Shown: positions 1 to 56,279 of the stretch, in pieces | Layout of the letters: each line of letters starts with the position of its first letter | How positions within the stretch are numbered: the stretch's first letter is position 1 | DNA from: Limisphaerales bacterium | GTDB taxonomy: Bacteria; Verrucomicrobiota; Verrucomicrobiia; Limisphaerales; UBA11358 | DNA: 56,279 nucleotides | Assembly (NCBI GenBank): GCA_003134375.1 | Contig: PLAY01000158.1 | Span: 1-56,279, forward strand | Direction: 5' to 3' | Notes under the pieces: generated by a model | Told to the model about the DNA's origin: nothing | Databases searched by the model: none | What the model saw: only the letters and a program-made list of their open reading frames with translations | Program-made: the position numbers and the translations under genes

Positions 1-264
1 AACAGTCCACGCCGGTCGTGGGCGAGAAACCAAATGGGAAATCCCAGGTTAATACCCTTTCCCGGTGAAATCAGTGCAAATATAGAGGCAGGGTCGCCTC
101 GGCGAGGCGACCGGACGTATGTGGCCATGCGTCCCTGCCTTAATTTGGCAAGGAATACGTCGGTGACGTGTTTGTTTGTGCGGACGGCTGGGCCAGCCGT
201 CCCTACCTGATTTGCAAAAGACTGCTTGCAACGAAATAACGGCATCTATGATTTCGTGGCGATC

Positions 265-1815
265 ATGAAGTTGAAACGAAAGCCATTAGTTTCCCAAGGT
301 TCCTTGTCCCGCATGCTTCAAGCCGCCGAGCAGGCCTGGAAAGCCAAGGATTTTCAAACAAACATCGAGCTTCTGGAGCGCGCCAGCCGGTTTGATCCGG
401 CCAATTCCGGCATCCTGCTCCAGTTGGGCCGCATGCATGGGCTGCGCTACGATTATGCGAGTGCCGAACGCTGCTTTGAAAGAGCGGTGGGCGTCGCCCC
501 ACAAAAAACGGAAGCCCTGGCTTTGGCGGGAATAAACAGCCGCGATTTTCGCAACCCGGAAATAGCCGTGCGTTATTTCCAGCGCGCCGTCGCACAAAAA
601 AATGCCGCGCCGGAAATGCTTGCCGATCTGGCCGAATTATACGAGCGCCTCCGCCGCGTGGAAGATGCCGATCAGTTGATCGAGCGGGCTTTGCAATTGA
701 GTGGCAGTTGCGCCCTGGCACTGCTGGGTCGCGCCCGCCTGGACCGTCAACGGGGACATCTGGACAAGGCGGAAAAGCTTCTCCGCGCCTTTCCGGCCGA
801 TGCTGATCGCATCATTCGCGTGCGCGCCAGGTATGAATTGGGCGGGATTCTTGACCGCCAGGGACGTTACGATGAAGCGATGACCGCGTTTCTCGAAGCC
901 AAGGCGATCCTGAAACCGGACGCCGCGCTGTTTGCCGCCGATTTGTCAACCCTGCACGCCCGCTTAAAAACGCTGGCGGAAAGCTTCTCCACGGACATAT
1001 TTCAGCGCTGGTTTGATTTTGGCCAAAACCTCCAACCCCCCCGCCGGCTGGCACTCCTCGGAGGCCATCCCCGTTCCGGCACGACGCTGCTGGAGCAGGT
1101 TTTAGACTCGCACCCGGACATTGTCTCGGCGGAAGAGACGGAGATTTTTCACGATGAATCGTACCTCCAACTCACCCGGGATTTGCCGCCAAACGCGCTC
1201 ATGCTTCCGGTTCTGGAGGCGGCGCCCGCCGCCGCATTGCAGCAGGCCCGCGCCACCTATTTCCGCTTCATGGAATTGTCCCTGGGCCAACCCATCGGTG
1301 AACGGCTGCTGATTGATAAAAATCCATCGCTGACCTTTTTGATTCCCGCGCTCATTCGCGTGTTTCCGGAAATTAAACTGCTCGTAACCTTGCGTGATCC
1401 GCGCGATGTGTGTTTGAGCTGCTTCATGCAGCCGTTTTTTCAGTTGGGCCAGACCAATTCGGCTTATTTGACGCTGGAAGGCACCGCTGAAGAATACCTG
1501 TCGGTAATGGGCGTGTGGCGGGCGATTGCCCCGTTGATGAAAAATCCCTTCCTGGAAGTCCGCTACGAAGACATGGTGGACGACCTGGAAGCGGTGGCGC
1601 GGCGGACACTGGATTTTCTCGGCGTGCCGTGGGACGCCAAGGTGCTGGGATTTGACGAACATGCCCGGCAAAAAGTGGTGCGCTCGCCCACTTATGCCGA
1701 CGTGGCCAAACCGGTCTTCAAAACCGCCGTTGGCCGCTGGCGGAATTACCAGAAATACCTGGAACCGCATCTGTCCAAGCTGGAACCGTTTGCCAAGGCG
1801 TTTGGGTATGAGTAG
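265..1815 (+). CDS. TPR-repeat protein with C-terminal sulfotransferase domain
   Basis: N-terminal TPR-like helices; 'LALLGGHPRSGTTLLEQVLDSHPDI' matches the sulfotransferase 5'-PSB motif and 'LVTLRDPRDVCLS' the 3'-PB motif. Start placed at ATG 265 (MKLKRKP) rather than 226. Confidence 0.85.
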   Translation: MKLKRKPLVSQGSLSRMLQAAEQAWKAKDFQTNIELLERASRFDPANSGILLQLGRMHGLRYDYASAERCFERAVGVAPQKTEALALAGINSRDFRNPEIAVRYFQRAVAQKNAAPEMLADLAELYERLRRVEDADQLIERALQLSGSCALALLGRARLDRQRGHLDKAEKLLRAFPADADRIIRVRARYELGGILDRQGRYDEAMTAFLEAKAILKPDAALFAADLSTLHARLKTLAESFSTDIFQRWFDFGQNLQPPRRLALLGGHPRSGTTLLEQVLDSHPDIVSAEETEIFHDESYLQLTRDLPPNALMLPVLEAAPAAALQQARATYFRFMELSLGQPIGERLLIDKNPSLTFLIPALIRVFPEIKLLVTLRDPRDVCLSCFMQPFFQLGQTNSAYLTLEGTAEEYLSVMGVWRAIAPLMKNPFLEVRYEDMVDDLEAVARRTLDFLGVPWDAKVLGFDEHARQKVVRSPTYADVAKPVFKTAVGRWRNYQKYLEPHLSKLEPFAKAFGYE

Positions 1816-1924
1816 TTAAGTGGTTGAGGGTTGAGGGTTGAGGGTTGAAAGTAGTTAAGCCGGATCCATGCAGAAGATTTTTAATGCAAAGACGCCAAGG
1901 GGCAAAGACGCAAGGGTTGAGTAG

Positions 1925-2056
1925 TTGAGGGTAGGGTCGCCTCGCCGAGGCGACCGGACGCGCGGGCCGCGCGTCCCTACCTGGTTTTTGAGGGTAGGGG
2001 CGCCTCGCCGAGGCGACCGGACGCATGGGGCCATGCGTCCCTACCTTAATTTGGCG
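1925..2056. repeat. Multi-hairpin repeat cluster bounded by GTAGGG/CCCTAC (A: GTCGCCTCGCCGAGGCGAC; B: GGACGCATGGGGCCATGCGTCC and variants)
   Basis: Perfect palindromes read directly in the sequence; same motifs recur at 86-210, 3050-3410, 6470-6530 and 6790-6845. Confidence 0.85.
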
Positions 2057-2078
2057 CGCGTCCCTGCCTGATAAAGGC

Positions 2079-2108
2079 AAAACAAGAGCCGCTCCGAAGA
2101 GCGGCTCC
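2079..2108 (-). terminator. Rho-independent terminator of the PEP-CTERM gene
   Basis: GAGCCGCTCTTCGGAGCGGCTC stem followed by a T-rich tract on the minus strand, just downstream of the stop codon. Confidence 0.75.
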
Positions 2109-2139
2109 TGTGAGATAACTAAATCAACCAAACCTGCGA

Positions 2140-2726
2140 TCAGGCCTGTTTGCGACGGAACGCCAAGAGCGACAGACCGCCCAAAATGCCCAACGCCAGC
2201 GTCGTGGGTTCAGGGATGATAGCCATAATTATATCACCAGGCATGGCGGTGAAGCCCCCTGGGATCTCTAGTCCAGTCGCGATTGCTGATGCCGGCTCAG
2301 TCCAAATCAGTGAGCCATTGAGAGAGGTGTCATAAGTGCCACCAGAATAGGGGCCGGAAGCAACCCAAGCCAGAATGTCAAAGGTGACTGGACCTCCAGT
2401 ATATCCGGTAAGCGTTACATTTGGGCCGATAAACCAGCCTGTGATATTATCACCAATACCATTGTCAGGCTGACTCCAAGTAGCACTTATCGCAGTGACG
2501 CTGGACGGAATGAGCGTAAACCCGCTTGTAACCCCGCTACATTAGCCCAGCCAAGCTCAACATCCACATTGGCGCCAACTTGGGTGCCCTGCAAGGCGCA
2601 AGGTCCATAAACCACAGCATAAAACGGAGTGGCATTGTAATTTGAGAAGAAGATATATCCGTCACCACAGAACGCAGTCATGCTGGCGGTGACTCCAAGA
2701 ATTGCCAGTACCAATGATTTTTTCAT
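2140..2726 (-). pseudogene. PEP-CTERM sorting domain protein, frameshifted
   Basis: N-terminal part MKKSLVLAILGVTASMTAFC...VELGWANVAG in one frame, C-terminal part GFTLIPSSVTAIS...IPEPTTLALGILGGLSLLAFRRKQA in another; frames change near 2515-2535. Paralog of the intact gene at 3479-4075. Confidence 0.75.
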
Positions 2727-3049
2727 GATGGATTATCTCCTGATTTTATCTTGTTCACTTTTCACAGGTTGATTTAACCCAAAATGGAATTGGGTTGGCC
2801 GGCAACGGCCTGCCGTACTGACATGAATTTTACACTTTTTGAAAAAGGAATGGAAGAAAAAAAGTAATGGATCATTTTCATTGGGCGCTTGCCGCACACT
2901 GTCCCCTGAAGTAAGCGGGCGTTTCGTTTGGAGTTCCGTGTTAACGCGGCAAAGGGTGGCGAATGCTCCGAGCCGCCTGAAGGCGGAACTCCAAACGGGG
3001 GCAATGCGTGACGACAGAAAACGGGCGGGCGGGAACATTGCGCTGGGAA

Positions 3050-3410
3050 TATCGGACGGACGGCTCGGCGAGCCGTCCCTACCTGGTTTTGAGGGTAGGG
3101 TCGCCTCGCCGAGGCGACCGGACGCATGAGGCCATGCGTCCCTACCTTAATTTGGCCGCGCGTCCCTACCTGATTTGTGCGGACGGCTGGGCCAGCCGTC
3201 CCTACCTAGTTTTGGTTTTGGTAGGATCGCCTCGCCGAGGCGACCGGACGCATGGGGCCATGCGTCCCTACCTGATTTGTGCGGACGGCTGGGCCAGCCA
3301 TCCCTACCTGGTTTTGGGGGTAGGGTCGCCTCGCCGAGGCGACCGGACGCATGGGGCCATGCGTCCCTACCTGATTTGTGCGGACGGCTCGGCGAGCCGT
3401 CCCTACCTGA
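3050..3410. repeat. Array of alternating hairpins, about three ~100-125 bp composite units
   Basis: Repeated order: GTCGCCTCGCCGAGGCGAC, GGACGCATGGGGCCATGCGTCC, GGACGGCTGGGCCAGCCGTCC, joined by 'CTACCTGATTTGTGC' or 'CTACCTGGTTTT' linkers. Confidence 0.9.
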
Positions 3411-3414
3411 TAAA

Positions 3415-3447
3415 GGCAAAAAAAGAGCCGCTCCGAAGAGCGGCTCC
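3415..3447 (-). terminator. Rho-independent terminator of the second PEP-CTERM gene
   Basis: GAGCCGCTCTTCGGAGCGGCTC plus T-run on the minus strand. Confidence 0.8.
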
Positions 3448-3478
3448 TGTGAGATACCGAAATCAACCAAACCTACGA

Positions 3479-4075
3479 TTAGGCCTGTTTGCGGCGGAAC
3501 GCCAAGAGCGCCAGACCGCCCAACCCGGCCAACGCCAGCGTCGTGGGTTCGGGAACCGGCGCAACGATAACTACATCGCCAGGCATAGCAGTAAAGTATC
3601 CTGCTGGAGATAGCCCGCTCGGAATTGACGGCTCGGTCCAAACCAGTGAACCACCCCAACCTAGGCCAGCATTCGGACCGGAAGCAACCGTAGCCAGAAT
3701 TTCAAAGCTAATTGGACCTGCCGAATAACCTACAAGTGCAAGAGTCGGACCTTGGAACCATCCCCCAATAGGAGAGCCAACACCATCGTCAGGCTGGGTC
3801 AAAGTACCATTTACCGCAGTTATACTGGACGGAACGAGCGTAAACCCACTTGTAACTGTACCAAGCGCCCAGCCAAGCTCAACATTCACGTTGGCGCCAG
3901 CAGCAGTGCCCGCCAAGCCGGCAGGAATATGCTGCGCCGTAGTTCCATATACCACGGCATAATATGGCGATGCTCCATAATTATTGAAAATTACGTTTCC
4001 CTGACCATAGGAAGAAATGGCCATACCGATCACGCCTGCTGCTCCGAGGACTGCTGCTAATGTTTTTCTTTTCAT
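3479..4075 (-). CDS. PEP-CTERM sorting domain-containing secreted protein
   Basis: Signal peptide-like N terminus; C terminus VPEPTTLALAGLGGLALLAFRRKQA (PEP motif, TM helix, basic tail). Confidence 0.85.
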   Translation of the reverse strand: MKRKTLAAVLGAAGVIGMAISSYGQGNVIFNNYGASPYYAVVYGTTAQHIPAGLAGTAAGANVNVELGWALGTVTSGFTLVPSSITAVNGTLTQPDDGVGSPIGGWFQGPTLALVGYSAGPISFEILATVASGPNAGLGWGGSLVWTEPSIPSGLSPAGYFTAMPGDVVIVAPVPEPTTLALAGLGGLALLAFRRKQA

Positions 4076-4154
4076 ATTAATATGTATTTGGTTGTTTCTG
4101 GTTGTTAGTTTGAGATTACTTTCATCAAATTATAAGTTATTAAATCAGTTTAAA

Positions 4155-4787
4155 TCAAAATGGTGCGTATTGTACCCAATTAGTAGCTGTCTTTGAACTC
4201 ACGAAAACGCCTTGACCCACGGTTAAAGTCAGATTCGGCGTCCAAACTCCACCAGCTTTTTGTGAAGATGTGAACCCGCTACCAGTATAAACTTGAACTG
4301 TTGATTTATTGGGCAGTGTCGGACCGAGATTCAAAGTGGTATCGTTCAAGTCTCCAGCCACTGGAATTTGAGCGCCCACCAACTCATACGTGCCGGCAGG
4401 AAACGCATTAACGTTGGTTGCCGAACCACCACTTGGGGCAACAACAGTGCCTACAAATGTAATATTGGTGGCAGTTTTGGCACTAACAAAAAAGCCGGTT
4501 CCTACAGGAATGGACAAATCAGGCGTCCAGACCCCACCAGCCTTTTGTGAAGATGTAAAGCCAGTACCATTCCAAATTTGAATTGTCGATTTGTTAGGCA
4601 AAGCCTGTCCCAAGCTGGTGGTTGTATTCGTGCCGTCATCCAATGGGTTGGACAGCAAAACATACGTAACAGCCGGACAACTGACGTTGACATAGCCGAC
4701 GACGTTTTGTGAATAGGTTTGCGCCATCGAAATACCGGCGCTAACTGCCAGAGCGGCAGCCGCAATAAGTAGTGTTTTAGTTCTCAT
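4155..4787 (-). CDS. Secreted protein of the 'SQNVVGYVN' type, unknown function
   Basis: Signal peptide MRTKTLLIAAAALAVSAGISMAQ; internal repeats 'LPNKSTIQIWNGTGFTSSQKAGGVWTPDLSIPVGTGFFVSAKTATN' and 'LPNKSTVQVYTGSGFTSSQKAGGVWTPNLTLTVGQGVFVSSKTATN'. Start at 4787 preferred over 4934. Confidence 0.7.
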   Translation of the reverse strand: MRTKTLLIAAAALAVSAGISMAQTYSQNVVGYVNVSCPAVTYVLLSNPLDDGTNTTTSLGQALPNKSTIQIWNGTGFTSSQKAGGVWTPDLSIPVGTGFFVSAKTATNITFVGTVVAPSGGSATNVNAFPAGTYELVGAQIPVAGDLNDTTLNLGPTLPNKSTVQVYTGSGFTSSQKAGGVWTPNLTLTVGQGVFVSSKTATNWVQYAPF

Positions 4788-5511
4788 ATGTTTCTGTTTT
4801 TGTTCTATTGTTACCGTGTGTGCCAACAATATCTCAAAGTAGCAAGGGGAAGTCAATTGTTTTTTAAAGTTATTTTGAACGTATTTCGGACAGGCAAAGC
4901 CCCTGTCAATAAGCGGTTTAGACATAAAACGCACATAATGGATGTGGCGAATTCGCGTAAATCCGCGTAAAGTCGCTCACGCGACCACGCGGCGGGCGCA
5001 ACTTGACACAACCGCCATTTTTCTCCCTCTCCGCCAACGGAGTTGGGGGAGAGGGCCGGGGAGAGGTGGCGCGGTTAAAATGGTTGAGGGTTGTTGGTTG
5101 CGGGTTGAGGGTGAAAAAACAGCCGCCGGGACGTCAGCCTTCGCTTTGAAGCTTCGGCGCGACAGGCCGGCGCTCCCAGGAGGTTCATGGGCAGGTAGCG
5201 CGTGATAAATTCAAAATCCCCTCGCCCCGACCCCGTAAAGGGGCGTGGCCGCGTGGCGAAGCTTTACGCGGCTTTACCCGCCCTCTCCCCGCTCAGGCGG
5301 GGCGAGGGAGTTGATGGTGGTGTCAAGTTGCGGCCTCCCCCGGCCACCCATATACTATATGCAGACATTTCGCCGGCCAAAATTGTGGAATGGTTGATCC
5401 TCCGTCGCGCAAGCGCTATGGAGGACGGGGGGTTGAGGGTGGGAACCTCGTAAAACGGCATGTCCGGCCAAACGAGCTTGACTCAACATTATTTTATGGG
5501 AAGTTTCCCAT

Positions 5512-5757
5512 ATGACAACGGTAGCCAAAGCGGATAAGAGCCGGTTGACCATTCGCGGACTGGTGGACGGAGATCAATACATTGTGCGCGAACAGCCCGG
5601 CGGCTGGTTCATTACGCCCGAAAAAAAACACCGGGTAAAAAAAAGCGGCATGAGTGCGGAGGCCTTCGCCCGGATCTACCGTTCCCGCACTCCTTTGGAC
5701 ACGGCCACCGCGGCTGAAATTTCCGCCAACCTCGCCGCCACGGACAAAGCCCAATGA
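5512..5757 (+). CDS. Antitoxin-like small protein (VapB-type partner)
   Basis: 81 aa ORF overlapping the downstream PIN-domain gene by ATGA. Confidence 0.5.
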   Translation: MTTVAKADKSRLTIRGLVDGDQYIVREQPGGWFITPEKKHRVKKSGMSAEAFARIYRSRTPLDTATAAEISANLAATDKAQ

Positions 5758-6152
5758 GAATCCTGATTGACACTTCATTGCTGGTGGAGGGTGAACGCCG
5801 GAATTTTGATCTGGGCGAATGGGTGGCCGCCGCCCGGCATGAAGTTTTTATTTGTGATGCGACGGTGGCGGAATACCTCGCGGGCAAGCCGTTGAAAGAC
5901 GCGGGAAAGGAGCAACGCTGGAAGATTTATTGGGAATCGTTCGTTTCGCTTTTGGAGTCCGTCCCACTGGATCATCAGGTCTGTGAAAAAGCCGGGGAGC
6001 TGCTGGCGGATGCCCGCCGCAGGGGAAAAACCATGCCGCTCGGCGACGGCTTCCATGCCGCAGTCGCGGCGTTGGAAGATTTGACCGTCGCCACGGTTGA
6101 CGTTGACCACTTCAAAGCCCTCGGGGTCCGCGCCGTCAACCCGCTAAAATAA
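5754..6152 (+). CDS. PIN-domain ribonuclease toxin (VapC-like)
   Basis: MRILIDTSLLVEGE..., 'CDATVAEYLAG', 'PLGDGFHAAVA', 'TVDVDHF': spaced acidic residues of the PIN fold. Confidence 0.75.
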   Translation: MRILIDTSLLVEGERRNFDLGEWVAAARHEVFICDATVAEYLAGKPLKDAGKEQRWKIYWESFVSLLESVPLDHQVCEKAGELLADARRRGKTMPLGDGFHAAVAALEDLTVATVDVDHFKALGVRAVNPLK

Positions 6153-6432
6153 TTTCCCGCGCGGGTCCGCACCCAATTTCTTGCCGGAGGGGCGAGTTAC
6201 ACGAGTCCCCATTTCCAGAGGCGTTCGATGAGTCAGTGGCTTGTGCAACCCGCCCCGCCGATATTTTTTTCGCGGGGTCCGGTTTTTGCGGCCATTCCGT
6301 TGCGCTGGCCGGTCGGGAGCCGAAAGCCGAAAGCCGCCGGCGGGACGCCAGCGCTCCCAGGAACTTGTTTATCCGTGTCATCCGCGTAATCCGCGGTTCT
6401 TATTTCGGTTTCCGGGTTTAGTTATCTCACAG

Positions 6433-6461
6433 GAGCCGCTTTTCGGAGCGGCTCTTTTTTT
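6433..6461 (+). terminator. Orphan terminator-type hairpin (PEP-CTERM 3'-module copy)
   Basis: GAGCCGCTTTTCGGAGCGGCTCTTTTTTT; no PEP-CTERM gene upstream. Confidence 0.7.
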
Positions 6462-6752
6462 ACTTTATCAGGTAGGGACGCATGGCCACATGCGTCCGGT
6501 CGCCTCGGCGAGGCGACCCTACCCTCAACTACTCAACCCTTGCGTCTTTGCCCCTTGGCGTCTTTGCGTTAATTTCATCTCCCCCGGCTGAATAGATCCA
6601 GTTTGGGAGCGCCGGCCTGTCGCGTTGGCCGGTCGGGAGCCGAAAGCCGAAAGCCGCCGGCGGGACGCCAGCGCTCCCAGGAACTTGTTTATCCGTGCAA
6701 TCCGCGCAATCCGCGGTTCTTATTTCGGTTTCCGGGTTTGGTTATCTCACAG

Positions 6753-6781
6753 GAGCCGCTTTTCGGAGCGGCTCTTTTTTT
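6753..6781 (+). terminator. Second orphan terminator-type hairpin
   Basis: Same sequence as 6433-6461, in the second duplication copy. Confidence 0.7.
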
Positions 6782-7186
6782 ACTTTATCAGGTAGGGACG
6801 CATGGCCACATGCGTCCGGTCGCCTCGGCGAGGCGACCCTACCCTCAACTACTCAACCCTTGCGTCTTTGCCCCTTGGCGTCTTTGCGTTAATTTCATCT
6901 CCCCCGGTTGAATAGATCCAGTTTGGGAGCGCCCGGGTTCAAACCACAAATTCGTCCGGGGAAATCTCGCCCGGCCGGCTCTTTTCCAACCTAAACTGAT
7001 TTCCCCAAAAATGGCAAACAAATGGCAATAATAGTCAAGCCCGCACCGGGGTTCCCCATTAACCTATAGTCAGGAAGATGTGCAGCATGTGCCAGATGCC
7101 AACGGCGCGGGCAGCGCGGACCAGCCGTAACCCCGGCTGGACCGGCCTGCTTGATTGATTTTTTTTGCCAACCCTGAAATACGTTT

Positions 7187-7627
7187 ATGAACCAACGAGC
7201 TTTGAAAACGTACGTTTTTTATTGCTCCAACAATCTGGCCGCCGACGCGTTTGCCGGCCTGGGCCGCGGCCGGGAGGGCGACACCATCAAGACCATCAGC
7301 CTGCCCTGTTCCGGGAAGGTGGATGTTCCGTATTTGATCAAGGCGTTTGAAACCGGCGCGGACGGCGTGGCGATTGTGACCTGCCCCCGGAACGAGTGCC
7401 GCCATTTCGAGGGCAACCTGCGGGCGCACAAACGCGCCGAGGCCGTGGAATCGCTGCTGGAGGAAATTGGCATGGAGGCGGGCCGGATGGCGGTATTTGA
7501 GTGCGGGCAACAGGGCGTTGAACGGGTCCTTGGCGAAATCAAGCAGTTCATTGAACGGGTGAGGAACCTGCCCGCCGCACCCGCCCGCAGCGACGCCGCA
7601 AACAAACAGGAGTGTACGGTTGCATGA
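7187..7627 (+). CDS. Hydrogenase iron-sulfur (MvhD/FlpD-like) subunit, first copy
   Basis: 'PCSGKVDVPYLIKAFETGADGVAIVTCPRNECRHFEGNLRAHKR' is typical of the MvhD/FrhD family. Confidence 0.75.
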   Translation: MNQRALKTYVFYCSNNLAADAFAGLGRGREGDTIKTISLPCSGKVDVPYLIKAFETGADGVAIVTCPRNECRHFEGNLRAHKRAEAVESLLEEIGMEAGRMAVFECGQQGVERVLGEIKQFIERVRNLPAAPARSDAANKQECTVA

Positions 7628-8529
7628 AACCAGACAGCAAACTCGCAAAAAAAATTGAGTCGGGAGATTTTATCGTCACCGCCGAGTGCGCGCCGGGCGC
7701 CACCGCGACCGGGGCCGCCACCGAAGCGGCCTTGAAATTCTTCAACGGCAAACTGGCGGCCGTCAACTTTCCCGACAACTCACACGGCGTGGCGATCTCA
7801 TCGGTGGCCGCGGCGGTGGCGGCCATAAAACTGGGCGCCGAACCGATCCTCCAGATGGTCACCCGCGACCGGAACCGCATCGCCCTGCAGTCGGATTTGC
7901 TGGGCGCGGCCAGCCTGGGAATCAAGAATCTGCTGTGCATGTCCGGCTATCATCAGATGCTGATCGGTTGTCCGGAATCGGCCAATGTTTTTGACGTGGA
8001 TTCGTCGCAATTTGTGGATCTGGCCACCCGGATGTCTGAAACCGGCGTCCTGGCCGACGGGACAAAATTTGACGGGCAATTTTCGATGCTGGTGGGGGCG
8101 GTGGCGAATCCGTTTCTGAGACCGATGGATCTCAACCTGTTCCGGCTCGGCATAAAAATCGAAGCCGGCGCACGGTTTATTCAGACCCACGCGGTGTTTG
8201 ACCTCGAGGCCTTCACTCAATGGCTCGAGGGCGCCCGCAAGGAGGGTCTCGCCCAAAAGACGGCGATTTTGGCCGGGGTTTTTCCCCTGGGCAGCGCGGC
8301 GGAAGCCGAAAAGCTCCGGGACACGTACGCCGAATTTCGCATTCCGGACAAAATCATTGAACGGCTGAAAAAAGCGGGCGATGACGCGGCGCAGAAAAAG
8401 GAGGGCATCGCCATCTGCGCCGAAACCATCAAGCAGCTCAAGGCGCTCGAGGGATTGCGCGGGATCCACATTCTTTCGGGCGGCAAGGAGGCCTCGGTGC
8501 CGGAGATTCTGGCCGCCGCCGGACTGTAA
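7624..8529 (+). CDS. metF: Methylenetetrahydrofolate reductase-like (MetF)
   Basis: 'IESGDFIVTAECAPGATA', 'NFPDNSHG', 'PILQMVTRDRNRIALQSDLLGAASLGIKNLLCMSG', 'GARFIQTHAVFD': MTHFR TIM-barrel motifs. Confidence 0.8.
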   Translation: MKPDSKLAKKIESGDFIVTAECAPGATATGAATEAALKFFNGKLAAVNFPDNSHGVAISSVAAAVAAIKLGAEPILQMVTRDRNRIALQSDLLGAASLGIKNLLCMSGYHQMLIGCPESANVFDVDSSQFVDLATRMSETGVLADGTKFDGQFSMLVGAVANPFLRPMDLNLFRLGIKIEAGARFIQTHAVFDLEAFTQWLEGARKEGLAQKTAILAGVFPLGSAAEAEKLRDTYAEFRIPDKIIERLKKAGDDAAQKKEGIAICAETIKQLKALEGLRGIHILSGGKEASVPEILAAAGL

Positions 8530-8544
8530 TTACCGGGAGAAATC

Positions 8545-9945
8545 ATGCCGGAAAAATATCACATCCAGACCCAGCCGGTCCCGCCGCGGCGTCCGCGCAT
8601 TGGCAAGCATGGCGTGGTGGACTGGCGCGAAGACTGCGCCCGGTGCCATAACTGCGTCAAAAAAGCCTGCGTCTATGACCGCTACAAACAGGAGGCGGAA
8701 TACATCCGCAATCTCAGCGACGTGGACGCGTTGTTTTTTGAGTGCATGGGTTGTTTTTCCTGCGTGCAGAATTGCACGAAGGGCATTTTGTGCCTGTCCA
8801 TCAATCCCGCCTACGAAAAACTCGGAAACAAATACTGGAAACCCGACATCATCAAAACGACGTGGGTTCAGGCTGAGACCGCGAAAATCCCGGTTTCCGG
8901 CGCGGGCTATCGCGGGCCGTTTTCCGGCCATGGTTTTGATTCCATGTGGACCGACATGTCGGAAATCGTCCGCCCCACCCGCGACGGCATTCATGGCCGC
9001 GAATACATCAGCACGTCGGTTGATATTGGCCGGAAGCCTTCGTACCTGTCGCTGAACGGGACCCAACCGGTTGCCGGCCTGCCGCCGCTGGTTTCGCTGC
9101 CGATGCCGTTGATCATTGATTTGAGTTCGCCGGCGCACACCCTGCCGAAGCTGGACGCGGCGATCGAACAGACCGCCGGCGACACCGGCTTGATCGCCAT
9201 CATGGATTCGAGTTACCGGCCGATGGACGAGGCCAACCTCGAAAACATCGCGTTTTATCTGGGACCGGACAGTCCGCCGGTGCCGGACGCGATGCTGAGA
9301 AAGACCCGGCTGGTGGAAATTGCCGATGGCCCGGCGGTGGCGGAGCGCATCAAGGAAATCAAAAAGATTCATCCGCAAATCGTGGCCGCCATCCGCGTGG
9401 AACTGACTGCGGCGGGCATCGGGCGCGCCATCGAACTGGCCGGACTGGGCGAGGTCGAGGTGATTCACGTCGTGGCCGACGCCAACGGCAACGAGTTGAC
9501 GGCGCAAAAGCCGCGGTTTTTGAAGGACATGCTCCGGCAGATTCACACCACGCTCATCGAGAAGGGCATCCGGGATGAAATCACGCTCATGGCCGGCGGC
9601 GGCATCGCTTTGCCGGAGCACATGGCCAAGGCCATCATCTGCGGCGCCGACCTGATCACCATCAACCTGCCGCTGTTGGTCGCGCTGGAATGTCATCTCT
9701 GCGACAGTTGCCGGCCCGGCACGCCCTGCCCCGCCCGGCTGGAGAAGATTGATTTCAAATACGCCGTGGGCCGGATGACCAATTTGATTGCCGCGTGGCA
9801 CGACCAGTTGATCGAGCTGATGGGCGCCATGGGCATGCGCGAGGCCCGCCGCCTGCGCGGCGACGTCGGCCGCGCCATGTTCTTCGAGAACCTGGAGGAG
9901 GAAACCTTCGGCAAACTTTTCGGCGCCAGAAAGGCAGGGCTATGA
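8545..9945 (+). CDS. Glutamate synthase FMN-domain homolog with N-terminal ferredoxin module (apparently degenerate copy)
   Basis: N-terminal CARCHNCVKKACVY and CMGCFSCVQNC clusters; C-terminal 'LMAGGGIALPEHMAKAIICGADLITINLPLLVALECHLCDSCRPGTPCPARLEKIDFKYAVGRMTNLIAAW' resembles the GltB FMN/3Fe-4S region. Confidence 0.7.
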   Translation: MPEKYHIQTQPVPPRRPRIGKHGVVDWREDCARCHNCVKKACVYDRYKQEAEYIRNLSDVDALFFECMGCFSCVQNCTKGILCLSINPAYEKLGNKYWKPDIIKTTWVQAETAKIPVSGAGYRGPFSGHGFDSMWTDMSEIVRPTRDGIHGREYISTSVDIGRKPSYLSLNGTQPVAGLPPLVSLPMPLIIDLSSPAHTLPKLDAAIEQTAGDTGLIAIMDSSYRPMDEANLENIAFYLGPDSPPVPDAMLRKTRLVEIADGPAVAERIKEIKKIHPQIVAAIRVELTAAGIGRAIELAGLGEVEVIHVVADANGNELTAQKPRFLKDMLRQIHTTLIEKGIRDEITLMAGGGIALPEHMAKAIICGADLITINLPLLVALECHLCDSCRPGTPCPARLEKIDFKYAVGRMTNLIAAWHDQLIELMGAMGMREARRLRGDVGRAMFFENLEEETFGKLFGARKAGL

Positions 9946-11480
9946 ACACGTTGCCTGAAAATACGCTGAAGACGCGCGTGCCGCAGGAGGAAGTGGAACG
10001 GGTGGTCAAACCCGCGCCGTCCCGCTATCGCAACGAGATCGCCAAGTACATCGTCCATCGCAGCCTGGACTGCGAACGCTGCGGCAAGTGCCTGGAGGTT
10101 TGCACCCATGGCGTCCATGTGCGAAAACCCGGGTTTGAATATTTCGGTGAGCCAAATCATCACCTGTGCATCGGACCGGCCTGCGCGAAAAACGGGCATT
10201 ATTGCGTGGCCCAGTGCCCCAAACAGGCGCTGCAAATCCGGGAAAATCCCATGTACCGGGCGCTCGGTGATTGCCGCTGGTCGGCGGATTTGATCCTGGC
10301 GACGTGGAAAATGGCCGAGACCGGCGAGGCGCCCTCTGACGAATACGATTTCAATTATGAGTGCGGCGATTCCGGCGGCGGCTTCGACAAGCTCCGGTTC
10401 AAATTCCCCAAACAGCCGCCGATAAAACTCGACGCGGACCAGATTGACACCAGCATATCGCTGAACAAACGCAAAGATGGCCGGCCCGAAATCAAAATTG
10501 ACGTCCCCTGGTATGGCGGCGGCATGTCGTTCGGGTCGGTCAGCAATGTGACCCAATTGTCCAAGGCCCGCGCGGCCGTGGCGTGGAACACGTTCACCTG
10601 CACCGGCGAAGGCGGATACATGGAACGCATGCGGCCATATGACGACCATATGATTACGCAGGTCGCCACGGGCCTCTTCGGTGTGCGCGAGGAAACCATC
10701 CAGCGGGTGCCGATTGTGGAATTCAAATATGCCCAGGGCGCCAAGCCCGGTCTGGGCGGCCACCTGCTCGGCGATAAAAACACCCCGGCCGTCGCCAGAA
10801 TGCGCGAGACCGTCCTCGGCATTTCGCTGTTTTCACCGTTCCCGTTCCATAGCGTCTATTCCATCGAAGACCACATGAAACACATTGACTGGGTCAAGCA
10901 TGTGAACCGGCGCGCCTTGATTTCAACGAAGGTTTCCACCCCGACGGACGTGGACATGGTCGCCGTGGGCAGCTATTCCGCCGGCACGCACATTGTCCAC
11001 ATTGACGGCGGCTATGGCGGGACCGGCGCGGCGCCGGACATCGCCAAGAAGAACATCGCCATGCCCATCGAATACGCCATCGGCAAGGTGCATAATTTCC
11101 TCACGGATGAAGGCGTCCGCGACAAGATGACGCTCATCGCCAGCGGGGGAATCCGCTCGGCCCACGACATCGCCAAGGCCATCGCCCTGGGCGCGGATGG
11201 CGTGGTCGTCGGAACGGCGGAACTGGTCGCGCTGGGATGCGTGCGGTGCAGCCTGTGCGCGAGCGGACGGGGTTGCCCGCGCGGCATTGCCACCACCGAT
11301 CCCGAGCTTTGCGGGAAAATGGATTTGGACTGGGGCACCCAGCGGCTGGTCAATCTTTACAGCGCCTGGCGCAAGACGCTGGTCGGCATTTTGCAGCGTC
11401 TCGGTCTGCGCAGCGTCGCCGAATTGCGCGGACGCACCGATCTTTTGATGCATTTGGATTACACCAATGACATCCGTTAA
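9942..11480 (+). CDS. Glutamate synthase FMN-binding domain protein with N-terminal ferredoxin module
   Basis: CERCGKCLEVC...; 'WYGGGMSFGSVS', 'GAKPGLGGHLLGDKNTPAVA', 'IHIDGGYGGTGAAP', 'CSLCASGRGCPRGIATTDPEL'. ATG at 9942 overlaps the previous stop. Confidence 0.9.
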   Translation: MNTLPENTLKTRVPQEEVERVVKPAPSRYRNEIAKYIVHRSLDCERCGKCLEVCTHGVHVRKPGFEYFGEPNHHLCIGPACAKNGHYCVAQCPKQALQIRENPMYRALGDCRWSADLILATWKMAETGEAPSDEYDFNYECGDSGGGFDKLRFKFPKQPPIKLDADQIDTSISLNKRKDGRPEIKIDVPWYGGGMSFGSVSNVTQLSKARAAVAWNTFTCTGEGGYMERMRPYDDHMITQVATGLFGVREETIQRVPIVEFKYAQGAKPGLGGHLLGDKNTPAVARMRETVLGISLFSPFPFHSVYSIEDHMKHIDWVKHVNRRALISTKVSTPTDVDMVAVGSYSAGTHIVHIDGGYGGTGAAPDIAKKNIAMPIEYAIGKVHNFLTDEGVRDKMTLIASGGIRSAHDIAKAIALGADGVVVGTAELVALGCVRCSLCASGRGCPRGIATTDPELCGKMDLDWGTQRLVNLYSAWRKTLVGILQRLGLRSVAELRGRTDLLMHLDYTNDIR

Positions 11481-11493
11481 CAAAATCAACAAT

Positions 11494-11625
11494 GGTAGGG
11501 ACATCGCGCTGCGATGTCCCCGCCCGCGCAACAGCGGGCGGAACGAATCGCCCACAATGTGCGGATTCGGCCTATGCATTGCGCCGCTGAACGCAGCGCG
11601 GACGGCGCAGCGCGCCGTCCCTACC
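11494..11625. repeat. 132 bp four-hairpin palindromic element (copy 1)
   Basis: GGTAGGGACATCGCGCTGCGATGTCCC...CCGCCCGCGCAACAGCGGGCGG...GGACGGCGCAGCGCGCCGTCCCTACC; inverted copy at 15814-15945. Confidence 0.9.
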
Positions 11626-11657
11626 AGGTTCTGGAATTTGATGCGCGACAATTTGTC

Positions 11658-14336
11658 ATGAACAGTGAACTGATAAAACGGCTGGCCGGTTCGAGAAAAC
11701 AACTGGCCGAAAGCCTCAACTATAACCCGCTTCTGAAAAAAGAGGCGGAGGAAGGCGGTTGCGGCGTGGTCGGTTTCTGCTGCAGCGAGCCGGTGGCGGG
11801 CCGGCATATTTACGAACCGTCGCGCCAGATGCACAACCGCGGCAACGGCAAGGGCGGCGGCATCGCGGCGGTGGGACTCGTTCCGGAACAGCTCGGCGTC
11901 AGCCGGGAGGTGCTCGACAGCCATTTCCTGCTGCACGTGGCGTTCATTGACACGAAGGTGCGGCCGGAAATCGAGGCGCAATTCATCAAGCCGTTCTTCG
12001 ACATCGCCGCCTCCGCGAAGCTCGACAAGGTTGATGACTGGAAATCCGTGCCGGGCCTGGAAGTGTTGCCGCCGGATGTCTGCCGTTATTTTGTCCGCGT
12101 CAAGCCGCTGGTGCTCGATGAGTTCATCGCGAAGAACCATCTGCAACAACTCGACCGCGACGAGGCGGAGGATGAATTCGTCAACCAGAACAGCTTCAGC
12201 CTCAACCAAAAATACTACGCGTCGCTGGGCGAAAAACGGGCCTTCGTGCTCTCGCATGGCCGGGACATCATGATTCTCAAGGTGGTCGGTTATGCCGAAG
12301 CCATCGTGAAGTATTACAAAATCGAGGAGCTGTGCGCCCACGAATGGATTGCCCACCAGCGCTTTCCCACCAAGGGCCGCGTCTGGCATCCCGGCGGCGC
12401 GCATCCGTTTGCGGCCATTGACATGGCGCTGGTGCATAACGGCGATTTCGCCAATTACCATTCGGTGACCGAATATCTCAAGCAGCGCCATATCTATCCG
12501 CAGTTCCTCACCGACACGGAAGTGTCCGCGCTGTTGTTCGACCTGCTCACCCGCACCTACCATTATCCGCTGGAATACATCATCGAGGCGCTCGCGCCCA
12601 CCACGGAACTGGACTTTGACCGGCTCGATCCGGAGAAGCAGAAGATTTACCGGGCCATCCAGGCCACCCACATCCACGGCTCGCCCGATGGCCCGTGGTT
12701 TTTCATCATCGCCCGCAACCTGGCCCGCCAGAAACAATTCCAGTTGATGGGCATCACCGACACCGCGATGCTCCGGCCCCAGGTGTTTGCCTTCTGCGAT
12801 GGCGAAGTCCAGGTGGGTTTGATTGGCTCGGAAAAACAGGCCATTGACGCCACGCTGTTGAGTCTCTCGAAGGATGACAAACGCATCTGCCCCGTGGCGG
12901 ACCGCTACTGGAACGCGCGCGGCGGCAGTCACAACGACGGCGGAGCGTTCATCTTCAATCTGCAAAAAAATCCGGCCGGCAAAATCCGGATTACCTGCAC
13001 GGACAAATTCGGCAAACCGGTTCCCATGCCGGGAGGGACCGAGGCCTGCGATTTTTCGAAGGGTGGCACAGGCCTCCGGCCTGTACCGTCGGGCGACTCG
13101 CCCGACGGAATGGAACAAATCGTTAATGAAAAACTGGCTGCCGGCAACAGCCTGGCGGCGTTCGAGTGGGTGCGCGACCAGCTTCCGAAATGGACCTACG
13201 ACGAATTCCGCGCAGCGTGCCGGCAGATGGTTGATGCGGCGAAAGATGCCTCCCGGACGGCGATGGCCATCGAGGTCTTTGCGCTGCTCAACGACCGGCG
13301 CTACTCGACCGGCTCCAAGAAACGCAGCCACGTTCTGCATGTCATCCACACGGAGTTGAGCCGGTTGCTCGGCAGCCTCCCCAACATCGGCTCGAAGGAT
13401 GCCGGCAAGAGCGCGTTCCGGCTCATTGATTTCGCGACGCGCGGCAGCCTGCGTCCGCCGCAGGAGAACGAAACCACGCTGGTCATTGACGCCGCGAATT
13501 TTGCGCCGGAAGGCAGCAACTGCGACGCGGAACTGCTGGTGGACGCGTTCATGAAGGGCTGGCGGCATTTCATCAGCTTTAATTGCATTGGCCAGCGTTA
13601 CATCGGCTGCGGCCTCGGCCCGGAAACCGGCGATGTGACCATCGAGGTTTATGGCAGCAGCGGCGATTATCTGGGTTCCGGCATTGATGGGCTGGCCATC
13701 ACGGTGCATGGCAATGCCCAGGACCAGTTGGGCCAGATCACCAAAGAGGGAAAAATGGTCGTCCATGGCGACGTGGGCCAGACATTCATGTACGGCGCCA
13801 AAGGCGGCGTGGTCTATGTGCTCGGCAACGCGGCCGGCCGGCCGCTCATCAATTCCGTCGGCAAACCCCGGGTGGTCATCAATGGCACCTGCCTCGACTT
13901 TCTGGCCGAGTCCTTCATGGCCGGCGACCCAAATCACGGCGGCGGTTTCGTGATCTTGAACGGCGTCAAATTCGATGACGAAGGAAAACTGGTTCCCCTG
14001 CCCGAGCCGTATCCGGGCAGCAATCTGTTCTCGCTGGCTTCGGGCGGCGCGATTTTTGTCCGCGACCCCGGCAAGACCATGGTGGATCAGCAGTTGAACG
14101 GCGGCAAGTTCGCCCGGGTGACCGCCGCGGACTGGGAATTGATCCTGCCGTACCTCGAGGAGAACCAGAGACTTTTCGGAATAACCGTCGGGCAGCTTTT
14201 GACGGTGAACGGCCAGCAGCGCAAACCCGCGCAGGTCTATCGCAAGGTTGTTCCCGGCAATATCAAGGCCATTGTCACGGAGGACACCGACGATGTCGCA
14301 GCCGAGGAGCTGGTTGGAGATCTGGCCGCGAAATAG
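11658..14336 (+). CDS. Class-II glutamine amidotransferase domain fused to a GltB C-terminal GXGXG domain
   Basis: 'EEGGCGVVGFC' nucleophile Cys, 'AHQRFPTKGRVWHPGGAHPFAAIDMALVHNGDFANY', then GXGXG beta-helix 'GSSGDYLGSGIDGLAITVHGNAQDQLGQ...GAKGGVVYVLGNAAGRPL'. Confidence 0.88.
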   Translation: MNSELIKRLAGSRKQLAESLNYNPLLKKEAEEGGCGVVGFCCSEPVAGRHIYEPSRQMHNRGNGKGGGIAAVGLVPEQLGVSREVLDSHFLLHVAFIDTKVRPEIEAQFIKPFFDIAASAKLDKVDDWKSVPGLEVLPPDVCRYFVRVKPLVLDEFIAKNHLQQLDRDEAEDEFVNQNSFSLNQKYYASLGEKRAFVLSHGRDIMILKVVGYAEAIVKYYKIEELCAHEWIAHQRFPTKGRVWHPGGAHPFAAIDMALVHNGDFANYHSVTEYLKQRHIYPQFLTDTEVSALLFDLLTRTYHYPLEYIIEALAPTTELDFDRLDPEKQKIYRAIQATHIHGSPDGPWFFIIARNLARQKQFQLMGITDTAMLRPQVFAFCDGEVQVGLIGSEKQAIDATLLSLSKDDKRICPVADRYWNARGGSHNDGGAFIFNLQKNPAGKIRITCTDKFGKPVPMPGGTEACDFSKGGTGLRPVPSGDSPDGMEQIVNEKLAAGNSLAAFEWVRDQLPKWTYDEFRAACRQMVDAAKDASRTAMAIEVFALLNDRRYSTGSKKRSHVLHVIHTELSRLLGSLPNIGSKDAGKSAFRLIDFATRGSLRPPQENETTLVIDAANFAPEGSNCDAELLVDAFMKGWRHFISFNCIGQRYIGCGLGPETGDVTIEVYGSSGDYLGSGIDGLAITVHGNAQDQLGQITKEGKMVVHGDVGQTFMYGAKGGVVYVLGNAAGRPLINSVGKPRVVINGTCLDFLAESFMAGDPNHGGGFVILNGVKFDDEGKLVPLPEPYPGSNLFSLASGGAIFVRDPGKTMVDQQLNGGKFARVTAADWELILPYLEENQRLFGITVGQLLTVNGQQRKPAQVYRKVVPGNIKAIVTEDTDDVAAEELVGDLAAK
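13062..13108. repeat. Double-hairpin repeat inside the amidotransferase/GXGXG gene
   Basis: GGTGGCACAGGCCTCCGGCCTGTACCGTCGGGCGACTCGCCCGACGG, translated in frame as GGTGLRPVPSGDSPDG. Confidence 0.75.
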
Positions 14337-14350
14337 CGGAAGAGAATCAC

Positions 14351-14917
14351 GTGATAACCATCAAAAATAAAAAGAACGGACCGGGCCTGAAGAGCGCCGT
14401 CGAAGAGATTTCCGGCGTGGATATCAGCGTCTGCTTCCAATGCAAGAAATGCTCCAGCGGTTGTCCGGTGGCCAAACTCACCAAGTCCCGCCCTTCGGAA
14501 ATCATGCGGCAACTGCATCTGGGCGCCGGCAATGAACTGCTTGAAAACGATCTCGTCTGGATGTGCGCCTCGTGCGAAACCTGTTCCGCCCGCTGCCCGA
14601 TGGGCATTGATGTGGCGGCGGTCATTGACGCGTTGCGCCGGCTGGCCCTGGAACGAGGGGCCTCGAAGCAAAAAGGCAATGTGTCGCTGTTCAACCGCGC
14701 CTTTTTGAAAACAGTCGAGACCTTTGGCCGCAGTTACGAGATCGGGATGATCACCGCCTACAAAATCGGCACGATGAAATTGATGAACGACACGGAAAAA
14801 TTCCCGGCCATGTTGAAGAAGGGAAAAATCGCCTTGCTGCCGCCCCGGGGCGGCGACCGGAAGACCGTGAAACGCATTTTCAGGAAATTTAAAGAAAGCA
14901 AAGGGGCCCAAGCATGA
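14351..14917 (+). CDS. hdrC: Heterodisulfide reductase subunit C-like protein
   Basis: Two 4Fe-4S motifs CFQCKKCSSGCP and CASCETCSARCP; precedes hdrB. GTG start. Confidence 0.88.
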   Translation: MITIKNKKNGPGLKSAVEEISGVDISVCFQCKKCSSGCPVAKLTKSRPSEIMRQLHLGAGNELLENDLVWMCASCETCSARCPMGIDVAAVIDALRRLALERGASKQKGNVSLFNRAFLKTVETFGRSYEIGMITAYKIGTMKLMNDTEKFPAMLKKGKIALLPPRGGDRKTVKRIFRKFKESKGAQA

Positions 14918-15786
14918 GATACGCCTATTATCCCGGATGCTCGGCTGAATCCACGGCCCGTGACATGCACCAGTCCACGCTGGCCGTTGCCCGGGCACTG
15001 GGAATTGATCTGGTTGAACCCAAAGGCTGGACCTGCTGCGGCGCCACCGCCGGACACCAGACCGACCGGCTGCTGGCCGTGTCCCTGCCCGCCGCCAACC
15101 TGACCAAGGTCCAGGACCTGAAGCTGGACATGATGGTTAATTGCGCCGCCTGCTACAACCGGATGAAGGTGGCCAACCACGAAATTTCGTCCCATCCCAC
15201 CGTCCGCAAGGGCGTCCGCGAAGCGTTGGACCGGGATTATGACGGTTCGGTCAAGGTGCGGCACCTGCTTGAAGTGCTCCTGGAAGATGTCGGCCTGCCG
15301 GCCATCAAGCGGGCGGTCAAACGTCCGTTGAACGGTCTCAAGGTGGCCTGCTACTACGGCTGCCTGCTGGTCCGTCCGCCCAAGATTTTAAAATTTGATG
15401 ACCCGGAAAATCCAACGTCGCTCGACCGGCTGGTCACCGCCATGGGCGGCACGAGCCTGGAATGGCCGTCCAAGGTCGAATGTTGCGGCGGCGGCCTGTC
15501 GCTGTCGCGGACGGACGTGGTGGTCGAGCTTACGGGGTCAATCATTGACATGGCGGCCAGCGTGGGCGCGGATTGCATCGCCGTCAGTTGCCCCATGTGC
15601 CAGGTCAATCTCGATTTGCGGCAGCAGGACATCAACAAACAGACCGGCAAGAATTATCAAATTCCGATTGTCTATATCACCCAGTTGCTCGGCCTTTGCC
15701 TCGGCATCGGTCCCGGCGAACTCGGGTTCAACAAGCTGATGGTCCCGGCGGCCAACGTTTTGGAGAAGGTAAATGAACGCGCATAA
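14914..15786 (+). CDS. hdrB: Heterodisulfide reductase subunit B-like protein
   Basis: Two CCG-type motifs: 'GWTCCGATAGHQTD...NCAACYNRM' and 'VECCGGGLSLSRTD...SCPMCQVNL'. Confidence 0.9.
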   Translation: MRYAYYPGCSAESTARDMHQSTLAVARALGIDLVEPKGWTCCGATAGHQTDRLLAVSLPAANLTKVQDLKLDMMVNCAACYNRMKVANHEISSHPTVRKGVREALDRDYDGSVKVRHLLEVLLEDVGLPAIKRAVKRPLNGLKVACYYGCLLVRPPKILKFDDPENPTSLDRLVTAMGGTSLEWPSKVECCGGGLSLSRTDVVVELTGSIIDMAASVGADCIAVSCPMCQVNLDLRQQDINKQTGKNYQIPIVYITQLLGLCLGIGPGELGFNKLMVPAANVLEKVNERA

Positions 15787-15813
15787 AACAATCGTCATCG
15801 CCCTCCAGCGACT

Positions 15814-15945
15814 GGTAGGGACGGCGCGCTGCGCTGTCCGCGCCGCGTTCAGCGGCGCAACGCACCAGATGAGTCCGTGCCCCGTGCGCGAATCGTTCCG
15901 CCCGCTGTTGCGCGGGCGGGGACATCGCAGCGCGATGTCCCTACC
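15814..15945. repeat. 132 bp four-hairpin palindromic element (copy 2, inverted relative to 11494-11625)
   Basis: Same length; outer ~50 and ~40 bp nearly identical to the reverse complement of copy 1, middle diverged. Confidence 0.9.
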
Positions 15946-15996
15946 CCGGCAAAACAGCCGACCGGCAGGTTGGCCCTACCATTTCACCAAACAGCC

Positions 15997-18900
15997 ATGA
16001 GTAAATCCGACGACAAAAAAATTGGCGCGGTGCTGGTGCAAGGCGGCGGCATTGCCGGCGTCCAGGCATCCTTGGATCTGGCCAACAGCGGCTTCAAGGT
16101 TTATCTCGTCGAGCGCGACGCCGCCATCGGCGGCATGATGGCGCACCTGGACAAGACGTTTCCGACCGGCGATTGCGCCACCTGCATCGTCTCGCCCAAG
16201 CTCGTCGAATGCGCGCGCAACCTGAACATCGAAATCATGACCCTTTCGGAAGTGACCGGTCTGGAAGGCGAACCCGGTCATTTCAAAGCGACGGTCAAAC
16301 GGCATCCGCGCTATGTCATCGAGGACAAATGCACCGGTTGCAGCGAGTGTACGCAGGTCTGTCCCGTGGACATCCCGGACGAGTTCAATCGCTGCCTGGG
16401 CACCCGCAAGGGCATCGCCAAACTCTACGCCCAGGCCACCCCGAACATTTTCGGCATTCTCAAAAACGGCCACTCGCCCTGCAAAATGACGTGCCCGGCC
16501 CGGGTCAACGTCCAGGGCTACGTCCAACTCATCAAGCAAAAGGAATATCTCAAGGCGGTCGAACTCGTCCGCCAGCGCAATCCCCTTTCGGCCATCTGCG
16601 GCCGCGTCTGCACGCATCCCTGCGAATCCGAATGCATGCGGGGCAAGGCCGACGACCCCATCGCCATACGGCTGCTGAAACGGTTCGCCTCGGACCAGGA
16701 AATGGAAATGCTCGCGGCGGGCAAGCTCACCCTGCCGGAGGAAAAAACTCCCGCGGCGGACGCCAAAAAAGTGGCCATCATCGGCGGCGGCCCGGCAGGT
16801 CTCACCGCGGCCAACGACCTTGCCGATGCCGGTTTTGCCGTCACGGTTTACGAAGCGATGAACGCCGCGGGCGGCATGTTGCGCTGGGGCATTCCCGGAT
16901 ATCGGCTGCCCAAGAAGGTGCTCGACCACGAAATCGAAATCATCCGCCGCAAGGGCGTCACGTTCGTTTATAACTGCCGCATTGGCCGGGAGGTCACCAT
17001 CGAGACGCTCCAGAAGGTTTATGCCGCGGTCTTCATTTCCGCCGGCGCCCAGAAGAGCCGCAACCTCCGGATTGAAGGCGAGGACGCCATCGGCGTGCTG
17101 CACGGCATTGAATTTCTCCGGGAAGCCGGTTCGGCCAACAAACCCGCGGTGAAAGACCGCGTGCTGGTCATCGGCGGCGGCAATGTGGCGGTGGATGTGG
17201 CCCGGACCGCCGTGCGCCTCGGCGCCAAACATGTCGAGATGATTTCCCTCGAACAGCGGAAGGAAATGCCCGCTTACAAGGAGGAAATCGAAGCGACCCT
17301 CGCCGAAAACATCAAGATTCGCAACGGCTGGGGCCCCAAACGCATCCTCTACAACGGCTCCGTCACCGGCATCGAGTTGAAACGTTGCACCCGGGTTTTC
17401 GACGCCCAGAAACGGTTCAATCCGGCTTTCGACGAAAAAGATCTGGCCACGATCGAGGCCGACCAGATCATCGTCGCCATCGGCCAGGCGGTGGATGAGG
17501 AACTGGTCAGCCACATCAAGGTCCAAAACGAACGGGGCTGTTTCAAGGCCGACAAGGTGACCGGCCAGACTTCCGTGCCCGGCATTTTCGCGGGCGGCGA
17601 TAATGCCACCGGTCCCGCGTCCGTGATTGACGCCGTGGCCGCCGGCAAACGCGTTGCCGAATCCATCGAACGATTTTTGAAGGGCAAGGATTTGTTGGGC
17701 AATCGTTTCGAGGATTCCCTTCGCCCGATTCCACAGGCGTTCCTGCCCACGCTCGACAAGCTGGTGAAAAAGTCCCGGCCTCATGCGAAGGAACTGGCCC
17801 CGGCCAGCCGGCTGGGAAATTTCGACGAGGTCGAAATCGGTCTCACCGAGGAACAGGCGCTTGCCGAAGCCGAACGCTGCCTGAATTGCGCCCTGTGCTC
17901 GGAATGCAACCGGTGCGTCGAAACCTGCAAGCAGCACGCCATTGACCATGCCATGCGCGAGCAGACGGTCACACTCGAGGTGGGCTCGGTCATCCTGACC
18001 CCGGGCTTCAAGGAGTTCGATGCCCGGCGCAAAGGTGAATTCGGTTATGGCCGCTATGACAATGTTGTCACCAGCGTCCAGTTTGAACGGATGCTTTCCG
18101 CCGCCGGCCCGTTCGAAGGCCATGTCATCCGCCTGTCCGATGGCCGCGAGGCCAAACGCATCGCCTGGATCCAATGCGTCGGCTCGCGCGATTCGTCGTG
18201 CGGCCATGAATATTGCTCCTCCATCTGCTGCATGATGGCCACCAAACAGGCCATGGTTGCCGGCGACCACGTCGGCGAACTGGACGCGACGATTTTCTAC
18301 ATGGACATCCGCGCGCACGGCAAGGATTTCGACCAGTATTACGAGCGCGCCCGGGCCAAGGAGAACATCCATTACGTCAAGAGCATCCCGTCGCGGATTG
18401 TCCAGTTGCCCGGCAGCAAGGACTTGCGCGTTTTGTTCCTCGACGAGAACAGCCAGCTGGCGCAAAAGGAATTTGACCTGATTGTTTTGTCCGTGGGCAT
18501 GGAACCGCCGGGCAGCATGGCGGGCCTGGCCGCCTGCCTGGACATCAAGCTCAACGAATTTGGTTTCTGCGACACCGACCGGCTCCTGCCGCTGTGTACC
18601 TCCCGGCCCGGCGTGTTCGTCGGCGGCGCGGCGCAGGAACCCAAGGACATTCCCGAAACCGTCACCCAGGCCAGCGCCGCGGCGTCCATGGCGATGGAAC
18701 TGCTCGCGCCGGCGCGCAATTCGCTCGTCACCAAAAAAACTTATCCCACCGAGCACGACGTCACCGACGAGGAACCGCGCCTCGGCGTGTTCGTCTGCCA
18801 TTGCGGCATGAACATCGGGTCGGTCGTGGACGTCGAGGCGGTCGTCAAGCGCGTCGAGCACGAGCGCAACGTGGTGCTGGCGACCCACACGATGTTCACC

Positions 18901-20505
18901 TGTTCGGACACGAGTCTGTCGAACATCAAGGAAATGATCCATCAACACCGGCTCAATCGCATCGTCGTGGCGTCCTGCACGCCGCGCACGCACGAGCCGC
19001 TGTTCCGCGAGACTTTGCGCGAGGCCGGGCTGAACCCGAACCTCTTCGACATGGCCAACATCCGCGACCAGTGTTCCTGGGTGCATTCGGCCGCGCCGGA
19101 AGCGGCCACCGAAAAAGCGGTTGAACTCGTCAAGATGTCCATCGCCCGGGCGCGCACGCTCTGGCCGCTCGAAGGCGGCACGCTCGCGGTGGACCAGACC
19201 GGCATCGTCATCGGCGGCGGCTTGAGCGGCATGACCGCCGCGCTCGCGCTCGCCAACCAGGGATTCAGCGTCCATCTGGTCGAGCAAATCGGTCGTCTGG
19301 GCGGGACCCTGCACGATATTCATAACACTTTCGAGCACGACGACATCGCCGCCTTCACCCGCGGCCTCATTGACCAGGTCCAGAAACATTCCAAGATCAA
19401 GACCTACCTCGAAGCCGAAATCACCAGCATCAAGGGCCACATCGGCAAGTTCCACCTGACGCTCGCCAAGGGCGGCCCGAGCTTTGAAATTACCGGTGGC
19501 GCCATCGTCGTGGCCACGGGCGCGCAACCGGCCAAAACCGCCGAATTCTTATACGGCAAATCCGACCGCGTCCTGACCCAGGTCGAACTGGAAAAACGGT
19601 TGCACGACAAAGCCTGGCAGGCCAAGGGACAAAACATCGTCATGATCCAGTGCGTCGGCTCGCGCAACGAAAAGCATCCGTATTGCAGCCGCATTTGCTG
19701 CTCGATGGCCGTCAAAAACGCGCTGGCCGTCAAGAAACTGGACCCGAGCGCCAGCGTCTATGTGCTTTACCGCGACGTCCGGACCTACGGCTTCCGGGAA
19801 GTTTACTATCAGCAGGCGCGCGAAGCCGGGGTGGTGTTCATCCGTTACACGCCGGAAGCGCCGCCGCAGGTGGCCGACAACAACGGCCTGGTCGTCACGC
19901 TCAAAAGCCCCGACTTCCCCGAACCGCTCGCCATCGAGGCCGACAACGTCGTGCTCAGCACCGGCGTGGAAGTGGATTTGAAGAACAACAAGCGCATCTC
20001 GGACATGCTCAAGGTGCCGCTCAACGCCGACGGTTTCTACGTGGAAGCCCACATGAAACTGCGGCCCGTGGATTTCACCACCGAAGGCATCTTCCTGTGC
20101 GGCCTGGCCCATTCGCCGAAGTTCATTGACGAAAACATTTCGCAGGCGCGCGCCGCCGCCGCGCGCGCGGCCACCGTGCTGTCCAAGACCCAGCTCGATG
20201 TCAGCGCCCAGGTTTCCTACGTGGACCAGCAGAAGTGCATTTCCTGCATGACCTGCGTCACGGTCTGTCCGTACACCGCGCCCTACTGCAACAAGGACGG
20301 CAAGGGACAGATCGAGGCTGCCAAGTGCATGGGCTGCGGGATTTGCGCCGCCGAATGTCCGGCCCGCGCCATCCAGTTGCATCATTTCGAGACCGACCAG
20401 TTCGAAGTGATGATCAAACAACTGTTCGCCGGCGAAAACGTGGAGAACGGGGCAAACGGTGCGCCCGAGGCCTATCCGGTCAGGAAGTTGACGGAAAAAG
20501 TTTAG
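15997..20505 (+). CDS. hdrA: Giant HdrA: HdrA N-terminus, embedded GltD/NfnB-like FAD/NAD(P) oxidoreductase, then further HdrA modules with terminal 2x[4Fe-4S]
   Basis: '[56 protein letters not shown]' (HdrA); '[20 protein letters not shown]...[48 protein letters not shown]' (GltD-like); '[20 protein letters not shown]' and '[12 protein letters not shown]...[13 protein letters not shown]'. Start at ATG 15997. Confidence 0.9.
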   Translation: [1502 protein letters not shown]

Positions 20506-20526
20506 CATGATCGCCAAACAACATTT

Positions 20527-20640
20527 ATTTTCCAACGCAGAGGCGCGGAGAACGCGGAGTTTCGCAGAGTTTAATTTCCTCCGCGGCCCTCTGCGTCCTT
20601 TGCGTCTCTGCGTTAAGGCTCCCACACAATTTGCATAACC
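20527..20640. repeat. GCAGAG-type imperfect palindromic repeat
   Basis: 'AACGCAGAGGCGCGGAGAACGCGGAG...CTCTGCGTCCTTTGCGTCTCTGCGTTAA'; related copies at 30167-30250 and 30718-30872. Confidence 0.8.
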
Positions 20641-20641
20641 C

Positions 20642-21100
20642 ATGAAACCCCAGGTATTTGAACCCAAGATCGTGGCCTTTTGCTGCCACTACTGCGCCTA
20701 TTCGTCGGCGGATTTGGCGGGGTCCATGCGCATCCAGTATCCGCCCAACGTCCGCATCATCCGCACCCCCTGCACGGGCCGGCTGGAGACCGAATACTTC
20801 ATGAAGGCGTTCGAGAACGGCGCGGACGGCGTGCTGGTGGCCGGCTGTCTCGAAGGCGGCTGCCATTTCGTGGAAGGCAACCTCTGCGCCAAACGCCGGG
20901 TCACCTACACCCGCGACATGCTGGCCGAAGTCGGCCTGGAAAAGGAACGCCTCCGCATGGTCAACATTTCCGCCGCCATGGCGCGGCCTTTGGCGGACAC
21001 CATCACCGACATGGTGGAAACCGTCCGCAACCTCGGGCCAAACCCGCTCAAATCGAAAAATAATTTAACTAATTTAACCAAACTGGAGACCCGCTCATGA
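20642..21100 (+). CDS. mvhD: Hydrogenase iron-sulfur (MvhD/FlpD-like) subunit, second copy
   Basis: 'IVAFCCHYCAYSSADLAGSMRIQYPPNVRIIRTPCTGRLETEYFMKAFENGADGVLVAGCLEGGCHFVEGN' canonical MvhD cysteine pattern. Confidence 0.88.
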   Translation: MKPQVFEPKIVAFCCHYCAYSSADLAGSMRIQYPPNVRIIRTPCTGRLETEYFMKAFENGADGVLVAGCLEGGCHFVEGNLCAKRRVTYTRDMLAEVGLEKERLRMVNISAAMARPLADTITDMVETVRNLGPNPLKSKNNLTNLTKLETRS

Positions 21101-21765
21101 TTGTCGCCCAACGAAAAAACATACCCGAACTGCTGTCCATCGTGGAGAAGCACCGGAAGGTGCTCCTGCTCGGCTGCGGCACCTGCGTGACCGTCTGCCT
21201 CGCCGGCGGCCAGCGCGAAGTCAGCATCATCGCCTCCGCCCTCCGCATGGTGGCCAAATTGAAGAACCGCGCCCTCGAGGTCGAGGAACTCACCATCGAA
21301 CGCCAGTGCGACAACGTCTTCCTCGAACAGGCCGCCGAGGCGGTCAAGAACACCGACGCCGTGCTGTCGCTCGGCTGCGGCGCGGGGGTGCAGGCCTTGG
21401 CGGAACGATTCAACGGCAAACCGGTTTATGCCGGACTCGACACCGCGTTCATCGGCATTTTGGAGGAACGGGGCGTCTGGGCGGAAAAATGCGCCGCCTG
21501 CGGCCAGTGCGTGCTGCATCTCTACGGCGGAATTTGTCCCATCACCCGGTGCGCCAAGAAAATGATGAACGGCCCCTGTAGCGGCTCCCGCGAAGACCGG
21601 TGCGAAGTCAACCCCGACCGACCCTGCGCCTGGCAATTGATTTTCAAGCGCCTCAAAGAAATCGGCCAATTGGACCGGCTAAAAGAAATCAAGCCCCCCA
21701 AAAACTGGCGCCCAAGCCAGTCAGGAGGTTGTCGCACAATTGTTCGTGAGGATCACAGGGTTTGA
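21097..21765 (+). CDS. metV: Methylenetetrahydrofolate reductase C-terminal/MetV-like protein
   Basis: 'VLLLGCGTCVTVCLAGGQREV', 'GCGAGVQALAERF', 'CAACGQCVLHLYGGICPITRCAKKMMNGPCSGSREDRCEV' matches MetV-type cysteine-rich proteins. Confidence 0.85.
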   Translation: MIVAQRKNIPELLSIVEKHRKVLLLGCGTCVTVCLAGGQREVSIIASALRMVAKLKNRALEVEELTIERQCDNVFLEQAAEAVKNTDAVLSLGCGAGVQALAERFNGKPVYAGLDTAFIGILEERGVWAEKCAACGQCVLHLYGGICPITRCAKKMMNGPCSGSREDRCEVNPDRPCAWQLIFKRLKEIGQLDRLKEIKPPKNWRPSQSGGCRTIVREDHRV

Positions 21766-21874
21766 GAAAAGGCTGAAACAACTTTAGCATTTAGCGTTTA
21801 GCCTTTGGCTTTTGTTTTGGCGGGTGCAGGACGATTATTCGGGAAGACCATCGCGTGTGACATTGAGTAGCGCG

Positions 21875-22267
21875 TCACAATTGCTGTTGATCTGAGTCGT
21901 TCAAGAATTCTTTGTAAGAAATTACTCCACCATTCTTACAATCACGAACCACATAAAAAAGTGCGCACTCATACAGCTCTTTTAGAATATAGCGGTCTGT
22001 TGTCTGCCAAGCTAAAACAGGGACATCTCTTTCTGACCAAGTCCAATCCATAGGTGTTCTTTTACTAGGATCTTTAATGTCGGAATTGCGCGGTGCAAAC
22101 CACACGATGGCCTCTGACGGCACGAATTCCAAAAGCTTTTCTCCAGTATCATTCTTTTCTCCAGCCATAATTTCCTCGCCAATCAGGAGCATCTGGTAGC
22201 GCGGGACTTCGTCAACCTCCCAATGGTTGTAATGATTTCCCGCCAGATTTCCGCCGCCCTTCAACAC
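21875..22267 (-). CDS. Hypothetical protein; the frame may continue upstream of the annotated Met
   Basis: 130 aa ORF; the sequence upstream in frame reads '...TLWDIDVLKGGG', suggesting a truncated N terminus. Confidence 0.4.
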   Translation of the reverse strand: MLKGGGNLAGNHYNHWEVDEVPRYQMLLIGEEIMAGEKNDTGEKLLEFVPSEAIVWFAPRNSDIKDPSKRTPMDWTWSERDVPVLAWQTTDRYILKELYECALFYVVRDCKNGGVISYKEFLNDSDQQQL

Positions 22268-22460
22268 GTCAATATCCCAAAGCGTGTTTGGAAAAACGGA
22301 TGGGTTTCATTTTTCAATGGGCGGGGCACCCCAGATTCGGTTGTTTCCCATGCCCATTCAGATTGGCGAGCATCGTAGGACGATAATGCGGTTTGGCAAT
22401 TGGAAAAACACGTGAGACAACCGCAGAGAGCGCAGAGAAAAAGCTCAAAAACTTTAGCGT

Positions 22461-22736
22461 TCAGCGTTTGCCCCGAAGATAGTTTTGCACTTCGTCGTGA
22501 TCGCCCGCAAAATCAAAAATCAGCACGCCTTTGTGCGCCTCAAAAACGAGCCGCCAGGCAAGACTGGTGCGGCATTCGTAAAGATGTTTGCCCAGTTTCC
22601 GTATCGCCAGCCCGGTATGCGCGTGCGGCCGGCCAAAACCATCCACCATCGCTTTCAGGGTGGCGGAAACCTCCGCCTCCCGCCCGGCGGTCCGCACCAT
22701 CTTTTTGAACCGTTTGGACAGTTCAACGGAAATCAT
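22461..22736 (-). CDS. RelE/ParE-family toxin-like protein
   Basis: 'MISVELSKRFKKMVR...GLAIRKLGKHLYECRTSLAWRLVFEAHKGVLIFDFAGDHDEVQNYLR'. Confidence 0.7.
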   Translation of the reverse strand: MISVELSKRFKKMVRTAGREAEVSATLKAMVDGFGRPHAHTGLAIRKLGKHLYECRTSLAWRLVFEAHKGVLIFDFAGDHDEVQNYLRGKR

Positions 22737-22995
22737 CTTTGCTCCCGGTAAAGGGGGTCAACTCACCGCGCTTCCGCGCGGCTTTGAGTTCCGCGCCAAT
22801 GCGTTTTTCCGCCGCTGCCATTTCATCCGGCGTCAAACCGTATTCTTGAAGCGCGTAATCCGTGGAAACCACTTCCACCGGACGCAACGCCACAATCTTG
22901 CCCTCAAACATAAAGCCAACGTCTTCTCCTTGCGCCGCTTGTTTGAGCCAGTAGCCGAGCCGCCCGCGTCCCTCGGTGATTGTGAGAGTCTTCAT
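22723..22995 (-). CDS. Phd/YefM-type antitoxin
   Basis: 'MKTLTITEGRGRLGYWLKQAAQGEDVGFMFEGKIVALRPV'; overlaps the toxin start. Internal Met start preferred. Confidence 0.7.
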   Translation of the reverse strand: MKTLTITEGRGRLGYWLKQAAQGEDVGFMFEGKIVALRPVEVVSTDYALQEYGLTPDEMAAAEKRIGAELKAARKRGELTPFTGSKDDFR

Positions 22996-23119
22996 ACGCT
23001 CATTATAGCGCACACCAGCAGACTGGCAAGGAAACTTTTGCAGTTGGAAGAAAGGCCAAATTCTCCCGCCTTCATCGGATTTCCCTTTCGCTTTGTGGTC
23101 AACGTGGTAAAAGCACGCC

Positions 23120-25789
23120 ATGAATACTGCTCGCGTCCTGCTCGCCGGGTGGATGCTCTGCCGCGTCACCAGCCTGGCGCCGGCCGAAGAGTCCGCGGAC
23201 GAAATCCAGTGCCGGAAATCGGCCGCGTTCCTGACAGCGCCCGATTCCTCCGATTACCGGAAATACGCGCCGAGCCGCCAAATCAACATCCTGCACGTGG
23301 CGCTGGATGTCACTCCTGATTTTACCAATCGCACTGTCGCCGGGAAAACCACGATCACCTTCAAACCGATAGCGAAACCGCTGGAGAAACTGAGCCTCGA
23401 CGCCGTTGACCTGACGGTGAGCTCCGTGACCTCCAGCGTAGCGATCCTGGATTACCAGGTCACGGACGAGAAAATCATCGTCACCTTCGCCCAGCCGGTT
23501 CCCGCGGACAAGGAGGCCTGGGTCACGATTGCGCATCGCGCGGAGCCGACGGAGGGAATGTATTTCCGGACGCCGGAAATGGGCTACAAAGCCGGGGACA
23601 CGCATTTGTTCACGCAAGGCGAGCCGGTCGAGGCCCGGCATTGGTATCCCTGCCTGGATTCGCCCAATGAAAAGTTCACCTCCGAAATCACCTGCCGCGT
23701 GCCCGCGGGAATGACCGTGCTGTCCAACGGACGGCTGGTTTCCGAGGAGAAAGATCCCGCGACCGACCTCGTCGCCGTGAAATGGTTGCAGGACAAGCCG
23801 CATGCCAATTATCTGCTGTCGCTGGTGGCCGGCTATTTCAAAAAGGTGGAAGACCGGCACCGGGACATTCCGCTGGCGTTTTACACGCCTCCGTCCGAGA
23901 TCGGTGAAGCCACCAATTCATTCTGCGACACCAGGGACATCATGGCCTTTTACGAGGATGAAATCGGCCTGCCCTTTCCCTGGGCCAAGTATTACCAGGT
24001 GGCGGTCAATGATTTCGTCGCGGGCGGCATGGAAAACACGACGTTGACCACGCTCACGGACTACACGCTTTTCACCACCAACACGGAAAACATCCGTTCC
24101 AGCCAGGGCCTGGTCGCGCATGAAATGGCCCACCAATGGTTTGGCGACCTGGTCACCTGCAAAGACTGGAGCCACATCTGGTTGAACGAAGGGTTTGCCA
24201 CCTATTACGCGCTGCTGTACGACGAGCACCGGAATGGGCGGGACTCCATGCTCTACGGCCTGTATTGCGACGCGCGACAAATCCTGTCCATGACCGACTC
24301 GTCGCGGCCGATGGTGGATCGGAAATACGACAACCCCATGGATCTGTTCGGCGTTCTCGCCTACCAAAAGGGCAGCTGGGTGCTTCACATGCTGCGCACG
24401 CAACTGGGCAAGGATCTGTACCGCCGCTGTATCCGGACCTATCTGGAACGGCACCAGTTCGGATCGGTCGTCACCGAGGATCTGAATGCGGTGATCGAAG
24501 AATTGTCCGGCCGTTCCTACGATCAGTTCTTCGACCAATGGGTCTATCACGGCGGCTGTCCCGACCTGGACGCGAGCTACAGTTGGGACGCGCGCAGCAA
24601 GCTGGCCAAAGTTTCCCTGCGCCAAACGCAAAGAATCAGCGACGACACCTTTCTCTTCAATCTTCCGCTTTCCATCCGTTTCAAAACCGGATCAACCAAC
24701 GTGGACAAGCCGATCATCGTGAAGGAAAAATCGGAGGACTTTTACTTTGCGCTGGATGAGGAGCCCACGGCGGTGCGCATCGACCCCGAGTATGCGGTGC
24801 TGGCGAAGATCCATTTCAGCCCTCCCACTCCAATGCTCCACGCGCAACTGGAGGATCAAACCGACGTCGTCGGCCGGCTGCTCGCCATCGAAACGCTGGC
24901 CACAAAAAAGGACAAGGAGACGGTGGAAAAACTCAAGGGCGCGCTGAACCACGACACCTTTTACGGCGTGCGCCTGGAGGCGGCGCAGGCGTTGAGGGAC
25001 ATTCACACCGATGACGCCCTCGATGCGCTGCTCGCATCCACCCAACAGCCCGACGCCCGCGTGCGCCGCCGGGTTTATGCCGGAATCGGCGGGTTTTACC
25101 GGGTGCGAAGCAGCGATGCGGAGCGCGGGATGCTCGCCGCGGAAAAGAATCCGGACATCCAGGCCCTGGCGATCCGGGATTTGGGGACCTATGCCGGACC
25201 GGACACGCGCGCGCTGTTGCTGCAGTATCTGAATTCCACCTCGTATCGCAACGGGCTGGCCGAGGCCGCCATCCGGGGACTGAGAGCGCAGGATGATCCT
25301 TCCTCCATCGATCCGTTGCGCGACAACCTCAGGCAGCGTGAGACGGACTACACCAGCGACGGATTTGTCCAGGGATTGAGTGCGCTGGCTTACCTGGACC
25401 GCGATGAAAAGGACAAGACCGCGGTGCGCGAATTCCTTCTCGGCTATGTGAACCACCGAAAGGAGAGGGTCCGGCTGGGGGCCATCAACGCTCTGGGCGC
25501 GCTGGCGGATCCGGTCGCTTTGCCGGCGCTTGAGAAATTTGCGCTGGCCCGCAGGAAGAGCCCGGAACAACGCGCTGCCGCCAGTGCGATCCAGAACATC
25601 GAGAATTTCCGAAAGACCACGGAAGGTCTGGCCGACTTGCGCAAGGAATTCCTGGATTTGCAAAAGGAAGGCCAGGCTTTGCGCAAAGACTTCGACTCGC
25701 TGGAGAAAAAAGTCGATACCGCGGCCGCCAAAGGATCCGGGGCAAAGAAATCGCCATCCGCGGTGAAGCCGCCAAGAAACTCCGGCTGA
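23120..25789 (+). CDS. M1-family metallopeptidase (aminopeptidase N-like) with C-terminal HEAT-type repeats
   Basis: 'GGMENTTLTTL', 'HEMAHQWFGDLVTCKDWSHIWLNEGFATY' zinc site; C-terminal alpha-helical repeats; signal peptide. Confidence 0.9.
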   Translation: MNTARVLLAGWMLCRVTSLAPAEESADEIQCRKSAAFLTAPDSSDYRKYAPSRQINILHVALDVTPDFTNRTVAGKTTITFKPIAKPLEKLSLDAVDLTVSSVTSSVAILDYQVTDEKIIVTFAQPVPADKEAWVTIAHRAEPTEGMYFRTPEMGYKAGDTHLFTQGEPVEARHWYPCLDSPNEKFTSEITCRVPAGMTVLSNGRLVSEEKDPATDLVAVKWLQDKPHANYLLSLVAGYFKKVEDRHRDIPLAFYTPPSEIGEATNSFCDTRDIMAFYEDEIGLPFPWAKYYQVAVNDFVAGGMENTTLTTLTDYTLFTTNTENIRSSQGLVAHEMAHQWFGDLVTCKDWSHIWLNEGFATYYALLYDEHRNGRDSMLYGLYCDARQILSMTDSSRPMVDRKYDNPMDLFGVLAYQKGSWVLHMLRTQLGKDLYRRCIRTYLERHQFGSVVTEDLNAVIEELSGRSYDQFFDQWVYHGGCPDLDASYSWDARSKLAKVSLRQTQRISDDTFLFNLPLSIRFKTGSTNVDKPIIVKEKSEDFYFALDEEPTAVRIDPEYAVLAKIHFSPPTPMLHAQLEDQTDVVGRLLAIETLATKKDKETVEKLKGALNHDTFYGVRLEAAQALRDIHTDDALDALLASTQQPDARVRRRVYAGIGGFYRVRSSDAERGMLAAEKNPDIQALAIRDLGTYAGPDTRALLLQYLNSTSYRNGLAEAAIRGLRAQDDPSSIDPLRDNLRQRETDYTSDGFVQGLSALAYLDRDEKDKTAVREFLLGYVNHRKERVRLGAINALGALADPVALPALEKFALARRKSPEQRAAASAIQNIENFRKTTEGLADLRKEFLDLQKEGQALRKDFDSLEKKVDTAAAKGSGAKKSPSAVKPPRNSG

Positions 25790-25919
25790 TCAAGGCGGTT
25801 CTCACTAAACTCCTTCAAGTAATGGAGATTGTTTTCGAGCCAGCGTTGGCCATCCATCACCTGCCCCACCCCAATTGAATGTTCGATGTTGAATGTTGGA
25901 TGTTGGATGTTTCCCCATT

Positions 25920-26140
25920 TCAGCCTTCCTTGTCCACCATAGCCCCGGGCGAAGGTGGAAGCCTTTCTATGCCCCTTCCCCCTTCCGGCCTCCACCAAAA
26001 ATAAACCGGCACACCCGCCAGCACGATCAACAGCCCGGGCCAGGTGGTCTGCGTCCGGTAAAAGAGCAATACGACCATGACGACGCTCGCGCCCATGATG
26101 TAGAGCGCCGGCAACACGGGGTAAGGTCGCCCACCAGCAA
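25920..26140 (-). pseudogene. Remnant of the C-terminus of an APC-family amino acid permease
   Basis: Minus-strand reading GGRPYPVLPALYIMGASVVMVVLLFYRTQTTWPGLLIVLAGVPVYFWWR resembles the last TM helices of APC transporters; no upstream remainder. Confidence 0.6.
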
Positions 26141-26417
26141 CAGACGCCGCGCGACTTCGGCGATTTGAGAGTCAGCCATCAGTCTGCGTCTCTGAGGCCC
26201 TGGTGTCTTCCGTTTCTTCACAATTCTCCTTCCCGCCGCGTCGCAACCAAGCGGAGATGAGTGAAGGCTTTGTCGAAAATGATGGGAAGTAAAGCGTCAA
26301 ATTCGGCGACCGCCTCATTCCCTAAACAACCCGTGTTGACTCCGATTTGTGAATAACTGTGAATAACTTTGGATTGCCTTTGCGCTCGAAAGGGCTAGAA
26401 TAAAGATTTCTGTTCAA

Positions 26418-26801
26418 ATGACATCAATGGCCGTATCAAAACTGCGGATTTTAGTCGTAGATGACGAACCGGCTGTCGGCGATACCGTCAAGATGTTGCT
26501 CAGAATTGACGGGCATGAGGTGGAGACAACCAACAGCAGCACGGAGGCCTTGGGCCTGTTTGAATCAGGCCGGTTCGACCTGGTCTTCACTGACTTTGCC
26601 ATGCCCGGAATGAATGGCCATCAACTGGCAGCCGCCATCAAGGCGAGTGCGCCGGAGCAGCCGATCGTAATGATTACCGGCCACGCCGGGATCTTGCTCC
26701 CATCACCCGACGTGGATTTCGTTGTCGGCAAACCCTTCCGGCTGGAACATCTGCGGGAGGCCATTGCCAAGGTCATGCCGGAAGAAAGCCTCACCGCTTA
26801 A
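26418..26801 (+). CDS. Single-domain response regulator (CheY-like receiver)
   Basis: 'ILVVDDEPAVGDT', 'FTDFAMPGMNG', 'VVGKPF': conserved DD/D/K residues. Confidence 0.88.
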   Translation: MTSMAVSKLRILVVDDEPAVGDTVKMLLRIDGHEVETTNSSTEALGLFESGRFDLVFTDFAMPGMNGHQLAAAIKASAPEQPIVMITGHAGILLPSPDVDFVVGKPFRLEHLREAIAKVMPEESLTA

Positions 26802-26940
26802 GAAAAGGCTGAACTCCGATAAATCGCGAGCAGGGGCTAAAGGCTGAAGGCTGAAACGAAAACTTTAGCCTTTAGCCTTTGCTGTGTTACTGTCTGGCCA
26901 TGATCTCCAGATTAGAATTTATTCCAAAAATTTCGGAATG

Positions 26941-27011
26941 GGTGGGGCGAGCGTCCTCGCGAGCCGTCTGCTTTCAGAAAAAGGGCGGCGCGTCAGGAGC
27001 CTCGCCCCACC
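26941..27011. repeat. GGTGGGGCGAGCGTC palindromic element overlapping the 5' end of the GH28-like ORF
   Basis: GGTGGGGCGAGCGTCCTCGCGAGCCGT...CGTCAGGAGCCTCGCCCCACC; same termini as 43914-43976. Confidence 0.85.
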
Positions 27012-27022
27012 GGACACCATTT

Positions 27023-28648
27023 GTGAGACGGTTTCTAGCCCTTCCGATTGGATTGCTTTTGATGCTCTTGCCGGCGGCAGCCTTCGCCGAGGTTACTCCT
27101 TACCCGCCTTACCCGGGCGTCGTGCCGAGCGAGTCTTACAAGGTGACTGTTAACGGCAAGCCCGTGTTCGTGCATCATTTTCTGACTTACGACCAGTTCA
27201 ATTGGATGGACTATGCCAGCTTCGCCATGACCGGAAAGGTCCATGTTGAGATCACCTCATTCGTCTGCGACCGGAAGTTGCTCACCTGCAATATCAGGCC
27301 ACTCGCCTACGGCATCCAGCCGAAGGTCAGCGGTAATACCGTCAGTTTTGACCTGGACCGCCCGCGTTATCTGGTTCTGTTTTTCAACGATGAGCCGATG
27401 TTTTACAGCACGGGGTTGATGCTGTTTGCCGAACCGCCGGAGCAGAATCCTCCCAAACCCGGCGATACGAACGTGGTCAACATCATGGACTACCACGTTG
27501 ACAACACGGGCAAGAGCCTCGAAACCACTAACATCAATCAGGCCATCAGCGACATCTCCGCCCGGCCCGGGGGCGGCGTGCTCTATTTTCCGCCGGGCGT
27601 CTATCTGACCGGCACCGTGTTCATGAAGAGCAACGTCAAGTTTTACGTGGATGCGGGCGCTGTGATTCGGGGGTCCAGCCGGAATGCGGATTATCCTTCG
27701 GCCCCAACGCCTGCCGGGGGAAGGCCGCTCAGGGCTTTCTTTATCTTCGACCATGTCGAGAATGCCGGCCTGATGGGGCGGGGCACCATTGACATGGAGG
27801 GCTACCCGTGGTTGTGGCATGACTTCCAACCCGACACTGCGGACGGACACGCCCGGGACGCGGATGGAAAAGTGTTGGACCCGCATGGCACCGGAATCCG
27901 GGGCTATGTGGTCAACAACTGCCGCAACATTTCCTTCTCGGACCTGTTGCTCCTCCGATCCGCCTATTGGACCGTGTTCGTCATCGGCACCGACAATTTC
28001 ACCACCCGCAACCTCAAGATCGTCAACCGCAAGCAGCAGTATCATGACGACGATTACGACTTCAGCGCCAGCAGCCATATCCGGATTGAAGACGGGTTTG
28101 CCATGTCCATGGACGACACCTGGGCTTTTTACCGCGGCACCGACCCCAAGACGGGCGAGGCCCGGGGCATCGAGGATTTTGTCGTGAAAGGATTTGTGAA
28201 TTACACCTACACCGCCGGCCTGGCCATCGGATATGGCGGCGCGCCGGCGGTCAAGCACCTGCGCTTCGAGGACGTGAACTTCATTGCCAACCACAACAAG
28301 TTCGCCATCTGGATTCAACTGTCGCCGGCGTATTTCAGGGGGCGGGGATATTCCTCGGGCGCCAAGTTCAGCCGCAATGCGCCGATGGACGATTTCCGGT
28401 TTGTGAACTGCACGTTCGAGAACGACGGCGGGCAGGTCTATATTGACGGCGGCGAAAATCCGTTGACGAACTTTGTTTTTGAGAACTGCGTTTTCTACAA
28501 GACCACCAAGCCCAGCCTGATGATGGGGCAGCAGGTCGCGCCGGTCCGGTTCAAGAACGTCAAGATCAACGGAGCCGTGATGCGAAACGCCAAACAGTTG
28601 GAGCGTGCTGGATTCGATCTCTCCGTCCCCGTCAAGTTCGAGCGGTGA
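27023..28648 (+). CDS. Secreted right-handed beta-helix protein, GH28/pectin-degrading-like
   Basis: Signal peptide (V/M)RRFLALPIGLLLMLLPAAAFA from GTG 27023; 'INQAISDISARPGGGVLYFPPGVYLTGTVFMKSNVKFYVDAGAVIRGS' typical of GH28-like proteins. Confidence 0.7.
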   Translation: MRRFLALPIGLLLMLLPAAAFAEVTPYPPYPGVVPSESYKVTVNGKPVFVHHFLTYDQFNWMDYASFAMTGKVHVEITSFVCDRKLLTCNIRPLAYGIQPKVSGNTVSFDLDRPRYLVLFFNDEPMFYSTGLMLFAEPPEQNPPKPGDTNVVNIMDYHVDNTGKSLETTNINQAISDISARPGGGVLYFPPGVYLTGTVFMKSNVKFYVDAGAVIRGSSRNADYPSAPTPAGGRPLRAFFIFDHVENAGLMGRGTIDMEGYPWLWHDFQPDTADGHARDADGKVLDPHGTGIRGYVVNNCRNISFSDLLLLRSAYWTVFVIGTDNFTTRNLKIVNRKQQYHDDDYDFSASSHIRIEDGFAMSMDDTWAFYRGTDPKTGEARGIEDFVVKGFVNYTYTAGLAIGYGGAPAVKHLRFEDVNFIANHNKFAIWIQLSPAYFRGRGYSSGAKFSRNAPMDDFRFVNCTFENDGGQVYIDGGENPLTNFVFENCVFYKTTKPSLMMGQQVAPVRFKNVKINGAVMRNAKQLERAGFDLSVPVKFER

Positions 28649-28654
28649 GATGCC

Positions 28655-30145
28655 TTACGGCAAGTCCGTGTTTCCCATTAAATACCGGTCGCACTCCCTC
28701 GCGGCTCCCCTGCCCTCGTTGAAGGCCCATACGACGAGGCTCTGGCCGCGACGGCAGTCGCCGCAGGCAAACACATTCTTGAGGTTCGTTGCGTATTTCT
28801 CGAACTCAGCCTTTACATTCGTGCGCGGGTCGCGTTCGAGCTTGAGCGCGGCGAGCAACGGTTGCTCCGGTCCAAGAAAGCCCATCGCCAGCAGCACCAG
28901 TTGCGCGGGCAAAACCTTTTCCGTGCCGGGCACATTCTTCGGAATGAACTGGCCCTTGTCGTTTTTCTCCCATTTCACCTGCACGGTGTGGACGGCTTTC
29001 ACCTGGTCCCGCATTGCAGGATCGCCTTCAAACTTCGTCGCGGTGGTGAGATAAACGCGCGGGTCGGCGCCGAATTTCGCGGCGGCTTCCTCCTGGCCGT
29101 AGTCCATTTTGTAAACCTTGGGCCATTCGGGCCACGGGTTGTCCATTGCGCGCTCCTCCGGCGGCTTGGGCAAAATCTCCACCTGTACCAGGCTTGCGCA
29201 GCCATGACGCATTGAAGTACCGACGCAATCCGTCCCGGTGTCGCCGCCGCCGATGACGATGACGTCCTTGCCGGCGGCGGAAATGAAACTGCCGTTCTTT
29301 TTGCCGTCGAGAACGCTCTTCGTGTTCGCGGTGAGAAATTCCATCGCAAAGTGAACGCCCTTGAGCTGGCGGCCTTCAATCGGCAAATCGCGCGGCTTGG
29401 TGGCGCCGGTCGCGAGGACCACGGCGTCGAATTCCTTGAGCAGTTTTTCCGCCGGATAATTGCCGCCCACGTCGGTGTTGCAGACGAACCGGATGCCTTC
29501 GGCTTCGAGCTGTTTGATACGGCGCATCACGACCTGTTCCTTGTCGAGCTTCATGTTGGGGATGCCATACATCAGCAAGCCACCCGGTCGGTCGGCGCGC
29601 TCGAAAACGGTGACGGTGTGGCCGGCCTTGTTCAATTGCGCGGCGGCGCAGAGTCCAGCCGGGCCGGAGCCGACCACGGCCACCTTTTTGCCGGTGCGCT
29701 GTCCGGGCGACACGGCGGTGACCCAGCCTTCGTCCCAGCCGCGGTCAATGATGGCGCACTCGATGCTTTTGATGGTGACGGGCGGGGCGTTGATGCCGAG
29801 CACGCACGAGCCTTCGCACGGCGCGGGGCAGACGCGGCCGGTGAATTCGGGGAAATTATTCGTCTTGTGCAGCCGTTCGAGCGCCTCCTTCCACAGGCCG
29901 CGATAGATGAGGTCGTTCCATTCCGGAATGAGGTTGTGAATGGGGCAGCCGCTGGCCATGCCGCTGAGGAGCGTACCGGTGTGGCAGAAGGGAGTGCCGC
30001 AGTCCATACAGCGCGCGCCCTGTTTGCGCAGGCCGGCCTCCGGCAGGTGCAGGTGAAATTCCTTCCAGTCCGCAATGCGCCCCGCCGCCGGGCGATCCGC
30101 CGGCACCTCGCGCAAATACTCGATGAATCCTGTGGGTTTGCCCAT
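28655..30145 (-). CDS. gltD: Glutamate synthase small subunit
   Basis: '[20 protein letters not shown]...', '[14 protein letters not shown]', '[48 protein letters not shown]'. Confidence 0.95.
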
Positions 30146-30166
30146 GGTCAGTTGATAGGTTGAAAC

Positions 30167-30250
30167 CGATTAAACGCAGAGACGCGGAGAACGCGGAGGT
30201 GCGCAGAGAAGAATTTGAAAATAATCCCCATGTTACTCTGTGCGCTCCGC
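30167..30250. repeat. GCAGAG-type palindromic repeat, left flank of the GxxExxY gene
   Basis: 'AACGCAGAGACGCGGAGAACGCGGAGGTGCGCAGAGAAG...'. Confidence 0.75.
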
Positions 30251-30279
30251 ATCTTCGCGTCAAAATTTTTCATAGAATA

Positions 30280-30699
30280 TCAAAGGCTGAACGAACCAGG
30301 CTCAGGCGGTGGCATCTGCAAACCGTTAACCACCCGTGAAATCCCATCTTTCAATACCAGCGAGTGAAAGTTGATGATCAAGCCGAGCCGCAGATTCGAC
30401 AGCCGCAGATAGCTCAAGAGCTTCGCGCCGTCGAGTGCAATCACTTCTTCTTTCGCCTTCAAATCAACAATCACTTTGTCCTCAACGATCAAATCCAACC
30501 GGAGCGGCACACCGAGTTTCACGCCCTTATAATGGATGGGCAAGAACTTCTGCCGCTCGAAGCGGATGCCGCGCAACGACAACTCATGGCACAACGCTTC
30601 CTCATAAACCTGCTCCACCAAACCCGGCCCGAAATACTTATGCACTTCAATTGCCGCGCCGATGATGCGCTCCGAAATCTCATTTTCGTGCAAACCCAT
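30280..30699 (-). CDS. GxxExxY family protein (PD-(D/E)XK nuclease-like)
   Basis: 'IIGAAIEVHKYFGPGLVEQVYEEALCHELSLRGIRFERQKFLPIHYKGVKLGVPLRLDLIVEDKVIVDLKA'. Confidence 0.88.
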   Translation of the reverse strand: MGLHENEISERIIGAAIEVHKYFGPGLVEQVYEEALCHELSLRGIRFERQKFLPIHYKGVKLGVPLRLDLIVEDKVIVDLKAKEEVIALDGAKLLSYLRLSNLRLGLIINFHSLVLKDGISRVVNGLQMPPPEPGSFSL

Positions 30700-30717
30700 A
30701 TTCCCTCTCCCTTTTTT

Positions 30718-30872
30718 TCAACACAGAGACGCAGAGAACGCGGAGGCACGCTGAGAAGAAATTAAAATAATCTCTGCGTTTCTGCACGCTTTTCGCACCT
30801 TTGCATTAAAGTTCTGCATAAAAATTCAAAACTCTGCGTCTTCTCTGCGTCCTCCGCGCCTCTGCGTTAAAT
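30718..30872. repeat. GCAGAG-type palindromic repeat, right flank of the GxxExxY gene
   Basis: 'CACAGAGACGCAGAGAACGCGGAGGCACGCTGAGAAG...CTCTGCGTCCTCCGCGCCTCTGCGTTAA'. Confidence 0.8.
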
Positions 30873-30874
30873 TT

Positions 30875-33800
30875 TCAGCCTCCGCCGACGCGCGCGACGT
30901 CGCGGACGTTTTCCTCGAACGCGGCCATGACGGCTTCGTCGCCAGTCAGGCCCTGTTCCTGCACCTTTTTCATGGATTCCAGCACGCGCTGGTAGTCCTT
31001 CGGCATGACCTTGACGAATTTCGGCACAAGCTGCCGCCAGTCCGCCAGCACCTTCGTGGCGCGTTCGCTCTTCGTGTAAGCCTGGTGGCGCTGGATCAAT
31101 TTCCAGATCATCCCGATCTCGTCGGCGTCCTTTAATTTTTCGAGGCTGACCATTTCCTGGTTGCAATGCGCCGGGAAATCGCCGGCTTCATCGAGCACGT
31201 AGGCGATGCCGCCGCTCATGCCCGCGGCGAAGTTGCGTCCGGTCCGGCCCAAAACAATCACGCGCCCGCCGGTCATGTATTCGCAACCGTGGTCGCCGAT
31301 GGCCTCGACGACCGCATTTACGCCGCTGTTGCGCACGCCGAAACGTTCGCCCGCCATGCCGCATACGAAGGCCTCGCCGCTCGTGGCTCCATAGAATGCC
31401 ACGTTGCCGATGATGATGTTTTCCCCGGCGACAAACGTCGAACCTTTCGAGGGATAAACAATGATTTTGCCGCCGCTGAGGCCCTTGCCCAGATAATCGT
31501 TCGCGTCACCTTCGAGTTCGAGCGTCATGCCTTTGGGAATAAACGCGCCGAAGCTCTGGCCCGCGCTGCCGGTGAATTTGAGATTGATCGTGTCCTCCGG
31601 GAGGCCGTTTGGGCCCCACTTCTTCGTCACCTCGCTGCCGGTGATGGTGCCGACGACGCGGTTGACGTTGCGGATGGGCAGGTCGGCGTGGACGCGCTCG
31701 CCGCGTTCGATGGCCGGCTCGCAGATGTCCAGCAACCGCGTTACGTCGAGCGACTTATTAATGCCGTGATCCTGGTCAATCTGCCGGTAGCGGATGACCT
31801 CCGGCCAGACATCCGGCCGTTGCAAAATGCTCGTGAAGTCGAGGCCCTTTGCCTTCCAATGCTCGATGGCCTTCCGTGGAGCCAGCTTGTCCGTGCGACC
31901 AATCATTTCGTTTATGGTCCGGAAGCCGAGTTTGGCCATGATCTCGCGCAATTCGCCGGCGATGAACCGCATGAAATTGACCACGTGGTCGGGGCTGCCC
32001 GTGAAGAATTTGCGGAGCTGCGGGTCCTGGGTGGCCACGCCCACCGGGCAGGTGTTCAAATGGCACACGCGCATCATCAGGCAGCCCAGCGTGACGAGCG
32101 GCGCGGTGGCAAAACCAAATTCTTCCGCCCCAAGCAGCGCGGCGATCGCCACGTCGCGGCCCGTCTTGAGCTGGCCGTCGGCCTCGACATAAATGCGGCT
32201 GCGGAGATTGTTGAGCACGAGTGTCTGGTGCGTCTCGGCCAGGCCAAGCTCCCAGGGAATGCCCGAATGCTTGATGGAAGAGAGGGGGGACGCACCCGTG
32301 CCGCCGTCATGGCCGCTGATGAGCACCACGTCGGCGTGTGCCTTGGCGACGCCAGCGGCGACGGTGCCCACGCCAACCTCCGCGACCAGCTTCACGCTCA
32401 CCCGCGCGTTGCGGTTCGCGTTCTTCAGGTCGTGAATCAACTGGGCGAGGTCTTCAATGGAATAAATATCATGGTGCGGCGGCGGCGAAATCAGGCCGAC
32501 GCCCGGCGTGGTGAGCCGCGTTTTGGCGATCCACGGATAAACCTTGCGGCCGGGCAGTTCGCCGCCTTCGCCCGGCTTCGCGCCCTGGGCCATCTTGATC
32601 TGAAGCTCCTTCGCGTTGATGAGATAATTACTCGTCACGCCGAAGCGGCCCGAGGCGACCTGCTTGATGGCGCTGTTCTTCGAGTCACCGCGCTCGTTCG
32701 TCCAAGTGTAGCGTTCCGGGTCTTCGCCGCCCTCGCCGGTGTTGCTTTTGCCACCGATGCGGTTCATGGCAATAGCGAGCGTCTCGTGCGTTTCCTGGCT
32801 GATCGAGCCGTAGCTCATCGCGCCGGTCTTGAACCGTTTCACAATTTCCTCGACCGGTTCAACTTCTTCAATGGGCACGGATTTTTCCGCCCAGTTGAAT
32901 TCGAGCAGTCCGCGGAGCGTGCAGAGGTTTTGCGCCTGGTTGTTGATCAGCGCGGAATATTCCTTGAACCGCTCGTAGCTGCCGAGGCGGCAGGCGAGCT
33001 GCAGCTTGTGGATGGACTGCGGGTTGAACAGGTGAAATTCACCATCGTCGCGCCATTGATACTGGCCGCCGGTGTCCAGTGCCACGTTGTTGACCGGGCG
33101 ATCAGAAAACGCCTGACGATGACGGGCCAGCGCCTCTTCAGTCAGCACGTCCATACCGACGCCTTCGACGCGCGACACCGTCCAGGTGAAATAGTGGTCA
33201 ATGACGTTGTGATTCAGGCCGATGGCCTCAAAAATCTGCGCGCCGCGATAGCTCTGGATGGTCGAGATGCCCATTTTGGCCATCGTTTTTACGACGCCCT
33301 TGACGACGCCTTTGATGTATTTCTTGACGGCGGTCTTGTGGTCGAGGCCGGGCAGCAGGCCTTCGTGGATCAGGTCGTCGAGCGAGTCGTACGCGAGGTA
33401 GGGATTGATGGCGCTGCAACCGTAGCCGATGAGCAGCGCAAAATGGTGGACCTCGCGCGGCTCGCCCGATTCAAGCACCAGCCCGACGCGCGTGCGCGTG
33501 CCTTGCCGGATGAGATGATGATGCAAACCGGACAAGGCGAGCAGGGCGGGGATCGGGGCGTTTTCGGCGCTGAGACCACGGTCGGAAAGGATGATGATGT
33601 TCGAGCCTCCGGCAATTGCCTTGTCGGTGGCGGCGAACAACTGGTCGAGCGCGCCTTCCAATCCTTTCACGCCTTCCGCCGCCTTGAATAATATCGGCAG
33701 CGTGACCGCCTTGAAACCGGTGCGGTCCACGTGGCGGAGCTTTTCGAGGTCCTCGTTGGTGAGGAGGGGATGCTCCAGTTTGATCATGCGGCAGCTTTCG

Positions 33801-35515
33801 GGTGTGGGCTTGAGCAGATTGCCCTCCGCGCCGACCATCGTTTCCGTGGAGGTGATGATTTCCTCGCGGATGGGATCAATCGGCGGGTTGGTGACCTGCG
33901 CGAAAAGCTGCTTGAAATAGTTGTAAAGCAGTTGCGGCTTGTTCGAGAGCACCGCGAGCGGCGTGTCTGTGCCCATCGAGCCGAGCGGTTGCACGCCGTC
34001 GCTGGCCATGGGGCCCAGGATGAACCGCAAATCCTCAAACGTATAACCGAACGCCTGCTGACGCTGGAACACAGTTTTGTGATCCGGTTCGTGAACGTGC
34101 GGCGGCTCGGGCAAATCTTCCAGCAGCACGTGGTTCTTATCCAACCAGATTTGATACGGATGCTCGCGGGCGACTTTTGCCTTAAGTTCCTCGTCCGCCA
34201 CGATGCGGCCCAGTTCGGTGTCAATCAGGAACATCCGGCCGGGTTGCAGGCGGCCTTTCTGGACGATCATTTCCGGCGGCAGATCGAGCACGCCGACTTC
34301 GCTGGCCATGATCACCCGGTCGTCCTTCGTCACATAGTAACGCGAAGGCCGCAGTCCGTTGCGGTCCAGGGTCGCGCCAATGCGCACGCCGTCGGTGAAC
34401 GCGATGGAGGCGGGGCCATCCCACGGCTCCTGCAGGCAGGAATGATATTCGTAGAACGCCCGTTTTTCCGCATCCATGCTCTCGTGCCGTTCCCACGGCT
34501 CGGGAATCATCATCATTATGGCATGCGGCAGGGGCCGTCCGGAGAGCGCGAGAAATTCCAGCGCGTTGTCAAACATGGCCGAGTCGCTGCCGTCCTCGTT
34601 GATGACCGGCAGCAGTTTCTTGAGATCGTCGCCGAACAAATCGGACGCAAACAGCGACTGGCGGGCGTGCATCCAGCTGATGTTGCCGCGCAAGGTGTTG
34701 ATTTCGCCGTTGTGCGCCACATAACGGTAGGGATGCGCGCGTTCCCAAGTGGGAAACGTGTTCGTGCTGAAACGCGAATGCACGAGGCACAGCGCACTGG
34801 CCAGTGACGAATCCGTTAGGTCGGGGTAGTACCGTTCCACCTGTTCCGGCATCAGCATGCCTTTATAAATCATCGTTTTGGCGGACAGGCTGCAGACGTA
34901 AAATTTGTCACCGCCCCGGATGCCCGAAGCGCGTATGCCCCGTCTCGCCAGTTTGCGGATGACGTAGAGCTTGCGCTCGAATGCCAGGTCGTCGGCCAGG
35001 CCGTCGGGCCGCGCGATGAACACCTGTCGCACGATGGGCTCGGACGCGATGGCGGTCTGGCCGAGCGAACTGTGTTCGGTGGGCACGGTCCGCCAGCCGA
35101 GCAGACGCAGACCTTCCGTGACGACAATTTCCTCAAACAGCACCTCGCACTTGTAGCGCTCCGCGGGATGGGATGGGAGAAAGACCATGCCGACGCCGTA
35201 TTCGCCCGGTCCGGGCAGGGCAATCTTCACTTCGCGGCACGCCTCCTCCAGGAACGCGTGGGGCACCTGCATTAGAACGCCCGCCCCGTCGCCGGTGTTC
35301 GCCTCGGAACCACATGCGCCGCGATGCTGGAGGTTGCGCAACACCTGGAGCGCCTGCTGGACGATGGTGTGCGATTTTTTGCCCTTGATGTTGACCACAA
35401 AGCCCACACCGCACGCATCATGCTCGAAGCGTGGATCGTAAAGCCCCTGTTTCGGCGGCGCGACGGCTTGCACCCGCGCCCGGTTGTTGAGTCGCTGTGT
35501 TGTTTTACTGGTCAT
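30875..35515 (-). CDS. gltB: Glutamate synthase large subunit
   Basis: Full GATase ('[25 protein letters not shown]'), FMN ('[15 protein letters not shown]', '[19 protein letters not shown]') and GXGXG domains in one polypeptide. Start at MTSKTTQ (35515). Confidence 0.96.
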
Positions 35516-35663
35516 TTCCTGGCGATTATTGTCGCCTTTTGTTCTCTTATCTTTGACATAAATTAAGCTGTTTCGCAATTAAATGTTTTCAGAACGGCGC
35601 GGGAGAAAAGAATTTTAACCACGGATGGACACAGATGCACACGGATGAACCGGGGCACAATTC

Positions 35664-35740
35664 CTGGGAGCGCTGGCGTCTCGCCGGCGAGTTCCGGCTT
35701 TCGGCTCCCGACTGGCCGGCAGGACGCCGGCGCTCCCAGG
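35664..35740. repeat. CTGGGAGCG...CGCTCCCAG palindromic element
   Basis: CTGGGAGCGCTGGCGTCTCGCCGGCGAG...CTGGCCGGCAGGACGCCGGCGCTCCCAGG; related at 51842-51917, 6304-6361, 6624-6681. Confidence 0.85.
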
Positions 35741-35984
35741 GGGTTTATGGAAAGGGCGAGCGTGAATCTAATTTCACTGAAAACTTCGAGGAATCTCAAA
35801 AGGCCAAAAATAATCTGTTACCTTTCCGCGGCGGCGTAGATGTATAAATGAAACCATGAATGACGACCTGACCCTGCTGCGGGAATATCGAGATGTTGGT
35901 TGTTGAAAAACTCAGTAGCTTTCTCTTCTGACGCACTTCGCAAACCATTTTACACATCACCCGGCAATTGTATAATGTCCTTCT

Positions 35985-37070
35985 GTGAATTCAGAAAAGC
36001 GCACGCGCGTCGTCGTCGGCATGAGCGGGGGGGTGGACTCCTCCACGGCGGCGGCGCTGCTGGTCGAGCAGGGCTATGATGTCATCGGCGTCACGCTCAA
36101 GCTGTGGAAGCACGACTGCCTTTCGCCCGACGAGGACGTGTTCAAGTGCTGCGGGTCCCGGGCGGCGGCCGACGTGCGCGCGGTGTGCGACCACTTGGGC
36201 ATCCCATTTCACATGATTGACGATGCGGAGGAATTTCAAAAGGAGGTCATCGGCCGTTTTGCCGCCGAATACCGGGCCGGACGCACGCCCAACCCATGCA
36301 TCCTGTGCAACGAACATCTGAAGTTCGGCACGCTGTTGCAGCGCGCGGACCAGTTCGGTGCACAATACGTCGCCACGGGCCATTACGCGCGATTGGAACG
36401 CGCCGACGGGCGGACGTTGCTCAGGCGCGGACGCGACCCGCGCAAGGACCAGAGCTACTTTTTGTTTTCGCTCCGGCAGGACCAACTGGCCCGCGCGTTG
36501 TTCCCGGTGGGTGACCAGACCAAGAGCGACACGCGCACGGCCGCACGCCAACGCCAGCTCAAAACCGCCGAGAAAAAGGAAAGTATGGAGATTTGTTTCG
36601 TGCCGGACAACGATTACGGCGGCTTTCTCCAGCAGGCCAACCTGGTTCAAAAGCATCGCGGCGAAATCGTGGATTTGCACGGGCGCATCCTCGGTCATCA
36701 CGATGGCATCGAATTTTACACCATCGGCCAGCGGAAGGGCCTGGGCATCACCACGCCCAAGCCGGTTTACGTCGTCGAACTGGATGCTGCGAACAACCGT
36801 GTCGTTGTCGGCGCCGACTCGGCGCTCGACCGCGATGAATTCACCGTGGACGGCTGCAACTGGATTCCGTTCGACCATTTGACGGAGCCAATCGAAGTCA
36901 CAACCAAGATTCGTTACAACCATCCCGGCACACCGGCGACGGTGACGCCGCAAGGTAACGGGAGCGCGAAGGTGAAACTGCACTTGGCGCAACGCGCCAT
37001 CACGCCCGGCCAGGCGGCGGTGTTTTATCAGGACGATCTGGTGGTCGGCGGCGGATGGATTACGCGGTAA
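35985..37070 (+). CDS. mnmA: tRNA-specific 2-thiouridylase
   Basis: 'VVVGMSGGVDSSTAAALLVEQGYDVIGVTLKLW', 'TPNPCILCNEHLKFG', 'YVATGHYARL', 'RDPRKDQSYFLF'. Confidence 0.95.
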   Translation: MNSEKRTRVVVGMSGGVDSSTAAALLVEQGYDVIGVTLKLWKHDCLSPDEDVFKCCGSRAAADVRAVCDHLGIPFHMIDDAEEFQKEVIGRFAAEYRAGRTPNPCILCNEHLKFGTLLQRADQFGAQYVATGHYARLERADGRTLLRRGRDPRKDQSYFLFSLRQDQLARALFPVGDQTKSDTRTAARQRQLKTAEKKESMEICFVPDNDYGGFLQQANLVQKHRGEIVDLHGRILGHHDGIEFYTIGQRKGLGITTPKPVYVVELDAANNRVVVGADSALDRDEFTVDGCNWIPFDHLTEPIEVTTKIRYNHPGTPATVTPQGNGSAKVKLHLAQRAITPGQAAVFYQDDLVVGGGWITR

Positions 37071-37231
37071 ACCGTTTCCTCTTGCAACATTTTTAAACTT
37101 TGTCGGAGCAGTATCTTTGCAGTCGGACTTTGTTGATTAATGGCAAAAATTCCGCCCTTCAATGGCTGTGAAAACCGGATGCGCCCTACAACCGGGTGGC
37201 TCGTGTGACTTGCACTTGTCATTGCTCTTTT

Positions 37232-37260
37232 TCAAGACAATCCCTGTCTTGAGGGTTTTT
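37232..37260 (+). terminator. Rho-independent-type terminator downstream of mnmA
   Basis: TCAAGACA-ATCCC-TGTCTTGA stem followed by GGGTTTTT. Confidence 0.6.
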
Positions 37261-37456
37261 CGTCAGAACCGGATGGAATGCTGCTTATTGAGGCATGGCG
37301 GTTAAATATAATTACCAATATTCAAGTTCCGCACTGAAAGCATTGGTTTCTGTATCAATTTAGGAGTTTCCCCTGTCCAATAGTTTGCCACCCGTTTCCA
37401 AAAATTTCATGCGCTCCCGCCGTCAGGTTGGCAAGCCTTATGCATAGAGAATCGCT

Positions 37457-38611
37457 GTGATGTACCAAGTGGAAGTATTTATTCGGTCGAGACGTGCCAT
37501 TTTGGGTTCTTTTCTCTTCGCAGTCTTGTTTGCAGTTATGCCGCTTTCAGCCTTCGCAACCGGGAGTGTAACATTGGCGTGGAACGCAAGCACTAATTCA
37601 AGCATCGCGGGTTACAACATTTATTACGGACGGGCCAGCGGCGCCTACACCAACAAGATTTGTGCTGGCAATGCAACAAATGCAACCGTTTCCGTCCTGG
37701 TCGAGGGAACCACCTATTATTTTGCGGCGACAACGTATGCTGCTTCAGGTATGGAAAGTCCGTTCTCAAGCGAGGTGTCCTACCTGGTTCCCATGAATGT
37801 TCCGATTGTGAATCAGCCGCCGACTTTGAATGCGATCAACAACCTGACCATCAACGAAAACGCCGGGCTACAAACTGTCAGTTTGTCCGGCATCACCTCC
37901 GGTGCGACCAATGAAAATCAGACACTTACCGTCACTGCGGCTTCCAGCAACACGGGTTTGATTCCCAAACCGACAGTCAATTACACCAACGTGAACACCA
38001 CCGGCAATTTGACCTTCAGGCCGGTGGTCAACAAAACCGGGACGGCGATCCTCACTGTTACTGTCAAAGAAGTTGGAACGAGCAACACCGTTACCCGCAC
38101 ATTCACCGTGACCGTTGCCAGCACCACTGGCAGAACCAGCCGAGGTCATCTCTCGTTCAGCAAACCATTGACCAACTCTGTGGCCCTGGTTGGTCAGACC
38201 AAAACCCTCAGCGTAACAGCCACCGGAACCGGTGCTTTGAAATACCAATGGCAATTCAATAGCACCAATCTGCCTTCGGCGGTCAGCTCGGTGTTAACGC
38301 TAAGCAAAGTTACCACAAATCAAGCGGGCACATATTCGGTGATGGTGTACAACAGCACGGGTTCGACCACCAGCACAGCCACATTGACCGTCTATGCCAC
38401 GGCGGCGGCCACCCTGGCATCAACAACCCATGTCGACGGCCAGTATGCTTTGATCGTTGCGGGTGTGCCCGGGTATAATTATGTAGTTCAAGCCTCCACC
38501 GACTTGGTTAATTGGGTTCCGGTACAGACCAATACCGCTCCGTTCACCTTCGTGGATACCAACGCGAGCCAATTCGGCCAGCGATTCTACCGCTCGGTTT
38601 ATTTTCCGTAA
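37457..38611 (+). CDS. Secreted FN3/Ig-like domain protein (paralog 1)
   Basis: Signal peptide; 'VTLAWNASTNSSIAGYNIYYGRASGAYTNK' FN3; 'LVGQTKTLSVTATGTGALKYQWQFNSTNL' Ig-like. Confidence 0.75.
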   Translation: MMYQVEVFIRSRRAILGSFLFAVLFAVMPLSAFATGSVTLAWNASTNSSIAGYNIYYGRASGAYTNKICAGNATNATVSVLVEGTTYYFAATTYAASGMESPFSSEVSYLVPMNVPIVNQPPTLNAINNLTINENAGLQTVSLSGITSGATNENQTLTVTAASSNTGLIPKPTVNYTNVNTTGNLTFRPVVNKTGTAILTVTVKEVGTSNTVTRTFTVTVASTTGRTSRGHLSFSKPLTNSVALVGQTKTLSVTATGTGALKYQWQFNSTNLPSAVSSVLTLSKVTTNQAGTYSVMVYNSTGSTTSTATLTVYATAAATLASTTHVDGQYALIVAGVPGYNYVVQASTDLVNWVPVQTNTAPFTFVDTNASQFGQRFYRSVYFP

Positions 38612-38884
38612 TTCACGGTTTCAGGCCGTCCCTTCGCCGCCGCCAAACCGGTTGTCCCGGCGCCAATGCTGGAGGCGCGAACACCCGTTGGCCCCGGAAT
38701 TCGATCGCGTATGACCGGGGCGACCTCGTGTGTTGGTGGTGATGCCCGGATGCGCCCGGTAAATGGTTTGTGAATAAGTGGCATTTGCGGCGTTGCCAGA
38801 CACCGGATAGTCTTCCGATTCTCCTTTTGGAAGTTTAAAAGAAGACCGGCGCTGGACAGAAATAAAAGCGCTCAACTGATTTAA

Positions 38885-40030
38885 ATGTGTCATTTCCGAC
38901 AGTTGTTTTGCTGTTGCATTCTGGTGGCGATTTTAAAGCTTCCGGCATTTGCGGCCAATGTGACGTTGGTGTGGAACGCGAGCACAGCTCCGGCCGTTGC
39001 GGGTTACAGCATTTACCATTGGATCGCGGGCGGCACTTCCACCAACAAAAATTCCGCCGGCAAGGCCACGAGCCTGACCCTTTCCAATCTGGTTTTCGGA
39101 ACTACCTATTATTTTGCGGCCACGATGTATGACACCGCGGGCGTGGAAAGCCCGTTTTCAATCGTGGTGTCCTACACGGTTCCCCTGGCCGTGAGTGCTT
39201 CAAACCAGCCGCCAACGTTGAATCCGTTCAGCGATCTGACCATTCTGGAAAACTCCAGACAGCAAATCGTAAATTTGTCCGGCCTTACCGCCGGCGCGAC
39301 CGGTGAAAATCAGACGCTCACCGTGACGGCGGTTTCCAGCAATCCAGCCTTGATTCCCAATCCCTCTGTTCGTTACATCAGCCCGCGACCGACCGGCACA
39401 TTGACCTTCACGCCAATGCACAACGCCATCGGGACCGCGACCATCACCGTCACCGTCAATGACGGTCAGGCCCGGAACAATACCGTCACCCGCACGTTCA
39501 CCGTGACGGTCAACCCCGGCTCGACTGCTTCTGGTGGTGACAGGGGCGGCGGCGGCGGCCACGGTCAACTCTGGCTCAGCGCCCGGTTGACCAATCTGGT
39601 GGTCCTGGTTGGTCAAACCAGGACCTTCAGCGTGACCGCCCCGGGAAGGGGTCGGTTGACCTACCAATGGAAATTTAACGGCAGCAATCTGAGTTCGATG
39701 GTGGGGCCGGTGTTGACGCTTAAAAACATCACCACGAATCAAGCCGGCACCTATTCGGTGACGGTATCCGGCAGCAGGGGTTCGACCAACAGCACGGCCA
39801 CCTTGACCGTGCTGACCTCGGCGGCAGCCACGCTGGCGCCGGCGGTTCGTGCCGGCGGCCAGTATGCTTTGATCGTTGCGGGTGTGCCCGGGTATAATTA
39901 TGTAGTTCAAGCCTCCACCGACTTGGTTAATTGGGTTCCGGTACAGACCAATACCGCCCCGTTCACCTTCGTGGATACCAACGCGAGCCAATTCGGCCAG
40001 CGATTCTACCGCTCGGTTTATGCTCCTTAG
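38885..40030 (+). CDS. Secreted FN3/Ig-like domain protein (paralog 2)
   Basis: Same domain order as 37457-38611; nearly identical 3' end. Confidence 0.75.
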   Translation: MCHFRQLFCCCILVAILKLPAFAANVTLVWNASTAPAVAGYSIYHWIAGGTSTNKNSAGKATSLTLSNLVFGTTYYFAATMYDTAGVESPFSIVVSYTVPLAVSASNQPPTLNPFSDLTILENSRQQIVNLSGLTAGATGENQTLTVTAVSSNPALIPNPSVRYISPRPTGTLTFTPMHNAIGTATITVTVNDGQARNNTVTRTFTVTVNPGSTASGGDRGGGGGHGQLWLSARLTNLVVLVGQTRTFSVTAPGRGRLTYQWKFNGSNLSSMVGPVLTLKNITTNQAGTYSVTVSGSRGSTNSTATLTVLTSAAATLAPAVRAGGQYALIVAGVPGYNYVVQASTDLVNWVPVQTNTAPFTFVDTNASQFGQRFYRSVYAP

Positions 40031-40227
40031 GCTGACGGAATGACCTGAATTCCGTCTTTGGGACCGATGACCGTCTTCTCGATTGGACGCATCTTGACAA
40101 CCCCCAGTTTGGGTTACCCGGCAGGTTTGCCCCGCCATCGCGTGTTGACTCTTGATTAATTCAAAAATGGCGCTTGCCTCAACGCCTGTCGCCACGTATA
40201 GTTTGCGCTCTTTTGTAATTAAGATTT

Positions 40228-40437
40228 ATGCGACGACCCAAAGGCATCAAAACGAAAAAGTCCGTGGCCAAGCGGTTCAAGATCACTGGCACAGGCAAAG
40301 TCCGGTTCCACCACGCCGGCATCCGCCACCTGGCCCAGACCAAGAATCCCAAGCGCCGCCGCCGTCTCCGTGGCTCAACCACGGTGGACCCCACCGACGC
40401 GTATCGCATCACGCAAAATCTGCCGTTCAGCCATTAA
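40228..40437 (+). CDS. rpmI: 50S ribosomal protein L35
   Basis: 'KTKKSVAKRFKITGTGKVRFHHAGIRHL' followed by rplT. Confidence 0.9.
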   Translation: MRRPKGIKTKKSVAKRFKITGTGKVRFHHAGIRHLAQTKNPKRRRRLRGSTTVDPTDAYRITQNLPFSH

Positions 40438-40474
40438 GGCTCTCAACTTTCAACCATTAACTTTCAACTGATTC

Positions 40475-40858
40475 ATGCGAGTTACCAACGCCGCCGCCTC
40501 CCGCAAACGCCGCAAACGGATGGTCACAGCCGCCAAAGGCTATCGTGCGCGCCGCTCCAACCTTTACCGCTACGCCTCCGACGCCGTTGACCACGGCCGC
40601 CAATACGCCTACCGCGACCGCCGCGTCAAGAAACGCACCTTCCGTTATCTCTGGCAGGTGCGCATCAACGCCGCCGCCCGCGCCGCCGGCCTCACTTACA
40701 GCCGCTTTATTGAAGGCCTCAAGGCCGCCAAGTGCGCGCTCGACCGCAAGGTGCTCGCCGACATCGCGGCCACCGATGCCGCCGCTTTTGGCGAACTGGT
40801 GACCATCGCCAGGAACGCGCTGAAGAACAAGCCCGCCGCCACTCTGGCGAAGGCATAA
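40475..40858 (+). CDS. rplT: 50S ribosomal protein L20
   Basis: 'RKRRKRMVTAAKGYRARRSNLYRYASDAV...AYRDRRVKKRTFRYLWQVRINAAAR'. Confidence 0.95.
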   Translation: MRVTNAAASRKRRKRMVTAAKGYRARRSNLYRYASDAVDHGRQYAYRDRRVKKRTFRYLWQVRINAAARAAGLTYSRFIEGLKAAKCALDRKVLADIAATDAAAFGELVTIARNALKNKPAATLAKA

Positions 40859-41022
40859 TCAAGTTCGGCAACAAATCTCAACGGGCGACCTGAAAAGGCT
40901 CGCCCGTTTTGTTTTCCAAATGGAAATATCCAACATCCAATGTGTTCGCGTGTTACGGGATGTTTCTCGAAATTTTCTTTGTGTCTTTTGCGCCCTTTTG
41001 TGGCTAATCTTTTTGAAAATTT

Positions 41023-42084
41023 ATGGCCGGACTGATTGACCAAATTGAACCGCTCAAGCAAACCGCGCTCGCCGAACTCAAGGCGGCGCCTGACCCCGCC
41101 GCGCTCGAACAAACCAAGGGCGCCTGGCTCGGCGCCAACGGCAAATTCACCGCGCTGATGAAACAACTCGGCATGCTGTCGAAAGCAGAAAAGCCTGCCG
41201 CCGGCAAACTCATCAACGCCGCCAAGGTTGAACTCGAAGCCGCGCTCGCCGAACGCCGCTCCGAACTCGAACTCAAGGCCGCCCTGCCCAAGGAACCGAC
41301 CGATTTCACATTGCCCGGACGCCGCCGCGCGCTCGGCAAACTCCATCCGCTCACGCAGGTGACCGAGGACATCGTCCGCGCCTTCCGCAAGCTCGGCTTC
41401 GCCGTCGCCGACGGCCCGGAGATTGAAGACGAATATCATTGTTTCGACGCCCTCAACACGCCCGCCGACCACCCCGCCCGCGACACCCAGGACACGTTCT
41501 ACCTTGCAAGCGGGTCGGAGGATAATTCTCCCTCTCCCGGGGGAGAGGGCCGGGGCGAGGGCGGACGTAAATCACTTTTACTTCGAACGCATACCAGCTC
41601 CGTCCAAATCCGCGTGATGAAATCGCAGCCGCCGCCCGTGCGCATCATCGTGCCGGGGCGCGTTTATCGCCGCGACAACGCCGACGCCACGCACAACCCC
41701 ACCTTCCAGCAGATCGAAGGGCTTTACGTGGACAAGGGCGTCACCGTCGGCGACCTCAAGGGCACGGTTGAATTCGTTTTCAAGGAACTGCTGGGCCGCG
41801 ATGTGAAGATTCGTTTCCGGCCGCACTACTTCAGCTACACCGAGCCGAGTTTCGAGATTGATTTCAGCAATGCGCTTGTGAAAAAGCTCGGCAAGGACTG
41901 GCTGGAAATCGCCGGGTGCGGCATGGTGCATCCGCAGGTGTTCGAGAACGTCGGCTACGACCCCGAAGTCTGGACCGGCTGGGCGTTCGGCTTCGGCATC
42001 GAACGCATCGCCATGATCCGCTACGGCATTAACGACATCCGCCTCTTTTACGAAAACGACGTCCGGTTTTTGAAACAATTTTAA
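41023..42084 (+). CDS. pheS: Phenylalanyl-tRNA synthetase alpha subunit
   Basis: 'PGRRRALGKLHPLTQVTEDI', 'HPARDTQDTFYL', 'LLRTHTSSVQIR', 'GWAFGFGIERIAMIRYGINDIRLFYENDVRFLKQF'. Confidence 0.96.
   Translation: MAGLIDQIEPLKQTALAELKAAPDPAALEQTKGAWLGANGKFTALMKQLGMLSKAEKPAAGKLINAAKVELEAALAERRSELELKAALPKEPTDFTLPGRRRALGKLHPLTQVTEDIVRAFRKLGFAVADGPEIEDEYHCFDALNTPADHPARDTQDTFYLASGSEDNSPSPGGEGRGEGGRKSLLLRTHTSSVQIRVMKSQPPPVRIIVPGRVYRRDNADATHNPTFQQIEGLYVDKGVTVGDLKGTVEFVFKELLGRDVKIRFRPHYFSYTEPSFEIDFSNALVKKLGKDWLEIAGCGMVHPQVFENVGYDPEVWTGWAFGFGIERIAMIRYGINDIRLFYENDVRFLKQF
41530..41565. repeat. CCCTCTCC...GGAGAGGGCCGGGGCGAGGGCGG repeat inside pheS
   Basis: CCCTCTCCCGGGGGAGAGGGCCGGGGCGAGGGCGGAC; same type intergenic at ~5022-5075, ~5215-5310 and ~48960-49002. 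Confidence 0.85.
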
Positions 42085-42431
42085 TCCGGTGGGGTGAGCG
42101 TCCCCGCGAGCCATGAAAAACAAATCCAAACAAATCAAACGCCCGGTGGCTGACAAAAGCAATCAAAACAAAAATGAAAAAAGCTCCGTCAGGAGCGACA
42201 TCAAAAACGAATGAATGACGCCGGTCAAAAATTTGTGGTTGGCGGAATATACCGCCCAGGCTTGCCGCGCCATAGCGCAGCGAAGGCGGGGGCTTGGTTG
42301 GTGGGCGGCGTGCTGGCTATAAAGATGCCGCTCCTGACGGAGTTTGGCCCCGACATCAATGACCTCCGCCTCCTTTATGAAAACAACGCTTTATTCTTTT
42401 GCCAATTATTATATTAATTCATGACTTGACT

Positions 42432-43315
42432 ATGAGTGCACTCAGAAAAGCAGCCGGCGCATTGGCTAATTCCGTTTTCTTCCGTCATGGCAGGGCCTTG
42501 TTCGCTGAAAACGCCCGAAACTGGAATCTCCCACTTTCCAAGTTCGACAAGTTGTGGGTTGGGGCATGGCTGATTCTGGATGATTATTCGAAGGGTGCTT
42601 TTCCACCGCAGTTTAACGACCGGCAAACGGCGCATCAAGCCGAGAAAGATTATCGCATCTCCGTCCCCGGCATGACGGCGCAACAAGTCGGGCATGTCAG
42701 CATGGCCAAACCTTTCTGGTACGGACAGATGAGATGGGTCGCACTTACCTTGCGGACTTCAGCAAACTTACCGCCTGCCTGGAAATGGTGAAAGTGAGTC
42801 CGTCTGCGAAAATTCTTGAGTTAGGCTGCGGCTCCGGCTGGATGGCGGAGTTTCTCGCTGTCATGGGTTACGACATGACGGGCACGGAAATCGCTGAAGA
42901 GGAAATCACCGATGCGAATCGCCGCATTCGCAGTCTTGAAGTAAAGGGCTTTTCCCCCGCGCTAAAGTTCGTGGCCACTCCCATGGAGTCGGTCCACACA
43001 GTGGTGGCGGCGGATTCGTTCGACGCAGTGTTCGTGTTTGCGGCGCTGCATCACGCATTTGAATGGCGTGAGGCGATACGTTCCAGCTTCGCATGCCTGA
43101 AACCCGGCGGATGGTTCGTGATATGCGACGAGCCGAATGTCCTGCATATTTTCATCTCGTATCGCGTGGCGAAGTTGTCCAAAACGCACGAGATCGGTTT
43201 CAGCAAAAGCGAGTTGGTCACGGAATTGCGGAAAACCGGTTTTCGGAAAATAATTTCAACTGGGGCGAAGCTGCATTGGTGGTTTCGCCCACATTGGCTG
43301 CTGGCACAAAAGTAA
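42432..43315 (+). pseudogene. Class I SAM-dependent methyltransferase, apparently frameshifted, between pheS and pheT
   Basis: N-terminal part MSALRKAAGAL...AKPFWYGQM ends in one frame; MGRTYLADFSKLTACLEMVKVSPSAKILELGCGSGWMAEFLAVMGYDMTGTEIAEE... (motif I) continues in another; junction near 42730. Confidence 0.6.
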
Positions 43316-43316
43316 A

Positions 43317-45896
43317 ATGAAAGTCACCCTTAACTGGCTCAAACAATACGTTGATTTCGACTGGTCGCCCGAACAACTGGCGGAGCGGCTCACCATGCTC
43401 GGCCTCGAAGTCGAGGGCGTCCACAAAACCGGCGGCGAGTTCGAAGGCATCGTCGTTGCCCAAATCCTCACGCGCGACCCCGTGCCCGGCTCGGACAAGC
43501 TCTCCGTCTGCAAGGTCAACGACGGCAAGGGCGAGCGCGTCATCATTTGCGGCGCGCAGAATCACAAGCCCGGCGACAAGGTGCCGCTCATCCTGCCGAA
43601 CTTTGCCCTGCCGCTGAAGCCCGGCGACAAGGAACCGTTTGTCATCAAGGAACGAAAAGTTTTCGGCATCACCAGCCACGGCATGATGTGTTCGCCGCAG
43701 GAACTTGGCTTGCCGGAACAGATCGAAGGCCTGCTCATCCTGCCGCCCGATGCCAAAGTCGGCCAGCCGTTCGCCGAATATCTCGGCCGTACCGGCGGCG
43801 ACGTGGTGTTCGATCTCGAAATCACGCCCAACCGGTCGGATTGGAACAGCGTCATCGGCATCGCCCGTGAAATCGCGGCGGTGACGGGCAATAAGCTCAA
43901 ACTCCCTGACGTTGGTGGGGCGAGCGTCCCCACGAGCCGTGGCGAAGGAGCGGCTCGTCAGGAGCCTCGCCCCACCGCCGCTGACTTGGTCAGTGTGCGC
44001 CTCAATGATCCTGATCTTTGCCCGCGTTACACCGCGCGCGTTGTCAAAGGCGTAAAGATTGGGCCCAGCCCGGATTGGCTCCGAACCACCTTGGAAAAAG
44101 TCGGCATCCGCAGCATCAACAACGTCGTGGACGTGACGAATTTCGTGATGCTCGAAATCGGCCAGCCGTTGCACGCGTTTGATTATCACCTCATCGCCAA
44201 ATCAAACGTAGGACAGGCTTCCAGCCTGTCTCAAACTTCAAAAGGAAAAGATGGAGACAGGCAAGATGCCCGTCCTACAATCGTCGTCCGCCGCGCGAAG
44301 ACCGGCGAGGAATTCATCACGCTCGACGGACAGAAGCACCAGCTTACCACGGCGAACCTCCTCATCGCCGATGAGCAAAAAGGCATTGCGCTCGCCGGCG
44401 TCATGGGCGGGCAGAATTCCGAGATCAAGGACAATACCGTGGACGTGCTCATCGAGAGTGCCTATTTCTCGCCCACGAACATCCGCCGCACGAGCAAGAC
44501 ATTGGGACTGCGCACCGACGCCAGTTACCGGTTCGAACGCGGCGCGGACATTGACATTAATGACTGGGCCAGCGCCCGCTGCGCGCAATTGATTCTCGAA
44601 ACCGCCGGCGGCCAGCTCGCCGAAGGCCTCGTGGACGCCTACCCGAAACCGGTCGAGCCGAAGCAAATCACGCTGCGGCATCACAAGGTGAACGAGTTGC
44701 TCGGCATTGAGCTTCGGCCCGAAGAAATTGAGTTCTACCTCGGCCAGCTTGGCTTGAAAACCACCGGGCGCAAAGTACGGCCAGTCGGTGCAAATACCGC
44801 ACCGGAACCGGTCACGTTTCAAATCCCGACCTTCCGCGTGGACTTGAAACGCGAAGTGGATTTGATCGAAGAAGTCGCCCGTCTGCATGGCGTGGACAAA
44901 ATTCCGTCCACACCGCCGCGCGGCGCGATGGGCGCGAACGCATTCGACGCGACGCATGACGTCCTGGCGGAAGCGCGGCGGATTTTGAGCGGACTGGGAT
45001 TGAACGAAGCGCAGGGACAGACGCTGATCGGAAATGCCGAATGCCGAATGCCAAATGCCGAATTGGTTACACTGGCAAATCCGTTGAGTTCGGACATGGA
45101 CGTGCTGCGTCCGAGTTTGTTGCCCGGCTTGATTCATTCGTTGCGGCACAACGTGAGCCGCAAAAATTATGATGTGGCTTTGTTTGAAGTCGGACGGGTG
45201 TTCAACGTGGCACAGGCGTCCTCGCCTGTGAAAACACAGACCGGAGGTCTGTGCCACAAGGAAGAACGCCGGGTGGCCATTGCGCTCACGGGGCAGCGCG
45301 CCCTGCCCTTCTGGAGCGGCACTGAACGCGACGCGAAATTTGACGCCTGCGATTTGAAAGGGTTGCTGGAGGAATTTTTCGAGCAATTCGGTTTGCGCGG
45401 CATGACGTTCACGCGCCAGGCGGAAAGCACATCGCTCTTTCTCGAATCGGCCGTCATTTTGCAGGGCAAAAATCAAGTTGGCGAGTTCGGTCAATTGCTG
45501 CCCGCGCTGGCGAAGAAATATGATTTGCGCGACGCCGTGCTGCTGGCGGAATTGAATCTGGACCTGCTGCTGGCGCGGCGGAATCCGGCCAAGTCATTCA
45601 AGCCGCTGCCCGCGTTTCCCGCCATCCGCCGGGACGTGGCGATGATTGTGCCCGAAGCCACGACGCACGACGCCGTTTTGCAGGTGGTGAAACAGACAAA
45701 GCCGGCGAACCTGGAAGCCGTGGAATTGTTCGACGTGTTCCGCGGCAAAAACGTTCCCGAAGGCCAAAAAAGCCTGGCTTACGCCTTCACCTACCGCGCC
45801 GCGGACAAAACGCTGACCGACGCCGAAGCCAACGCCGCGCACACGAAAATCGTGGAAGCATTCAAAACACAATTGAAGGCGGTCGTGCGTGAATAA
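43317..45896 (+). CDS. pheT: Phenylalanyl-tRNA synthetase beta subunit
   Basis: 'MKVTLNWLKQYVDFDWSPEQLAERLTMLGLEVE', 'ISSHGMMCSPQELGL'-type EMAP region, 'LANPLSSDMDVLRPSLLPGLIHSLRHN', FDX-ACB C-terminus. Confidence 0.95.
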   Translation: MKVTLNWLKQYVDFDWSPEQLAERLTMLGLEVEGVHKTGGEFEGIVVAQILTRDPVPGSDKLSVCKVNDGKGERVIICGAQNHKPGDKVPLILPNFALPLKPGDKEPFVIKERKVFGITSHGMMCSPQELGLPEQIEGLLILPPDAKVGQPFAEYLGRTGGDVVFDLEITPNRSDWNSVIGIAREIAAVTGNKLKLPDVGGASVPTSRGEGAARQEPRPTAADLVSVRLNDPDLCPRYTARVVKGVKIGPSPDWLRTTLEKVGIRSINNVVDVTNFVMLEIGQPLHAFDYHLIAKSNVGQASSLSQTSKGKDGDRQDARPTIVVRRAKTGEEFITLDGQKHQLTTANLLIADEQKGIALAGVMGGQNSEIKDNTVDVLIESAYFSPTNIRRTSKTLGLRTDASYRFERGADIDINDWASARCAQLILETAGGQLAEGLVDAYPKPVEPKQITLRHHKVNELLGIELRPEEIEFYLGQLGLKTTGRKVRPVGANTAPEPVTFQIPTFRVDLKREVDLIEEVARLHGVDKIPSTPPRGAMGANAFDATHDVLAEARRILSGLGLNEAQGQTLIGNAECRMPNAELVTLANPLSSDMDVLRPSLLPGLIHSLRHNVSRKNYDVALFEVGRVFNVAQASSPVKTQTGGLCHKEERRVAIALTGQRALPFWSGTERDAKFDACDLKGLLEEFFEQFGLRGMTFTRQAESTSLFLESAVILQGKNQVGEFGQLLPALAKKYDLRDAVLLAELNLDLLLARRNPAKSFKPLPAFPAIRRDVAMIVPEATTHDAVLQVVKQTKPANLEAVELFDVFRGKNVPEGQKSLAYAFTYRAADKTLTDAEANAAHTKIVEAFKTQLKAVVRE
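43914..43976. repeat. GGTGGGGCGAGCGTC palindromic element inside pheT (63 bp, in frame)
   Basis: GGTGGGGCGAGCGTCCCCACGAGCCGTGGCGAAGGAGCGGCTCGTCAGGAGCCTCGCCCCACC. Confidence 0.9.
44208..44278. repeat. GTAGGACAGGC...GTCCTAC palindromic element inside pheT
   Basis: GTAGGACAGGCTTCCAGCCTGTC...GACAGGCAAGATGCCCGTCCTAC, in frame. Confidence 0.85.
45030..45064. repeat. (GAATGCC)n short tandem repeat inside pheT
   Basis: GGAAATGCCGAATGCCGAATGCCAAATGCCGAAT, translated GNAECRMPNA. Confidence 0.75.
45207..45257. repeat. GTGGCACAGG...CTGTGCCAC palindromic element inside pheT (51 bp, in frame)
   Basis: GTGGCACAGGCGTCCTCGCCTGTGAAAACACAGACCGGAGGTCTGTGCCAC. Confidence 0.88.
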
Positions 45897-47163
45897 TTCC
45901 GCGAACATCACCTTGCTCGGCAAAGCCCGCTTCGCGTCGCCGATTCGACACTCGGTCAATGACGAGGCGCGCGTACCGTTGCATATTGTGCGGACGCCTG
46001 GCGTCACGCCAATAGAGGAACTCCTTTTTGAGATGGCCGGCCCGCGCGAAAAACTTTTCTTCGATCCCAGAGACACTCGTGCCGGCATTGTAACCTGCGG
46101 TGGACTTTGTCCCGGCATGAACACCGTCATCCGCTCCGCCTTCCTGGAACTGCACCATACTTATGGGGTGAAGGAAGTGCTGGGGTTCCGCGACGGCTAC
46201 CACGGACTTGATCCGGCGAGCGGACTGGAGCCAATCGTGCTCAACGCTGACCTCGTGGACGACATCCACAAGGAAGGCGGCACGGTCCTCGGCACGTCGC
46301 GCGGCCCGGTGGACATCAGCCGGGCGGTGGAGAATCTCATCAAACGCGATGTGAACATCCTGTTCGTCGTTGGCGGCGATGGCACGCAACACGGTGGTTA
46401 CAAGCTTTTTCAGGAGGCGCAAAAGCGCGGTCACGCGCTGGCGGTCGTGGGCGTTCCGAAGACCGTTGACAACGATGTGCCTTATGTTTCGCGCACTTTT
46501 GGCTACCAGACTGCAGTGCAGGAAGCGACCCGGGTCATTACCTGCGCCCACACGGAGGTTCACAGCGTCCAGAACGGCATCGCCCTGGTAAAATTGATGG
46601 GACGGCACGCCGGGTTCATCGCCGCGGAAGCCACGGTGTCCAGCCAGGAGGTGAACTTTTGTCTGATCCCGGAAATTCCGTTCAAGCTGGAAGGCGAAGG
46701 CGGGTTCCTCAACGCGCTGAAGAAACGCACGTTGAGACGGGCACACGCAGTCATCGTGGTGGCCGAAGGCACCGGACAGGACCTGCTGGAAAACAAAGGC
46801 GGGGAACGTGACGCTTCGGGGAACATCAAACTCAGGGACATCGGCCCGTTCCTCCGCGAAAAGATCGAGGCTTACTTCCGGGCGGAAAAAATTCCCATGG
46901 TGATGCGTTACCTGGAACCGAGCTACATCATCCGGAGCGTGCCCGCCGATGCGGAAGACGCGATTCTGTGCGACCAATATGCCCGTCATGCCGTGCATGC
47001 CGCGATGGCGGGCAAGACCGGCCTGGTGATTGGGTTGCTGCATGACCACTTCATCCATGTGCCCATTGAAATGCTGGCGAAACAGGAAAAGCGTGTGGAT
47101 CCCAACAGCTCCATCTGGCACGCCGTGCTGGCCACCACCGGACAACCCGCGCATTTTGAGTAA
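45889..47163 (+). CDS. 6-phosphofructokinase family protein
   Basis: 'CGGLCPGMNTVIR', 'VVGGDGTQHGGYKLFQEA', 'GVPKTVDNDV', 'KLMGRHAGFIAAEA'; GTG start overlaps the pheT stop. Confidence 0.9.
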   Translation: MNNSANITLLGKARFASPIRHSVNDEARVPLHIVRTPGVTPIEELLFEMAGPREKLFFDPRDTRAGIVTCGGLCPGMNTVIRSAFLELHHTYGVKEVLGFRDGYHGLDPASGLEPIVLNADLVDDIHKEGGTVLGTSRGPVDISRAVENLIKRDVNILFVVGGDGTQHGGYKLFQEAQKRGHALAVVGVPKTVDNDVPYVSRTFGYQTAVQEATRVITCAHTEVHSVQNGIALVKLMGRHAGFIAAEATVSSQEVNFCLIPEIPFKLEGEGGFLNALKKRTLRRAHAVIVVAEGTGQDLLENKGGERDASGNIKLRDIGPFLREKIEAYFRAEKIPMVMRYLEPSYIIRSVPADAEDAILCDQYARHAVHAAMAGKTGLVIGLLHDHFIHVPIEMLAKQEKRVDPNSSIWHAVLATTGQPAHFE

Positions 47164-47255
47164 GGCCAGATCCGGCTGATGTCCGGTAATTGGGGAGGTT
47201 TGCCTTGCTCAAAAGAATGCTTGCGCGTGGCTCAATCTGGTTTTGAATTACCGCC

Positions 47256-48899
47256 ATGAACGCGAAACCATTTCTGGTCATCCCTGTTGTCAGCGTCTTT
47301 TGCCTCGGTCTTTTGGCGGGTTGCGCCAGCCCCAAGCATCCGATTGCTCAAAACCCGAAGCCACCTGTCAGCCTGGAGCCACCTCCGGCCGTCGTGAAAA
47401 CCAACCGGCTCGTTATCCACGCTGACCAGCCGGGCGCGGAAATCAGCCGCAACATTTACGGTCAGTTCTCCGAGCATCTCGGCCATTGCATCTACGGCGG
47501 CCTCTGGGTAGGCGAGGACAGCCCCATTCCCAACACCCGCGGCATCCGCAACGACGTCGTCGCCGCGCTGAAGAAAATCCAGGTGCCGGTGGTGCGCTGG
47601 CCGGGCGGCTGTTTCGCCGATGAATACCACTGGATGGACGGCATCGGCACACCCACCAACCGTCCGTCCATGATCAACACGACTTGGGGTGGCGTCGTGG
47701 AAAACAATCATTTCGGCACGCACGAGTTCATGGATTTTTGCGGGCAGATCGGGGCGGCCCCTTACATCTGCGGCAACGTCGGCAGCGGCACGGTGCAGGA
47801 AATGATGGAGTGGGTCGAATACCTGACGTCCGATGCGGATTCACCGATGGCCAATCTGCGCCGGCAAAACGGCCGCGAACAGCCGTGGAAAGTGCCCTAC
47901 TTCGCCGTCGGCAACGAAAGCTGGGGTTGCGGCGGCAACATGACGGCGGAGTTCTGCGCCGACAATTTCAGCCGTTACAACACCTTCGTGAAAGACTACC
48001 CCGGCAACCACATCTACCGCGTCGCGAGCGGCGGGCTGGAGTCCGATTACCACTGGACCGAAGTGTTGATGAAGCAGAACGCGGACGGACTGAAACATGG
48101 GGGGCAGGCGATGAACGGCTATTCATTGCATTATTACACCCTTCCCACCAGCAACTGGTCGCACAAGGGTTCCGCCACCAAGTTTGACGAGGCGGAATGG
48201 TTCAACACGTTCCGGCACACGCTGGTCATGGATGAGCTCGTCACCAAACATTCCGCCATCATGGATAAATATGACCCGCAGAAAAAAGTCGGCCTGATTG
48301 TGGACGAATGGGGCGCGTGGTACGACGTCGAGCCGGGGACCAATCCGGGCTTCCTTTACCAGCAAAACACGCTGCGCGACGCGCTGGTGGCCGGCGTCAC
48401 GTTGAACATTTTCAATAATCACGCCGACCGCGTGAAGATGGCGAACATCGCCCAGATGATCAACGTGCTCCAGGCGATGATCCTCACCGACAACGAAAAG
48501 ATGACGGTCACACCGAGTTACTGGGTGTTTGAAATGGACACCGTCCACCACGATGCCACGCTGCTGCCCAGCGAACTGCAAAGCGTGGATTATGCCTTCG
48601 GCGACAAAACAATTCCGGCAGTCAGCGCCTCGGCCTCGCGCGACCGGGCGGGCAAAATCCACGTTACGCTGTGCAATCTGAATCCCAATCAATCCATTGA
48701 AGTCCCGTGCGAATTGCAGGGCGCCAAGGCGCAGAAAATTTCCGGCCGGGTGCTGACCGCGCCGGAAATGAGCGCGCATAACACCTTCGACCAGCCGGAC
48801 AACGTGAAGCCCACCGAGTTCAACGCCTTCAAGGTCACGGATAACGGATTCGTTACCACCCTGCCCGCAAAGTCGGTTGTGGTCCTGGAAGTCAACTGA
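47256..48899 (+). CDS. Lipoprotein alpha-L-arabinofuranosidase-like enzyme (GH51)
   Basis: Lipobox 'LGLLAGC'; '[65 protein letters not shown]', '[10 protein letters not shown]'. Confidence 0.88.
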
Positions 48900-49087
48900 C
48901 CCAAAAACCCGGTGTCAGGAAATCAACCACGAATGAACACTGATTTTTTTATGCTGTTTTCTCCCTCTCCGCGGAGTGGAGGAGAGGGTTGGGGAGAGGC
49001 GGCGCGTTTGTTTCGATTACCCCTCTCTCCGGCTTTAATCCGTGTTTATCCGTGTTCATCCGCGGTTCAACACAAATTTCGGGATAA

Positions 49088-51058
49088 TCACTCCGTCTGG
49101 ACGAACGGCGGGATGGGGCAATCCAGCGTGTCGGCGACGGCCCGGAGCAGTTCGGCTTCGGTTTCCGTTATCACACCATCGGCACCGACCGTGTAAACAC
49201 AGGCTTCGATCAAATTCTTCTTGATGGTCGGCACGGCCAGCGCCAGACGGTTGAGCGCGGCGTCAATCTGGTCCACGCCGCATTGTTCGCGCGGCAGCAG
49301 TCCCAGATCAACGTTGTCCGGCGCGCACAGATACGGGGCACCGGTTTCAAAGGCTTTTTGGATTTCGGCGGCATCGCTGCTGCCGACGTTGGCCAGCGCC
49401 GACAGCACGACGGCGCAATCCGGCACGAGCGGCTTGAGCGTATAGTATTGGGCGACCGGCGGACGCGCCCCGCTGAATTGCAGCGTGAGATGGCGAAGAA
49501 CGATTTTTTGCAACACGAATTCAAACAGTTCAATCTTGCCGTCGCTTTCGATAAGCCATTGGAGTGTCTGCGAAAATTGATTGAACTGCTCCGCGCGCAA
49601 CTGCCGCAACGCGCTCGATGCGAGATTGATGATCGGCAAATGCGCGTGTGCCGCGGCAGTCGAAACATCGGGAAACAACGCCGCGGTCTTCTGATAAACC
49701 GCCGGTTCAACGCGCTGGGCTAGCCCGGCAAGCTGCGTCGTGCGCGTCGTTTCGTCCGGACTCAGCAGCATCGCGTAAATCAGCGCCACGGCATCGAGTG
49801 GTTCGCGCGCGGCGGCTTTGATGCTTTCGGGCAGCGAATCGCGCAACTGCTCGGCGTATTTGAGATGCAACGGCGTGGGGTTGCCGAGATTCGGCAGCAC
49901 GGAATGCGACCGGATGACCGGCGGTTTTTCTGCGTCGCCGGAGGCGAGAATCGCGCCGCCCAGCACAGTGCCAAAAATGTTCGGCATCGGCGGGCGTTTC
50001 GGTGTTGAAATTTCTTCAGGCAGCCGGTCGCGCCCGTCATAACGAACGTAAGGAAATTTTCCGTCGAAATTCGGGTCAAAAACGCGGATGCGTTCCGCGA
50101 GCGGTGGGTGGGTTTCGAGCAATCCGATAAACGGTTCACTGACGCCGTTTCCAAAAAACATGTGAGAAAGTTCCTCGGCGTGCGCGTGGCCAAGGCGTGA
50201 ACCCGTTTCGCCCAAGCCGCCGATTTTTTTCAGCGCGCCGGTGATGCTTCCCGGATTGCGCGTGAATTGGACGGACGAGGCGTCAGCGAGAAATTCACGC
50301 TGGCGGCTGACAGCGGCCTGAATGAGGCGTCCAAAAAAAACGCCGATGTAGCCGATGACCAGCAGCAACAAACCGAGCAGAGGCAAAGGATTTTGTCCGC
50401 GCCCGCGCCCGCCAACGCGCGCCGTTTGCAAAAGAACCCGTCCGATGATGGCGAGGCAAAGGATGCCAAAGATGATGCCCATAAGCCGGAGGTTCAGCCG
50501 CATGTCGCCGTTCAAAATGTGGCTGAATTCGTGGCCGATGACGCCCTGTAATTCGTCACGCGACAAATTTTTCGCGCAGCCGCGTGTCACGGTGATGGTC
50601 GCGTCGCCGGGTTTGTGGCCAGCGGCGAAGGCGTTGATGCCGTCCTCCTCGTCCATGACATAGACCTGCGGCACGGGCACGCCGGAAGCGATGGCCATTT
50701 CCTCGACGACATTGAGCAGTTTGCGTTCGTCGGGATCGTTCGTGTTCGGGTTGACGAGGCGTCCGCCCATCATTTCCGAAACCGCACTGCCGCCAGACGC
50801 CAGCGCCATGGTTTTATAACTACTGCCGATCAAAACAACCGCGAGCGTGCCGAGCGCGACACCGAGAAAAAGCCGGGGATTCCAAAGTGCGAACTGCGGT
50901 TGTTCGCCGTAACGATGGTAATGTGCTTGCGCGCCGGCAAAAATGACCAGTGCGGCGAAATAGACGGCGACGATGAGCGCCACCACGGCGATAACAAAGT
51001 AAAAAACCAGCAGCTTGGTTTTACGGCGGGTCTTTTCTTGTTGGGCAAAGAAATCCAT
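49088..51058 (-). CDS. M48-family metalloprotease (HtpX-like) with C-terminal extension
   Basis: TM helices; 'DELQGVIGHEFSHILNGDMRLNLRLMG' zinc motif; adjacent lemA. Confidence 0.92.
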   Translation of the reverse strand: MDFFAQQEKTRRKTKLLVFYFVIAVVALIVAVYFAALVIFAGAQAHYHRYGEQPQFALWNPRLFLGVALGTLAVVLIGSSYKTMALASGGSAVSEMMGGRLVNPNTNDPDERKLLNVVEEMAIASGVPVPQVYVMDEEDGINAFAAGHKPGDATITVTRGCAKNLSRDELQGVIGHEFSHILNGDMRLNLRLMGIIFGILCLAIIGRVLLQTARVGGRGRGQNPLPLLGLLLLVIGYIGVFFGRLIQAAVSRQREFLADASSVQFTRNPGSITGALKKIGGLGETGSRLGHAHAEELSHMFFGNGVSEPFIGLLETHPPLAERIRVFDPNFDGKFPYVRYDGRDRLPEEISTPKRPPMPNIFGTVLGGAILASGDAEKPPVIRSHSVLPNLGNPTPLHLKYAEQLRDSLPESIKAAAREPLDAVALIYAMLLSPDETTRTTQLAGLAQRVEPAVYQKTAALFPDVSTAAAHAHLPIINLASSALRQLRAEQFNQFSQTLQWLIESDGKIELFEFVLQKIVLRHLTLQFSGARPPVAQYYTLKPLVPDCAVVLSALANVGSSDAAEIQKAFETGAPYLCAPDNVDLGLLPREQCGVDQIDAALNRLALAVPTIKKNLIEACVYTVGADGVITETEAELLRAVADTLDCPIPPFVQTE

Positions 51059-51147
51059 GGTCGTGAATCGTGAACCGTGAAACTGTTCAACCGGCGGCCA
51101 CCGCGTCTTCGCACCGCCGAATTAACGAATCAGGATTCAACGATTTC

Positions 51148-51753
51148 CTAAAAGGAGACTTTGGGCGCGTCCTTTTGTTCCGGTTTGTCCACGACAAACA
51201 GCTCCGCCGCAGTGAAGTTGAACATGCCGGCGATGAGGTTGCTCGGAAACACCTCGCGGTCGGTGTTATAAACCATGACGGAGTCGTTGTAAGCCTGCCG
51301 CGCGAACGAGATTTTATTTTCCGTGGAGGTCAGTTCCTCGGTGAGCTGCATCATGTTCTGGTTGGCCTTCAGGTCGGGGTATTGTTCGGAGACCATCATC
51401 AGGCGGCTCAACGTGCCGGCGAGGCCGCTTTCGGCGGAAACCAGGTTTTTCATGGCGCCGGAATCGCCGGGATTGGCGGCGGCGGCCTGGGAGGCGACGT
51501 AGGCGATGTTGCGCGCCTTGGTGACGTTTTCCAGCGTCTCGCGTTCGTGCTTGATGTAGCCCTTGGCAATCTCGACCAGGTTCGGGATCAGGTCGTAGCG
51601 GCGCTTGAGCTGCACGTCTATTTGCGCATAGGCGTTTTTATAGCGGTTGCGCATCGTGACGAGTTTGTTGTAAACGCCGACAACGAAGCCGGCCAGACCC
51701 AGCACCACCACCAGCAGAACAATTGCAATAATCAGTCCAATTCCGATAGCCAT
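51148..51753 (-). CDS. lemA: LemA family protein
   Basis: 'YNKLVTMRNRYKNAYAQIDVQLKRRYDLIPNLVEIAKGYIKHERETLENVTKARN'. Start at MAIGIG (51753). Confidence 0.93.
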   Translation of the reverse strand: MAIGIGLIIAIVLLVVVLGLAGFVVGVYNKLVTMRNRYKNAYAQIDVQLKRRYDLIPNLVEIAKGYIKHERETLENVTKARNIAYVASQAAAANPGDSGAMKNLVSAESGLAGTLSRLMMVSEQYPDLKANQNMMQLTEELTSTENKISFARQAYNDSVMVYNTDREVFPSNLIAGMFNFTAAELFVVDKPEQKDAPKVSF

Positions 51754-51841
51754 AAATATCCTTTGTTGAATTTGATTTACAATTAGGCCAAAGCCCGCCA
51801 ACCGGCAATGATAATTTGCCCGTCTTTTTGGAATCAGGTTC

Positions 51842-51917
51842 CTGGGAGCGCCGGCGTCTCGCCGGCAAGTGGTTCAGTTCGCCGCAAGGCCAAGCCGGCG
51901 AGACGCCAGCGCTCCCA
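51842..51917. repeat. CTGGGAGCG...CGCTCCCAG palindromic element
   Basis: CTGGGAGCGCCGGCGTCTCGCCGGC...GCCGGCGAGACGCCAGCGCTCCCAA. Confidence 0.85.
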
Positions 51918-51920
51918 AGT

Positions 51921-52991
51921 TCACGGCTCAACCAGCACCGGCATCCCCACCCACACCAGCTTCGACAGGTATTCCGCGTCCCAATTTGCCAGCCGGAAGC
52001 AACCGTGCGATTCTGTGCGCCCAACCTGCTCCGGAATCGGCGTGCCGTGAATGCCGTAGCCAGTCTTGTCCAGACCAATCCAGGCCACACCCACCGGATT
52101 ATTCGGACCGGGCGGCAAAATCAGTTTCATCTTCAACTGCCGCGCCTCGGGCGATTCGGGAAACAGGTCCGGGTCGAAGGTGTAATTCGGGTGGGGCGCA
52201 ATGACCGCGACGTGCAATTCGCCGACCGGCCGTTTCTCGACGTTCGCCGCGATGCTGCACGGAAAATGCGCGAGCAGGTTCGTTTCCATGTCGAAGGCCT
52301 CCAAAAACTTGTCCGCCAGATGGATGACGGCGAACGCCGCCTTGTTCGACGCTACGGGATAATCCACGTCGGGAACCTGCAAAACCGTCCCCGCCGCGAT
52401 GTTCGTCCAGTTGACATTCAAATTCAGCCGCCGGATCAGTTCGGGATGTGAATGGCTTTTTTCCGCGACGAGTTCGAGTTCTGTTTCGTATTCCAACGCC
52501 GTTTGCTGCGACTTGGCCAGCCACGTTTTGCCGAGCGGTTGCAGCCGCGCCAGGTCGTCGGTCGTGACCACATAAGTCGTCATCAGCGGCGCATTGAGCA
52601 TGAGCCGGGCGCGCGTGTCTGCGTTGAGCGCACCGGTCACCGGCAAATGTTGAGTTTCCTGAAAAACGGAAATGGCCCGGCGCGTTTGCGAACCGAGCGC
52701 GGCGTCAATGGATCCCGATGAAATCGCCCGGCGCGCCAGCGCCACCTGCGCTTCAAACACGTTGCGCACCGGACGCGGAAAAGTGGCCGGCGATTCGGGG
52801 ACAACGACAAATGGCCGCAGGCGCGGCGCCACGGCCTTTACCGGCGCACGGACGACTTTGGTTGGAGGATGCTCGTGACGCCACCAAAGCCACGCCCCGG
52901 CCGCGAGCACAGCCAGCGCCAACAGCCAGCGCCAGCTGCCGCGCCTTTTGCGGTGCGGGCGGAACGACGAAGAATTGGAATTGCGGCGCAC
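51921..52991 (-). CDS. L,D-transpeptidase with peptidoglycan-binding/LysM-like region
   Basis: 'GIHGTPIPEQVGRTESHGCFRLANWDAEYLSKLV' YkuD active-site motif; N-terminal TM; PG-binding 'AALGSQTRRAISVFQETQHLPVTGALNADTRARL'. Confidence 0.9.
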   Translation of the reverse strand: MRRNSNSSSFRPHRKRRGSWRWLLALAVLAAGAWLWWRHEHPPTKVVRAPVKAVAPRLRPFVVVPESPATFPRPVRNVFEAQVALARRAISSGSIDAALGSQTRRAISVFQETQHLPVTGALNADTRARLMLNAPLMTTYVVTTDDLARLQPLGKTWLAKSQQTALEYETELELVAEKSHSHPELIRRLNLNVNWTNIAAGTVLQVPDVDYPVASNKAAFAVIHLADKFLEAFDMETNLLAHFPCSIAANVEKRPVGELHVAVIAPHPNYTFDPDLFPESPEARQLKMKLILPPGPNNPVGVAWIGLDKTGYGIHGTPIPEQVGRTESHGCFRLANWDAEYLSKLVWVGMPVLVEP

Positions 52992-53040
52992 GCGGAGATT
53001 AAGCCACAGGCCGACCGGCGACCCAAGACCGAAGTCGCCC

Positions 53041-53754
53041 TCAGTGCAAGTTCAAAAGCGCGTCACCGATCAGCTTCGCGGCGTCATCGTAATTGACCAG
53101 GCCGGTGTTGATGATCATGTGGTAAAGCAACGGATCATTAATGTCGGTATTGAAATACTTTTTCAGATAACGTTCGCGGCCGCGGTCTTCGTTTAGACAG
53201 AATTTGCGCGCCTGGTCCAGGGTCAGGTTGTATTTGTGGTATTCTCTGTGGGAGTATTCGACGCGTTTTTCGAGCGGAGCCACCAGGCGGATATGCAGCA
53301 CATGCGGCAATTCGGCGGTGATCACGTTGCCGCCACGGCCGATGAGGATCACGTTGCCCAACCCGGCCAGCCTGAGCATGGTCTCGGCAGTTTGACGGAC
53401 AATGGTCTCCACCGGCGGATGCAACTCGAACAAATCCGCCATAATCTCCTGGGTTTTCGATATGGTGTCCTCGGGCAGCAACCTGGCCAGGCGGGTCGGC
53501 AGGTTGTGGTCCTCGAGGACCTTGTCCATGAGATTGCGGTCGAATACAGTCCACGGACAGGCGTCCTTGGGCGAGCGGGACTGCAGGTATTCGGCGAGTT
53601 TCCGGGCAACAGCAAGCGCGCCGCAACCAGCCTGCCGGGAAATGGTCACGGCGTGGCGAATGCCGCTCTCAGCTTGAGAGCCGGATTTCCCGCCATCTCG
53701 CAACTGGCAGTTGATGAAGGATAAACAATGTTCAAGACCGGCGCTCTCAATCAT
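53041..53754 (-). CDS. Cytidylate kinase-like family protein
   Basis: 'VTISRQAGCGALAVARKLAEYL', 'VILIGRGGNVITAELPHVLHIRLVAPLEKRVEY'. Confidence 0.8.
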   Translation of the reverse strand: MIESAGLEHCLSFINCQLRDGGKSGSQAESGIRHAVTISRQAGCGALAVARKLAEYLQSRSPKDACPWTVFDRNLMDKVLEDHNLPTRLARLLPEDTISKTQEIMADLFELHPPVETIVRQTAETMLRLAGLGNVILIGRGGNVITAELPHVLHIRLVAPLEKRVEYSHREYHKYNLTLDQARKFCLNEDRGRERYLKKYFNTDINDPLLYHMIINTGLVNYDDAAKLIGDALLNLH

Positions 53755-53756
53755 AA

Positions 53757-54140
53757 TTACCTCCGGGGTTGTCCAACCGCCGGCACTCCTGATTCGTCAT
53801 CAATCTTTAAATTGGATTCCTTCATGACTGTTCCATCACGTGAAACAAAGGCAACCGCCACCTGGCCGAGCCGAACAAACAGCGGACGCAAGGGCTCCTC
53901 CTGCTGAATGAGCGCGAGCAGACAAGTCATAAGCGCCTCGTGCTCTTCTGGTGAGCCAACAAAGCCAACACTGAACTCCTCGCAAGCATCGCCGTATTTC
54001 TTGTACCACTGATAGAGAGTGTCAACCATCAATCCAAACTGTGTCTCGACACTATCCCCCGGTCGGATGGAAACCGTAAGGCCAACCCCTTGGAGTTCGC
54101 GTCCGTCCTTCTGTATCGTCTTCCGTCCGGCTTTAACCAT
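53757..54140 (-). CDS. Hypothetical protein
   Basis: 127 aa ORF in tight array between the kinase-like and PstS-like genes. Confidence 0.5.
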   Translation of the reverse strand: MVKAGRKTIQKDGRELQGVGLTVSIRPGDSVETQFGLMVDTLYQWYKKYGDACEEFSVGFVGSPEEHEALMTCLLALIQQEEPLRPLFVRLGQVAVAFVSRDGTVMKESNLKIDDESGVPAVGQPRR

Positions 54141-54141
54141 A

Positions 54142-54996
54142 TCAAGGACGAGGCACGAAGCCCATTCGAGTCAGGATTTCCTGCCCGCGCTTTGACTGAA
54201 CAAACTGGACAAAATCCCGTGTTGCCGACGATTCCTTCGTCGTGTCGGTGTAAAGGTGGAGCACCCGCGCGTAAGGATATTGACCTCCATTCACCGACGC
54301 GATGGTGGGGGCCACGCCTCCGATTGACACGGCCTTGACACCGTCCTGGCTGACCAGATCAATGCTGGCATAACCAATTCCGTTCGCATCTTGAGCCACA
54401 TTCTGGACGATTCCCACGTAATTGGTGAACGCTTTCAAGCCCAGGGCATAAGGCCTGTTTTCCATCGCCAATTCCCGAAAGCCCAGATGGGTTCCTGAAA
54501 TTTCATCGCGGCTGCACAAATGGATCGGCGCATCCGGCCCGCCCACCTCTTTCCAATTTGTGACCACTCCGGTAAAAATGTCCCGCACTTGATCCCGCGT
54601 CAGGTTCCCGACGGGGCTGCCGGCGTTGACGACGACCTCCACGCTGTAAGCGCCGATGACGTAATCGTTAAACTCTACATCCCGATCCTTGGCCAGTTGC
54701 AATTCGTTTGTGCTCACCGGGCGCGAAGCCGCAGCGATGTCGCATCGCGCAACCATCAATGCCCCCATCCCATACGTGGTCCCTTTGTATTCGGTGTCAA
54801 AAACAACTGTGGGGTGCTCCTTCCAGTACTCCGCAATGAGCCGCGGGGCCAATTCTTCTCCAAACGTGTTCGAGCCCCGGATGGTGATTTTTCCCGGTTT
54901 CCCACAGCCCGCGATCACCACGCTGAGCACCATTAAACTGAGGCTGCCCACGAGTGTAATTCGGCGGAAACCAAAGCAATCGTTATTTGTTTTCAT
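54142..54996 (-). CDS. PstS-like phosphate-binding lipoprotein
   Basis: Lipobox 'VVIAGC'; 'KITIRGSNTFGEELAPRLIAEYWKEHP', 'DQVRDIFTGVVTNWKEVGGPDAPIHLCSRDEISGTH'. Confidence 0.85.
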   Translation of the reverse strand: MKTNNDCFGFRRITLVGSLSLMVLSVVIAGCGKPGKITIRGSNTFGEELAPRLIAEYWKEHPTVVFDTEYKGTTYGMGALMVARCDIAAASRPVSTNELQLAKDRDVEFNDYVIGAYSVEVVVNAGSPVGNLTRDQVRDIFTGVVTNWKEVGGPDAPIHLCSRDEISGTHLGFRELAMENRPYALGLKAFTNYVGIVQNVAQDANGIGYASIDLVSQDGVKAVSIGGVAPTIASVNGGQYPYARVLHLYTDTTKESSATRDFVQFVQSKRGQEILTRMGFVPRP

Positions 54997-55160
54997 GACA
55001 CGCCCTTCTGTTCACAGCCAAACCATTTCACGCTGATACTCCATCCGTTGTGGCAAGCAGTTCAAGGAAAAAAATCGCGCCGCCGCAACGGGCCGGCCCG
55101 GCGGAAAGCAAAGCAAAGATGGAAACGCAGTCAGATGAATCCGAATGTCTGGAAACTTTA

Positions 55161-56246
55161 TCAAGAACCTCCACCAGCCCCCGCCCCGCCGCCGATGACA
55201 TCTCCTCCGATAATGGCGATTAACGGCAGGAACATGGCGATGACAATGCTGCCCACGACAATGGCCAGGAAAATAATCATGACCGGTTCCAGCAGCGACG
55301 TCATGGCACTGACGGCATTGTCCACCTCCTCGTCGCTGGTGTCGGCGATCCTCATGAGCATGTCCGGCAGCGCGCCGGTTTGTTCGCCCACGTCCACCAT
55401 GCCGGACACCATCGCCGGAAAAATCCGGGATTCTTTCAGCGGCCCGGCGATGCTCCCGCCTTCCTTCACGCTGTCGTGGATTTTTGAAATCACGCCGCCC
55501 ACGATGACATTGCCGGACGTTTCCTTCACGATGGTCAACGCCTGAAGGATGGGCACGCCGCTGCCGAGCAGGGTCCCCAGTGTCCGGGCAAATCGGGAGA
55601 GCACCACCTTTTGGCAAACCGTACCGACGACAGGCATGATTAGTTTGAAGCGGTCAAACCACCGCCGACCGCGCCGGGTGCGAACGAGAATCGGCAACAC
55701 AAACGCCAGGACCAGCCCAACCATTCCGACGGTCAGAAAGTGGCTTTTGAACACATCGCTGATTTTCAAGACCCACACGGTGAACGACGGCATGGGCCGG
55801 CCATTGAGCAACCCGTCAAAAATCGCCTGGAACCGTGGAATGACAAAAACCGTCAGCAGCGCGAGGATGCCCGTCGCGACCACCAGCACGGCGACCGGAT
55901 AAAACATGGCGGCCTTGATTTTGCCTTTGATTTTCAGCGCCTTCTCCATGAACTCCGCCTGGCGCCGGAGCGCCACTTCCAGGACACCGCCCATTTCGCC
56001 CGCCTTGACCATGTTCACGTAAAGCGGATTGAAAACCCTTGGATGCGCCGCCAGGGCCTCGGACAACGTACTCCCGCCTTCAATGGCCGCAGCCACGTCC
56101 GTGATGACGCGCTTCAGCGCGCGGTTCTCCGTCTGCTCCTGCAGGATGCGCAACCCGCGCATGAGCGGCATCCCCACGTCAATCAGCGTCGCCAGCTGGC
56201 GGGTGAACACCGCGAGAACGGCCGGTTTGATCCTCCCGGCCGGCAT
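55161..56246 (-). CDS. Type II secretion/type IV pilus inner-membrane protein, GspF/PilC family
   Basis: 'FTRQLATLIDVGMPLMRGLRILQEQTENRALKRVI', 'FARTLGTLLGSGVPILQALTIV'; N terminus near the window edge. Confidence 0.9.
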   Translation of the reverse strand: MPAGRIKPAVLAVFTRQLATLIDVGMPLMRGLRILQEQTENRALKRVITDVAAAIEGGSTLSEALAAHPRVFNPLYVNMVKAGEMGGVLEVALRRQAEFMEKALKIKGKIKAAMFYPVAVLVVATGILALLTVFVIPRFQAIFDGLLNGRPMPSFTVWVLKISDVFKSHFLTVGMVGLVLAFVLPILVRTRRGRRWFDRFKLIMPVVGTVCQKVVLSRFARTLGTLLGSGVPILQALTIVKETSGNVIVGGVISKIHDSVKEGGSIAGPLKESRIFPAMVSGMVDVGEQTGALPDMLMRIADTSDEEVDNAVSAMTSLLEPVMIIFLAIVVGSIVIAMFLPLIAIIGGDVIGGGAGAGGGS

Positions 56247-56279
56247 TCGAACCTGTAGATTTAGAGCTTATCCGTAAAT

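Follow-up and report, generated by a model that had tools for sequence, protein, structure and literature searches.

A conserved gene cluster predicted to link a split glutamate synthase to an HdrABC-MvhD module and a degenerate MetF-like protein

The window analysed here is the whole 56,279-nucleotide stretch of contig PLAY01000158.1 from a Limisphaerales bacterium, and positions 7187 to 21765 of it carry ten genes, all on the + strand. An earlier note, made from the sequence alone, had read ten same-strand genes of these kinds, and Pfam and NCBIfam searches recovered all of them with the same order and coordinates. The cluster opens with mvhD1 (7187..7627), encoding an MvhD/FlpD-type [2Fe-2S] protein (Pfam FlpD, 94 bits), and a metF-like gene (7612..8529; ATG start probably at 7624) for a protein with the methylenetetrahydrofolate reductase (MTHFR) fold (Pfam MTHFR, 93 bits). 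Two paralogous genes follow: gltB2a (8545..9945), with a ferredoxin domain and a degenerate GltB-type barrel (Pfam Fer4 and the C-terminal part only of Glu_synthase), and gltB2b (9942..11480), with a ferredoxin domain and an intact FMN/2-oxoglutarate barrel (Fer4 and Glu_synthase, 301 bits). Downstream lie a GATase-GXGXG fusion (11658..14336; GXGXG 53 bits, and GATase_6 25.5 bits, just under the 27-bit cut-off), hdrC (14351..14917; Fer4_17/Fer4_8), hdrB (14914..15786; two CCG domains), hdrA with a GltD-like insert (15997..20505; NCBIfam HdrA2 958 bits, PRK12771 560 bits), mvhD2 (20642..21100; FlpD 166 bits), which adjoins hdrA and metV, and metV itself (21097..21765; DUF5981, the MTHFR C-terminal/MetV domain, 128 bits), encoding the FeS partner of MetF. 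The HdrA2, HdrB and HdrC calls were backed by NCBIfam. Several 4-nt ATGA overlaps had been claimed, and four are readable in the DNA: mvhD1/metF at 7624, provided that metF starts at its inner ATG, gltB2a/gltB2b at 9942, hdrC/hdrB at 14914 and mvhD2/metV at 21097. No Rfam elements were found near the cluster, and promoter and terminator scans of the cluster performed no better than on shuffles.

The set had been proposed to contain every domain of a glutamate synthase (GATase, FMN, GXGXG and GltD) split over separate chains, and this was borne out with the residues intact. The GATase domain carries the class II glutaminase residues (N-terminal-type Cys, Arg, Asn-Gly and Asp); its Cys35 is preceded by a 34-residue leader, the start being read from the DNA, and the Cys, Arg, Asn, Gly and Asp are invariant in 80-82 of 82 homologs. 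The GXGXG domain of the fusion is the ammonia-channel-type beta-helix domain of glutamate synthase. The gltB2b product aligns with residues 855-1170 of A. brasilense GltB (2VDC/1EA0) and has the FMN barrel with GMS.G, GEGG and K.AQGAKPG.GG motifs and FeS cysteines; all motif residues checked and the four cluster Cys are present in 65/65 homologs. The gltB2a product lacks the GMSFG, GEGG and KYAQGAKPG loops with which gltB2b holds FMN and substrate, and therefore only gltB2b of the pair looks catalytic. Of the two FMN-domain GltB paralogs described earlier, both genes are present, but one has lost its FMN and substrate loops. The predicted model of gltB2a resembled FMN-type barrels only weakly (among the matches listed, TM to the query was at most 0.42); its eight Fer4 Cys are found in 59/59 homologs and its C-terminal Cys are mostly retained. 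These residues suggest that gltB2a probably assists gltB2b as an FeS electron-transfer subunit without catalytic activity of its own. The two are naturally fused in locus L017, where alignment of the fusion with single chains put gltB2a on the wrong half.

The proposed embedding of a GltD-like module in HdrA was confirmed by Pfam and NCBIfam matches: the insert (PRK12771/PRK12814) spans approximately residues 197-703 of the HdrA ORF, with Fer4_20 and Pyr_redox_2 matches inside the protein. This inserted domain, as in type III HdrA/HdrL, is present in the full-length homologs, and the HdrA residues of the FAD and NAD(P) motifs, along with almost all of those in the FeS motifs, are invariant across 20 of them. 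The HdrA FAD site and FeS motifs, the HdrB CCG domains and the HdrC clusters of an HdrABC complex were all found with minor exceptions, the eight Cys of HdrC being present in 33/33 homologs and the cluster Cys of HdrB in 27/27, except for the first Cys of domain 2. Four Cys of mvhD1, the mvhD copy that stays beside the gltB-like genes, are invariant in 32/32 homologs, the Cys of mvhD2 are conserved, with TGA at Cys18 in three relatives, and ten Cys of metV occur in 41/41 homologs. In known complexes MvhD is a protein that docks to Hdr. In locus L031 HdrA has no GltD insert, and a NuoF protein and a 2Fe-2S domain take its place; L084 likewise has HdrA without GltD; in locus L077 the contig ends within HdrA, and a NuoF lies upstream. 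The NAD(P)H entry point seems to be exchangeable between loci.

The gene called metF in the earlier note does encode an MTHFR fold (AlphaFold model pLDDT 90.7; best PDB matches all MTHFR, TM at most 0.80) with the catalytic Glu (Glu25, Glu28 in E. coli numbering), but the pterin-binding residues are gone, Tyr113 standing for Asp120 and His193 for Gln183 (E. coli numbering). Asp120 and/or Gln183 are lost in 26 of 27 Hdr-linked MetF proteins versus 0 of 48 other MetF proteins; a wide variety of residues stands in for the Asp and, frequently, the Gln, and the catalytic Glu is retained in all but two Hdr-linked copies. This degeneration marks one clade rather than repeated independent events. In E. 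coli MTHFR, kcat falls to 0.3% with D120N, and Km increases by a factor of more than 250 in variants at Q183 (PMC11094777). A canonical MetF is encoded elsewhere in the window genome (G000:C21), which rules out the MetF-like protein as the organism's only MTHFR. No CdhC match, and thus no acetyl-CoA synthase (CODH/ACS), was detected in the window genome, and among 41 genomes that carry the module only 25 show a CdhC match, which rules out the cluster as a marker of the Wood-Ljungdahl pathway for the window. Since the pterin-binding residues are lost, the proposed one-carbon link is doubtful here, and the replaced Asp120/Gln183, the canonical MetF and the undetected CODH/ACS argue against methylene- or methyl-tetrahydrofolate as a substrate in this variant. 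Judged from sequence, C1 coupling is unlikely in the Hdr-linked variant and possible in an Hdr-less variant with intact MetFV.

The GATase-GXGXG gene has at least 522 relatives, and synteny was examined in the best 80. The same ten genes in the same order were found in many of these 80, spanning Verrucomicrobiota, Planctomycetota, Chloroflexota, Thermodesulfobacteriota, Ignavibacteriota and Myxococcota, and the ten genes stay neighbours in anaerobes from at least seven phyla. gltB2a is present in 57 of the 58 loci whose upstream DNA is long enough, and 20/22 loci with long flanks on both sides carry metF or hdrA. Because the same order recurs in other phyla with such counts, the gene set is far beyond chance, and cross-phylum synteny together with the invariant residues rules out chance or misannotation. 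Conserved synteny of the glutamate-synthase-like genes with hdr/metFV was the check that had been proposed, its absence in relatives being named as grounds for rejection, and the synteny is conserved across phyla. The window falls in a 30-member clade (support 100) with constant gene content across phyla, and hdr genes adjoin the module in every member with enough flanking DNA. Elsewhere, some relatives carry mvhD-gltB-GAT without hdr or metF nearby, MetFV with intact residues adjoins the gltB genes in the Hdr-less variant, and loci L079, L093 and L094 combine the gltB module with a GlcD-like FAD/FeS oxidase; mvhD adjoins gltB2a in most loci, even those without hdr or metF. HdrB and HdrA are naturally fused in locus L015, and the module lies near carA in seven loci, directly downstream of it in four. 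No widespread conserved partner genes beyond the ten were found in the neighbourhoods of relatives.

Canonical GltBD is encoded 7-14 kb downstream of the cluster in the window genome, and another GltB-like enzyme occurs in 15/15 sampled genomes of the window's clade versus 11/26 outside it (Fisher p 1.4e-4, the genomes being related). These two observations rule out the argument from a sole glutamate synthase for the window itself. Since a second glutamate-synthase-like enzyme is present in all 15 clade genomes, the role of the cluster there is additional and could differ. Outside the clade, some orthologs are the sole recognisable glutamate synthase of the genome: in 15 genomes no further Glu_synthase protein scores above 60 bits, and six of them also lack GDH.

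We came across no publication that describes this gene set, and regard it as a variant of known enzyme kinds with a predicted function. It shares with GltBD (Azospirillum, PDB 2VDC/1EA0/6S6S) the N-terminal-Cys glutaminase, the FMN barrel with its Cys cluster, the GXGXG domain and the GltD-like NAD(P)H module; however, the synthase here consists of three separate chains and also has a degenerate FeS paralog, its GltD portion sits within HdrA, gltB2b has a fourth cluster Cys, and ferredoxin domains are added. The archaeal-type split glutamate synthase (GATase, Fer4-FMN and GXGXG proteins), which seems to be present in locus L019 at 28-35% identity, likewise has split chains and a ferredoxin on the FMN chain, whereas here GATase is fused to GXGXG, and the FMN protein is joined by a degenerate paralog, MvhD and Hdr partners. 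The MetFV-HdrABC-MvhD complexes of acetogens such as Moorella, to which the earlier note had pointed, are real: PMC5736913 and PMC8515935 describe MetF, MetV, HdrA, HdrB, HdrC and MvhD encoded together as a 6S-type MTHFR. Compared with that published description, the cluster adds gltB-like genes and a further MvhD, its HdrA contains a GltD insert and its MetF is without pterin-binding residues. HdrL, type III HdrA and HdrA9-11 with a GltD/NfnB insert have the same HdrA architecture, but are described without a glutamate synthase module (PMC2702500, PMC12054007, PMC9012536); the insert motif is GxGxxA here versus GxGxxG in archaeal type III HdrA (PMC12054007).

Based on gene content and conserved residues, we lean, with modest confidence, towards an FeS glutamate synthase in split form that receives its electrons from an NAD(P)H-HdrA-MvhD module, perhaps by bifurcation, and in which MetF-like/MetV no longer acts as an MTHFR. 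The Hdr-type module would replace a separate GltD subunit as the supplier of electrons. The GATase-GXGXG protein, with its glutaminase residues, would free ammonia from glutamine, gltB2b with FMN would reduce 2-iminoglutarate to glutamate, and gltB2a and mvhD1, given their cysteines, may serve as non-catalytic FeS relays. NAD(P)H would be oxidised at the GltD insert of HdrA, where the motifs are seen, and the gene association suggests MvhD as the carrier that hands electrons from HdrA on to the gltB pair. HdrA may bifurcate, sending one electron to glutamate synthesis while ferredoxin or an HdrBC acceptor takes the second, and the MetF-like/MetV pair may be a remnant or adaptor in the Hdr-linked clade. 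A bifurcating glutamate synthase, in which exergonic 2-oxoglutarate amination drives ferredoxin reduction so that energy is recovered and the MetF paralog is now structural or electron-transferring, is a tentative idea that we hold doubtful on balance.

It is rather unlikely that the cluster encodes two separate co-transcribed enzymes, an Hdr-MetFV-derived redox complex and a ferredoxin- or MvhD-dependent split GOGAT, under common regulation without direct electron transfer. The parts do occur apart (the gltB module without hdr/metF, with MetFV only, or with the GlcD-like oxidase), and gltB2a and gltB2b each carry their own ferredoxin domains; nevertheless, MvhD accompanies gltB2a in most loci, also where hdr or metF is missing, the genes are tightly packed with four 4-nt overlaps, and gene content is constant across phyla within one clade. 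We give little credence to the original proposal of an Hdr-MTHFR-glutamate synthase super-complex, in which methylene-/methyl-tetrahydrofolate trades electrons with glutamate synthesis via HdrA. In its favour, MetF and MetV share the conserved cluster, intact MetFV lies beside gltB in the Hdr-less variant, and the Moorella complex is a real NADH-dependent MTHFR, as cited in PMC8515935. However, the pterin-binding Asp and often the Gln are replaced in the Hdr-linked clade, E. coli MTHFR variants at these positions (D120N and Q183 variants) are strongly impaired (PMC11094777), and the window genome has its canonical MetF and no detected acetyl-CoA synthase. What stands of that proposal is an intact split GOGAT tied to HdrABC/MvhD across phyla; the folate substrate is not supported for this variant. 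That the Hdr-linked gltB-like subunits run another reaction, oxidising glutamate into Hdr or aminating another substrate, would fit the second GltB-like enzyme of the clade genomes, but is very improbable, the checked GATase and FMN/2-oxoglutarate motifs being invariant inside and outside the clade.

Glutamate synthase is a main entry of nitrogen into biomass, and its known forms give up all of the redox drop that NAD(P)H or ferredoxin offers. For metagenome annotation, metF beside hdrABC is by itself no evidence for a bifurcating MTHFR or of the Wood-Ljungdahl pathway. A widespread Hdr-wired glutamate synthase, if true, would give a partner to HdrL/type III HdrA, and would mean that anaerobes may conserve energy as they assimilate nitrogen.

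Ten plus-strand genes take up positions 7187-21765 of the window, one contig of a draft genome (4.16 Mb, 92.8% complete). Little DNA lies between them, and 4-nt overlaps can be read at four junctions; Pfam and NCBIfam matches bore out the gene list of the earlier note. Some 7-14 kb downstream of this split system, the contig also carries a canonical GltD (28655-30145) and a full-length canonical GltB (30875-35578), both on the minus strand. Just upstream of the cluster, 6299-6918 carries two near-identical 300-bp direct repeats (98%), with palindromic repeats that are present at 50-3408 too. At 37457-40030, two consecutive plus-strand ORFs of 384 and 381 aa have repeated DNA in common at 71-73% identity, likely a tandem gene duplication.

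Among about 85,000 species genomes scanned, the GATase-GXGXG gene had at least 522 relatives, and the loci of the best 80 were studied. Only one other sampled genome of the genus carried the gene (91% identity), and of 388 genomes of the phylum 3 others did (56-59%). The order mvhD-metF-gltB2a-gltB2b-GATase/GXGXG-hdrC-hdrB-hdrA-mvhD-metV was common to many of these best 80 (for example loci L020, L022, L023, L037, L039-L042, L052, L063, L073 and L085), and was rotated in Desulfobacteraceae (L026, L027, L047, L056). Variants combined the gltB module with MetV-MetF and no hdr genes (L061, L065-L067, L071, L090, L095-L097), with HdrA and no metF (L077, L084), or with an FAD_binding_4/FeS oxidase (L079, L093, L094). 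Where upstream DNA sufficed, gltB2a was present in 57/58 loci; of the 22 loci with long flanks, 20 had metF or hdrA. In a FastTree phylogeny of the GATase-GXGXG protein, the window fell inside a 30-row clade (support 100) scattered, by record names, over seven phyla, which suggests horizontal transfer of the module as a unit.

In GATase-GXGXG, the Cys, Arg, Asn, Gly and Asp of the glutaminase domain were invariant in 80-82 of 82 proteins where the residue was covered. The window protein has a 34-residue leader before this Cys, a length like that of canonical GltB propeptides. gltB2b, which aligns to A. brasilense GltB across its synthase domain, kept every checked FMN/2-oxoglutarate motif residue and four cluster cysteines (65/65). 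The GMSFG, GEGG and KYAQGAKPG motifs and the loop that comes next are missing from gltB2a, yet its eight ferredoxin cysteines are all kept (59/59) and its C-terminal four mostly so; it is probably a non-catalytic FeS paralog. In L017 the two paralogs form a single 988-residue ORF. REP-like GC-rich palindromes separate gltB2b from the GATase gene (11481-11657), and a similar stretch lies in frame inside the latter (13065-13110, GGTGLRPVPSGDSPDG), absent in aligned relatives.

In 20 full-length homologs, HdrA contained the GltD insert and kept its FAD and NAD(P) motifs and nearly all FeS motif residues. HdrA of L031 and L084 lacks the insert, whose place in L031 is taken by NuoF (Complex1_51K) together with a Fer2_4 domain; L077 has NuoF upstream. 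What recurs is thus an NAD(P)H-oxidising module adjoining HdrA. MvhD adjoins gltB2a in most loci, and electrons would pass from HdrA through MvhD to gltB2a/gltB2b. Given potentials of about -320 mV for NADH, -200 mV for methylene-/methyl-H4F and -130 mV for 2-oxoglutarate/glutamate, glutamate formation would be a suitable high-potential branch for putative bifurcation. In three Desulfobacteraceae (L026:18742-19212, L027:18811-19281, L056:13766-14227), mvhD2 is interrupted in frame by a TGA at the very position of a Cys conserved in other homologs (CCHY-TGA-AY), and probably encodes a selenocysteine MvhD.

In E. coli MTHFR, the pterin is hydrogen-bonded by Asp120 and Gln183; kcat of the D120N variant falls to 0.3% while its Km rises >40-fold, and Q183 variants raise Km >250-fold (PMC11094777). 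The MetF-like protein of the window, whose fold is still predicted to be that of MTHFR, has Tyr113 and His193 at these positions. One or both residues were missing in 26/27 Hdr-linked MetF proteins vs 0/48 others (two being repeat retrievals). On a tree built without these columns, the 26 degenerate copies formed one branch (support 89). The most plausible reading is a single change in their ancestor, with diverse substitutions (Y, H, F, T, A, R, E) afterwards, and not repeated independent losses; L082, the only intact Hdr-linked copy, was placed elsewhere. A canonical MetF retaining Asp120, Gln183 and the catalytic Glu is encoded elsewhere in the window's genome (C21). On these grounds together, a C1 link is unlikely in the Hdr-linked variant; in the Hdr-less variant it is possible. 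The earlier note had proposed a super-complex coupling C1 metabolism to nitrogen assimilation through bifurcation at HdrA: the split glutamate synthase, with its residues kept, and its genetic tie to Hdr across phyla stand, but the C1 coupling does not fit the loss of Asp120/Gln183.

HdrA with a GltD/NfnB insert (HdrL, HdrA9-11, type III; PMC2702500, PMC12054007, PMC9012536) and MetFV-HdrABC-MvhD (PMC5736913, PMC8515935) are already known. A full-text search of open-licence papers found no description of gltB-like genes alongside either. What is new here is a predicted split glutamate synthase joined to an Hdr module, together with a MetF paralog that has lost folate-site residues. Gene content, conservation and the keeping or loss of residues are observed directly, whereas a physical complex, the electron route and bifurcation are inferred.

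Near the gltB module, carA (carbamoyl-phosphate synthase small subunit) occurs in L059, L068, L079, L080, L093, L094 and L096, directly downstream in L059, L068, L080 and L096, and is followed by carB in L068. Downstream of the module, some loci (L072:12760-17897; also L040, L042 and others) carry a second glutamate-synthase-like set, comprising a ~370-aa protein that matched no Pfam family, one with Fer4-Glu_synthase architecture and a GXGXG-GltD fusion.

Another Glu_synthase-domain protein (>60 bits) was missing in 15 of 41 module-carrying genomes, all outside the window's clade, and six of these (G463, G470, G474-G477) had no GDH-family match either, leaving the module as their only recognisable ammonia-to-glutamate route, although drafts may miss genes. 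Another GltB-like enzyme was found in 15/15 sampled genomes inside the clade, whereas outside it 11/26 had one. The module is thus a predicted extra glutamate synthase in the window's clade; this makes direct inference weaker but fits a specialised, perhaps energy-saving, role.
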